From Eunapius fragilis (taxonomy: Eukaryota > Porifera > Demospongiae > Spongillida > Spongillidae): 64,000 nucleotides of DNA. Made by a program: the position numbers and the translations under genes. Numbering within the stretch: the first letter of the stretch is position 1; the number at the start of each line of letters is the position of its first letter. The stretch covers positions 929,001 to 993,000 of the forward strand of contig OY811985.1 in assembly GCA_963681505.1 (NCBI GenBank), in the 5' to 3' direction. The notes under the pieces were generated by a model. It worked only from the letters and a program-made list of their open reading frames with translations, did no database searches and was not told where the DNA came from. Below, one piece after another: positions 1 through 64,000 of this stretch.

Positions 1-409
1 ACAAGCACGTGCATATGTTTATACAACACCCTGTCTCCAGCATATTTGCATCTAACTGCACATGCATGCATGGGTTCTCAGATGGGAGGTAAGGATAATC
101 CGTTTGGTGGTGCAACTGCATCCAAACCCTTATCGAGGGAAGGAGAGGACAAAAGGTTAAAGTAGGTATTGCTGGCAAAAGAGGTTTGTCTTACCAGTGG
201 ACTGTCACAGCCAATGTGAATGTGCTCCTTCTGAATGAATATCACATTATACATCACTGTACAATTCGTTAAATGCGTTGCGTTGTACCTCTGAGCTCAT
301 GGAGGCTTCTGTCTGCGAGGTGTCGTTGGAGTGAGCCTTGAAATGGTCGTGGCGCGTTTTGAAATGACTTTCCAACGTGCCTCCTGCGCGGGATGAATTT
401 AAATTAGTG
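1..409. other. Left edge, no gene recognised
   Basis: No exon with convincing splice sites or family similarity was found. The stretch lies downstream of the minus-strand CFAP97-domain gene and may hold its 3' UTR or one further 3' exon, because a possible donor (GTGAGG) sits near 446. Confidence 0.4.
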
Positions 410-589
410 TTATGCATCGATGCGGTTAAAATGGCACCTCACCAACTGCGTGTGGTCATGTGAGGTCTCTGCGTGGTGAATCCTTTTCAATATCGCACGG
501 TTCTCGTGCATGATTCTGATGAGCTCTCTCTGTCTCGTAATTCTGTTCAAGCTTTGTAAAAGAGTTCAGCGATGGGTCAACACGAGCTC

Positions 590-620
<31 letters not shown>

Positions 621-1047
621 CTTGGTAGAGCATTGCACAGACCTCTTCTTTTGGTACTCATTCCTGTTGTCTAGGCGACCTTTTGTGCTCATAATCTGCG
701 CCATTTTTTCAAGCAAGATTTTGTTGTCCTTTTGTATAATGGCTTGTCTCTCCTCTTCCATCTGCTGCTTCTTCAACCTCGTGCGCATATGATCGTGGCA
801 TTGGGGAGGCTTGTCATCGACCATGGTAATGCAGTATCAATCTATGGGCGAGAGAGAGAGAGAGGGAGAGAGGGAGAGAAGGAAAGTAAGAGAGAGGGGA
901 AAGGTACAGAGGGGATTGAAGTTAAATTATCGTGGAGCGTCGTACTTTTCTTCTGTGAATTTCATATGCTTTGATATCACAATTTCGCTGTATTATAATG
1001 TTGTTAGCAGGAGTCATAGGTCGATAAACTGCTGACTTTAATGACAT
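410..1047 (-). CDS. CFAP97/hemingway-domain protein, with apparent 1-nt frameshift
   Basis: Three exons are visible: 1047-946, 841-643 and 551-410. Exon 1 starts with ATG and contains VYRPMTPANN and YEIHRRK; exon 2 holds MVDDKPPQCHDHM, then KDNKILLEKM and KGRLDNRNEY; exon 3 holds SLNRITRQRELIRIMHENRA. These match the CFAP97 domain of cilia and flagella proteins and the plus-strand neighbour, which has the first intron at the same place and phase. The intron 642-552 carries a poly-G tract. After the natural acceptor (TAG at 844-842) exon 2 reads IDTALP, then loses frame one base before MVDD. This is a 1-nt deletion (real or an assembly error), or translation starts at Met 824, or a weak acceptor before 809 is used. 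The end is uncertain: a stop at 410-412 follows ILKRIHHAE, but the usual domain tail is missing. Role inferred from family: axonemal or ciliary. Confidence 0.7.
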
Positions 1048-1309
1048 ATTTGCGCAACCGATATAATCGTGAGAATTCTGGAGGAAAACCCGTTCAATTC
1101 AAAACGCTAGCCCGGTTGCTATGGCTATAGGGACGTGTTAACGTAATTATGCACCTACATTAGTACGCCGAAGGCAAGCTTGTAATCGAAGCAGCTGTAA
1201 CGATCGACCAAGGTAATATTTAAGGTAGACAGTACTTGGTATCCGCTCATAAATCCAACCGTATAATAATATCGACGCATGCACTACAACTGTAGTACAG
1301 GTCTCGTCC
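1048..1309. promoter_or_regulatory. Bidirectional promoter gap between two CFAP97-domain genes
   Basis: Only 262 bp separate the two divergent start codons (1047 minus, 1310 plus). Both 5' UTRs and the shared promoter must lie here. I see no convincing TATA box or ciliary X-box by eye. That the pair is co-expressed is inference from the head-to-head layout. Confidence 0.55.
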
Positions 1310-3023
1310 ATGGATCATCGCTCATACCGACCCGTAACTCCGTGCTCCAACAAATTTCTCCAAAAGCGATGGGATCAAAGATATTACGAGGAACATCGAA
1401 AGAAGGTGAGCGCATGAGGCAAATGCATGCAACGCTAACCTGCTCCGCTCGCGCCTCTTTTCGCCCTTCCTGCCCGCACTTTCGTACTTCTCAGGTGATG
1501 GAGGCCAAACCTATGGTGGACGCTACCTTGCCCAAACCCCACTCGCACCTTGACACAAAGTATAAGAAATTGCAAGTAAGGAATTTGCTGCCCTTTTTTC
1601 TTCGCTATTCCCCCCCCCCCCCCCCCCCTTCTCTCTCCCCTTGCCCTCCCCCTCCCCTCTCTCCTCCTTCCCCTCCCTCTCCTCCTTCCCCTCCCTCTCC
1701 TCCTCTCCCCTCCCCCTCCCCTCCATCCCGCTCCTCCTTCCCCTCCCTCCCCTTCCCTTGCTCCTCGCAGCTCGAAAGGGAGCGTCGTGAGGTTGCCCAG
1801 AAGGACAATGCCAACCTCCTCCACAAGATGCAGCACATTATGCTAACCCATGGCTACGTGGACCATCACCACTCCTATCAACACCACAGCCTGAATGCAT
1901 CTAAGCGACTGCGAGACCAACAGCAAATGACACAAGAAAATATGGTATAGGGGATAACCCTCTGGGAAGTATGGGGGAAACCTCTGGGAGGTATGGGGGA
2001 TAACCCTCTGGGAGGTATGGGGGAAAACCTCTGGGTGGTACGGGGGAAACCCTCTGGGTGGAATTATTGGACATAGCATGAGACAAATTTTGGGGTGCGG
2101 GGCAATTGAGAAAGCATCAGAACCTGCGTTAGTAATATAAGATTCATGACATCATTATAATACGCTCTATATCAAAGGCAATCATTTCTTGGGGTTAAGT
2201 TCCACGCCTCCCTTTGCAGGCGATGCTTAAAAGGCTCCAGGAGGTGCAGCCAATGTACAGGGTATCAGAGTGGGTGGCTGACTGGGATAAGAAGGAGCAG
2301 CTTGTCCAGAGCATTACAGCGTACCCTACTGCCTCGCGGGTATCTTCAGCCAAGAGGGCACACACCAAGGCCGCTACATCTAACAAGGTTAGTGCTGTGT
2401 AAGGGTGTCCACTGAGGGAGGCTTGGACCGTGTGTAAGGAGGGAGCAGACGTCTTGTACTGCACACTATTCATAGTCATGCCCTCTCCCCCCGTGCAGGG
2501 TTCCAGGTCTTCCTCCCAGAGGGCCACACCTTCTCCCGCTCCCACCTCACAAAAGGGCAGACTTCTTCGCATACCGCCAGTGGACGAGGACCAACTCCCT
2601 CCTCCTCCTCTTCCTCCTCTGGTCAGGGTCAGCAGCCCCAGCGAACTGCCCGAGAAAGTTGAGGAAGTTGCCAAAGCTCTTGAGAAGCTGACCAATGTAG
2701 CAATGGAGACTCAAGACAGTCACCATGACAGGGGTGACCCTAAAGAGCAGCAGACTGCTGATGATGCTCACAGTAACCACGGTGACTATGAGGATGACCA
2801 TGGTGACTATGAGGATGACCACGGTGACTATAAGGATGACCACGATGACTATAAGGATGACCATGACGATTTTGAGGATGACCATGATGATCACAGCGAT
2901 CTCAGCAACAGCCACAACAGTCAAGGTGATGCTAACAACATTAGTGGTCACAGCGATCCCTACAGAGCTCATGCCAGCTCTGATGCTCAAGCCCTCACCA
3001 ACGATGACGGCGCAACAATATGA
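1310..3023 (+). CDS. CFAP97/hemingway-domain protein with Asp/His-rich C-terminal tail
   Basis: Five exons, all joined in phase 0: 1310-1405, 1495-1575, 1771-1944, 2220-2387 and 2499-3023 (348 residues). The N-terminal half is a CFAP97 domain: SNKFLQKRWDQRYYEEHRKK, then AKPMVDATLPKPHSHLDTKY, KDNANLLHKM, KRLRDQQQMTQEN and LKRLQEVQPMYRVSEW. The ATG at 1310 is chosen because it begins the frame that carries RYYEEH; the longer ATG frame at 1279 is out of phase. After about residue 175 there is a low-complexity Ser/Pro region and then repeats of a GDYEDDH-like unit (about 2775-2900), strongly acidic and His-containing, possibly metal- or calcium-binding (inference). CFAP97-family proteins act in motile cilia and sperm flagella. 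The gene converges on EMSY, with 129 bp between stop codons. Confidence 0.82.
2775..2912 (+). repeat. Coding minisatellite (Asp/His/Tyr repeats)
   Basis: About nine degenerate 15-bp units encode GDYEDDH/DDYKDDH-type repeats inside the last exon of the CFAP97-domain gene. All units keep the frame. Confidence 0.7.
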
Positions 3024-3152
3024 CACTGCAGTACACTTACACTGTAGCTAGCTATACATATATTTACGTGTATTTGTTATTATTAAATTTTCTTCTAGTT
3101 GCAGATAATTGTTAAGTGCAAAAGAGTTTTATGCACAGCTGAATACACACAC

Positions 3153-6100
3153 TTAGTCCAACATATGATCAATCAACTCTTGTTCAGCCATTGCTTGTAT
3201 GGTCTTGGCCAACTCGGGGGGAATTCCCTCCAAAGGGTCTCCTGCCTCTAAGCTGATCTCTGGCGTGACCCCCACATCCAAAGGCCCCTCCTCCCCCTCC
3301 CCCTCCTTTCCTGCTTTCATCAACAGAGAACTGCTCCCAGTCTCCATTCCAAGGTCGCCATCGGATACCGAGAACCCGGGGTTTGAATCTCCCTCCATCA
3401 TTGTGCGGGTGTCCCCTCCATCGTCTGAAGTAACCTGAAGCAGACCTGCTGGATCCATGGACGACTGTACGAGCTGGAGGAAACTGGTCATGTTGTTGAG
3501 CAGCTCCGAGAATGCATTGGATTCCTCTAGCGACAGGCCAGTGTCAGGAGATACTATATCAGCTGTCAGCCCTGGTTGACTTGTGTTGGGTGCAGGTTCT
3601 GTCCCATTGTTTACGTACGAAATGTCCGGTACCGGTACCATGTCCCCGACCTGCTCATCATTGACTTCCAGGGTGAGGGCTGGGGGAACACCCAGAGAGG
3701 TAGGGAGGTGTGTTGGATATCTGAAAACAACTGGTTTTGAATCCGAGGCATCACAATAGTCACCTGAGAAGGTGTAGATGGGATGGGGTGGAACTGAAAG
3801 ACCTATGGAACCATGTGGGTCTATGGCGTGAAGCAAGGGAGGAGAGAGAGGTATTGTCTGGGGAGGAGAGAGAGGTATTGTCTGGGGAGGAGAAAGAGGG
3901 ATTGCCTGGGGAGGAGAGGGGCAGGGAAGGTCCAGAGAGGTAGGAATGTGCACGCTACTGATGCATAGGAGAGGGGGAGGAGGGGGAAGGAGGGAAGGAG
4001 TGGGAGAGCCCGAAGGAACGGGTCGCTTTGGAGAGGGGTGAGGAGGACTGTCTGACAGTGGCCTCTTCCTGCTTGACATGGAATGCAACGTTCCTTGCAA
4101 TGCTGTCGGTACCAACTTAACCTCAGATACTGGGGGGGCAGCTGGTCTAGGCTGGGCCTCAAACACAAAGGTAACCCCTGGTTTAGGTTTGTCCAACTGC
4201 TGGCTCATTAGTACATACATACTTTGGGGAGCAGACTTGATATTACCCTGCAAAGTATCCTGACTCCTTAGGTCCTGTTGATCCCCTAGGTCGTATTGAT
4301 CCCTTAGGTCCTGTTGACCCCCTAGGTCCTGCTGATTCCCTAAGTCCTGTTGATCCCCTAGGTCCTGTTGATCCCCTAGGTCCTGTTGATTCCCTGGGTC
4401 CTGCTGGTTCCTTAGGTCTTGTTGATCCCCTGGATCCTGTTGATCCCTTAGGTCTTGTTGATCCCTTAGGTCCTGTTGATCCCCTAGGTCCTGTTGATCT
4501 CCTGGGTCCTGCTGGTTCCTTAGGTCTTGTTGATCCCCTGGGTCCTGTTGATTCCCTAGGTCCTGCTGATCCCTTAGGTCCTGTTGATCCCCTAGGTCCT
4601 GTTGATCTCCTGGGTCCTGCTGGTTCCTTAGGTCTTGTTGATCCCCTAGGTCCTGTTGATCCCCTAGGTCCTGCTGGTTCCTTAGGTCCTGTTGATCCCC
4701 TAGGTCCTGCTGGTTCCTTAGGTCCTGTTGATCCCCTAGGTCCTGCTGGTTCCTTAGGTCCTGTTGATCCCCTAGGTCCTGCTGGTTCCTTAGGTCCTGT
4801 TGATCCCCTAGGTCCTGCTGGTTCCTTAGGTCCTGTTGATCCCCTGGGTCCTGCTGCTTCCTTAGGTCTTGTTGATCCCCTAGGTCCTGCTGGTTCCTTA
4901 GGTCCTGTTGATCCCCTAGGTCCTGCTGGTTCCTTAGGTCCTGTTGATCCCCTGTGTCCTGCTGGTTCCTTAAGTCTTGTTGATCCCCTAGGTCCTGTTG
5001 ATCCCTTAAGTATTGTTGATCCCCTGGGTCCTGTTGGTTCCTTAGGTCTGGTTGATCCCCTGGGTCCTGTTGATCCCTTAAGTATTGTTGATCCCCTGGG
5101 TCCTGTTGGTTCCTTAGGTCTGGTTGATTCCCTATGTCTTGTTGATCCCCTAGGTCCTGTTGATCCCCTAAGTCTTGTTGATCTTTATTCTGATGACAGA
5201 CTGCGTCCTGTTTATCTGGCATGTCCACCACCACCACCAGTGGTTTACTAGGGGTGACAGGTTGTTTCTGTAGAACCACAGGTGGCAGCACTTCAGATGC
5301 TTGTCTTGGGATGTGCACTAGTGAAGGAACGCGGCCTGTCACCAAAGAAACACAGCAAGTAGTTTACTCCGGTGGTTGTAATATGGATTAGAGGTGAACT
5401 TACTTTCAACAATGCCCAGTTGCACTTCTTGCCTTTGTGGTTGCTGAGGAAACGTCACCTCTGCTGGCTGAGTCACACCATGACACAGCCCAACTGTTGC
5501 CATGGTGCTGGCTATTTCTTGTCCCCGGTTAACGTTATCATTAGAACTGCTCTGACTATCGTGAGTGGTGGCTAAGCCAACCGACTTTATCGCACACGCT
5601 CCATGAGCGATGGCCCCGCTATTGGAAGGGCTCTTATTGGAGTGACGTTTGGCGGTGGCGTCGGGTACTGTCTTCGCAACAACAGGGTTCTGGGCCAGGA
5701 CAAATCTTAGGGCGTTCTGAAGTCGAGAGGGTGCAGCCGTAACCTCGTCCTTAGAGTCTATCTGCATGCCTGCGAGCGCTCCCGTCGCAAGCACGGCGGT
5801 GATAGCTTGTGAGAGGCATCCCGCGTGATGCGCCACAAGCTTTGGACTGCTGGCCGTGATGAGTTTCTGACCTTCAACCCGCCATGCCTTCTCTGTGTCG
5901 GCGCCATGGACGCTGATGGCTATGGAGGCCAGCAAGTCGTCGCTAACAGCTCTTCTTACTTCCGCTCGATGTCTCTCTTGAGATATGCTAAGGGACGAGT
6001 GAGTGAATAGAATACGAAGCCGGAACGCTTTAGAGTAAAGCTTACGCAAGAGCTTTGCAGAGGTCTTCTAACACGGATCGTTTTTCTCTTCAGTAACGGG

Positions 6101-6322
6101 AAGAACAATAAAACTGCAGCCCCCGAAATACAATTGCACTTACGCTGTGAGGGGCCCTTGTGCCCGAAACGCAGTCACAACAGATGCATAGGCTTCTAGT
6201 TCTGAAGATGTAAAGAGTGCGAACGTCGAACGTTACCCTTCAACGGCATTAAAACCTAACGCACCTATCCTCCGAAGCGTTTTTCTCGCCTGTGTGTTCG
6301 ACAGGCCTAGCTCTACACCCAT
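3153..6322 (-). CDS. EMSY: EMSY-like transcriptional regulator (ENT domain)
   Basis: Five exons: 6322-6265, 6201-6144, 6087-6046, 5987-5404 and 5335-3153, giving 974 residues with a continuous frame. Residues 1-85 are an ENT domain spread over the first exons: ARKTLRRIELEAYASVVTAF, then EKRSVLEDLCKALAI and SQERHRAEVRRAVSDDLLAS. The last stretch is nearly identical to the EMSY signature and identifies the family. EMSY binds the BRCA2 N-terminus and chromatin readers and acts as a nuclear repressor in vertebrates (family knowledge). The middle is Ser/Thr-rich. Residues about 299-609 are a glutamine-rich hexapeptide repeat not expected in EMSY. The remainder is Pro-rich with a conserved-looking acidic C-terminus (AKTIQAMAEQELIDHMLD). 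The gene converges on the plus-strand CFAP97 gene. Similarity outside the ENT domain is not obvious by eye. Confidence 0.87.
4258..5190 (-). repeat. 18-bp coding minisatellite in EMSY (DQQDLG/NQQDLR repeats)
   Basis: About fifty tandem 18-bp units encode hexapeptides alternating DQQDLG or DQQDPG with NQQDLR, around residues 299-609 of the EMSY-like protein. Units are organised as 36-bp dimers with few substitutions and no stops or frame breaks. The tract is in frame with conserved sequence on both sides. Confidence 0.9.
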
Positions 6323-7220
6323 TCTAAAAATACGGATCGTACATAATTAACGTAGGCATTAGTGCTAATTATTGCTAGTAACATAATAGATAGTATTCCA
6401 ATGTTACGCCACACCCACTACGAAGTATGTGACAAGTAAGATTTTTCTTACTCAGTGCAGAGATATAATAATATATATATTATCTCTGCAGTAATACTGA
6501 GATAGAACTAGTTTTCTAAGGAGTCATAGCCTCTCTACTTGCTCTCGAAAAAACAAAAATGTTCCTTTCTAGTACAAAGTGCCTGAAATTTTCATCCGCC
6601 GCCATTGAATCATTATGTGTGGCGTAACATTCGAATGCAATTTGTTCCCAGTCCCTGTGGACTAGCGTGGACGTGACACCAAAGAAGACTTGGCAGCACC
6701 GGAAAACTATTTCATCACTGACCTTTAACCTCATTTGGTAAATGCCAGCGAAGAATATAGTTTTCAGCAACCCCCCCCCCCCCCCCCCCCCCAAATATTT
6801 GGTTCATGCACTGCGTAGAGGATCAGCCGGCTCTCTGTATAGGCCCAGCTGAATATGTTCCCATGACCCATATGGCTATCAATCATCCGAATCCGGAAAA
6901 TTTGAATTGGGAGGGGCGCGCGCGCACGGAGCCAAATTGCATAATTTAGTGACGAAAAGGGGAGGAGGAAATAATATAAAACTGACATCACAGTATCTCC
7001 CTTCACATGCCATACATGGTTATTGGTATCCCACCCCTCCCTAATGACCATCACTTTGGTGCCAGCATCTATTTGCATGCCAAGTCAGCAGCACAACACC
7101 CAACATAGAATAACACACACATTTGTCTGATCATCTTATTCATCACTTCTTATCCATTGCAAGCATGCATGTACAGCATGTATATGTAAATTTCAACTAA
7201 GCACCTTCATTCCTTAACAG
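6323..7220. other. Intergenic, no supported gene
   Basis: Contains a short AT-rich palindrome at about 6451-6500 (CAGAGATA and TATCTCTG arms) and a poly-C run of about 22 at 6771-6792. Minus-strand open frames at 6516-6794 and 6764-7078 run through or end in the poly-C tract and show no family signal; I do not call them genes. Confidence 0.4.
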
Positions 7221-7434
7221 ACATTCAGAGCACATGTGTCACAAGTGGAGAAATGAAAGACTGGACTGGGTGCAAAACACACTCTCAAAGAAGGAGATGA
7301 AGAAGACACTAACACAGCCCCTCACAGAGACAGCAAAGTCTGCCTCAGATGCTGCATCCAAACCAAGCCTACTGTCCTCTTGGCTGTCATCCATTGGTGG
7401 CTATTTTCAGAGCAGAACTGTGACCAGCACATAG
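7221..7434 (+). CDS. Possible terminal exon of an unrecognised gene
   Basis: A clear acceptor (CCTTAACAG at 7212-7220) is followed by an open frame to a stop at 7432-7434. It encodes about 70 residues including NERLDWVQNTLSKKEMKKTL and SLLSSWLSSIGGYF, with protein-like composition. No upstream exon on the plus strand could be joined with confidence. I do not recognise the family. It could be the last exon of a gene whose other exons I missed, or chance. Confidence 0.3.
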
Positions 7435-7597
7435 ACATTTTTACACAATGCAAGTGTACAAATCAGAGGCTAAAATATTTTTATTGAGCACATATATATG
7501 CAGCCACATGGATGTAGTGTGACCTGCACCATTTCTGACTTGAGGCACAACACACTTCATTCTTAATTTCTGTTATGTCTGATTAGAATTTTAAGTA

Positions 7598-8286
7598 ATG
7601 GAGTACGTGAAGAATTTGAAAGATGGCCTTTTGGAGGCATACGCTCTTGTTAGAGACAGATGCGAAACAGAGCATAAAAGGCAGAAGAGCATCTATGACA
7701 GAAAGGTTCATGGAGAACCATATAGTGAAGGTGATCTCGTTTGGCTGTATACTCCAGCTGTGCCATCTGGACAGTCCCGGAAGCCGCACAGGCACAGGCC
7801 CTGGAAAGGACCCTATAAGGTGGTGGAAAGGCTCGGAGACGCCACCTACAAGCTGCAAGGTACTAGGGGACGGAGACCACAGATCGTCCATTTTGACAGG
7901 TTGAAACCCTGTCCACCTAATGTCAGGTTAGCTAATGAACCTCGTCCGGAGCGTCCTCCAGCAGACAAAGTCGTGCCACCTACCCTCAAACCAGGGGAAC
8001 AATGCGAGTTGCTAGAGGAGGATGAAGATTATGCAGCGCCCATGGCCCCTCCAAACGAACTCCCTGCCGCTGGACCTGTCGATCAACCCGCTCCCCAAAG
8101 GCGATACCCGGATCGAAACAGACGTCAACCTGACCGTTACGGACCATTCATCAAACATTAGAGAGGGAGTAGTGTAAGATAATTAACGCATGCGCGCGGA
8201 AGATCCCGCGCGCACCCTAGATATATTTTTGTGTGGATATGATCAGTTCTGATACGTGTGAGACTGTTGTATACCCGGCTCTTACA
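7598..8286 (+). mobile_element. 5'-truncated Ty3/Gypsy LTR retrotransposon remnant
   Basis: The frame 7598-8161 (187 residues) is the C-terminal end of a Gypsy pol polyprotein: YDRKVHGEPYSEGDLVWLY, HRPWKGPYKVVERLGDATYK and VHFDRLKPC are the classic integrase C-terminal (GPY/F) region. It is followed by a Pro-rich tail. The purine-rich stretch just after the stop (8161-8172) fits a polypurine tract. An LTR follows at 8173-8286. Upstream homology ends abruptly with an in-frame TAA near 7592, so reverse transcriptase, RNase H and most of integrase are missing. The surviving frame is intact, suggesting a fairly recent insertion or deletion. Confidence 0.85.
8173..8286 (+). repeat. 3' LTR of the Gypsy remnant (114 bp)
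   Basis: Starts TGTAAGA directly after the purine tract and ends TCTTACA, a perfect 7-bp terminal inversion with the canonical TG...CA ends. At 114 bp it is unusually short for a Gypsy LTR. No partner LTR lies in the window. Confidence 0.7.
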
Positions 8287-9010
8287 AAAGCACTACAACA
8301 ACTAAAAGTCACAAGATGTGGTTGGTGGGACACATCTGGCCAACATTGCCCTGGCATTCTGCCTCATAAGTTAATAATTCTAATAGTGACTTATTTCGTT
8401 TTGTGTCAAGCGCCGGAATTTAGGCGCTACCAATCATGCAGATTACAGGTATGCGATAATTAGTATTCCTAGTTATAAATTCGACTAGTTATAATAATTG
8501 GTGCATGCTTACTTGCAAAGGACTGCTGCTTTGATCGCAGCGCCAGACGAACCATCACAGGGAAAAAACGCGTCAAATCAATTTTTGATTTTACAGATGA
8601 TTGAGCACACCTGTATTCAATCATGCGATGATTTTACAAGTGATTTTAAAATCATTTGTGAAATCAAAACATTGATTCGCGGTCTTTTTTTGCTGTGCAT
8701 GTATGTGGAGTTTGACCTTTTCCAGTACAAACTTCTGAATAGCTTAGCTTCATTGATACCATGCATGCAACTTATACATAGGAGGAGCTAGTACAGTGAA
8801 TATTTCTGTACATGCACGCATGCATGCGCACGATAAAGCTACATGCGGCATGGCATGCTATATATTATGTAATTATATTCACGTTTCGCGTATGAGGCTA
8901 GCCAACCATACAGCACGGCAATGCTATACAATAATATAAAATCAATGAACCAAAAAGAACCTGAGATACAAGCTACCCTCGCGGGATCAGTATAACATAA
9001 AGAGACAATG
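8287..9010. other. Intergenic, nothing recognised
   Basis: AT-rich sequence between the Gypsy LTR and the 3' end of the PH-Costars gene. Open frames here have no splice support or family signal. Confidence 0.4.
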
Positions 9011-10896
9011 TCAAATATCTTTCTTCAGGAGGGTAATGATGGCATCTTCATCATGGCCTTGAAAGAGGGTTTCCGGTTCGAAACTAACCACCTGTATAGC
9101 AAGAGAAGTGTAGTTTATCACATAGTACACACGTGACGATGTGCAGCCTTTATACCTTGTATTTCTTAGCAGATAACAATGTTCCAAGCAAAGCTTCGAA
9201 GAGAGAGTCTGTTCCCGCAATCAAATCGCCGTATGTAAGGGCGGTTTGCCCTTCTGGGTTGGTTTTTCCAAGCCGTCTAATTTCGGAAACTAACTAGCCA
9301 GACATCATATACATTTTTTTTTTTAACGAAAAGCACGCGGCTATAGTAAATTCGTAAACCCACCTTTTTCATCTCGTCGCGTGCCCAGCGGCTGGCATCA
9401 TCGGCCCGCATAGAGGACGTTTTCGTTCCATTCAGTCCCCAGTATTCACTGGTCTGCCATACCAGCGAAGGAGACAGCGTTGCCGAGGAAGAGGAGAGTG
9501 TGGTCGTGTTAGAAAAGGTGTTCGGGAAGGCTGTCGAGAGGGTTGGAGGTTGCAGAGTGGGAGTGGGCGGGCATGGAGGTGCGGGGGGAAGGGCTGATGG
9601 CCTGGGTGGGAGAGGAGGTGGGGGAGGGGATGCAGGGGGGCTAGGAACCCCGACGTGATTCGAATTCTCGGTACAGTCTCCCGCGTTAGGGTTTTTCCAG
9701 AGAACAGACGCGGCGGCATCATTCTGCAGACTCGTAGCCGCGGGCTCCGCTTTTCTCCTGCCGGAATTCCGCAGAATTGGCTTAGGCATGATTGGGGGAG
9801 CGCCGCTATTAGCCGAGAGCTCGCCCAGGCTTCTCTGCTTTACTAGAGAAGGAAGAATGGGCATGCCCAATGCGACAGCTTGAGCATATTCATCTTTTGC
9901 TTTCCCGAGCTGCAAAACGGAAGCAGATCTTTTGGGAGGTGTCGACGCGTCGAGTTCCTTCAACTTTTTCCGGATTTCGGCTTCTTGTTTCTCTAGCTGT
10001 TCTAGGTCCTTTGCATAAGACGTAAATGTTCCTTTCCTGTGGGTAACGGAAGGACCTTCCTTGATGGTTACGCCCTCGGCTTTGTGAGAGTGACCTGCCT
10101 CGAAGTCTTCGACGGAGGAAGAAAACGAAATTTTCTTTGATGGGGACGACCGCCGCTCGTACTGGAGTGTTAAGAATTTCGGGCTCGTGGTCATATGCAG
10201 GCTGTTTTGCAGAGGTATTGCGCTAGCTTCATGGCTAGGTCTTGCCTGTGAGTTGTCCGCTGGCTGTACCTCTCTCAGATCGTCCAAACGAGTAGGGACG
10301 GAACTATATCGCATCGCGCCCTTGTCACTGCCAAATACGGGCAGCTCCGCTACGGTGTCGTCGTCCTCTTGCGAGTCAGTTTGGATCGAATCAGTATAGG
10401 AGTGCCGGTTCGATTGTTTGTCTATCCTTCTGACGGTCACGTCAGCGTTACCGCGCAAAGGCGGCTGCGCGTCCCGCCGGATCTGGAACGAAGCCTTATA
10501 CTGCACTTCTCTTTTCCGCCGAAGTACTCCTGACACGTGCGCAATGCACTCCGTCCAACGCTTGGCTTCCGTTTCTGTAGCTGCGTACACGTAGTAAGTC
10601 CTTTTCAAAATGGAAAACGAGAAACAGCAGTTTGGCGGGATTGTGGTGGGAAACGAGACTTTTACTTTGTCCGCTCCAAGGCAAACGTCGTAGCAAGTTC
10701 CCGCTATGTTGATCTCCCGCAGAACCTTGCAGCGACTCTCGTTCTTGAAGTAAAGCAGCATTCCGTCCGTTGAAAGTTGCCACCAGCGCTTTTTCCACGA
10801 CTTGAAGTTTTTGGTTCGCTTGGTCAGATAGCCGGATACGAGGATTCTCGGCATCCCGCTGGGCAAGGGAGCAGGGCGGTGAGGACGGCTTGCCAT
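9011..10896 (-). CDS. PH-domain plus Costars-domain protein
   Basis: Three exons: 10896-9364, 9293-9156 and 9091-9011, all in phase 0; 583 residues. Residues about 18-125 form a PH domain (VSGYLTKRTKNFKSWKKRWW, then YYVYAATETEAKRWTECI), expected to bind phosphoinositides or proteins at membranes. A central disordered part contains a short coiled coil (LEQLEKQEAEIRKKLKELD) and a Pro-rich block near residues 425-470 that could bind SH3, WW or EVH1 domains. The C-terminal 72 residues are a Costars domain: EIRRLGKTNPEGQTALTYGD, then SLFEALLGTLLSAKKYK and ETLFQGHDEDAIITLLKK, as in ABRACL and the C-terminus of ABRA/STARS, which act on actin and Rho-SRF signalling. The Costars part spans both introns, with exon 1 ending RWARDEMKK. 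The fusion suggests a membrane-recruited actin regulator (inference). Confidence 0.85.
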
Positions 10897-11470
10897 AATG
10901 TTGAGAGGTTACTGCTATAGCTGGCACATATAGATACGCTCCGGTGGGATGCATGGTGTAGCTTTATATATGAGACGTGGTTGTTGCCGCAACGAAGGGA
11001 GTCTCTTGAGAGTTATTGACATGCATGCGTGCATGAGTGGTTTGTATATACGGCAAACTTAAACAAAACAATTAACATTAATCATCGCTGCAGCAAAGCA
11101 CCTTGGCAGACTGAGATGGTTTAATGCTCATCAGTCCTATGGCAATGGTGGGTCAATAACGTCGAACGATGCCGTCCCCGTGCAGTATAATAAAATTGGA
11201 GAGATTATTACACTTCACGACGTGCTGTCAACATTATGCGGTCCAAGCATATTAATAACAAAAAGGAATGTCGTGTGCTCAATTGTATTCCAATGGTTCC
11301 CTTCTGAATTGGGATGAAGGGCTCTTCTGGCAGAACTTTGCAAAATTTAAAGTTGCAACTACGCATACGCGGATCCGCGATCCGCGAATTTGATTTGGTT
11401 CAATTTATACAATTAACTGCGCAAATTGATAACCTTCAATAGTTAGTTACGCGCCACTTGCACTTGTTTC
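10897..11470. other. Divergent intergenic region
   Basis: 574 bp between the start codons of the PH-Costars gene (minus) and the ARM-Tudor-AlbA gene (plus). It should hold both promoters. A short palindrome (GCGGATCCGCGATCCGCGAA) lies near 11370. No coding signal. Confidence 0.45.
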
Positions 11471-13318
11471 ATGGAAAGTGTAAGGAAAGTTTTAGCCGAC
11501 ATAAGCTGCAGTGAGGGAGAAACGAACGCCGCTTTAGAGGCGCTCGCGGAGTTCTACTGCATCGATGTGCACGAGGATGTACGGAAGTTTGTCTTTACTA
11601 GCGGGATCGCCAAACGGCTCGTGGGCATCTTGCGGTCCTCGTCACGACCGTCTTCTCTCACAACGGCAGCGCGGTGTTTGGCGCTAATTGCGTACGACGA
11701 CCAAGAAGCCAAGACTTACTTTGCGCGTCTCGAAGCAATTCCCCTGTTTCTCGCCACGTGCGAACCTCTCTCCAGCATAGCCGCGCTTGTAAACATGGAG
11801 GAAGAACGAATATCGCTCTACGAAGAGGCCCTCGGAGCCATTCGGACTCTCACTTTCCAGAACAGCGACAACCAGCGTTTGTTCCGCGATAATGGCGGCA
11901 CGAAGCGTCTCGTGGCTATTCACAACAGCTGCCTCTCATCAGAGCACGCCACATACCGCGCGAAGGCCGCGGGTAAACTGGCGGCACTGGTACTGGGCAA
12001 CAAAATGATATGCCGAGCTGCGCAGATGCTCAAGGGCAGCCGGCTTCATTCTGATACGGTAAGGGCGTTCGCCGCTCTTTCAAAGCACGTGGCCGCGATA
12101 GGGACCCAGTATCCCGCTTATTTGGTCGACCTTGCGGATGGGGGGCAGCGGTGGGTTGCCGACCAGATGATACAGGCGAACGTCGTGTTGGGGACACCGC
12201 TCGAGTGGCCAGACCAGAGTGCGGTGAAGTGGACGTGTGTGAGAGTGACAGCCGTGGAGGATGGGGGACACCTCTGGTGCCAGTTTCTGACAAAAGAGGT
12301 CCAACCCAGAGTGACAAAGATGGCGGAGAGCCTTCAGAGCATGGTACCGTGACCCTCCCTCACTTCCCTCTCTCTCCCTCCCTCACTTCCTTTCTCCCTC
12401 CCTCACTTCCTCTCTCCCTCCCACACTTCCTCTCTCCCTCCCTCACTTCCTCTCTCCCTCCCTCACTTCCACTCTCCCTCCTCACTTCCCTCTCTCTCCC
12501 TCCCTCACTTCCTCTCTCCCTCCCTCACAGCTACTCCCTCTCCCTCCCTCACTCCCTCCCTCACTCCCTCCCTCACTTCCTCCCTCACTTCCTCTCTCCC
12601 TCCCTCACTCCCTCCCTCCCTCACTTCCTCTCTCCCTCTTACACCTATCTTTTGTTCTGATTTATCGTCTGCCCATTTTCATGATCTATCACCTGTGGAC
12701 TCTTCTTCCTTGCTTCTCAGCCACCACCAGGATTTCAGGGCCCTGACTCCCTCCCTGGTATCACAGTTGGCTCCTCTTACGCCATGTACTATGATCCAGC
12801 AGTCTGTGGCCAACATGGCTGTCTCGCAGAACCTCAGTGGTGCAGAGGGAGATTGCTCCAGGAGGGGGACAAATGGGGGAGGGTGTGTGTGTTAGCTGTG
12901 GACTATGGCATCATGGTACGTCTCCCTGCCTCTCACCTGGGGGCCTTGCCCCAGCCCTGCCTAGGTGTTCCCCCTCAGGTTAGTAGTGATAGGGTTATGG
13001 AGGGAAGAGAAAGGGGAGGAGAAGATGGAGACATGCATCTTATGGTCCAGGGAAGAGGAAGGGGAGGAGAAGATGGAGACATGCATGTTATGGAGGGAAG
13101 AGGAAGGGGAGGAGAAGATGGAGGCATACATGTTATGGAGGGAAGAGGAAGGGGAGGAGAAGATGGAGACATGCATGTTATGGAGGGAAGAGGAAGGGGA
13201 GGAGAAGATGGAGACATACGTGTCTTTTCCTTCTGCAGGCTATACCTTGTAAGCTGATGGGAGTGAAACCACTCCCTCCAAGTTTCCTTATGTTAGAAAA
13301 TATTGCAGGTATCTTTTG

Positions 13319-13354
<36 letters not shown>

Positions 13355-14415
13355 CATCACATTACTTGTGCCTAGGTATTATACACAATATTGCTTCGGA
13401 TTCATCACTGTACATCAATGATATCAGAGTGTTTCAAGGGCTGGGGATGCTGTTAGAGGCAAGTGTTGGATCTGTCACTTTGCACTGCCTCACAGCCATC
13501 CCCCCCCCCCCCCCCCCATGGGGCTCATCTCTCATCCCCCCCCCCTCCCCCATGGCTCATCCTCTCCCCCCTCCATGGGGTTCATCTCTCTTCAGCTGGC
13601 TCAGCTCCCTGATAGGGAGTGTGTTGTACAGGCCCTTGGAGCTCTCATCTGTGTAAGTCAGAGTGCCGATATTGCATCAGAGCTGGGTCGACTTGGAGCT
13701 GTGAAAATAGTTCTTGGTAAGTTGCTTGTGTTCTGTGTGATGAGTGTGTGTATGTGTGTGTGTGTATGTGTGTGTGTGTGTGATTATTTTACATTGATGT
13801 TTGCTATGAACACGTCCACACAATCCTCTCCCAAGGACTGTGTGGTCTTCACAGATCAGACACAGACCTCATGAAGATGGTGATGAACCTTCTGTGTGCA
13901 CTCCTCCTGGGATGTCACATGAACTGTGTGCTGTTTAAGAGGGAGGGAGGAGAAGCGTTTGTGGGAAAGTTGATTCACGAGGTGGAAGGCAGGGATTTGG
14001 AAGTGCTTGCTGCAAGGGTCTTCTATAACCTTTCGATCACCTGGTAGGGGGTATTCCTTTTCTTCTGGTGTGTGTTGCAAATCTGTCTCACACTTCTCCC
14101 TCATTGCATGTACTGTTGAGTGCCAAAGGTCTGGGGAGGAGCCCGGAACAGTGAGTTCTGTCGATACAGTCACATGATCTTCACTTGTCACCGAAGTAGC
14201 TTGCAATGTCCTCACTACCCAATCATCTTCAATGCCCAAGCATACATTGATCATTGAAGCCTATCCCCCCCTTCTCCCCCCCTCCCCCCCAACTTTGTAA
14301 CCTATCACTTGACTTGTACAATGTATCACATGACAAGTGTGTACAGTTTATTGGAGAATTTATCATATAGTGTACAATTTATTGTGTCTGTTTACTTCAG
14401 TGCTATGATTGGGTG

Positions 14416-14473
<58 letters not shown>

Positions 14474-15966
14474 TGTGTGATGTGTCAGAATAAGGAGACT
14501 TCGAGCGGTGAATGGAGAAAGAAGCCTTGCCAAACCAGTCATCCGTGCAAGGCTAAGCGACTCAGAGGGCAGTGATGAAGACCGTCGGAGACTGAGGGAT
14601 GTAGAAGGGGAGGAGGAGGAGGAAGAGGAGGTCCTGTTGCAACACTACCATCAGCATGGCGCTGGTGTGACCCGGAAGGTGTACACACTGTGGAGCACGC
14701 TTCCATTCAGGAGAGACAGCACGCATGAGTTCAAGTGAGTCACCCTTGATGTGTGTGCTGTAATTTGTTAAAATTGTCAGTATGGAGGATAATTTTGACA
14801 AGCAGCCTGCATTGTTGGCAGGGTTAATGCTGTTGCTTTAGGCCTGATTGTTGGATAAGACCATGTTTTGATTATTTCAAAAATTGCCTAAAAATGATGC
14901 ATACATGTACATGCATAGTTATATTAGATCCCTATGTAATGTTCCTTGAGGGGGAGGCTTGGCTGTACCATTGAGGGCAGTATTAGTTTGCACAACCTAC
15001 AAACGTGGCTTCATAGCGTTATAAGTAATATCTTTTTTTTTTTTAAACGTAGACTTCTTGAAACTAAACCATTGAAAATCAAGCTTAGAAGGTAAGATCA
15101 TCAACGCACAAACACACATACACACACATACACACACACACAACAAATGCTATCAAGTGCATTGAAACTGTAGGACCATCTGTGCCTTGATCAACACTGG
15201 CGTTGAGTGCACAATCTACCTTGGGATCTCTAGTGAAGGTGTGGTTTATGGAGTTCAATTGGACCGAGGCATGGTAAGTTTGGGGAGGGGAGGCTAAAGG
15301 CAGTCATCTTTATCTACGAGGGTCCCCTGGTGTACAGCATGCACAAACTAAGTCGCTTGTACACTTTTTTTTTTGCACTTGATACACAGATGGATCATTT
15401 CTGTTTCAAACTGGACGGGCTGATGTCTGACTTTTCACCCAGTATTAAACATGACAGATACACAGTCAGCTCTCTTATGTCCTTCCATGTTTTGCTTTTT
15501 TTTTTTTCATATCTTTTTGTGACATCTTTCAGGTGAACTTTGTACCTGTTGTGAAGAGCCCCCTTGGAACCACTCTTCCCCCTACTGAACTCAAGGCTGC
15601 GTATATCATTGAAGTGAATCTTATGCCATCAATAGTGAGACAGTTCCATACATTCAGGAAACTTGTTGGAAGGTCTTGGTTTGAAAGGTGCAGTGTTCTG
15701 TGTGAAAATGTCATGCAAATATTACTTGTTTTGTTTATTTGCAGGTGTTATTATAGGACTGGATGTAGCGATGTAAAGGTGGGCGTTGCCCTCCCTCACC
15801 CCGCCCACTCCCCACTTTATGCCTCCTCTTTTAGCTGTCCTTTCATAGCCTAAGACAGACAGTGGCTCAGGAAGAGGGGGAACGTTGCCAGCAAGAGTTG
15901 GACGCTCTGGAGAGAAGTGTAGTTAACATGGAACAGGCCCGCCAATTGTCCAATGACAGCATTTGA
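11471..15966 (+). CDS. ARM repeat / extended Tudor / ARM / Schlafen-type AlbA protein
   Basis: Thirteen exons: 11471-12343, 12721-12978, 13239-13308, 13376-13458 (GC donor), 13596-13716, 13836-14043, 14495-14734, 15053-15091, 15174-15273, 15390-15464, 15533-15687, 15745-15778 and 15835-15966; 795 residues in one frame. Residues 1-215 are armadillo-like helical repeats. Residues about 250-400 fit an extended Tudor domain: VRVTAVEDGGHLWCQFL, SSYAMYYDP, WCRGRLL and VLAVDYGIMVRLP, ending PCKLMGVKPLP. The usual Asn of VDYGN is Ile here. ARM-like repeats follow (400-537), then an acidic linker. Residues about 605-752 match the Schlafen AlbA_2 fold: DSTHEFK, ICALINTGVECTIYLGI, GVVYGVQLDRGM, DRYTVNFVPVV and CYYRTGCSDVK. 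The last 40 residues form a coiled coil. Tudor plus Schlafen-like modules occur in piRNA-precursor processing machinery of other animals; a germline small-RNA role is inference. Exon joins at 15464 and 15834 are the least certain. Confidence 0.78.
12344..12660 (+). repeat. CT-rich simple repeat in intron 1
   Basis: Tandem CCCTCCCTCACTTCCTCTCT-like units fill the first intron of the ARM-Tudor-AlbA gene. The open frames across it are low-complexity artefacts. Confidence 0.7.
12993..13220 (+). repeat. About 45-bp minisatellite in intron 2
   Basis: About five copies of a purine-rich unit (GGAAGAGG...GGAGACATGCATGTTAT) lie between exons 2 and 3 of the ARM-Tudor-AlbA gene. Confidence 0.75.
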
Positions 15967-16167
15967 AAAATACACCACCATTCTTTGATAACCACACACC
16001 CTCATCATCATATTCCATGTAGCCTCATTCCTGATTCATTTGTATCCCCAGTCACCTCATAACCACTGTGTCAGTTTGAAATATTTATCACAAAGAAATT
16101 GTCAGGTGATATGTCACATGACACAGCTGATGACACATCACATGAAACATGTGGTGACTGCAGGTGT

Positions 16168-18197
16168 TCAGTCAGATTTGTCCAGTGATTGCTCTGGTCT
16201 CAGAAAGTCCTTCTTCACTATGTACCGAATACACTGTAGAATGGCATTCTGTTCCTTGCGGATCTCGGCAGCAAGAAGCTGTGTATTAAATGGAATATGG
16301 TCAACAGTAGTATGCCTAGAGTGACATGCTTACCTTCTCTAGCAATGTTGGCTTTTTAAATGTCTCACGTGTTCTATCCTGCTTACAGAAGAAAGTTGAT
16401 TGGTTATTGTAAAAACTGACTGCAATCACACTGTCCTCACTAGTCAATGTTTGTGATATTCTTACTGTAACAATCAATTTAAATGCAGAGCCAGATTTTA
16501 GGTAACAATAGGTACATTTAGCCAAAGCTCTGATGTTCTGATTTCTTTACTATACAACTTGTCCCCCATTTGACCAACTGTTAAAAATACAGCATTTTTT
16601 AATGCCAAATGGTGGATATTCAAAAGCATAATGGGCTATTCCATTTAATAACTGTACAGGGGTACAGATGACACAGCAATAAATCCCCCTGGATATTACA
16701 AATATAAAAGCTAACCACACCATTAATAGCTATTTTTTCATCCGTACCCCTGTATGGTAATGGAATAGCCCAATCCAGAAAAGACCCTCTTATGATGTCA
16801 TAGATAAAGCTGGCTGTTCAAACTTGTTAGTTTTGACCCCCCCCCCCCCCCCCCACACACAAAAACATGTCTATAATTACAAGCAACCGACCTGCCTCTT
16901 GGACTTTTCCCTAACACGACTATTTTTTTTCCTCCCAGTACAGGTGTGTACTTCCTGCTGCTGCTGAGCACTGCAGCTAGGACCCTGGGCCTCCACCTGA
17001 TGACCACTGTATACGCCACTCTCCCCCTTGTACCCCTCTGTCATGCAGCCATCATTGTCCACAGAGGTGGCAGGAGCGTGCGGCAAAGAGGGGAGAGGCT
17101 TGGTGTCTTCATCCTCGTCAGCAGTGATGTCATCAGTCTGGACGCAGTTGTGGCCACGCTGCACCACTCCTGTGCCTCTTCCTCTCCACTGTCTGCCCCC
17201 CCGCTGGGCGAAAGGTCTCCTGCTCCCACGCCCCCCTCCCCTACGGCCTCCTCTGTCGTTATTGACGATGTGGTTAATGTACCTGTACAAAGGTGTCTCT
17301 GCTACAGAGCCAATGTTCCTCTTCCCAGAGGTGAGCTTTTGCTTCTTGGTCACATTGGCTGCAGTGGGATAGTTTCTGCAGCCATGGGGTACAATTGAGG
17401 TGTGGAGGACAGAGGGGGTAGGTAGAGAGATAGAAGGAAGAGAAGGAATGGAAGCTAAGGGCATGAGTATAGGTCAGGAAAGAAGGGTCACACCTCTTCC
17501 TTGCTTCTTTCCATTTCTGTATATCTTCGGGACTGTCAAATTTAAGTTCGTCAGGAATGTAGTGAGCCTGTAATGGAAACTGCTTCAAAAGAAGTGCAAG
17601 GAAGGGGCCATGGAGGCCACATACCAACAGTGCGTGGTCCTTCAGAGCTTTTCCACTTCCTGTGTATTCGCATACATCACACTAAAACGAACAAGATCGA
17701 GAGTGCCAAAAAATACTAAATACCTAGTCCTTACTTTCTTGTGCGTTGACAAGTGGCTTTGATAAGCTGACGAGGTCTTGTAACCTTTGCCACAGCAGTT
17801 GAAGTCAGCCTCTTGTGTTGAAGAAGGGTTAATACCTTGCGAAACTGAAACCCCTCTGTCATTGGCACCACCGCGCTAGTTGAAATACAACATTTTTTTT
17901 TTAAAAGGCCATTGCTTAAGATTCGAATTGTACCGTTCTCTTATGACCGCTGTTCCAACGACCGCCTCGACTTTGACCTCGGAAAGGTTCGGATTCGCGC
18001 CAGTTTGCTTGAGAAACGTTAGACCATCCTGGCTCAAAGAACGCCGGAGGTGGAAGAGGAGGAGGAGGATGGGGAAGTGGGGGGAATGGCTGTTGGTAAG
18101 GCGAAAACCATACGTTGGGGTTCGGAGGCATTCCATATGCGCAGTTCGTCCAGAATGGCGGAGGCGTAACGTAGGGTCCTGCTGAGTTCCACGCCAT
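16168..18197 (-). CDS. NUFIP1: NUFIP1-like protein (snoRNP assembly / ribophagy)
   Basis: Seven exons: 18197-17934, 17875-17735, 17681-17625, 17582-17494, 17375-16892, 16378-16334 and 16278-16168; 396 residues. The conserved NUFIP signature FDSPEDIQKWKEARKRNYPT crosses the exon 4/5 junction (about residue 170 on). The C-terminus (KKPTLLEKLLAAEIRKEQ, ILQCIRYIVKKDFL) matches the conserved NUFIP1 end. In the C2H2 finger at 113-133 the two Cys are adjacent (NCCGKGYKTSSAYQSHLSTH) where the family has CxxC; a CDVC follows directly. The N-terminus is Pro/aromatic-rich, with a candidate LC3-interacting motif WSNV at residue 58. An Arg/Gly-rich block follows the signature. NUFIP1 works with R2TP, NOP58 and SNU13 in box C/D snoRNP assembly and as a ribophagy receptor in mammals. 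It is head to head with ATG4. Confidence 0.87.
16633..16771. mobile_element. MITE in a NUFIP1 intron
   Basis: 139-bp element with imperfect terminal inverted repeats of about 27-32 bp: GGGCTATTCCATTTAATAAC at the left, and an inverted TGGAATAGCCC end preceded by TACCCCTGTATGG. AT-rich interior, no coding capacity. It sits in the intron between exons 5 and 6. No clear target duplication longer than 2-3 bp. Confidence 0.6.
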
Positions 18198-18302
18198 CGC
18201 TCAGCTACTATACGCTATATACACACGTGGGTTCAACCCCTCCCCCTTGTAGAATAATTAATCGCTGCGTAGGTAAAAATAAGAAGTACGTCATTGACCA
18301 CA
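18198..18302. promoter_or_regulatory. 105-bp bidirectional promoter between NUFIP1 and ATG4
   Basis: Only 105 bp lie between the two start codons, so both transcripts must start within or very near this gap, or within the opposite gene. No TATA box is evident. Coordinate expression of the pair is inference from spacing. Confidence 0.6.
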
Positions 18303-18752
18303 ATGGACCCGGAGCTAATACTCTTTGAGTCACGACCGCAGCTGCTTGTCGCTGAAGGCGAAGCCTGGATTCTGGGTGTCAGATATAGACTTCCAGAAGG
18401 TACTGTTATGCCCTTCTGGAACCTTGTACACAATGGAGTAGTGCATCTCTTTCACCTTGATTTCTGAAGACAATAATGACGTGACAGAGGACATACGCTC
18501 TCGGATATGGTGTTCGTACAGGAAAAACTTTAGGGCTATCGGTTAGCCTTACCGACGGTTGGTGCGTGATGTCGTATTGAATGGACTTTCTACCCCCCCT
18601 CCCCCCCTCCCCCCCCACGTGTTCTAGGCGGCACATCGCTGACAAGTGACAGCGGATGGGGGTGTATGTTACGATGCGGGCAAATGCTGTTGGCGCACAC
18701 ACTCGTCTGCAAACACCTTGGAAGAAGTGGGTCGTTGTTTTTGTTTTCTACA

Positions 18753-18820
<68 letters not shown>

Positions 18821-21126
18821 ACTGTCTCTCTCTCACTGTCTCTCTCTGTTGGTACCTCTCCCTCCTCCAACTTTATCCCCACACATGTACACATATACAC
18901 ACACAACACACACCTACCCACACACATGTACACACATACATGTACACACACCACATGTACACACATACATGCCTGATGTGCACAGACTGGCGATGGCAGC
19001 CAAATGTTCATGACCTCATCTACACTGAGGTAAGGCTGCATTGTTGTATATCCCCTGTTTAAAAAGAAAATAATCGTTCCCTACCACCCAGGTCTTGAAG
19101 AAGTTTCTTGACCTCAGGGATAGTGAGTACTCCATTCAGATGATAGGTTGGTTGGCAACGTAATGTCACGGGACGTCTTGCTACCCTTCCTCCCCTCACC
19201 CACCTTCACTTGACACCATCCCCTCTGGTGGTGTCTTTTAATAGCACTACAGGGGGAGGACTTTGGAAGGACCGTGGGTCAATGGTTTGGGCCCAACAAC
19301 GTAGCTCATGCTATCAGGTATGCATCACCCCTACCCCCACCCCCACCCCGTGCCATTGAACACCATCACCACCTCATCACTACACTGCACACCTAAAACA
19401 GAAAGTTGGCTGTGCGAGATTTGTGGAGTAAGCTTGCTGTTCATGTTGCCATGGATATGCTGGTGGTGGTAGATGACATCAGTAAGTCTCAATGGGGTTA
19501 ATGGGGCTGCATTAGTGAGATAACCCTCCACCTTTATCCTCCCACCCTCACCTCTTCACTTCCTACACCACATCTCATCTAACTCTCGCCCAGAGGAGTT
19601 GTGTCGAAAAGGTCACCAGAGCGTAATTTCAGTGGACGTTACTACCACAACAGGAGAAACCATCCCAGTGGACGAAGCATCTGTTCCCTACCCTCCATCA
19701 AAGGTACCGTTGTGCCATCCCTTAAATTCCCGCTCATCCGTGGCAAGTGGGCGGAGCCAAGACAGAGCGCACCAATCATCATGCTCGCAAAGTGAAAGTG
19801 AACTGTGCCACACACAGCCTCAGTGCTCGGGAGGCCATGGCTGCAAGCGGTCTGGGGACAAGTCACGCACTCGCCCTACAAGGCTACCGCCTCCAACTCT
19901 TGATGGAGCACACCCATCCCTGGACACAAACTACAGGTCGCTACTTCTGTTCATACCATTAAGACTGGGGCAAGACAAGTTTAATATGGAATATGCATCT
20001 GCCCTGAAGGTGTGTGTGTTTGTGACATATGGTAAACGTGTTGTGATGTGTGTGTGTGTGTGTGTGTGGTTTATCTGTCCCCCAAATATTCTGTCTGTAG
20101 GCCTGCCTCACATTGCCCCAGTCGGTAGGGTTTATTGGGGGCAAGCCTAGGCACGCCTTGTACGTCATTGGATATCATGGTATGATGTTGTCATGAGTCG
20201 TCACCGTTGGTGTATGAGGTGGGGTCCGGTTCCATTCCAGATGACCAGCTCATCTACCTGGATCCACATGTGACCCAGCCCACTGTACAGGTGTCTGAGG
20301 ATGGCAGCATACCTGATGACACATACCACTGCTTAGAAGCGCAGAGAATGAGAATATCAGAGCTTGATCCCTCGGTGGCTTTGGTGGGTGTGTGCAGTTT
20401 GTGCGATGGATTCATTAGTGGTGCTTGTCTTTTAACCGTGCAGGGGTTTTTCTGCAAAGATGAGGCAGACTTTGATGACCTTGTCAAGAGACTTCGTGAG
20501 GTTAGTTATTGATGTGTAATGGTGGTTAGTCGTTGTATTACAACTACAACCGGAGTCATTTCAGTTTGCTACACTCAAACTTCTGTTTTCATTTTGCTAC
20601 AATCTAACTGTTGGGGGTTCTAATGTTTTTTCAAGGAATTGCATCAGACTGATGCGGTCAATTTGCAACTAGAAAGAGGGAAGCACTTATGCTTTTTGGC
20701 AAATGGTCGCCATTTGCCCTCATGAGAATCATTTTATTGACCCGTTTATTGTCAAGTACAATATTATAACTGAAGTAATGCCCATATATTATCTCACGAG
20801 GGAGGGGAAGTATTTTATTGGTCCACTCTACAAACATGTACGTTAGACCCTGTTTCATTTATCACACACACACACACCTCCTCAGCAAGTCCTGTCACAA
20901 ATGGGCTACATGTTTGAGCTGGCCACCACACGCCCACCCTTCCTCGGTCCCCCCGGCTCCCCAAGCATTGTGCTCAAGGAACGTACGTTCAAGCAAATAA
21001 CCACACCCCACGTGTTTCAGCTCTCACAGCCACACCCCTCTTGCAGCATTCCAGATGGTGGATACGATGATGGATGATGATAGCTACGACACTGACGGCT
21101 ATGTGTTGGTGGACATACCCAAATAA
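18303..21126 (+). CDS. ATG4: ATG4 cysteine protease (Atg8/LC3 processing)
   Basis: Thirteen exons: 18303-18399, 18470-18541, 18628-18726, 18986-19029, 19092-19146, 19245-19317, 19402-19481, 19594-20009, 20101-20179, 20241-20383, 20444-20500, 20886-20982 and 21047-21126; 463 residues. ATG4 cleaves the C-terminus of Atg8/LC3 and delipidates it during autophagy (family C54). The catalytic Cys69 is in [15 protein letters not shown], and the Asp346/His348 pair in [10 protein letters not shown]. Other signatures: [56 protein letters not shown] and [20 protein letters not shown]. Exon 8 carries a long low-complexity insertion (Ser/Thr/Cys-rich, about residues 178-285) before the LLFIPLRLG strand; I cannot exclude an intron hidden inside it. 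The tail ends [12 protein letters not shown], an acidic YxxV that fits an LC3-interacting motif. Confidence 0.9.
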
Positions 21127-21699
21127 CGCCCACCACAGCAACCGCAGTGCTTTTAATCATTAACTTGATATGTCTGTTGTGCACTCAAAATATAAAACTG
21201 AACTGTTTTATGTCAACCAGCTGCTGCATGGTTAATAACTGGGATATACATGATTAATAACTAGGATATACGGGTAGAGGTGTTTGTTGAGACAGCTGGG
21301 ATAAAGTTCACCAGGAAAGTTGTGGACTGGACATCATTGTATCGTATTGCAACAGCAAAAGCATGTGATGCAGCCATGCACATCACATGACCTGTACACC
21401 AGCACATGCACCCATCATGTGATGCAGCCATGCACACCAACATCACATGACCTGTACACCAGCACATGCACCCATCATGTGATTGCAGCCATGCACACCA
21501 ACATCACATGACCTGTACACCCACCCATCATGATCAGTGATCACAGTATAATAACATATGTAAACTTACAAACTAAAGCTACACACATCATCATCACACA
21601 CACACACATTGGACAAGAAAAGAGAGAACGTATGCTTCTTTTTTTTCTTTGTTAAAACACGGGAACAGTATATTACCATCAAATAGTCTCCACTTTCTT
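21127..21699. other. Convergent intergenic region with about 59-bp tandem repeat
   Basis: Lies between the ATG4 and LAMP-A stop codons. At 21361-21525 about three copies of a 59-60 bp unit (CATCACATGACCTGTACACC...) repeat in tandem. No coding signal. Confidence 0.55.
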
Positions 21700-23730
21700 C
21701 TATAGCTTGTCGTAAGAGACTCCACCAGTCTTCTTTGCCTTGTATCTCTCCCACAGCTTGCCCGCAACCCAAACTACTATCACCAGAACCACCAGGCCTG
21801 CTAGTGCAGCTCCCACAGCTATTGGCACCACAATACTGGTGATATCCGGACTGCATTTATTGACTGGGGAAGAGGAAGTGTGTGTAAGCATATATCATTG
21901 ATGAAAAGGGACCTATTGCATGTGTTTTCAATTTTCTTCTGATTCTGGAAGTTTTGTCATCTAAAAAATGATTCTAACGCACTGAGAAATGGACTATCTA
22001 TTATACACCACAGAATTATTAATTAGCCTTCAACTTGTGTTGTTGCTTCTCATTGGGTTCCTCTTCACTGCAACAATCTATTACACAGTTCTAACCCTGA
22101 ATGTTGGGGCCAGCTTGTGTGTGGATGAGGGAGGGGCATGTTCTCCACTGTTGCTACCCTCACACCCTCACCCTGATCACTACCCTACTGATCGCTACCC
22201 TCACCCTGATCACTGCCCTACTGATCACTATCTCACACCCTCACCCTGATCACTGCCCTACTGATCACTATCTCACACCCTCACTCTGATCACTATCTCA
22301 CACCCTCACATTTATCACCACCCTCACTCCTTCCACCTCCACATATATGTGCACATCAACAAAAGCATACTTATCTCCCACCTCCACCCACAGTACACAT
22401 CTCCCACCTCCACACGTGCACACACATCTCCTACCTCCACACATGCACATCTCCCACCTCCACACGTGCACACAGTACTCATCTCCCACTCCACACTTGC
22501 ACATCTCCCACCTCCACACATGCACATCTCCCACCTCCACACATGCACATCTCCCACCTCCACACGTGCACACACATCTCCTACCTCCACACATGCACAG
22601 TAATCATCTCCCACCTCCACACATGCACACAGTACTCATCTCCCACCTCCACACAGTACACATCTCCCACCTCCACACAGTACACATCTCCCACCTCCCA
22701 CACAGTACACATTTCCCACCTCCACACAGTACACATCTCCCACCTCCACACAGTACACATCTCCCACCTCCACACAGTACACATCTCCCACCTCCACACA
22801 TGCACACAGTACACATCTCCCACTCCACACAGTCACTCCATAGCTACATAAGATGATATGCTATGGGCAACAGTAGAGCATTATCAGTTAGAGGGGGAGG
22901 GATTAAAAGATCCTTACTGCTGCCAGTGGTAGCGGACCCAAAGGGCCTAACACTCCAGTTCTTCAAGGTAACGTTCACAGAGCTCACTGTGTTGTTAAAG
23001 CTGCAAGACGTTCCATTTGAGCTAGCACTGGCCAGTGAGCACCCGTAGCCATCCAGTGCCCCAACGTTTGAGCCCAGGTAGGTATCATTTGGAAGCATGT
23101 ACCCAGAGGCGACTGGAGAGATCCGTAACACCATTGTTAATGAACTGTGAGGCACTACCCTCCCCCCCTCACACACATACACTCACCAACACAGCCAGTT
23201 GCAGCTGCAGCAACATGTGGTAGACTTCCAAGTTCAATGCTGAACGTAATATTGGTAGACCACCCGCCATCCTGTTATTGTTGGGGGATGTCTTATATAA
23301 TTTACACGCGCCCTAATAAGTTCTACCTTAGTCTTCGTGTAGAGGAAGCTGACACTGTAGACAACTCCATTTGTGTCGCTTCCATTCAGCGTTAGGTTAC
23401 TGGTCGGGTTTGAGAAGCTACAACTCACGTCGCCAGCCGTGGCGTTTATCCCGTACGTCTTTTGCTGCAAACGAGCACAAAAGACGAGCGTTTAAATGTA
23501 CTAGCCAGAGACACACCACCCCTTACGTCTTCGCACGCGTTCATGTATGCTATGTTCAACACAATAAGGTCGGCTGACAGGTATGGAGAGGACGATTTGC
23601 AGAAATCAACGGCCGCCGACTGCGAAATGATTGCCGCTATCACAAGTAGTGCTATCCACGAATAAATAAAGCAATGGAGGTAATCCAGTAAATGCCCCAG
23701 GGCGTCCTTACCTGCTCTTCGCACGGCCAT
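21700..23730 (-). CDS. LAMP-like lysosomal membrane protein A
   Basis: Six exons: 23730-23712, 23651-23527, 23464-23327, 23271-23187, 23154-22918 and 21863-21700; 255 residues. Layout: signal peptide split by intron 1 (ALLVIAAIISQSAAVD), one LAMP-type lumenal domain with several NxS/T sites (NATAG, NPTSNLTLNGSD, NGTSCSFNNT), the hallmark VTLKNWSVRPFG, a transmembrane helix (IVVPIAVGAALAGLVVLVIV) and a short basic tail ending SYDKL. This matches the LAMP1/LAMP2/CD68 group, whose GYxx-hydrophobic tail directs AP-dependent lysosomal delivery. YDKL lies at the extreme C-terminus, as in mammalian LAMPs. It is the first of six tandem genes in the same orientation. Intron 5 (22917-21864) carries a CA/CT-rich minisatellite. 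Confidence 0.83.
22368..22835. repeat. Minisatellite in LAMP-A intron 5
   Basis: Tandem copies of a CACATCTCCCACCTCCACAC unit with alternating GTGCACACA, ATGCACA or AGTA extensions. Long open frames on both strands here arise from the repeat. Confidence 0.8.
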
Positions 23731-24003
23731 TTTTTTGGACGCTTCGTTCATGTGACACATAGTTAGATTGTTTATTGGGCGGATACGTTATCATGAACTA
23801 CTACCGGATATTCCAACTTACCGACAACTACATTACGTACCAGACTTCAAAAGCCCCAGGAACGGAATTGTGCTATAATTTGATTTATTTATTACTATTA
23901 ATTTCCAAGGCAGGGAAGTGGCAACAAAAACAACAAGATGAAAAAAAAAAAAAAAAAAAAACTACTAAATTTTCACATGTAGACACCCTTCCGAAGAGAA
24001 GGT

Positions 24004-26551
24004 TCAGTTCAATGCTGCATATGAACCTGACTTTTTGCGCTGCACAATCCAGCTAATGGCGTATGCCAAGATCACCACTAATACGAGGCCACCAAGTGCA
24101 GCACCAACCACAATCGGCACGATGACAGTCCCTTTACTGTCCTGTGGACACTGTTGAGCTGAACCAGAGAGAATAAATGTTTGCAAACTCCCTTTCTTAA
24201 TTGCAAGTACCGTTGTCATAGTTTCCATCTGTTTGGTCACGAAACTGAAAGGCCTGGACCTGCCAGTTGGACGTTGTCAGCATCACACCAATGCTAGCGT
24301 TGTTGCTGATGAATTTTGTGTAGTTCATCTGAGCGTTGCACGAGTAGGACCTGGTGAACTGAGTGCTGAACCAGTCATCCTTGTCATCATAGGCAATAAT
24401 AGTATCATCTTCAAACAAGGACATATAATTAATCCACACTTCATAAATCCAAACTGCTCAAACAGGCACACATACGTACTTGATCCAGACTTGCCATCTA
24501 TAGTGACTGTTACGTTCGCCAGTGACCATCCTTGGCTACCCTTGACACAATTCTACCCACGTTTGTGGTGGTAGTGGTGGTCAGGTACATGTCAACAAAT
24601 ACATGTATGTGTTGCACCTCACACCTAGAAAACACTCTTACCCCATTGAAAATGAAGCTCAAGGAATATTCTGGGAACTCGTTGATGGTTTGCAAGGTTA
24701 ACTGTGCAGTCAAGGATTGTCCACTGCACGTCACATCCTTGCAGCTTGACATTGACTCGCTAACTGACCAATCAGTAACAGGAGTATCTGTAAAGCCCTA
24801 GTAACCACGTCATAACATGTGATTCCTCCCAATACCATTAACAAACACTTCACTCACCTTGGTAACGATGACACTGATGTTTCCTGTCATATGAATACAC
24901 ACCACCCCCACCCCTGAGGTTGAATTGAATATCCAATTATCAGCCCTAATAGCTGTAGAGAGAGAGGGAGAGAGGGAGAGAGAGAGGGAGGGAGAGAGGG
25001 AGGGAGAGAGAGAGGGAGAGAGAGAGGGAGAGAGAGAGGGAGAGAGAGAGGGAGAGAGAGAGAGAGAGAGGGAGAGAGAGAGGGAGAGAGAGAGGGAGAG
25101 AGAGAGAGAGAGAGGGAGAGAGAGAGGGAGAGAGAGAGAGAGAGAGAGAGGACATGTGTAGTTTATGCTGCCAAATGACTACAAATTTAAGTTCCTCTAA
25201 ACACTACAGCCAGAATGGCTTCAAGGCAACCTACTTACTTGACTGGGGAGGAGGGAGGGAGGGGTTCTCTACATAACTGAGGAGGGGATGTGTATATCAA
25301 ATTTTTGTTAGTTGAAGTCCACAGCAAGGACCACACAAAAATCAGTGAACATGAAAACGCTGCGGATACCTCGCAGCAATGAATACCACGTATGATGCAG
25401 GGGTACCAAACATACTACGTATGATGCAGGGGTACCAATACCACGTATGATGCAGGGGTACCAAACATACCACGTATGATGCAGGGGTACCAATACCACG
25501 TATGATGCAGGGGTACCAAACATACCACGTATGATGCAGGGGTACCAATACCACGTATGATGCAGGGGTACCAAACATACCACGTATGATGCAGGGGTAC
25601 CAAACATACCACGTATGATGCAGGGGTACCAAACATACCACGTATGATGCAGGGGTACCAAACATACCACGTATGATGCAGGGGTACCAATACCACGTAT
25701 GATGCAGGGGTACCAAACATACTACGTATGATGCAGGGGTACCAAACATACCACGTATGATGCAGGGGTACCAAACATACCACGTATGATGCAGGGGTAC
25801 CAATACCACGTATGATGCAGGGGTACCAAACATACCACGTATGATGCAGGGGTACCAAACATACCACGTATGATGCAGGGGTACCAAACATACCACGTAT
25901 GATGCAGGGGTACCAAACAAAAGCATTAATTTAGGAGTGATTGCCACTGCGACATGACGTCAGCAGTGTTCGCTAACCCCCCCTAAAGAGCAAAATTACT
26001 AAAGTTACAGTTACTTGAGTATGATACTAACAAAAGAATCGGGTTTATTTATTTATTTATTTATTTTACGTACGAATCATCAGTCTTTATGTACGCTATT
26101 AATAGTGCGGATGATGGCGACCACTCCAGAGTCCGCTGGCGAAATTATCTGATATACAATGATACACAACGACCCCCTACACCTGTTGCCTGTTGCTAAG
26201 CTGCCATTTTGATGCACCCTATCCTCCAGCCTCCTCCCTACATCCCTCCCAAATGACTGTTCTCGGTTAGAGATGATTAGGCCTATTAAATGAAACATCG
26301 CTGGCAATACATTCAGGCCGCTCGTAATGATTTACGGTTACCCGAATACCTTAGAGGCAATGAGTCCAAGACAAAAGTGCTTTTGGGCACCTGCGGAATG
26401 TGTCTAGTGTCCACTAACAGTCAACTACGCGGGCCAGATAGATACCGCGATGGCAACGCCAGCAACATGCTCGGGCCACCAGGTAATCGTAAAAAATCTT
26501 ACCTCCTGCTATGGCACAAAGGAGAAACAGTATAATCCGGGGCGCCGCCAT
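24004..26551 (-). CDS. LAMP-like lysosomal membrane protein B
   Basis: Six exons: 26551-26503, 24952-24858, 24797-24642, 24552-24480, 24408-24211 and 24158-24004; 241 residues. Exon 1 encodes MAAPRIILFLLCAIAG, a signal peptide. The lumenal part contains VVCIHMTGNISVIVTK, EYSLSFIFNG, QGWSLANVTVTIDG and SNWQVQAFQFRDQ; the last is the LAMP WxVQAF hallmark. The membrane exon reads VIVPIVVGAALGGLVLVVIL and the tail RKKSGSYAALN, giving the motif YAAL one residue from the end. Intron 1 is about 1.55 kb and holds a GA microsatellite, a 29-bp minisatellite and a partial MITE copy. Intron phases match genes C to F (phase 1 after the signal exon and before the membrane exon). Confidence 0.83.
24958..25150. 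repeat. GA-rich microsatellite in LAMP-B intron 1
   Basis: Imperfect (GAGAGAGG)n array directly upstream of the exon 2 acceptor. On the coding strand it is a CT tract, so it also serves as an extended polypyrimidine tract. Confidence 0.85.
25383..25918. repeat. 29/26-bp minisatellite in LAMP-B intron 1
   Basis: About nineteen near-identical copies of TACCACGTATGATGCAGGGG followed by TACCAA, with or without ACA. Each unit contains one GGTACC palindrome. The 158-201 residue open frames across it are repeat artefacts. Confidence 0.92.
25962..26180. mobile_element. Degenerate MITE copy in LAMP-B intron 1
   Basis: GTGTTCGCTA...CTAAAGAGCAAA...TTACTTGAGTATGATACTAACAAAAGAA, and further on CTGGCGAAATTA, resemble segments of the 36541-36850 element, so this is probably a rearranged relative. 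Boundaries are uncertain. Confidence 0.45.
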
Positions 26552-26711
26552 TTTCAAATGTGCCAGCACACCCACTTTATATACATCACATGGTTACGTT
26601 AATGTTAGCCCGCACGTGACAAATTAGGTGTATTTAAAACAATTAAAATTATAAGCAAGCTCAAGGCAACATACAACACACACACACCACAGAGTTTCAT
26701 GTTCTTCCAGA

Positions 26712-28505
26712 CTAAGAAACTTTGTTGTACAACTTCTTTCGGCGATGGGCAACAAATTGGCTAACAAGGTATGCTATCAGCAGCACAAAGACTAGGGCGG
26801 CCAAAGCACTGCCGACAGCTACCGGAACAATAAGAAGACCCTGAAGATCTGCAACGCAGACACGCTCTGAGGGAGGGAACAGAAGGTGTGGAGTAAAAGT
26901 AACCTGATCTTCCCTACCAGCTACAGAAGACACACCCACCAACCTGAATCAAACTGGTCCACCCCCTTGAAGGAGAACGCCTGCACCTTGAGATTTGACG
27001 TGGTGACCAATATCATGATATTGTTATTAGCATCACTGGTGTTCATGGACACAGTCTGCAGACTGTTACATCTGAAGGTTTGATTGGCCGCATTGGAAAA
27101 CCGCAACACGCTGTTTGATGCAGACAGGTAGACTGCAAAAGGAGGGGGCATGGATGGTTTGTTGATGAGGGGATGACGGGTGGGAGTCATGATGATGTTG
27201 TGGTTATAAAGCAACGATTGAGGGTCAGGAAGAGGTAATGCAGTTGGTTTCAGAAAGAAGAAAGAGATGAATGCAGCGGCAATAAACGTTTACGTGTACT
27301 TTTAGCCACACCTTGGGTTCCACTGATGTTCAATGTGCCAGTAAAGTTTATTGCTGCGAACCCCCACTGCATACTAGCATTCTAGAAATCCAGAGACAAA
27401 TCACCAATATATTGATAAATGGTTGTGTTTAAGGGGCTTACCATGTTAAAAGTGAACACAAGCTTGCAGGACACACACCCTGGACTTGTCAAATCAAAGC
27501 CAATCTGCACAGATTGATTTGTGCAACTGGACTCATTGGAACAACTGGCACTTGATTCTGATGACAGAGTTAACACACCTTTGCTATTTTTCTAGTGGTA
27601 CGAGAAAGACCTCAGAGAGGGCAACCCAAAAAGTTACAAACATACCTGGATTGTCATACTGATGCCTACATTAAGCAGAAGGCATGTACCATCATTGTCA
27701 CTAAGCTTGTACTTAGCAACATCTTTTACAGTTGAGCAGGTTGTGTTCTGTGCATGGTTACCTAGAAGAGGAAGGGAGGGAGAAGAGGGAGGGAGGGAGG
27801 GAGGGAGAAGAGGGATGAAGGTGAGGTGGGAGGGGAAGATGGGTGAGGAAAATAAAGTAGGGGAGGAAGGAAGGAGAGAGGGAAGGAAAGGTGGGAGGAA
27901 AGGTGGGAGGGAGGAAGTAGGTATGGAGAAAGGGAGAGAAGGGTGAGAGAGAGGATGGAGGTCAGACAGAGGTCAGTGGAATAAGTAGAATTATGTGGAT
28001 GGATGGTAACGCGGAATGGTGGTGATGTAGAAGGGAAGCCAGCCATCACAAGATGGATGCTTAGCATATTATCAGCCATGCCCGCTCTACTAATTGCCTT
28101 GACAAACATATACATCTATCTTCCCCGTAAATCAGCTACCACAGCACGTCTCACTCAAGAAGAGTTAACAGCCTACCTTACACCATCGTGCTTACGATCA
28201 CGTTGCAGTTTTAAATCCTATGTTTACCAATCCTTGCCTCACCATCGCTTTGACGGGTATCTACGAGCATTTATACGCACAAATCGCTCGCATGAGCTAA
28301 ATGGACATCAAATATGGTAGTGTGGAACTTCGCACTACCAGCTTACTGATTCAAAGTCCACTCAGACGAACGCCACACATACATGCTACAGTATGGCCAA
28401 AGGAACACTCTGCACACATAGCGGCAGGTCTCCACACTACTGCCATAATCGCTTACCAATAGATAGGCCAAGGACGAGGAGAACCACACAAATCATTCGA
28501 CCCAT
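26712..28505 (-). CDS. LAMP-like lysosomal membrane protein C
   Basis: Six exons: 28505-28457, 27761-27646, 27591-27442, 27381-27312, 27132-26944 and 26866-26712; 242 residues. The signal exon reads MGRMICVVLLVLGLSI. Exon 2 has the most recognisable LAMP motif of the array, KYKLSDNDGTCLLLNVGISM. Exon 4 gives NASMQWGFAAINFTGTLNIS and exon 5 ends SNLKVQAFSFKGVDQFDS. The membrane helix (LLIVPVAVGSALAALVFVLL) is followed by AHRRKKLYNKVS, with the sorting motif YNKV one residue from the end. Conserved Cys are in exon 3 (SASCSNESSC, GCVSCKLVF) and exon 5 (FRCNS). Confidence 0.83.
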
Positions 28506-28686
28506 GTCTGTTATTTTTTAATAGCCAGGGCCGACCCGTACCGTATATTCAAATACTAGGAAGTGCAAATCGTTTTCATAGTCACGTTTTGCAACACCAA
28601 CACATGTACATACAAATCACAACAAAATTAAAATTAAAACCAAATACCGCTGCACATAACACCACTCAAACGACGACCAGACAAAA

Positions 28687-31941
<3,255 letters not shown>

Positions 31942-32656
31942 CTTTTCGTGTCCCGTGGCTTTAGAGATACGATTGTACTATAATTATAATTGTATTAATT
32001 TTGCGGCCCGCGTGATCACACGTACTTTTAATAACTTGTATGCTTCATTAATAATCAATGAATTGAACTTTAAGCTCTTTCTTTTTATATGAATAAGATT
32101 ATAAATAGCAAATCTGTACGTGTCTTAACGATTATATATATACTCAGGTTTTCATCGAAGGGGAGGGGGCACCCCATTTTGCAATATTGCCTCTAACTGA
32201 TCCCCTTGAGGTTTTTTTTCTCCATGTAACTCTGAGTCTTTTAATCATTACAATGTACAGTTTGTGGTTGATTTTTATGCGTACCATAAGTGAAGTGAAA
32301 TGAGTTTTTAAATTCTTAAAAACCTACTGAAGCGTGTGAACAACTATAGGACCATAGGTCACTGTGTAAAAAACGATACTGCATAACAGTGCGTATGGAA
32401 ACTATTGCGTATAACGTCTCCATACGCACCGTTACACGTTATACTATTATTATTTTTTATTTTTAAAAAATAATAGACACGTTCAAAACATACACAAATG
32501 AAATAATAAATAAAAATGATAAAGAGATTAAAGAGAATACATGAATATATGAATGTGTATGTGTACATTATTACAGATCTAAGCTGCACTATTACTATTT
32601 TATTATTGATTATTGAGCAAGAAACAATAGTACACCGCTCACAAGAACAAAGAACT
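31942..32656. other. Intergenic, no gene recognised
   Basis: AT-rich region between LAMP-D and the retroelement fragment. No splice-supported exon. Confidence 0.4.
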
Positions 32657-33757
32657 AACTACACTATACTACACTACACTACACTACACTACACTACACT
32701 ACACACAAATGTTCTAAAGAACTACTACCATGCCCATGATGGCCCTGGATATTGATCTAACTAGAACCATGTTCATTCTGCTGTAGATATCAAACAGGGC
32801 AACAGATTTGGAGCGACCTTGGTGGATGGACAGTAAATATGCCAGGCGTGAGAACACGTTTTGGGCCTCCTTCCCCCAATGCCCAAAGGTCTCTACGGCC
32901 AGTAGGATGCACACCCACCCCAGCTCCTGACACCTGGCATCATTGGTGGAATGTTTTCTACATTCTGCAGCATGAGCTGCTGCCCCTGAGGAAGTACTGG
33001 CATCTCTTAAGGTGGCAGGAGTGAGGGGTGAAGTGACCGTTATATCAAAGGCAGCAGGCTTGCCTCTATCCCAACCCTGAACCAACACATCAGCTGGACG
33101 TGTGTTGATATGATCTCCAGATAGGCCATATCCCACTTCAACCCTTACAGGCAGGTGAGCTCGGTAACAGAGTTCGACAAAGGTGTCCCTAAGGTGGTTG
33201 TGACGGGTGACCACATCTCCACCATGCCGACACGAGGTTGCATGGTGGCCAAGAGGGTCAAGTACGGCCCCAGGGCAGAAGGGGCAAGAAGAAGCAGTTG
33301 ATGTGTCGAGGCCTAGCCACCATCTGATAGCCACTTGGCACTCTTCTGAATCTAGGTGCATGTTCAAGCCTACAGAGGAGATGGCAGAGACCCAAGAACT
33401 TGCATGGGGGGCAGATACTGACAACATGCGAGCTTTGTTGGCTGGTGAAGCAGAAGAAACTAGAGCTTGGAACATGTGGGTGTCAAGTTTAAAAGATAGG
33501 ACTTTCTGTTGAGGGGGAGTGTTAAGCACTGCCTCCACAGTAAGAGAATCCTGTGGAGAAACCTGGGCGTTAAAATGGGAAACAGTTTGCTGTAGGTGAA
33601 TGTTGTCTGGGCTCCCTAAGTCTGAGGCTGCTAGTGAAGAGATAATAATAATACACCTTATTAAAAATGACCATGCACAAAACAACCCCCTAAACCTCAA
33701 GCAGGTCCATTGTTGTGTGACCTTGCGAGGCAAGCACGGGCATTGGCTCACTAACAA
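32657..33757 (-). mobile_element. 5'-truncated retroelement fragment (RT-associated endonuclease region)
   Basis: An intact 347-codon frame (33757-32714) has a CCHC-type finger CPFCPGAVLDPLGHHATSC, then RHGGDVVTRHNHLRD, NTRPADVLVQGWDRGKPAAF (continuing DITVTSPL) and CQELGWVCILLAVETFGHWG. This is the C-terminal region of a reverse-transcriptase family repeated in sponge and other marine animal genomes. The finger plus the PAD...DITV pattern resembles the restriction-like endonuclease of R2-type non-LTR elements. No reverse transcriptase lies upstream, so it is 5' truncated. Just 3' of the stop, 32657-32704 is an (AGTGT)n pentanucleotide tract (ACACT on the plus strand), a possible element tail. 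It lies between LAMP-D and LAMP-E. Element class is inference. Confidence 0.62.
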
Positions 33758-34079
33758 TTAATGTTATACTGTAACAACCCTTTACATGTAAGCGCTTTGG
33801 GTTCAATTAGAGGGTGCTAATTTAAACCTTATTGTGGCCATGGTATGCCAAACTTCACCAATCTTTATACATATTTCATCATCAAGCTGACGTACTCACC
33901 TCAAATCCCCTACCATACTGATGTCGCATATGGTGACATCACCACAATCAATAATAAACCAATGCAAGAATAGCACACCATATACAGAAATAGGCAGTTT
34001 GTTCATTTGCAGTAAGGAGAGGGACAACACATAACCCAAGCCAAATAATTGTAAACTACATAAAATTGTCCCGTGGCTT
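33758..34079. other. Intergenic, nothing recognised
   Basis: Short spacer between the retroelement fragment and the LAMP-E stop codon. Confidence 0.4.
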
Positions 34080-36993
34080 TTATGGAAGCACCTGGTAGGC
34101 AGTCTCCCTGCGGCTCTTGAATCGACCAATCAAATACACAACCAGCACTATGATGACAAGTCCAGCCAGGGCAGCACCCACGGCTATTGGGACTACCTTG
34201 TTGTCGGTGGTGCCGGGTGAAGGGGTAGCAGTGGGGGTGGGGAAATAGGTGGGGCTGTATGAGGAACTAGTGCTAGGAAGAGGTGTTGGGTCCAACACGC
34301 AGTGTGTGGCTACAGAGACAAGGAGTTGGGAAGGCAAAGAAAGAGGAAGTGAACTAATTAAGGCAAGCACAAACACGGATATATGCACACACACACACAC
34401 CACACACCCCCATCAAAGGATCCATCGATACTGGTGAAGAAGAATGCTTGAGCCCTCCAATTGGTTACATTTAGGTCAACAGCAGAAGAAGACGGTGCAA
34501 GTGAAACGCTCTGCTTGGTGTCACATTCATATGACTTATTGTTGCTTGTTGTACTGAACAGACTAGAGTTTGAATTTGCAAAGGCAGTAACGTTTCCTGG
34601 AAGGTAACCACTCTTTAGGTCAAATGCAGTGACCAAACGTCATAACTTTACCATCAGAGTAGCTGATTTGTGTCAGACCCCATCCTGATGCGTTCTGAAA
34701 AATAAAATGATTAGCACCTTGAGCCATGATTTCATCACTATTAGCACCCCTCCCCCAAGCCACACAGCCCGTTCTCATCATTGCCCTTCCTAGTTGCCAC
34801 ACCTCCTTCAAACCATACCTCCCTCATATCCCTCAAACCACACCTCTCACTCATACATACTCCTTTAAAAGTGAAGTTCATTTCCATTCCAGTGTTCCAA
34901 GTGATGGCCAGCAGAGCTGTCGTGTTTGCTATAGAGCAGTCTGACACATTGCTCACTAATGTGCTGTTAAGTTCAAAGGACAACTGGAGGGGCACACGTG
35001 ATAGGAGGGAGGGGCACATGTCATAGGGAGGGGCCAATGTCACAGGGAGGGAGGGGCACATGTCATAGGGAGGGGTTAATGTCACAGGGAAGGAGGGGCA
35101 CATGTCATAGGGAGGGGCCAATGTCACAGAGAAGGAGGGGCACATGTCACAGAGGGAGGGGCACATGTCATAGGGAGGGGCCAATGTCATAGGGAGGGGC
35201 CAATGTCACAGGGAGGGAGGGGCACATGTCATAGGGAGGGGCCAATGTCACAGGGAGGGAAGGGCACATATCATAGGGAGGGGCCAATGTCACAAAGAGG
35301 GAGGGGCCAATGTCACAGACAGGGAGGGGCATACATCATGGCAATGTGGGTACAAGACTACAGCTCACCCCATTAATAGTGACAGCAAGGTATCCATTTA
35401 ACAAGAGGCAAGGTGCAATGCTATTGGTGTCATTCAGTCTGAAGCTGACAGCTAGTGTGAAAGAAAATATTAGTATACCCTTTCAAGTAGACTTCATTAC
35501 AAATGCATTACGCATAACGACTAAGCAACAATTCCAAGTGCAAAAATTTATTAGCCTGGTGCTGTATACAACTGGGAAATAGAATCAAAAGGATGTGAAA
35601 AATGAATTGAAAAGGCCATGCTTGGGGGAACTAAACACTGTGGTTGCAACCGTTTTAACTGTATCCAAATCATAACAGCATGTTCTTACATGTGATAGCT
35701 GTAATAACACTTCTTTTTTTTTTTTTTGTTGAGACTTTTGGGATCCCTAAATACTTATTCATGTGCCTTGGCATAATTTTCAGGCCAAATTATATTAAGT
35801 TTCCGTTAATGAGTCCCCATAACCTAGAGCTACTTCACAGCTCATCTTCACCACCTCATCTGGTCTGACCTTCCCCACCTCATCTGATCTGACCCTCACC
35901 ACTTCATCTGATCTCCCTCACCACCTCATCCCCCAGTGGCACTGCATTTCAATGTACAAGGACATTGTCTTTCGCTCCTTGCAATTAAAATCTATCCCCC
36001 CCCCCCCACATCCCGTGCAGCTGGGGGAATACACCTATTCACTGCACGGGTATAATCCTGGATAGCCCATTCAATACCAAAAATCACTTGCTTCCAATAA
36101 AAGCCACCCACTATATATTAATAACAAAAAAAAAAAAAAAGATAACTTCACTTTAGTGATGAAAAGAAGGGACTACAGTACTTACCTACAGGAAGAGGAG
36201 CTAGGCATAATGGGAAGATGATTGACTTGGCACTCAAACCGTTCCACACATGCACATGTATTAAGCACCAATTTCAGAAACAAGCTCAGCATGCTTCTAT
36301 TTTGCAGCAATGCTCCTTTTTTAGGTTCCGTACTAATCACTTGTGGCTTAGGAAATTAGGTTAGGATTACTATGGCAGATGTTGGGGATCACCAATATGC
36401 AAGGTTCCATCATTAAACTAACCCAAACCACAATCAATACGGAATCTAAAATAGGAGAATGGCTATAAAGCTCTTTAAACCTTAAAGAACGCAGGATTCA
36501 AGAACCCCCTCCCCCCTCCCCCCGTTTATAACCGGAATTAAGTGTTCACTACCCTTTGTTTAGTTCATACTAAAGAGCAAAGTTACTTGCGTAGAACTTG
36601 GTGCATTGTGCTCTATTAGAGTTGTTTTAACCCCTTTACAGATAGATCCAAAACAAACCATTTCAGTCTTTATAGGCCTACAGGATTAAAAGTACTGCTT
36701 CCCCTGGCGAAATTACCTGAGCTGACTGAAATAATTCGTTTGAATCACTCCGTATGAGGTTAAAACAACCCTAAGATAATAAATTCTTTTGTTAGCATCA
36801 TACACAAGTAACTTGTTCTTTAGCATAAGCAGGGGGAGTGGCGAACACTGCTAACGTTATCGCATATGGTTGATTGCTGTGTATATAGATGAACGAACGC
36901 ATCTGATTGTCGGGCGTGTTTTTTGTGCTCTACTACGTACTTACCGCTTGATATTCCGAATAGAGCACTCAGCAAAAGTAGCAGAGCAACCAT
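34080..36993 (-). CDS. LAMP-like lysosomal membrane protein E, with mucin-like stem
   Basis: Six exons: 36993-36945, 35451-35369, 34983-34861, 34694-34634, 34596-34408 and 34309-34080; 244 residues. Signal exon MVALLLLLSALFGISS. Exon 2 has SIAPCLLLNGYLAVTING, exon 3 NVSDCSIANTT and FTFKG, exon 4 NASGWGLTQISYSDG, exon 5 YECDTKQS and TNWRAQAFFFTS. Unlike its sisters, the last exon begins with a Ser/Thr/Pro-rich stem of about 30 residues (STSSSYSP...PTPTATPSPG) before the membrane helix (KVVPIAVGAALAGLVIIVLV), likely O-glycosylated (inference). The tail ends RRETAYQVLP, motif YQVL. Intron 1 (35452-36944) contains a MITE; intron 2 holds a 42-bp minisatellite. Confidence 0.83.
34990..35340. repeat. 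About 42-bp minisatellite in LAMP-E intron 2
   Basis: About eight variable copies of GGGCACATGTCATAGGGAGG plus GGCCAATGTCACAGGGAGGG. It begins only a few bases upstream of the exon 3 acceptor. Confidence 0.85.
36541..36850. mobile_element. About 310-bp MITE in LAMP-E intron 1
   Basis: The left end GTGTTCACTACCC...TACTAAAGAGCAAAGTTACTTGCGT is matched in inverted orientation at the right end (ACACAAGTAACTTGTTCTTTAGCAT...GGCGAACAC). Terminal inverted repeats are about 45-50 bp and imperfect. No coding capacity. Confidence 0.65.
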
Positions 36994-37435
36994 CTTGTTA
37001 TATACGACCAGATATTATCGCATATACGGTCAGGGACAGTCTAATTAGAAAAAATATTTTAGCCCGGAGGGCGTGGTTCGTACAGACTATCGCTGATCCA
37101 GCCGCTATAGTCTATATATAATGAACAGACATAAAATTGTCAAACCTTAAAAATCCGCATACCTAAAGACCACATATAACACTTAGACTAAGCAACAATC
37201 TTGCATGTAACTCAATGAATCCATTATATTACTACAATATTACAAGTGTTGTGTTGGGTTTAATTAGCTTACAGTAAATCAGATATTTTTGTAGACAAGC
37301 TTTGGGCTTGCGGCCATGCTACAGGTGTTCTGTTTCTAACCTCTGCAGCTAAAGTATGACAGTCTGCCATTACTATAACAATGATCTTACACCATATCAC
37401 CATGAGCACCATAAAAATATTTTATCATTGTTAGA

Positions 37436-37478
<43 letters not shown>

Positions 37479-37484
37479 ACACAA
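36994..37484. other. Intergenic between LAMP-E and LAMP-F
   Basis: Contains a (CA)n run at 37437-37474. No coding signal. Confidence 0.45.
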
Positions 37485-38885
37485 CTAGGAAGGAATCGGT
37501 TCATAGCCTCCAGTTGTCACTAACAGAACACTGCGACGCTTGAATCGACCAACTAAATATGCAACAAGTGTGACGATGACAAGCCCACCTAGGGCGGCTC
37601 CCACTGCTATTGGAACAGTGTTCAAAGTAGTATGGCTTTGGTCCAGACTGCAGTGCATAGCTGTGTGTTATGTGCCATGTGTGGGTTGTGTGACAAGGGA
37701 GGGGGCATGTGATGAGGAAAAAGGGCATGTGATGAGGGGGCGTGTGATGAGGGAAAAGGGCATGTGATGAGGGGGCGTGTGGTTATGAAGGGCATGTGAT
37801 GAGGGGGCGTGTGGTTATGAAGGGCATGTGATGAGGGGGCGTGTGGTTATGAATGGCATGTGATGAGGGGGCATGTGGGTTGTGTGTAGGAGGGGTATGC
37901 ACACATGTAACAACGCAGTGCAAAGTGTTCACACACATCCAACTCACGTGCATCAAAGGTCCCTTGACTACTAAAGTTAAAAGCCTGAACCTTCCAGCCG
38001 GTGACAGTCAGCAAGGTGTTGCCCAGGACGATAGTCTGCGTGCTGTCACACTGATATGACTGCCCCAGTTTGATGGTAAAAAGTCTAGTCTTATTGGACT
38101 CATTTTTACCTGGCCAAGGGTTAGCAGATGGGGAAAGGGGGGAGGGAAGAAGATGTAAACCATTCACTGCATGCACAATGCTACAGGGTATTGCACACCC
38201 TCATTTGTGAACGTTGTCTCAGCTAGCCACCATGATGTGGTGTTCTTAATGAGGAGGGAAGAGAGAGGGGGGCATTAACCACAGTAATCAATACAATCAC
38301 AGCTGTTGCCTTACTGCTTCAAATGCAAAACTAATGCTCCTGTTGTTAGTAATGTCCAGAACAATATCACTGCAGTCAGAAGAAACATTGTCTACTGTAG
38401 GTGTGTAGGTGTTATTGAATGGCTGTTAAGAAGTGAGTAAGAATGGAAGAAAGGAGGATAAGGTTATGTGCATAGGGTAGGGGAGGGAGAGAGAAGGTTA
38501 TATAAGGAAAACGTATGGACGTCACTGGACAACCTACATTGTTGAGTTGCACTACAGCGGTCATCAATATGCAAGGGTTTTCACCATTATACACTACGAA
38601 GGTAGGCAGACTGGAAAGCGTTGATGTCACTGCCACTGTGACGAGCGTGGCGACAAAAAGCCACGCCAGATTACGGCCGTCTGTACAATCCGCGTTAGAA
38701 GGACGTAAATCCGAAGTTAAGGCGCGGGACGCACACCTATCCAATCCCACCCCACCCACGTACTACGAAACCTTCAATAGTGGTACCCTGAAATACACTC
38801 CCAAGTGACGCATAAATGCAGCAGACTTATAAACTCGGTTTCCAACTTCCCATTACTTACCAACAAAGACGTTTGTTTGCGGCAT
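37485..38885 (-). CDS. LAMP-like lysosomal membrane protein F
   Basis: Six exons: 38885-38861, 38680-38538, 38422-38315, 38244-38199, 38109-37948 and 37660-37485; 219 residues. The ATG is in a 25-nt exon (MPQTNVFV); splicing to the next exon restores a signal-anchor-like segment NLAWLFVATLVTVAVTSTLS. Then come NGENPCILMTAVVQLNN, a short exon NTTSWWLAETTFTNE, and TVTGWKVQAFNFSSQGTFDA. The membrane exon reads VPIAVGAALGGLVIVTLVAY with tail FKRRSVLLVTTGGYEPIPS. GYEPI closely resembles the vertebrate LAMP GYxxI tail. It is the most upstream member of the array. Intron 5 carries a GATGAGGGGGCGTGTGGTTA repeat (37690-37870). Confidence 0.82.
37690..37870. repeat. Short minisatellite in LAMP-F last intron
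   Basis: Tandem GGGCATGTGATGAGGGGGCG units with GTGTGGTTATGAA variants. Confidence 0.75.
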
Positions 38886-39057
38886 GAATACTATTTACTA
38901 TGCACTCGCCTCGTGACTTAAAAAGAACAATTATTAGGCGGGGCGCCACGTGAGAGGCGTGGGGTACTGTTTTAAAAAGCCACATTGTTATAAACGTACG
39001 AATTTGAAATGAACGCACAAAACATACAACATTGAGCCAGAATATGAAATAGAGTAC

Positions 39058-42000
39058 TCATAAGACGTCTCCAGTTACATAAACCTTTATGCATCCTTGG
39101 TAGTCGGCTGCCACTATGATATGTCCTACTTCACTCAGTCCCTCATCCACAGTGATGCCGGGAACAGGCGCAAAAATGGCAGCTGTTACTGGTGCAGAAT
39201 GACCTGTGGAGGTACAAGGTAATGTAGGCTGGTTGCTATGGAGCTGCAAAGCTTCTAGCAAGAGTGAAACAGGTACTAAATGTAGTTGATCACGCATGAC
39301 CAACTAGATCAAGTTCTAAGTGAAAAATCTCAGGTGTGCAGTTGTGATAACAATCAATTAAATTATTGGCAACAATATGCAGATGTACTTATCATTGCAC
39401 CAGATAACACTCGATGCAGTAAGCTTACAGCTGAAACTTTCATACAGTTCATTACGGTCCCGCCGTGCTGAGGGTAGCTTGCTGACGTCATTATGTGTTT
39501 TCCAAATGTAGATATACTTATCTTCAGAACCTGATATAATATACTGTCCATCTCGGCTGCAAAGAAGATCAAATATTAAGTACATGTATATGGTCAACCA
39601 ACACTGATCAGAAGTTGCCAAGGTGACCAAGACAGCCAACACTGACCAAGTTGGCCCTATAACCCTATACTGTAGTATCGTTTACATGGTAGGAGGAGGT
39701 GTGAAGGTGGTGTGAGGGTGGTATGGGTGTGGTGATGTGTTGTGGAGTTGACCAAACATTAGCATACTAGGGGATATGAACATGGCATGCAGCTAAGCTC
39801 AGGGAGTGTGGAGTGAAGGAAGGGATGTGGGAAGGGGAGGGATGACCTAGGTTGAGTAGGTGTCATTAGGGGGGGGGGGGGGGGGGCCTGACCATTACAG
39901 AGCTCTACCTGAAGGTGGCCTTGATCTGGCTGTTGGTGTTGATCCCACCTTTGTATTTACACGTCAAGGAGTGGTCTACCAAGTTATAGAGACGAATACG
40001 AGAGTCATTTGAGGTGACCAGCACCTAAGAGAGGGTGGCAGCAATTGGAAACATGAGCTCCAATCTCCCCTTTCCTCTCCTCCCCCCCCCCCCCCCCCCC
40101 CCCCCCCCAAATACTACAAAACTGCTCTTTACCTTATTCTCTCCAGGCAATGGTTCCACACCACTAATTTTGCGTCCTCTATTCTTGCCATGGCGTGATC
40201 TAACGTGGATCTGAGTGTGATACTTGAGGTGCTGGAGGCCATCATATGGTGAGAGAGCAATATAAAGTCAACCCTCTCACCTGTCACCTGCTGCACTGGT
40301 ACCACTTTGGCGCCAAACCCCCCCCCCCCCCCCCCCCCCACCACCTCTGTGCTGACCACCATTTGACCCAACCCTTCTCACCTCTGTATCGTAGAAGATG
40401 CACCTTCCATCGTAAGTACCTGCCACAGCAAACTTGCCATCGGCACAGAAATTTGCAGCAGTAATGAGATGCGAGCCTAGAGTGGGCATTAAATAAGACT
40501 AATGACATTGAACTGTTGTAAAATCACTACTTCAAGGTATTGACTCCTAGCTCTTGAGTGCAGTGCTGATTGATCGTATATCTACCTTATGCACTAAAAG
40601 CAAAACCATTCCTTACTACAGCTTTTCTATTTGTACCATCAATCATTAACTAGCAATCACAAACTAATATTAGCTTAAGTCTGATGTGATGTTTAACTTT
40701 TAATTGCTTCAGCTATAAGGACCTATGCAATAGTTAAAAACCAGGATTGGCTATTAAATGCCAAGTTTTCATAATGGAATGATAGCGCAGGCTAAAGCCA
40801 GTAATTAGGTTTGGGACCATCTAATTGATGAAAGGTCAGAATATTAGAGGCCACAAAATTGTGGTCAAGTAATGACAGCCACTATATCCCTTGGCCTGTG
40901 TTTTGGATGGGTCTTCTTTCCTGTACCACATAATAAATTCAAGGCCCAACTAATCAAGATTGCAAACAATATGCATCCTTTAAACATTTTAAAAAAATGA
41001 AGTGGCCTAAGTGGGTGGAAAGGTAAATAAGAAACACACTCTTTAAGTGAGCTTTTTTGAATCACTTACAAGTCATCAACAACTAAATCAGACACTAACC
41101 CACTCCTTCTATTTCATTCCACAGAGCAACCTTCTTGTCAGGGATATTCCAAAGCCGTAACTTCCCATCCAGTGAACCACTGAGGAAATAACGATCATCC
41201 TGTGGGGGACAAAGGTCATCACCAAGACAACAGTGATGGTAGCAGGTGCCCTCACCCTTGGATGAAAGGCAATGGCAGTGACGAAGTCTACATGTTGGAA
41301 GCAACACAGACACTCTTTCCGTGAGATATGCCACAACCTAAGACACACATACACACCACACATGCACACACACAAAGTCTTGAAATACCACATCAAACTC
41401 TAAAACATGGTCAAACAAATGAAATCACTCGTGCCTGAAAGTACTGGATATTGATTTCAGCATTCAGGGAGACCTTTTAAGAACCATATATGGACAATAA
41501 AAGCTGCTGTGCACAATTCCTCCAAACCATTCCCTCCATTCCTCCCTCCCCCTCCCTTATTAGCACACCCTCCTCTTAGCAAACCCTCCTCTTAGTACAC
41601 CCTCCCCTTAGCACACCCTCCCCTTGCACACCTTCCTCTTGCACACCTTCCTCTTAGCACACCCTCCCCTTAGCACACCCTCCCCTTAGCACACCTTCCT
41701 CTTAGTACACCCTCCCTTGGAAGCATATACACACATGCACAATACACCAAAAATCAACACACCGTACTGTCTTGTCCATAGATGATGACAGTATGAAGAA
41801 ATTCTAAAAATACAACTGGTCATGTGAGCTGAACAAGAATCACCATCAGACCATCCCTCCCATGTGGCTGAAGCCTACATACAATCCACCAACATAAACT
41901 CCAGTATACAATAATTCATAATACATACATGATAATAACACACTAAATATTAAACAGACTACCTAAACCTAACTAATGTTTCAGACACAGTCTACTCAAA

Positions 42001-43106
42001 TGAATGGGGCCAGTAAATAATTTTACTTTCAAACTTGTGCCATCCCAACCACATACGTACCATCCCATCCACACCCCATCACAGCCCAAACATATAACCA
42101 CACTGGTCATACCATCCCAGCCACAAATATAACAACCAACCCATACCATCCACACATATAACCTCCTTACTTTTGACCAGGACATTCCCAACACATCAGC
42201 TGTGTGGCCATAGTAGCTACACAGAGGATGGTCCAGAAATGGCTTAGTGCAGTTGGGGTCATCCTCCTGGGGGGGGGGAGGAGGCAAAGGGCTGATGGCA
42301 GAGCAGTGTGGGGGGGGGAGGGTGGGTAGGGGCTGATCAGAGAGCAGTGTGGGGAGGGGGAGGGTGGGCAGGGGGCTGATGGCAGAGAGCAGTGTGGGGA
42401 GGGGAGATGGGCAGGGGGCTGATGGCAGAGAGCAGTGTGGGGAGGGGGAGGGTGGGCAGGGGGCTGATGGCAGAGAGCAGTGTGGGGAGGGGAGGTGGGC
42501 AGGGGCTGATGGCAGAGAGCAGTGTGGGGAGGGGGAGGGTGGGCAGGGGCTGATCAGAGAGCAGTGTGGGGAGGGGGAGGGTGGGCAGGGGCTGATGGCA
42601 GAGAGCAGTGTGGGGAGGGGAGGGTGGGCAGGGGGCTGACAGCAGAGCAGCGTGGGGGGGGGGGGGGGTGGGTGGGCAGGGAGCTCACGGCAGAGAGCAG
42701 TTTCTTACCTCAGAGCTCTTGCTACTGTTAGTACTTGCAACACTACACTTCTCGCTTATACTGTCTCCACTGGAGTGGACACCTTGAATAGCAATGAAGA
42801 GGAGAAGGAATGGTGCAAGAGGAAAAGGTAAGAACCAATTCCTAAGTTAATGTGCACTTAGGGTGCACTCAATACTCTGTGTGACTAGCTAGGTGTGTGT
42901 GACTAGCTAGGTGTGTGTGTGACTAGCTAGGTGTGTGTGACTAGCTAGGTGTGTGTGACTAGCTAGGTGTGTGTGACTAGCTAGGTCATGACTTACCCAT
43001 CCGCTGGTATTTTGCTTGAAGTTCATGGAAGAAGGAGTACGCTGTTCGCAACACCCAAACTCTCTACACAAACGTGCACACACACACACACCCATGCACA
43101 CACACA

Positions 43107-43137
<31 letters not shown>

Positions 43138-43929
43138 TGTAAAAAAATTGTCCAACAATTGAACTGGGTTTGTTGGCTCACCACCACACTGTCCTGCCCT
43201 GCTGTGGCCTGGGGAGGAGGAAATACCAAATGACATCATATAAATATTCACCAGCTTACACAATTAATCAAATTAGCATGATGGGAAAAATCTAAATAGC
43301 ATACATATATTATTGTTACTTTCAACACAACCTCCCTCACCAGAAGTTTTCCACAAATGGAGAACTCCATTACCCAGACTGCTCCCTGTAAAGACGGTGG
43401 CCATGTTAGTATAAAAAAGGGGACTTGGTGTCACTCACCAAGTGCTGTCCAGACAAGTCTTGCTTCAGCCTGACCTTATCAAACTCATAAGGCCCTTTGT
43501 GGTGGGAGAAAGATTTGTACTGTGTACAATGATAAAGCAGTGAGAAGGGGAAAGAAGGGGGATACGGGAGTGTGGAAAAAGGGAGGGGAGGTGGTGAGAT
43601 GAGGGAAGAGGGAGAGGGAAGGGAGGAAGGGAGAAGGGAGGAGGGAGAAGGGGAGGGAGGGAGAAGGGGAGGGAGGGAGAAGGGGAGGGAGGGAGAAGGA
43701 GAGGGAGAAGGGGAGGGAGAAGGGGAGGGAGAAGGGGGAGGGAGAAGGGGAGGGAGGGAGAAGGGGAGGGAGAAGGGGAGGGAGAAGGGGAGGGAGTGGT
43801 AGAGGGAGGAGGTAGTGGAGAGGAAGGTGGGGAGAGAGAAGGGGAGGGAGGGAGAGGTGGGAGGGATACAATATTAAATCACCTTGAGATGCTCCTCATT
43901 TTCATCATCTGATAACACCTGCTGTTCTT
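39058..43929 (-). CDS. WDR44: WDR44 (rabphilin-11-like WD40 protein), N-terminus not visible
   Basis: Fifteen exons are placed: 43929-43883, 43519-43439, 43385-43341, 43208-43182, 43063-42997, 42782-42709, 42266-42171, 41803-41763, 41337-41256, 41199-41100, 40476-40382, 40231-40133, 40024-39909, 39556-39429 and 39203-39058; at least 414 residues in frame. The WD40 repeats are very close to WDR44: AVWVMEFSICGKLLATAGQD, LWHISRKECLCCFQHVDFVT, YFLSGSLDGKLRLWNIPDKK, KFAVAGTYDGRCIFYDTE, GRKISGVEPLPGENK and IISGSEDKYIYIWKTHNDVS. WDR44 is a Rab11 effector on recycling endosomes and tubules. The family's N-terminal half (FFAT and Rab11-binding region) should lie further 5', in or beyond the tandem repeats and the assembly gap. 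The spliced order matches the canonical blade order. Several introns are filled by minisatellites. Confidence 0.9.
41530..41720. repeat. CCCTCCTCTTAGCACA-type tandem repeat in a WDR44 intron
   Basis: About twelve degenerate 15-17 bp units, pyrimidine-rich, close upstream (minus-strand sense: downstream) of the 41803-41763 exon. Confidence 0.7.
42285..42690. repeat. About 45-bp G-rich minisatellite in a WDR44 intron
   Basis: Eight to nine copies of GAGAGCAGTGTGGGGAGGGG followed by AGGGTGGGCAGGGGCTGATGGCA. Multiple G-runs per unit on the plus strand could form G-quadruplexes (inference). Confidence 0.85.
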
Positions 43930-44035
43930 CTGATGGTGGAGTGGGGAGGAGGGAGAACATTTGTAACACCACATGGTTTGTATTCAATGAGGTCATTAAT
44001 GAGGTCATTAGCTTTTAGTTAACCTGCTTCAACTA

Positions 44036-44548
44036 CTCACTACCCTTGATCAAGCACGTACTCACTACCCTTGATCAAGCATGTACTCACTACCCTTGAT
44101 CAAACACGTACTCACTACCCTTGATCAAACACGTACTCACTACCCTTGATCAAACACGTACTCACTACCCTTGATCAAACACGTACTCACTACCCTTGAT
44201 CAAGCACATACTACCCTTGATCAAACACGTACTCAACCCTTGATCAAGCACATACTACCCTTGATCAAACACGTACTCACTACCCTTGATCAAGCACGTA
44301 CTCACTACCCTTGATCAAACACGTACTCACTACCCTTGATCAAACACGTACTCACTACCCTTGATCAAACACGTACTCACTACCCTTGATCAAGCACATA
44401 CTACCCTTGATCAAACACGTACTCAACCCTTGATCAAGCACATACTACCCTTGATCAAACACGTACTCACTACCCTTGATCAAACACGTACTCAACCCTT
44501 GATCAAACACGTACTCACTACCCTTGATCAAACACGTACTCACTACCC
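44036..44548. repeat. 25-bp tandem repeat abutting the assembly gap
   Basis: About twenty copies of CACTACCCTTGATCAAACACGTACT, some shortened. The array runs directly into the N gap, so the gap is most likely an unresolved continuation of it. Confidence 0.92.
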
Positions 44549-44748
44549 NNNNNNNNNNNNNNNNNNNNNNNNNNNNNNNNNNNNNNNNNNNNNNNNNNNN
44601 NNNNNNNNNNNNNNNNNNNNNNNNNNNNNNNNNNNNNNNNNNNNNNNNNNNNNNNNNNNNNNNNNNNNNNNNNNNNNNNNNNNNNNNNNNNNNNNNNNNN
44701 NNNNNNNNNNNNNNNNNNNNNNNNNNNNNNNNNNNNNNNNNNNNNNNN
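44549..44748. other. Assembly gap, 200 N
   Basis: Exactly 200 N, a standard placeholder length, so real size is unknown. 5' exons of WDR44 may be hidden here or beyond. Confidence 0.98.
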
Positions 44749-45509
44749 CCCACGCGTCATGTGACCATGAAAGAGCTCTATAGTGCACTACTGGTTCTTT
44801 GGGTGGTCATTAATTACGTAGTTATACATTCATGCATAGTGGGCCTTACCTGCATATGAATTGTGTATGTTTTTTCATGACTATATTGGCTACACTAATA
44901 TGCGAAACAACCTATGCAAAGCGCTTTTTTGGGGGGTGGGGCGGGGGCTTAGAATCCTTCAGCTACGGCCAAGCCTGCAGCTGGTTTGTACTAACAAGCA
45001 TACTTAGGTGAATTGCTCGACGTGGATAAACACGTGCACAACAAAAATCTTGACGAAAGAGAGTGTTCCCATGCAGACAAAAATTCAATCGGATGTTGTG
45101 TATTAAGCGAGATTTCACAGCAAAAAAAAAAAATTGATTGAATATCCATGCATGCACGTTCTGATACAGGATGTACACATTATGATACAGACTGCGAGTT
45201 TGCATCAAAATGATATAGGTGCATGACATGCATTGTCATTCACTTGTAAAATCAATTCTTGATTTACGCGGTCCTTTTCTGTACGTGTTATAAAGAATCG
45301 CCTTGCTTTTGAAGAAGTAGGAAGTATACTTTTGTTGAATCAGTAAGAGCAGTACAACTGCCTTTTAAACTAAGGGATTCACTGCTCATGCACCATAATC
45401 CAAAGCTGCGCGCGCCCGATATTCATGTCAGTTGCAAGCGAGGGTAACTCCTGAGCCAAGTGGTGTGTGGCTTTGGAAAGCTAGCTGGACAAGACTACTT
45501 AAAACTGGG
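44749..45509. other. Intergenic between WDR44 5' side and guanylate cyclase 1
   Basis: No exon recognised. The minus-strand frame 44963-45229 lacks splice or family support. Confidence 0.4.
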
Positions 45510-48064
45510 ATGGTAGGCATGGTGCATAACGCTCGGGATCTTCGTGGCATCGTTGTTTATTTTATTTGCTAGTACGGATTGATCTACAACACTCTACGCT
45601 CACTAGTTGTGGAAAACTACGGCGAGGAAACCTGGAATAACATTTGGTCAGTAAGACCGCGCCGCACCTGGATAGCATATCCGTTTATCCACCTCTCTTT
45701 CATGTTGAAAATTGTTTACTTTCTTCATAAACGACTGTAGTTTAAAAGCAGGCGTCACCAATGCAGACTACCTCGACCACCAATGCTACGACGAGGCCAT
45801 ACTGTCTGCTGTCGGAGAGGCTGCTTCGGAGCTTCTAGGTCAGCCGGGTGAAATATTATAAACAAATCTACCACATAAATAGATGTGCAAGGGGGAAGGG
45901 GGGGGGGGGGGGGGGGGTGCAGTTCTGAATTATGCGAAATTCGGACCGAACCATAGATGACCGAACTTGGTATATGTATATCGAGCGGTTCAATGTTCGA
46001 ACACCTATAATATCAGTACGGCTCGGTTTGAACGTATTTCATCTACTTGGACCAACTGCTGATGATCAGAAACCCTTTTACGTGTATATGCGCCGGTAGT
46101 TACTGCCATATATCTACGGCCGTATATATCTGCCCGCGCATTGCATTACATCAGCAAACACCCTAATATGACTCGATCGGTACGCATTAACTTAATTGTT
46201 TTTTCGTATCGTATACTAATGTACCTTAGCAATTGTTCGAGTTGCCAATAGAACCTAGTGAAAACTATGGTCCTATTCTTATGCGGGCGATGCTGCTATT
46301 AAATTAGCCGTCCACACGCATATCTAGTGACTCCGTCTGATCTACAACTAGTTGCCTGAAAAGCTAACTAAACCCTAAGCTAAGCTAGCCTTCATGGCAG
46401 CTACTTACGGGTCTTGTAGGTGAAAACCTTCAACTTGCAAAGTCAGTTAGTTCTAAACAACCATGCACCAAACTGACAGTATAGTGCCCAGTCCGTAAAT
46501 CAATTTTGCCAGCATTAACCTCTGTTGGAAATCCCGCCGTTGAGAGGTCGACCCTTGTACCAGACACTACCTTTGATCACTCTCTGAAAATGAATCACAT
46601 TATCGTTGTGAATTGAATTAAGTCATCTAAGCAAAACACGTCACCGCGCGCTACAAAAATGCCCATTTCTCGTACTCAGTCCATTTTTCTCCCTCTTTCT
46701 TCCAGTTACCCTAACGGCCTAACCGCTATGAAGAACGGCTATAAACAAATCATCAAGTCCCCGTGTCATAAGCCATACACCCAGCAAACCACAACTATTT
46801 ATCGCATGCATGTACATGTATAGAGTCTGGAACGAGACTTGTAGGCTTAGAATTTATAGAAACCACAACTTAATATGACTGTATACACGTAAGCTTTAAA
46901 GAGAAAGAGGCAGCGGTGTCAAGGAACCATGAACTAAAACCCTTCCGTATAATATCTATGCTAAACCTGACAAGCTTGTATTCATGCATCATATATGTAC
47001 TGTGTTAATTTAAAATTAATTTTTAATAATCTGAAAAAAATATTTTATTGTTTTGTTATCTGGAATTGTGAGTCCTGTCAAGCACACTTTCACCCAGGTT
47101 TTTCGGACATCTCATGCAGTCCCCAGACCCCTAGTTCCTATCATTCTACTTACGTACTTTTCCATAGATTATTTAGAAATAATCTATGGTTTTTCCCTTC
47201 TATAATTCAATAAATCTCCAACATTAATATTGTTAGCGAGTTAGGTATGACTGGTGCATACCAGTTTGGCCTGGTTTGAGAGCAATTTATTATTTTTGTT
47301 TCCAAATGTCATAATAAAATAAACACAGCACCTGCTGGTCAGGTCTTTCAATCTGCAATCGTTTAACAGCTTGTCAAAAATCCTCTCAGTTCTATACTCC
47401 GATACCACCTATGCCTTACTCAGCTTTCATTATCAACATACTGAATTCCTCGTTTCACTATCCTCTTCTTGCCTTCTGACGCCTATTGGTATGGGGTGAA
47501 TGGAGGGGAGGCTGGGTGGGGCGGTATTAGATGTTATAACATTTTATATGTGTGGTCCAACAGGAGTACCCTTGGAGGATATACTGGAAAAGTTTGGTGC
47601 CCACTTCTTTGAGATTATAAAGAAGTCAGGCCACAGCAGCCTTCTAAGGACCCTGGGCCACAACCTCTATGGATTCCTCGTTAACCTGGACTCCCTTCAT
47701 GACCACCTGTCATTCACCTACACCCAAATGCAGGCACCATCCTTCAGGTGTGAGAAGATCCCAACTGGGCTCCGCCTCCACTACTATTCGAGCAGGAAGG
47801 GACTGGAGGCCATTGCAATAGGGATTGTGAAGGCTGTAGCCAGGCGCTTCTTTGACCTTGAGGTGGACATCAAGAAACTGAAGTGTGAGGAGCTGAACGA
47901 GAGGCTTTCATACCACTGTGTTTTTGATATTGAACGTAAGTAGCATAATGGACCATAGACAGCTGAAGTGGAAAGGGATGTGGTTGTATCACATGATGAG
48001 TACTGGGTACAATTAGCCCTGAGTTGTGCATGTGTGTGCGTATGTATGTGTGTGCATTTGTGTG

Positions 48065-48121
<57 letters not shown>

Positions 48122-48254
48122 ACTCGCCCAGTTGTGGCTGGCTATGACATGGCACATTTAAAGGCTGGCATCTGGCATGATTGGGGTCACTGCAAAACAG
48201 TAAGCAGCCCTAATTCCAGAAATACCCAAGCCAAGAGTGCACATATGTATGTGC

Positions 48255-48295
<41 letters not shown>

Positions 48296-51200
48296 TGTGT
48301 GTGTGAATGTGTGTGTGTGTGTGTGTGTGTATGTGATGTGTCTCAATTACATTTTGAGCCCTAAAATGGAGTGTATGATACTTACACAGGCATCAGGGGG
48401 CCTATTGAGAAGCTGATGGGTAACTATGATGACGTCCCATCTACATATACTGAGGACAGTACGCCATCTATGTGGGATGACAAGCAATCTGCAATTGATG
48501 AAGAAATGGCTCTCACCCCCTCTGAACTTCCACCTCTCCCCAGCTTTTCCAGGAGGGGTAGCTATTTATTTGGTGCCCACCCATCAGACTGGCCAGTGAC
48601 GGCACACATCTTCCAGAGCTGTTTCCCCTTCCACATCATCTTTGACAAGGACCTCACTGTCACACACATGGGGATCTCCCTGATGAGGCTTTTCCCACAA
48701 GCCATAGCAACAGAGGCACGTATCAGTGAATATTTTGAGCTGACCAGACCTCTTGTTGACCTCACCTATGCTAACATTCGCAGCTATCTCCATAATGTGT
48801 TCATATTAAATATGAAAGAGAGTTACTCGAAGGGTGGCAAAGGAAAGAAGTTACATTTCAGGGGACAAATGGTGCCACTCTCAGTACATGATCCTAACTC
48901 CTCCATCCTCTTCCTCTCCTCTCCACGTGTCAACAGTGTGGAAGAGCTGGAAGTTCAGGGTCTTTACATCAGTGACATACCTACCCACGATGTGACCAGG
49001 GACCTTATCTTGCTCAATAGGCACTTCCGTGTTGAGATGAATATCGCTGAACAGCTGGAGAAGACAAAACATGACCTGGAGATTCAGAAGGCCATTGTAC
49101 AGGAGGAGAAAGCACGTGCGGACAGAGTCCTTCATTCCATGTTGCCTCCATCCATTGCCAGGCAACTGAAGGAGGGGGAAAAGGCCAATGCGACCGAATA
49201 TTCCAGTGTTACCATACTCTTCAGTGACATCAAAGGCTTTACCACTATCTGCAAAGAACGAGCTCCCATGTGTGTGGTTGGAATGCTGAACAACTTGTAC
49301 ACACGGTTCGATAGTCTTATAGAGAAACACAATGTCTATAAGGCGAGTGAGATGTTTGCAATCAGCCATTCTTCTGGCAAACACTTTCACTTCCACGTAC
49401 CTATCTTTCTCCCGTGCAGGTGGAAACGATAGGGGATGCGTACATGGTAGCAGCAGGGTTGCTGGATACATCAGTGAACCATGCAGAGGCTGTGGCCAAC
49501 ATGGCATTTGATATGAGGGATGCTGCCAAGTATGTAGTCAAACCAGCCACTGAGGAGACACTGCAGGTGAGGCACCCACATCTGTGCACACCCATCGTAC
49601 CCCTGATCATATGCCCACCCACGACGTCCATGCACACCCATCGTACCTCTGATCATATGCCCACCCACATCCATGCACACCCATCGTACCCCTGATCATA
49701 TGCCCACCCACGACGTCCATGCACACCCATCGTACCCCTGATCATATGCCCACCCACATCCATGCACACCCATCGTACCCCTGATCATATGCCCACCCAC
49801 ATCCATGCACACCCATCGTACCCCTGATCATATGCCCACCCACATCCATGCACACCCATCGTACCCCTGATCATATGCCCACCCACGACGTCCATGCACA
49901 CCCATCGTACCTCTGATCATATGCCCACCCACATCCATGCACACCCATCGTACCCCTGATCATATGCCCACCCACGACGTCCATGCACACCCATCGTACC
50001 CCTGATCATATGCCCACCCACATCCATGCACACCCATCGTACCCCTGATCATATGCCCACCCACATCCATGCACACCCATCGTACCCCTGATCATATGCC
50101 CACCCACATCCATGCACACCCATCGTACCCCTGATCATATGCCCACCCACATCCATGCACACCCATCGTACCCCTGATCATATGCCCACCCACGACGTCC
50201 ATGCACACCCATCGTACCCCTGATCATATGCCCACCCACATCCATGCACACCCATCGTACCCCTGATCATATGCCCACCCACATCCATGCACACCCATCG
50301 TACCCCTGATCATATGCCCACCCACATCCATGCACACCCATTGTACCCCTGATCATATGCCCACCCACATCCATGCACATCTGCAGATAAGAATTGGCAT
50401 ACATTCAGGACCAGTGGTGGCTGGAGTGGTTGGTTTGAAAATGCCGAGATACTGCCTGTTTGGTGACACGGTCAACACTGCCTCAAGAATGGAGTCCCAT
50501 GGAGAGGCTGATCGGGTACACATCAGTGACGTCACCTACCAGTGAGTGAGCATACGCAGCAGCCCTTGTAACTATTATGTTTGGACATACATATCTCTTA
50601 ACTTATGGGAAGCTAGTTGAAGACCCTTTTTAGACTTTTCTCGAAGCCATATATGGGATTGAGGCAGCGAAAAGGGACCTAGTGCATATTCCTTCAAGTT
50701 TTCAAATTATTTCATATTCTAAGTGTCCTCTACAACTTCTTTCTTACGCACTAGTCTGTTCATCAGTGGCCTGAAATTTTTAATTATGTGTACATTTTAA
50801 TTGCAAATGTCAACTTTGATGCTCCTTCATGGAGTTTTTTAAATATAATATGCACTAGATCTCTTTTCGCTGCCTTGCCCCTACATTTTAATACAAGGAT
50901 TCAAAAATATTTGATTCATTTGCAATGTGGACCAACTCTGTTACATACATGTAATGTTCTGTTTCTGACCATTTCTGGTTTCTTGCAGTGCCCCCTATAT
51001 TCTGTGTATGTGTACATAAAATTAACCTGTTTAGACTGGCAATAACTGCAAGTTGCCATACATTTTAGTTCATCTGTTGAACACTGCGCATACCATAGGC
51101 TAATATGGTGGAGCATTAGCACACTATTCTTAAGCTGCATGGGCTAGATCATATTACCAGGTCAATTAATATGGTATGTGTGTTTGACTAGTCACTAATA

Positions 51201-52317
51201 GCCTCAGTAATAGCCCTTAAATTCCAAGAGCTAGGAATTATTCGGTTTTCTATGATTTTTTAAATGCCAAAACAATTTGAGCACTCAGCACTTGAATGTC
51301 ATTTATATCAAGTGCAATCCTGTATTTAATCTGAAATAGATCCTTGCTGGGAAAGCACCCTCCACCCCCCACCCCCCCCCCACCCCCCTTTCCTCTAGCA
51401 GTAATCTCCTCTTCCTCATCCCATTAGTCCCCTCCCCATCCCTTTCCTCTAACATTAGTCTCATCCTCCCCACCACCCCTTTCCTCTAGCATTAGTACCT
51501 TCCTCCCCATCCCTTTCCTCTAGCATTAGTCCCCTCCTTCCCACCACCCCTTTTCTCTAGCATTAGTCCCCTCCACCCATCCCTTTCCTAGCATTAGTCC
51601 CCTTGTCCGTTAGTCCCCTTTAATGTTCTCTCTGTTGCTTCCAGGATGCTAAGACGAAGAAAGGAGCAATTTCAATTTTTTAGTCGTGGCAAGATACTAG
51701 TGAAAGGTCTGGGAGAAATGGAAACCTATTTCATTGAGCATGCCAACGAATTTGTTGACACTGCAGCCATGTTGACAGAAAGTGACGTAGGGGACTCTCA
51801 GCCAACTTTATCAGTCAGCCAAAATATTGGTCATCGAAATTCATTTACTCAGTATTCCCGACTTGTTCAGTTGGCACCAAGACCATCAATAGACAACACA
51901 ACATCTTTGAGCACAATTTCAGAAAAGGAAAGTGGCCCGCTGGTGGGAATAGATCTTTCGACCTGCTCACACTTATCTGCCATGGACAACATTATTATCG
52001 CAGTGCCCACCTCTGATGAGATAATGAGATACAAGGAGGGGAAGGAGGAGGAAGAGAAGCAGTTGGTCAACAAGGATGCTAGGAGCTTCACCTCCTTGTC
52101 CACATTAGCAGGGGATGTTCCCAAAGGTTACGCCAAACCACTCTCAATAGAGGTACCCTCAGCCACAAAGGTGCCACCAAAGGAGACACTCTCGAAGGGA
52201 GCAACTACAGAGACGTCCTCCTCAAAGGAAATGATGATGTCACAAGTATTTGGCTTCATCCTCTTGTGTTTCCCGTTCACACTGGGATTGCTCCTGACTA
52301 TTTCTGAAGGCTCATAG
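45510..52317 (+). CDS. Soluble guanylate cyclase (H-NOX), copy 1, hydrophobic C-terminal tail
   Basis: Eight exons: 45510-45512 (ATG only), 45573-45646, 45741-45838, 47564-47935, 48390-49342 (GC donor), 49420-49566, 50387-50541 and 51645-52317; 824 residues. Layout: H-NOX haem domain (1-182), HNOBA/PAS region, coiled coil (about 395-445), class III cyclase (about 455-640), tail. The haem ligand His104 lies in [11 protein letters not shown] and the YxSxR porphyrin motif is Tyr132/Ser134/Arg136. The catalytic site is complete in one chain: metal-binding Asp462 (LFSDIKGF) and Asp506 (VETIGDAY), guanine-selecting Glu502 and Cys572 (MPRYCLFGD), transition-state Asn579 and Arg583 (NTASRMES). It should make cGMP from GTP under haem gas control, possibly as a homodimer like Gyc-88E-type or beta2 cyclases. 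The C-terminus is [20 protein letters not shown], a potential membrane anchor. It lacks 12 residues after FDIE that copy 2 has. Confidence 0.88.
49598..50380. repeat. 43-bp minisatellite in cyclase copy 1 intron 6
   Basis: About eighteen copies of CATCCATGCACACCCATCGT followed by ACCCCTGATCATATGCCCACCCA, with ACGACGTCC variants. The same repeat occupies the same intron in copy 2. Confidence 0.93.
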
Positions 52318-53463
52318 TAGCTACAATGAATTCATTGCACTGGTCATGGTTCTGTAAAGCTGTTATTTTTTCCTTTTTTAACTTGCACAATAGTAATGCT
52401 TACTGAGTTAATTTGTTGCACAGAGGACACACCCCCAGCTGGGCACTTTGCTACAGAAACTACTGTCGTCTGGCAGCTATAAAAACCGGCTGCATACCCT
52501 AAGCCTATACTTTGCTCACACTTAATAAATGAGATCAATATATAATTAGCCAGCTGCAGAAATCCACGGCATAATTAGTTTAAATGCATGACTTGTCTTA
52601 GTTTGGTGAGGGGTGGCAGTTATGGAATTAAGTGCAATTGTGGTCAGTTTAAAAGCCCCCCACTAATTAGCTATTGGTCATGTATGGGATTGAAGCCCAT
52701 CAACTGGTAACCTCCATTGCATGGTGTGTGCACATCCTGTTAGTGGCCAGGGATGTACATCGGACAGGTTTCATAATATTGCAAATGGTGGTAATATCAA
52801 GGTGTGCATTATCTGGGGTGGTTTCTAAGCTGGACTGACTGTCATATAGCTATTATTCAGAGTGACAGCTATATGACAGTCAATCCAGCTTAGAAACCAA
52901 CCCAGATAATGCACACCTTGATCTCACGATATGTAGGAATAGCCATTTTCTATGCATTCTCTAGTAACGATGATGTAATGGTGTACTTATGGTCAATGAG
53001 ATGACAGTGATGTGGAAGTGCAATGTGGGAAGGTACGGGTTAATGTAAGAATGGCATGCAAGCCATTTGGGCATATGGTGATGGTGGTGAGGGAGGAAGG
53101 TGTTGTTGCATGCACAGTACATTTCCCCCAGAGAGAGAAGAGGTGAGTTTTCTTCACAGGTATCGACCCCCCCCCCCCCCATGCCCAGACTGTTTATGAA
53201 AGTGGTTGATACACAAGTATAGGTATAGGAAGCCTCATTGGCACATTGTGATCACTGTCAAAGGCTTCCAGCTATGCATTTTACACATTCTTCGTAGTAC
53301 ACGTAGCTGATTTTGTCACCGCCCACTTTTATATCCACTAGTAAATTTGATTAATGTATTAATATAATAAACTAGGCCTCAATAGGTTGTGTGCTGCCTT
53401 TAGCGCGTTTCGAAGCAGGCCTACATGTCGCAAAAGTTCTCCGCGCAGTGAAGGTACACGCAA
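52318..53463. other. Intergenic between the two guanylate cyclases
   Basis: About 1.1 kb with a foldback element (52796-52922) and a poly-C run at 53167-53180. It should contain the promoter of copy 2. No coding signal. Confidence 0.5.
52796..52922. mobile_element. Foldback element, about 55-bp arms
   Basis: ATCAAGGTGTGCATTATCTG... is repeated in inverted orientation as ...CAGATAATGCACACCTTGAT. The arms extend through TTTCTAAGCTGGA and TGACTGTCATATAGCT, with a loop of about 15 bp and few mismatches. No coding capacity, and no unambiguous target duplication. Confidence 0.8.
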
Positions 53464-56400
53464 AATGGTAGGCACCGTTGTGTGCTTTTGCCGTGGAATA
53501 ACTCGCGTCGTCTCTGCCTCTCCTGCTAGTACGGATTTATCTACAACACTCTACGTTCACTAGTGGTGGACAACTATGGCGAGGAAACCTGGAATAACAT
53601 TTGGTAATGGAAAGCAGAACATTGACTAACACCTGGATAGCCTGGTTTAACTTTATACCCCCGTTTCTTTCTTTTACTGTAGTTCAAAGGCAGGTATCAC
53701 CACCGCCGACTACCTCGACCATCACTACTACGACGAGGCCATCCTGTCCGCTGTCGGAGAGGCTGCTTCAGAGCTCCTAGGTTAGCCGGGTGAAACATGC
53801 AACATGTAAAGCAGTTTATGAGCGCAGAGAAGGGGAGGTCCATATCGGCTCAATTAGATTAGCCTGCGATAGGATTTAGTTTACTATCCTGAGGCACTCG
53901 ACCATCTAGAGCAGCTCCCTCTTCTTCTGTTTCATGCGTAGCTACATTTTTAATCACGTCATTTCCTCGATTTTATTGTAACCACAGGAGTACCCTTGGA
54001 GGATATACTGGAAAAGTTTGGTGCCCACTTCTTTGAGACTATAAAGAAGTCAGGCCACAGCAGCCTTCTAAGGACCCTGGGCCACAACCTCTATGGATTC
54101 CTCGTTAACCTGGACTCCCTTCATGACCACCTGTCATTCACCTACACCCAAATGCAGGCACCATCCTTCAGGTGTGAGAAGACCCCAACTGGGCTCCGCC
54201 TCCACTACTATTCGAGCAGGAAGGGACTGGAGGCCATTGCAATAGGGATTGTGAAGGCTGTAGCCAGAAGCTTCTTTGACCTTGAGGTGGACATCAAGAA
54301 ACTGAAGTGTGAGGAGCTGAACGAGAGGCTTTCGTACCACTGTGTTTTTGATATTGAAACAAAGGAGATTTGCCGGAATGAGAAAGGATTGGAACGTAAG
54401 CTATGCAGGAAGGACAGGGTTAAAGCAAGGGAAGTGGAATGTTTATTTATGAGGAGGGAGGAGGGGGGAGGAGGATATGGGTGGGGGGGGGGGAGGTGGG
54501 TGTGGGCATTTTCTGGGTGGCCCAGCTTGGAGTAGCGCTATAACCATCCCCAGACCCTCAGAAGCTCTCTGCTGCTGCTTAAGTCATGTCTAAAGTTGTT
54601 AAACTATAGCGCCCATGTTACGCAGTCATTTCTTAATTGATTGAGAGGGAGGGGCACGTACCTCGAGTGCTGCCCCAATTCCTCCCTTCCCTGCCCCCCC
54701 CCCCCCCCTTTTGACTAGGCAGGGATGGGGAGGAGAAGAGTAGGAGAAGAGAGGAGACTGAGGGAGAGAGGGATGGGGAGGAGGATATAGGCATGATCAC
54801 TGGACAGGAGAGCATGTTTTCAATGCTTTGTTGTCCTTTCTTAGGTCTTGGGGTTAAACAAGATGATCTGGAAGGAGAGATGGAGAGGGTAGGGAGTGAG
54901 ACTGACCTACCCTACCTTCTGGCAGCCCAGTTTCCTGGGTTACGTTCATCTAGCACCGGGCAGATAGTCATCGATGGGGTTAATCTTGATTTCCCCGCTA
55001 CTGTGAGGGAGGAGCCAGAGGTGCCACCAATAGCAGAGGTGCCACCACTACCAATAGTAGTGAACGTTCCACAGCCCGAGAGTGATGCTGTAGAACAGCT
55101 GAGAACAATCCTCAATTCTAGGCTCCGCCCACCATTACGCCTCCCCCCTTCCCTCCTGCCCACACTCCCGGGAATGTCTCGGGGATCATCCAGGAGGGGT
55201 AGCTGTTTGTTTGGTGCCCACCCATCAGACTGGCCAGTGACGGCACACATCTTCCAGAGCTGTTTCCCCTTCCACATCATCTTTGACAAGGACCTCACTG
55301 TCACGCACATGGGGATCTCCCTGATGAGGCTTTTCCCACGAGCCATAGCAACAGAGGCACATATCAATGACTACTTTGAGCTGGCCAGACCTCCTGTTGA
55401 CCTCACCTATGCTAACATTCGCAGCTATCTCCATAATGTGTTCATATTAAATATGAAAGAGAGTTACTCGAAGGGTGGCAAAGGAAAGAAGTTACATTTC
55501 AGGGGACAAATGGTGCCACTCTCAGTACATGATCCTAACTCCTCCATCCTCTTCCTCTCCTCTCCACGTATCAATAGTGTGGAAGAGCTGGAAGTTCAGG
55601 GTCTTTACATCAGTGACATACCTATCCACGATGTGACCAGGGACCTTATCTTGCTCAATAGGCACTTCCGTGTTGAGATGAATATTGCTGAACAGCTGGA
55701 GAAGACAAAACATGACCTGGAGATTCAGAAGGCCATTGTACAGGAGGAGAAAGCACGTGCAGACAGGGTCCTTCATTCCATGTTGCCTCCATCCATTGCC
55801 AGGCAACTGAAGGAGGGGGAAAAGGCCAATGCGACCGAATATTCCAGCGTTACCATACTCTTCAGTGACATCAAAGGCTTTACCACTATCTGCAGTGAGT
55901 GTGCTCCCATGTGTGTGGTTGGAATGCTGAACAACTTGTACACACGGTTCGATAGTCTTATAGAGAAACACAATGTCTATAAGGCGAGTGAGATGTTTGC
56001 AATCAGCCATTCTCCTGGCAAACACTTTTACTTCCACGTACCTATCTTTCTCCCATGCAGGTGGAAACGATAGGGGATGCGTACATGGTAGCAGCAGGGT
56101 TGCTGGATACATCAGTGAACCATGCAGAGGCTGTGGCCAACATGGCATTTGATATGAGGGATGCTGCCAAGTATGTAGTCAAACCAGCCACTGAGGAGAC
56201 ACTGCAGGTGAGGCACCTGTAGTATAAGGGTGGCTGAGGTTGGCTATCTGTAGTAAGGAATGACTGAGGTTAGCCATCTGTGGTAACCATATGTAGTATG
56301 AGGGGTGACTGAGGTTAGCCACCTGTGGTATAAGGGATGACTGAGGTTAGCCATCACCTTCTGTATAAATTTGGCAAACAACAGCTGCCACTTTAAAGAC

Positions 56401-57513
56401 CAGGTCCATGAAATTTGATACCAAAAATTGCACACCATGCTATTACAAAAGTAGTCTCACTTTTTAATTAATGTGCATTGATTGCTGGTTCTAGATCTGT
56501 ATTCAAATTTCCTTATAAGCGATCAGTGAGTTGTCCTATAGATGCTGACAAACACAATGACCTCATACACAAACTGTGCTCTTTTTATTTTTTTAATTTT
56601 TTTTAGCAATGCTTATAAGTCACTTACTTTTGTCCTCAAAAAAGGTTATTCCTTGGACCATAGAGCACATAGATGAACTTTTTAGCCTTTCTAGTGAGGA
56701 AAATGTGTTGACTATCGCCACGCCTCAAGCTATTAACAACCGGATGTAATGGGCATATAGAATACACTTGGTTATTGTGTCTTGACAAAGGTAAAACATA
56801 TTAGAGGCTAAATTTTGCTTCTATGTACTGATTTGCCCTATGCGATAATATAGTTTGCTGAAAGCTGCGTGAAAGTAAGCAGGAGGGAGTATTCTGTGCG
56901 TATTACAAGTGTTTAAAGTGCAAGAAGTGTCCTAGAAAACAGAAGGGTCTCTATGATGTCTGCTTTCTCTGATGGCTACTGACATGTTGAGAGGTCAAGG
57001 GTTGTATATTGAGCAACCTGATATTAGTTACTGGCAATTATGTCTGACCTCACAAATGTAGAAACAACGTGTATCTTCATCCAAAGGATCATTTAATCAT
57101 ACACAATGCACAAACCCCACTAGGAACAACTTTTTGTTTGAGGCAGTTTGCACTTTTTTTTGTGTTGATTTTGGTATCAAAATTTCATGGACCGTGTGTT
57201 AAACTAGCAAGGGTGTACTCTTATGTATTGAAGGGAAGCTTCAGTTAGGGTGTCACGAAAAACCCTGAACTAAAACTGTCAGCTTTGAGAATGTGGTATC
57301 ACAAGAACAGTAGGCCTATATGTGATAATGTACTACACCAGATGAGACCTTACCCTGTGCACATGCACAGATGCACTATGATACATTAAAGAAGTACAGC
57401 TGCAATGCTCCTGAATAAAAACCATGAAAAAAACATTATCTTCGACATAAGGTAGTAGTGTGGTGTAAAAAGGAAGGAAACAAGCAATGAATGAAACAAA
57501 CCTATATTGAGCA

Positions 57514-57561
<48 letters not shown>

Positions 57562-59240
57562 GGACATTATAGTACAGATCTATATTTAGCACATTGTACA
57601 CATACAATGTGCTAAATATAGACTAAATATAGGTCTGTTTCAATTAACACTTGTTTCCTACCATTTTACACCACTATTGCTTTTATTTACTTGTTTGATT
57701 GATCTGTGAGAACTGTTGTCAATGGGTGCTGACATGTACCACCCACGTCCATGCACACCAATTGTACCCCTGATCATATGCCCACCCACATCCATGCACA
57801 CCCATCGTACCCCTGATCATATGCCCACCCACATCCATGCACACCCATCGTACCCCTGATCATATGCCCACCCACGTCCATGCACACCCATCGTACCCCT
57901 GATCATATGCCCACCCACGTCCATGCACACCCATCGTACCCCTGATCATATGCCCACCCACATCCATGCACACCCATCGTACCCCTGATCATATGCCCAC
58001 CCACGTCCATGCACACCCATCGTACCCCTGATCATATGCCCACCCACGTCCATGCACACCCATCATACCCCTGATAATATGCCCACCCACGTCCATGCAC
58101 ACCCATCGTACCCCTGATCATATGCCCACCCACATCCATGCACACCCATCGTACCCCTGATCATATGCCCACCCACATCCATGCACATCCGCAGATAAGA
58201 ATTGGCATACATTCAGGACCGGTGGTGGCTGGAGTGGTTGGTTTGAAGATGCCAAGATACTGCCTGTTTGGTGACACGGTCAACACTGCCTCAAGGATGG
58301 AGTCCCATGGAGAGGCTGATCGGGTACACATCAGTGACATCACCTACCAGTGAGTAATATATAAAAGCTGGGGATCATGTTTCAGATGTACTGACGGGGT
58401 GGGGCCTTATAGGGGTGTTACATCCCATACTCCATGTTGAAAGAATGCCTTGTGGGTGGGAGGAGATAAAACAGTATGTTCAGTACATTATGTAATCATC
58501 ACTAATCCAATTATCAAATCCTGGTATGCCCCCCCCCCCCCACCCCCATATGCTATTTACAACACAATCCTTCCTGTAGAGATCATTTTGTCTTCTTTCT
58601 TCCCTCCAGAATGCTAAGAAAGAAGCCATTCGTATTTTTCAGTCGTGGCAAGATTGAAGTGAAAGGTCTGGGGCTGAGGGAAACCTACTTCATAGAACCT
58701 GCCAATGGGTTTGATGGCATTAAAACAATAATGGTTGAAAGCGCTGATGGAACTTTGCTACCGAGCTTACCTGTTGATCATTCAATGGACTTCATCCGCA
58801 CCTGTTCTTTTGTTAGGTACAACCAGATTGTTCAGATGAAGCCAAGCGCGTCAATTGTTTCACACAAGGCAGTATATTCAGGCAACATTCCTTCAGATGG
58901 GCACGTTAGTCCTCCAGATGGGCACGTTAGTCCTCCAGATGGGCACGTTAGTCCTCTGGGCTCTCAATCTGCCACACTCCTGAGAAATGCTCCAGTATCA
59001 TCACAAGTGACTACCGAAGAGGACAACATTATCATCAGGGTACCCACAACAGATGAACTGAAGAGACGTGAGGAGCAATGGGTTAATAAGGGTGCTCCTT
59101 TGTCCACATCAGAAGCAGCAGGGGATATCCTCAGTGATGTAAATCCAGAGCAGATACCCCCAAATAAGATGGGAGAGATGGAAAGTAACTCTGAAGTGAA
59201 AGTGAAGCGAAGGAGGTCTAAAAAATGTCTCATCACTTGA
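53464..59240 (+). CDS. Soluble guanylate cyclase (H-NOX), copy 2, polybasic CAAX tail
   Basis: Eight exons: 53464-53466 (ATG only), 53530-53603, 53683-53780, 53988-54395, 54845-55983 (GC donor), 56061-56207, 58195-58349 and 58610-59240; 884 residues. Exon structure and phases equal copy 1. The haem His (SLHDHL), YxSxR and all six catalytic positions are kept (Asp536, Glu576, Asp580, Cys646, Asn653, Arg657). It differs by a 12-residue extension after FDIE ([12 protein letters not shown]), a longer acidic/Pro linker ([20 protein letters not shown] onward) before the HNOBA region, three tandem DGHVSPP units in the C-terminal tail (about 58896-58955), and its end: [18 protein letters not shown] after a polybasic run is a CAAX-type prenylation signal, as known for vertebrate sGC beta2. 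Membrane association by lipid is inferred. Confidence 0.88.
57435..57670. mobile_element. Degenerate foldback/MITE copy with internal (GT)n
   Basis: GTGGTGTAAAAAGGAAGG...AACAAGCAATGAATGAAACAAACCTATA on the left is matched in inverted form by TATAGGTCTGTTTCAATTAACACTTGTTTCCTACC...TTTTACACCAC on the right, with ATGTGCTAAATATAG subterminal sequence and a (GT)n expansion in the middle. Same family as 60142-60319. It lies in intron 6 of cyclase copy 2. Confidence 0.65.
57735..58192. repeat. 43-bp minisatellite in cyclase copy 2 intron 6
   Basis: About ten copies of the unit found in copy 1, ending just before the acceptor of exon 7. Unit variants differ slightly (ACGTCC more common). Confidence 0.93.
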
Positions 59241-60141
59241 ACGCTTATTTCCATCAAGTTTCTATTTTGTTCCTTCTAGAAAGTATGTTGTTTTTAATGT
59301 CTATATGTGTATATATTGCGCTGTTTGTCATTGCAATTTTTAAAGTATGTGTAATAACACCTGTTAGTTCTGTATCTGAACTACGAACATTTTGTGGAAG
59401 AACTTACACGTAGCAAGAATTGAAACCCTCGTGCATGAATATTCATGACCATGATAGATAATTGCCATGGCAATCAACTTCATGTGTGTGTGTGTGTGTG
59501 TGTTTGTGTGTGTGAATGCATCGCTTTATAATAAGGCTGGCAATGTGGTTTAAAACGAAATAAGTGACTGAACACACCCAAGGTTTCCTATTTTGACATA
59601 TAACTTTGCAATGTCAGCACAACCACTGCAGTTCAACTTTCATACTCCCTTCTTTCATATCCCATTAGCGGCTGCTCTTATATTTGTTGTAACACCAAAT
59701 GTTAAAATAAAAAGTGGCAAGCACATCACTACATTGTGTAGACCATGTAACCAACTTGTGCAGTGGCCTTAGCGCATCAAAGCAATACTTCTTTATTACA
59801 ATTTAAACTTGTTAAAATAAAGTGTTCTTTTGGTAAAAAGATAAAGGTGGAGGATAGATACAGCATCAATAAATGAAACAGGCCTACGTGTATGTTGCTA
59901 TTTATAGTATGCATGTTGCATTGTTGCTATTTATGTTACGTGGTAAAGTTGCTATAACCGTACACCACATGAGCAGAATACCCTTCCTTCTTTCATCTGT
60001 TGTTCATTCACGTCCGCTTTTGCACGACTGATACCAAATGCATCCTTGCAATACCATTTCAAAATAGTTGAATAGTTGGCCCTACAGTAAAACGTGCTAT
60101 CGAAGGAAATGTTTTTATTTATATGAGAAGGTTGATGGTAT

Positions 60142-60319
60142 ATAGGAATCAAAGGTGATGGTGGTGTAAAAAGCAAAGGAACAAGGCTTCTGATTGAAAA
60201 GGAAAATGAAATAGACCCAATTTAATTATGTGTGCTAATATAGGTCTATTTCATTTTTCCTTTTCAATCAGAAGCCTTGTTCCCTTGCTTTTTACACCAC
60301 CATTACCTTTCATTCCTAT
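60142..60319. mobile_element. Foldback MITE, about 76-bp arms
   Basis: The left arm ATAGGAATC...GTGGTGTAAAAAGCAAAGGA...GGCTTCTGATTGAAAAGG...AATAGACC is repeated almost perfectly inverted at 60243-60319 around a loop of about 25 bp. A further left-arm half in direct orientation follows at about 60359-60440. Confidence 0.85.
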
Positions 60320-60352
60320 ACAAGTAAAGAAAAACATTCTCTAACGAGAAAG

Positions 60353-60500
60353 TTGGTGGGATATAGGAATTGGAGGCAAAGGTGGTGTAAAAAGGAAGGG
60401 AACAAGGCTTCTGATTGAAAAGGAAAAATGAAATAGAGAAAAGGGTAATGATACAAAAATCCTATGTTTAGCACTTCTTTTGGTTCTGTTACATTTACAC
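60353..60500. mobile_element. Partial copy of the same foldback family
   Basis: ATATAGGAATTGGAGG...GTGGTGTAAAAAGGAAGGGA...CTTCTGATTGAAAAGG...GAAATAGAG repeats the left arm of the adjacent element. The right arm is absent or degenerate (GTGCTAAATATATA remains). Confidence 0.6.
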
Positions 60501-60589
60501 GTGCTAAATATATATAAATATAATTATATAATATGCCAACCCCCCCCACCCCCCCCCCGCCCCCCCCCCCCCCCCCCCGCTTCAATTAC

Positions 60590-61103
60590 CGTCACGAGCA
60601 GACGCCCGCTTTTGTTTGGGATCACTGTAAGGAACGCGGGAGAATTCTAACTCGTCGTTTCGTTGTTTAGCTCTCCTCTTTTGTTTGTACAATTCTAAAT
60701 ATACGTAAATGTCGCCATGGGAACGCTTCTATTTTACACTACGCATTACGTAATGATTACGTATATCAGTTTTATGCTTTATTCATATATTCGATACCTG
60801 ACGATCTCCTTCCAGGAGATTCTAAAGCGATTGGTATAATTTGCGCTCTTTAAAACCATTCCTATCCCGAGTTATACTCACCCGAGAAGAAGACGACGGA
60901 GAAGATTTGGCCTGGGGACGAGGTAAAACACGAACTTTTTTGTTCTCTTGAAGCAAACAGTTTGAAGACTGGAACAAAACATTTAAATGACCGTCTTTGC
61001 CTTCTGGTTCGATAGGAACAAAGAGCGACACTATCCGTTTCTTGGTACGCGAGTTGTACGCTGGTTGAGTTTTTTTTAATGATTTCACGACCCGGGTCAA
61101 TTC
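60590..61103 (-). CDS. Two exons of an unrecognised basic protein (partial)
   Basis: Exon 61103-60882 starts after an acceptor (TATGTAG) and ends at a strong GTGAGT donor. It encodes 74 residues (ELTRVVKSLKKTQPAYNSRT, KKRIVSLFVPIEPEGKDG, ending in a Ser run). Exon 60677-60590 continues in phase 0 with RRAKQRNDELEFSRVPYSDP and KQKRASARD, leaving one base at a GTAATT donor. The segment is rich in Lys/Arg and Ser, suggesting a nuclear or nucleic-acid-associated protein (inference). There is no in-frame ATG in the first exon, so 5' exons exist upstream on the minus strand, and at least one 3' exon is missing. I do not recognise the family. Confidence 0.4.
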
Positions 61104-62260
61104 CTACATAGGAACTACTATCGTAGTTCCTGATACCACCAACCGTATCGTGTAGAGAATGTTTTTATTACTTGTTTAATTAAAAAAAATTATTCTCATG
61201 CTTCAGTATTTATTCTCATGCTTCAGTATTTTGCATTTTATTTTCATACTATGAAATCATGGATGGAAAAGTATCAGAAAAGTAATTACTGTGGTTAGAA
61301 CGTTTTATCATGGTAGTGATGATAGTGTGTAGTTGGGCATTCATGTAGCCAGACAGGTGGTTATTGTTCCGATCAGATGGTCTACACAGCCAAATTGCTA
61401 CAAACTGTACCAGGAATGATATATATATATCAATATGTATCAGATATGTTAGTCAATGTGTATCATATATGATGGGTAGGGACAATCTGATACAGATTTA
61501 TCTGACAATCTGACACAGAGGGAAGCTACATTATGATTCATATACGTAGCAGAATGATTGACATATGTGTTTAATACATGCTGTACCAGTTATGAGTAAT
61601 ATTCTTACTTCGCATATAAAATTATATCCGGTATACCTCATATATAGAAATGCAGCATAATATACGGATGAAATCAAAGTTGAAGCTACGTTCGTGGCGA
61701 TGATATATAATGAAGTCACGACAGATGCTGTAACTGAGGTATAAGTTAAGACATTTGAACATTTCCCATTTATGGTGAGGTGAATACTATGTAGCAATCA
61801 TTCAAATCTCACGCAGTGGTGTTGTGGCGCACCCGTTGCTGGGGGGGGGGGGGGGGAGGAGGCAGATATATATATAAAGGCCCCCCCCCAAAGCTTATGC
61901 ACGTTACACGTCCATCCTTCGCATGTAATTTACCGCGCGGTCATTTTTACGTGCAACTGACAAAGAATGGCGTACATAACAGATATACATACGCAACCTC
62001 TATAATATGTCCGCGCAATACCATTCGACAAGTAATTATTATTGTCAGATAGTAACTACGGGCTGATTTTTATTTCATGCATATGCATGTTATAGAATAT
62101 TAAAAAAATTTCGCATATATTTATTCAGCTCGCCTTGCTCTTTTTTCGTTGGAAATCATCCCTATACAAACTGAAATGCAAAGGTTCCCACTGGACTTAT
62201 ATCCTGTTCAGAGCGCGGGTCGACGCGGCTTGCGCTATATCCTTTGATGATGCATCTCAT

Positions 62261-62323
<63 letters not shown>

Positions 62324-62440
62324 AATGCACATTATAGTCTTTAACATATGCATGCCCTGTGCGACATCACCCAATCACGTGTTTAACGAAGAGGTTCGCG
62401 CACTTGGATCACTCTTTGCATCCTCCTGTGCATGGCGTCC
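61104..62440. other. Intergenic, no gene recognised
   Basis: AT-rich with a poly-G run (61841-61856), and a (CA)n run at 62265-62321. It may contain unseen 5' exons of the minus-strand gene at 60590-61103. Confidence 0.4.
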
Positions 62441-62566
62441 TAGTCTCGTACCCAGACCCACATCGCAGCTGCGGATGGATTACATCACCGCTACGCGAGA
62501 AGTGGAAGTCGCGTAGCGGTGATGTAATCCATCCGCAGCTGCAATGTGAGTCTGGGTACGAGACTA
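62441..62566. mobile_element. Foldback MITE copy 1 with 9-bp target duplication
   Basis: 126 bp. Begins TAGTCTCGTACCCAGACCCA and ends with the inverse (TCTGGGTACGAGACTA). The whole element is a near-perfect palindrome with arms of about 57 bp, through CGCAGCTGCGGATGGATTAC. It is flanked by perfect 9-bp direct repeats ATGGCGTCC (62432-62440 and 62567-62575). Confidence 0.93.
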
Positions 62567-62575
62567 ATGGCGTCC

Positions 62576-63525
62576 CGCCAAGAGCAGCATATTTATGCCA
62601 TGGTTACGTTAGTGTGGTGTAATTAATACAAAGGGTTTTCAGACCCTTACAATAAGTTATACCGGTAGTTCATTTAATCACATATCCACCACCTATACGC
62701 ATGGAATTATTTGTGTGGGCGGTGGTCCTTCCTATTGGTTGCTAGGTACTCGTACCAAGCAACCAATAGGCGCTAGGCCGAGTATATAAATAAGTTACGG
62801 ACGTACGAAATTATAGTATTAGATTTGAAAATGTATAATAATTGGGTATTTAAAAAAACCGAATACTAAATAAGGTACTGCTCGCTTTAGTTAATTGCTC
62901 GAACAGTTAAGACACCCGAAGATAACATGCGGACACATCCTGAAGCGATTGGTACACTTGGCGTTCTTTAGAAACGTTCCTGTCGTGAGTTAAGCCTGGT
63001 TCACAATATGACGAAAGAGCCCGCGATGCGACGCGATGGTTGTCGCAGGTCTGAGAAATTCTATTCCTGCGACGTCGCAACGATAAACCACACCTAAACC
63101 TAGTCTCGTGCCCAGACCCAATGCATCGCAGCTGCGGACGAATACATTACCGCTACGATTGCATAGGGTAGCGATGCATTGGGTCTGGGCACGAGACTAA
63201 CCTAAACCACGCCCGATACTGGTACGTTATTAAAAATATCGACTAAGAGCGAAGTGACTCGACTCGTATGTCATTATTCTATGTATTTTATGTTGTAAAA
63301 CGTTTGATACAAATGGTACCATATTATGGTACAGTCTGTAAGTAATTATTTACAAGTGATTTCACCACCGATTTCTATTCCCAACAACATTCCATACCAC
63401 TAGGTATATAAATCCAAAAAATAATCTCAAAGTACACTTTCACTGAAGGAATATATATAATTATACAACAACTCTTCTATTTAATACAATCTATTTCATA
63501 AAAGCTACAGTCACCAACAAAAGTT
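62576..63525. other. Intergenic apart from the MITE at 63101-63199
   Basis: Includes an inverted pair ATTGGTTGCTAGGTACTCGT and CGTACCAAGCAACCAAT at about 62734-62769. A sequence starting CCTGGTTCACAATATGACG (62996 on) resembles MITE ends seen elsewhere. No coding signal. Confidence 0.45.
63101..63199. mobile_element. Foldback MITE copy 2 with 9-bp target duplication
   Basis: 99 bp, same terminal sequence (TAGTCTCGTGCCCAGACCCA and its inverse) and shared inner CGCAGCTGCGGA, but a shortened interior. Flanked by perfect 9-bp direct repeats ACCTAAACC (63092-63100 and 63200-63208). Confidence 0.93.
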
Positions 63526-64000
63526 TTAAGCTTCCACCATCCTAAGCCCTGGTGGATGCTGTCTTCGCACTGTGCTCCAGACGGCAATCACAGAGAGTAG
63601 CACCATCAGAAGAAGTGCAGCAGATGCCACAGTTGGCCACTGGTTAATCAGTGGAGCAAGCTGGCCGCTGTCTTTCGGGGCTGCCTCGGAATCCCTCTTA
63701 TGTCTCACTCCCACAAGAGGAGCCGTCTCCTCAATGACTGGTACTTGATATTCACGCTTCTTGCGCATGGAGGGGATGACGTTGACCAGGACAGTTGTAT
63801 TTGCAGTATTTATTCCGTTGCTTAGCAGCAGTGTCACTGAACGAACATTGGGAATTGTAGCATTGTTGATGTACGAGACTGTTCTTAGCACGTTCTGGTA
63901 ACTAAGGGGTGTGGCAGGCAGCTGCAGGACTAACCTCCGCGTAGTCACATCGTATGGCCTAGCTGATACAGCAGAGCTGTAGGTATTTGCGCTTGCCTGG
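63526..64000 (-). CDS. C-terminus of a type I membrane protein with cadherin-like repeat (partial)
   Basis: The open frame continues past the right edge; the stop is at 63526-63528. About 158 residues are visible. The outer part (PYDVTTRRLVLQLP, YQNVLRTVSYINNATIPNVR, SVTLLLSNGINTANTTVLVN) resembles the beta-sandwich repeats of cadherin-like adhesion proteins, with NxT sites. It is followed by two basic cleavage-like sites, RKKR and RHKR, then a transmembrane helix (VASAALLLMVLLSVIAVW) and a short tail (RRQHPPGLRMVEA). A large cell-surface adhesion or matrix receptor is likely, but the family cannot be named from this piece. Confidence 0.55.
   Translation of the reverse strand, partial: QASANTYSSAVSARPYDVTTRRLVLQLPATPLSYQNVLRTVSYINNATIPNVRSVTLLLSNGINTANTTVLVNVIPSMRKKREYQVPVIEETAPLVGVRHKRDSEAAPKDSGQLAPLINQWPTVASAALLLMVLLSVIAVWSTVRRQHPPGLRMVEA

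Follow-up and report, generated by a model that had tools for sequence, protein, structure and literature searches.

Does one spliced gene of the sponge Eunapius fragilis join armadillo-like, Tudor and Schlafen parts in a single polypeptide, and if so, what could such a protein do? The question was raised by the first-pass annotation of the window, that is, the whole analysed stretch of 64,000 nucleotides (contig C15, positions 929001-993000). We answered it by gene modelling in the window, by profile and alignment analyses of the predicted protein, by searches of the genome (24 contigs, 219 Mb) and by comparison with published systems.

A predicted gene of thirteen exons and its domains

From the sequence and its open frames we modelled a gene at 11471-15966 on the plus strand that has 13 exons, encodes 795 amino acids and contains no internal stops. 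Thus the proposed single continuous spliced frame was reproduced by computation, and the four motifs that had been quoted for it all occur in the order given. The first model had 12 exons and 770 amino acids; the exon at 15390-15464 was added later, with a relative of the Schlafen domain on contig C14 already in view. The donor of exon 4 is GC, and all remaining introns are GT-AG. The exons, in positions of the window, are as follows.

11471..12343, plus strand: exon 1, with the ATG; residues 1 to about 211 are helical and armadillo-like, and the flank of the extended Tudor domain starts near the 3' end
12721..12978, plus strand: exon 2, Tudor core (WCRGRLL, VLAVDYGI); Pfam TUDOR match at residues 255-384
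13239..13308, plus strand: exon 3, last part of the extended Tudor domain and beginning of the second helical region
13376..13458, plus strand: exon 4, second armadillo-like region, GC donor; ARM_ARMC5 match at residues 413-503, below the cut-off
13596..13716, plus strand: exon 5, second armadillo-like region (by Pfam)
13836..14043, plus strand: exon 6, second armadillo-like region; both splice sites also picked by the standard homology-free parse
14495..14734, plus strand: exon 7, acidic linker leading into the Schlafen domain (RRDSTHEFK); no other splice site of the model is as weak as its acceptor
15053..15091, plus strand: exon 8, Schlafen domain (by Pfam)
15174..15273, plus strand: exon 9, Schlafen domain (INTGVECTIYLGISSEG); 100 nt, length and phase as in an exon of the C14 relative
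15390..15464, plus strand: exon 10, MDHFCFKLDGLMSDFSPSIKHDRYT; 75 nt as in C14, ends picked with C14 in view, weak donor
15533..15687, plus strand: exon 11, Schlafen domain (VNFVPV, IIEVNLMP)
15745..15778, plus strand: exon 12, end of the Schlafen domain (RCYYRTG); 34 nt, codon use against the modelled frame
15835..15966, plus strand: exon 13, charged C-terminal tail and stop codon

Two Pfam profiles match the 12-exon protein above their cut-offs: TUDOR in exons 1-3 (E-value 1.6e-10, 41.5 bits, cut-off 23; residues 255-384, profile positions 7-120 of 121) and SLFN_AlbA_2 (E-value 2.1e-6, 28.7 bits, cut-off 25.3; profile positions 2-117 of 118). The latter match covers exons 7, 8, 9, 11 and 12 of the 13. 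When the domain alone was scanned, the E-value was about 1e-7 and inclusion of exon 10 brought no gain, the score going from 33.0 to 32.4 bits. Pfam finds one AlbA_2 stretch in the protein, so that by sequence it has a single Schlafen fold and not two lobes. In unspliced frames of the same stretch TUDOR falls below its cut-off (2.1e-4, 21.8 bits) and SLFN does not appear at E-values up to 0.1; this loss of the matches supports the splice joins within both domains.

The armadillo-like parts are less distinct. Exon 1 was placed by its open frame (11447-12352), codon use in frame and weak ARM-type Pfam matches. Over the whole protein ARM_ARMC5 has an E-value of 1.8e-6, yet its score of 28 bits is far below the cut-off of 79.9, and Atx10homo_assoc has 0.0048; the best E-values for the two helical parts scanned separately, 6.8e-4 and 6.1e-4, are each below cut-off. 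Hence, of the annotated content and order ARM-Tudor-ARM-Schlafen, the Tudor and Schlafen parts stand, and the ARM parts are weakly supported. Single-sequence AlphaFold models of exon 1 (mean pLDDT 38.3) and exon 2 (37.0) are too poor for use; that of exon 1 (pLDDT 38) has helices followed by strands. A search of solved structures yielded nothing significant, either with the whole protein (best 0.18, the Tudor domain of TDRD1) or with the Schlafen part (best 0.38, an unrelated enzyme).

A protein search of the whole genome at E-values up to 1 gave 15 matches, ten to the gene itself and five to Tudor stretches elsewhere (E-values 0.003-0.58), and thus no second copy of the architecture. A full-text literature search turned up no title or abstract that describes this domain order, which is weak evidence given its incomplete coverage.

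Relatives of the Schlafen domain and losses of signature residues

A six-frame search of the genome with PF04326 found Schlafen domains on contigs C14 and C2 and missed the window's own, and the C14 protein used as a genome query found its own locus alone; the counts of Schlafen genes are therefore lower bounds. The C14 gene (5744873 to about 5748058, domain of about 168 residues, Pfam E-value 8.7e-11) is the closest relative found: BLASTP aligns its domain with that of the window at an E-value of 5.7e-19 and 29% identity over 163 columns, and the alignment score lies 29 standard deviations above 1000 shuffles. The C14 and C2 domains match each other at 2.6e-9. The window and C2 domains are weakly related (E-value 0.001), their alignment score of 50 being below the best of 1000 shuffles (54).

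Three intron positions are common to the window and C14 genes in both place and phase. The exon between the first two of them has 100 nt in both genes, which was noted before the comparison, while the 75-nt agreement of the next exon was partly picked by the analyst. Window introns 7|8 and 11|12 are missing in C14, C14 has one intron with no window counterpart, and an intron that follows VQDNG in C2 is present in neither the window gene nor C14. Plus-strand frames on the upstream side of the Schlafen genes on C14 (about 8 kb) and C2 (about 10 kb) gave no Pfam match at E-values up to 0.1, a scan that would miss split domains, since the same method detects the window Tudor exon and not the window Schlafen exons.

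At the positions equivalent to E209, E214, K216 and D252 of SLFN11 the window domain has R, E, K and S, and both relatives have E, E, K and D. The aligned motifs are RDSTHEFK and GISSE in the window, EDETHEFK and GVTDD in C14, and ESRTVEYK and GVQDN in C2. In addition, the Gly-Gly of the NTGxGG loop is altered in the window copy. The C2 domain aligns with SLFN11 across PESQLVEFK and GVDDK, weakly (E-value 0.11). From this alignment the mapping was counted by hand: Glu 237 and 242 of the SLFN11 chain were taken as E209 and E214, and with this offset of 28 the Lys of EFK corresponds to K216 and the second Asp to D252. In SLFN11, according to the available text of PMC9482658, E209A, E214A and K216A each abolish activity and D252A slightly raises it; because the last mutation causes no drop, the argument from residue loss rests on E209. 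The remark of the first-pass annotation that acidic residues are partly conserved in the AlbA part thus holds, with Arg for E209, Ser for D252 and E214 kept. We read the window and C14 Schlafen domains as probable duplicates, the active site being damaged in the former and intact in the latter. By this comparison the window Schlafen domain is probably no nuclease alone.

In the Tudor alignment, the columns that we take to form the aromatic cage hold Cys, Ala, Tyr and Ile in the window, so that one of the four aligned positions is kept; the position of the first aromatic residue is unaligned in this domain. The sDMA-contacting Asn is Ile, as had been noted. Dimethyl-arginine is bound by an aromatic cage and an Asn, as described in the available part of PMC10711660. 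We compared 26 other Tudor domains of this genome, 22 from two giant genes and four more, out of 35 genomic Tudor matches with nine partial or weaker ones omitted. Eighteen keep three aromatic residues and the Asn, eight do not, and three retain just one checked position, like the window domain. These counts are not independent, as over the stretch compared three C16 units cannot be told apart, and neither can two C9 units. With eight such cases among 26, a broken cage is not unusual here. The window domain is probably no reader of methyl-arginine. Given Arg at E209, Ser at D252 and a cage that is mostly gone, neither classical activity is expected, and the idea of one polypeptide with both working small-RNA parts was not borne out.

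A candidate scaffold and the systems that it resembles

The window protein is most likely a scaffold. As to the kind, we tentatively put first, at somewhat less than even chance, a scaffold with a pseudo-nuclease Schlafen lobe and a degenerate Tudor domain that is paired with a catalytic Schlafen partner, the C14 protein being the candidate. Its helical parts and Tudor surface would hold client proteins with no need for methylated arginine. Its Schlafen domain would contribute an inactive lobe to a composite RNA nuclease, and a separate Schlafen protein, naturally the C14 relative, would supply the active lobe. In the best reading by analogy, the window protein may work like the part of the worm nuclease PUCH that has no catalytic role. 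According to the available text of PMC10567574, single-Schlafen proteins of the worm assemble, TOFU-2 with the catalytic residues and TOFU-1 without them, and TOFU-1 contacts a nuclease-like face of a Tudor domain and not its cage. SLFN13, as the accessible part of PMC5862951 describes it, forms a pseudo-dimer of two lobes, of which only one has an active site. The composite scheme fits in that active and inactive lobes are joined within the chain in SLFN13 and between chains in PUCH, and intact and damaged copies are both present in this genome. We infer that the window and C14 proteins pair and that RNA would be the substrate; the partner of the C14 protein could instead be a second copy of itself or the C2 protein.

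Only slightly less likely is a plain scaffold or RNA-binding protein that has no nuclease partner and whose Schlafen domain does no more than bind RNA or protein. This would be in keeping with the changes at two of four active-site positions and in the Gly-Gly of the NTGxGG loop, as well as with the broken Tudor cage. However, the same genome contains a relative with intact residues and a partly matching exon structure, and known Schlafen nucleases mix folds with and without an active site, as far as PMC10567574 and PMC5862951 describe them in their available parts.

The proposed pairing of the window protein with a catalytic Schlafen protein has a known parallel in the worm. PUCH (TOFU-1, TOFU-2, SLFL-3/4) with TOFU-6 of PETISCO resembles it in having single Schlafen folds, one of them without catalytic residues, and TOFU-6 has an extended Tudor domain used via a non-cage surface. 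In the worm, as had been stated, different proteins carry the Schlafen and Tudor parts (PUCH and PETISCO in the available text of PMC10567574), and Zucchini is lacking, whereas the window protein unites these parts in one chain with armadillo-like regions, in a genome with PLD6. SLFN11 and SLFN13 share with the window protein the AlbA_2 Schlafen family by Pfam and the EFK motif, but the window protein has one Schlafen stretch, changed equivalents of E209 and D252, and added Tudor and helical parts. Human and mouse SLFNL1 also has a single C-terminal Schlafen fold and differs by description only, no Tudor domain being mentioned in the accessible part of PMC10567574. In the eTudor-DCD and eTudor-YTH proteins of choanoflagellates and a coral an extended Tudor domain is likewise fused to an RNA-related module, which is a modified-base reader there and a Schlafen domain here (PMC7641849, available part); with such fusions on record, that of the window protein stands out by its partner rather than by its type. 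Vreteno, a silkworm Tudor scaffold, has a Tudor domain able to bind a client via a non-cage pocket; unlike the window domain, its TD1 has the aromatic cage, and a Schlafen domain goes unmentioned in the portion of PMC10711660 at hand. In bacteria, Schlafen and Tudor parts are treated as different components (PMC12839542, available part).

PIWI and a Zucchini/PLD6 nuclease are also encoded in this genome. The PIWI domain has matches on C3, C7 and, in three separate spots, C21, where a 39-residue stretch resembles PIWI chains far more closely (3.1e-19) than Argonaute chains (1.7e-4), and a C11 frame aligns with solved PLD6/Zucchini chains (1e-33 and 3.9e-23). Wnt family matches were located on C6 and C12, three of which span the C-terminal half; Wnt being a family of animals, they mark the genome as an animal's. 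In C. elegans, according to the available text of PMC10567574, Zucchini is absent and PUCH is used instead. A Schlafen nuclease for piRNAs is not required in this animal, since a Zucchini/PLD6 protein is present, and any role of the window gene in the PIWI pathway or with small RNAs is presumptive. It is an unlikely extension that a PUCH-like composite RNase, made of a catalytic one-domain Schlafen protein on a Tudor-armadillo chassis with an inactive lobe, exists in an animal alongside PIWI and Zucchini, and that Schlafen nucleases are then old in the small-RNA or RNA-surveillance machinery of animals and no nematode invention. If the pairing is true, Schlafen-based RNA processing and a Tudor scaffold meet within one chain, and a second origin or an older root of such processing beside Tudor scaffolds becomes testable. 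Even without the pairing, the locus offers a domain order not met in our literature search, and intact and damaged Schlafen relatives in one animal genome.

Less likely readings: separate genes, an active nuclease or decay

The junction of exons 6 and 7, where the two halves of the predicted gene are joined, is the weakest of the model and is weakly supported. The locus could consist of two adjoining genes, one for an ARM-Tudor-ARM protein that stops at a TAG just past exon 6 and one for a separate Schlafen protein, which we consider improbable. The exon 6 frame (13784-14047) does hit a stop immediately past the donor, and the acceptor of exon 7 at 14495 scores poorly (-6.3 bits, with the donors at 12344 and 15465, at -1.9 and -2.5, also counting against one gene, by untrained matrices); the alternative CAG for exon 7 (exon start 14489) with the donor at 14044 leads to a stop codon. 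But exon 7 has no in-frame ATG, the sole ATG of intron 6 in its frame (14232) meets a stop, and no AATAAA or ATTAAA polyadenylation hexamer occurs in 11401-15444. The one-gene parse, at 109.9 bits, is also ahead by 15 bits of the best of six forced two-gene parses (94.9), which requires a first exon of 7 bases at 14330. The join is thus supported by the frame, by the absence of both an in-frame exon 7 start codon and a polyadenylation hexamer between the halves, and by the parse score, with the poor acceptor against it.

A homology-free parse, which is a crude gene finder with many internal differences from the 13-exon model, gives a single gene starting at 11471 at all four intron penalties, with its end at 15966 for two of them and at 15853 for the remaining two. 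Under the standard penalty nine of its 18 splice sites are among the 24 of the model; it omits exons 4, 8, 10 and 12 and nearly all of exon 3, has an end inside the Tudor exon and includes some low-complexity stretches. At penalty 12 the parse goes from exon 7 to 15745, and at penalty 15 exon 6 is skipped too.

That the window Schlafen domain is still an active RNase, for example with the neighbouring Asp of DSTHEFK replacing the lost Glu, is very improbable. The equivalents of E214 and K216 are retained and an Asp lies one residue from the lost Glu, but C14 carries the same Asp beside an intact Glu, so this Asp does not look like a replacement. Moreover, the Glu in question is the one whose mutation kills the activity of SLFN11 (E209A; PMC9482658) and of SLFN13 (E205A), where both Glu mutants are wholly inactive and the Asp mutation lowers activity (PMC5862951, available part).

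Finally, a decaying gene or pseudogene is the least credible reading, for although signature residues are lost in two domains, one donor is GC and some splice sites are weak, all 13 exons are open and codon use is in frame in 12 of them. The exception is exon 12, and the values are small for exons 6, 10 and 11, the reference being the codon use of two giant Tudor genes of this genome, each a single exon.

Genes flanking the Tudor-Schlafen gene

Upstream of the gene encoding the armadillo-like, Tudor and Schlafen AlbA_2 domains is a PH-domain gene in head-to-head orientation, the two start codons lying ~0.57 kb apart; a promoter common to both genes is possible. Two further matches lie downstream.

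9277-10908, minus strand: PH-domain protein gene (Pfam PH, 5.4e-14)
17274-17681, minus strand: NUFIP1-like stretch (3.1e-4, under the cut-off)
18570-18755, plus strand: exon of an ATG4-type peptidase C54 (4.7e-14)

Retroelement-like stretches and a gene pair

Elsewhere in the window we found the following features.

7595-8161, plus strand: retroelement integrase C-terminal match (2.9e-14)
32714-33757, minus strand: open frame of 347 codons
about 48365-52317, plus strand: gene 1 of a look-alike pair
53954-59240, plus strand: gene 2 of the pair (HNOB, HNOBA and guanylate cyclase matches)

The 347-codon frame, possibly retroelement-like, had no Pfam hit at 0.001. Genes 1 and 2 are adjacent and similar by eye, the domain scan having covered gene 2 only; the pair probably arose when one gene of the soluble guanylate cyclase type was duplicated in tandem.

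Schlafen, PIWI-like and multi-Tudor loci elsewhere in the genome

Contig C2 carries, at about 6498 kb, a further Schlafen-domain gene (L010, L013, L014; Pfam 4.4e-14), in which the equivalents of SLFN11 E209, E214, K216 and D252 are all intact; its intron is placed differently from those of the window gene and of the C14 Schlafen-domain gene, the closest relative found for the window gene. Three closely spaced PIWI-like loci (L025-L027, L029, L030) occupy 1.39-1.52 Mb of C21, one of the three having stops within its matched stretches. Giant single-exon multi-Tudor genes are present on C9 (L036, open frame of 3753 codons) and C16 (L037, 2549 codons); some Tudor units of the latter are apparently identical within the aligned stretch.
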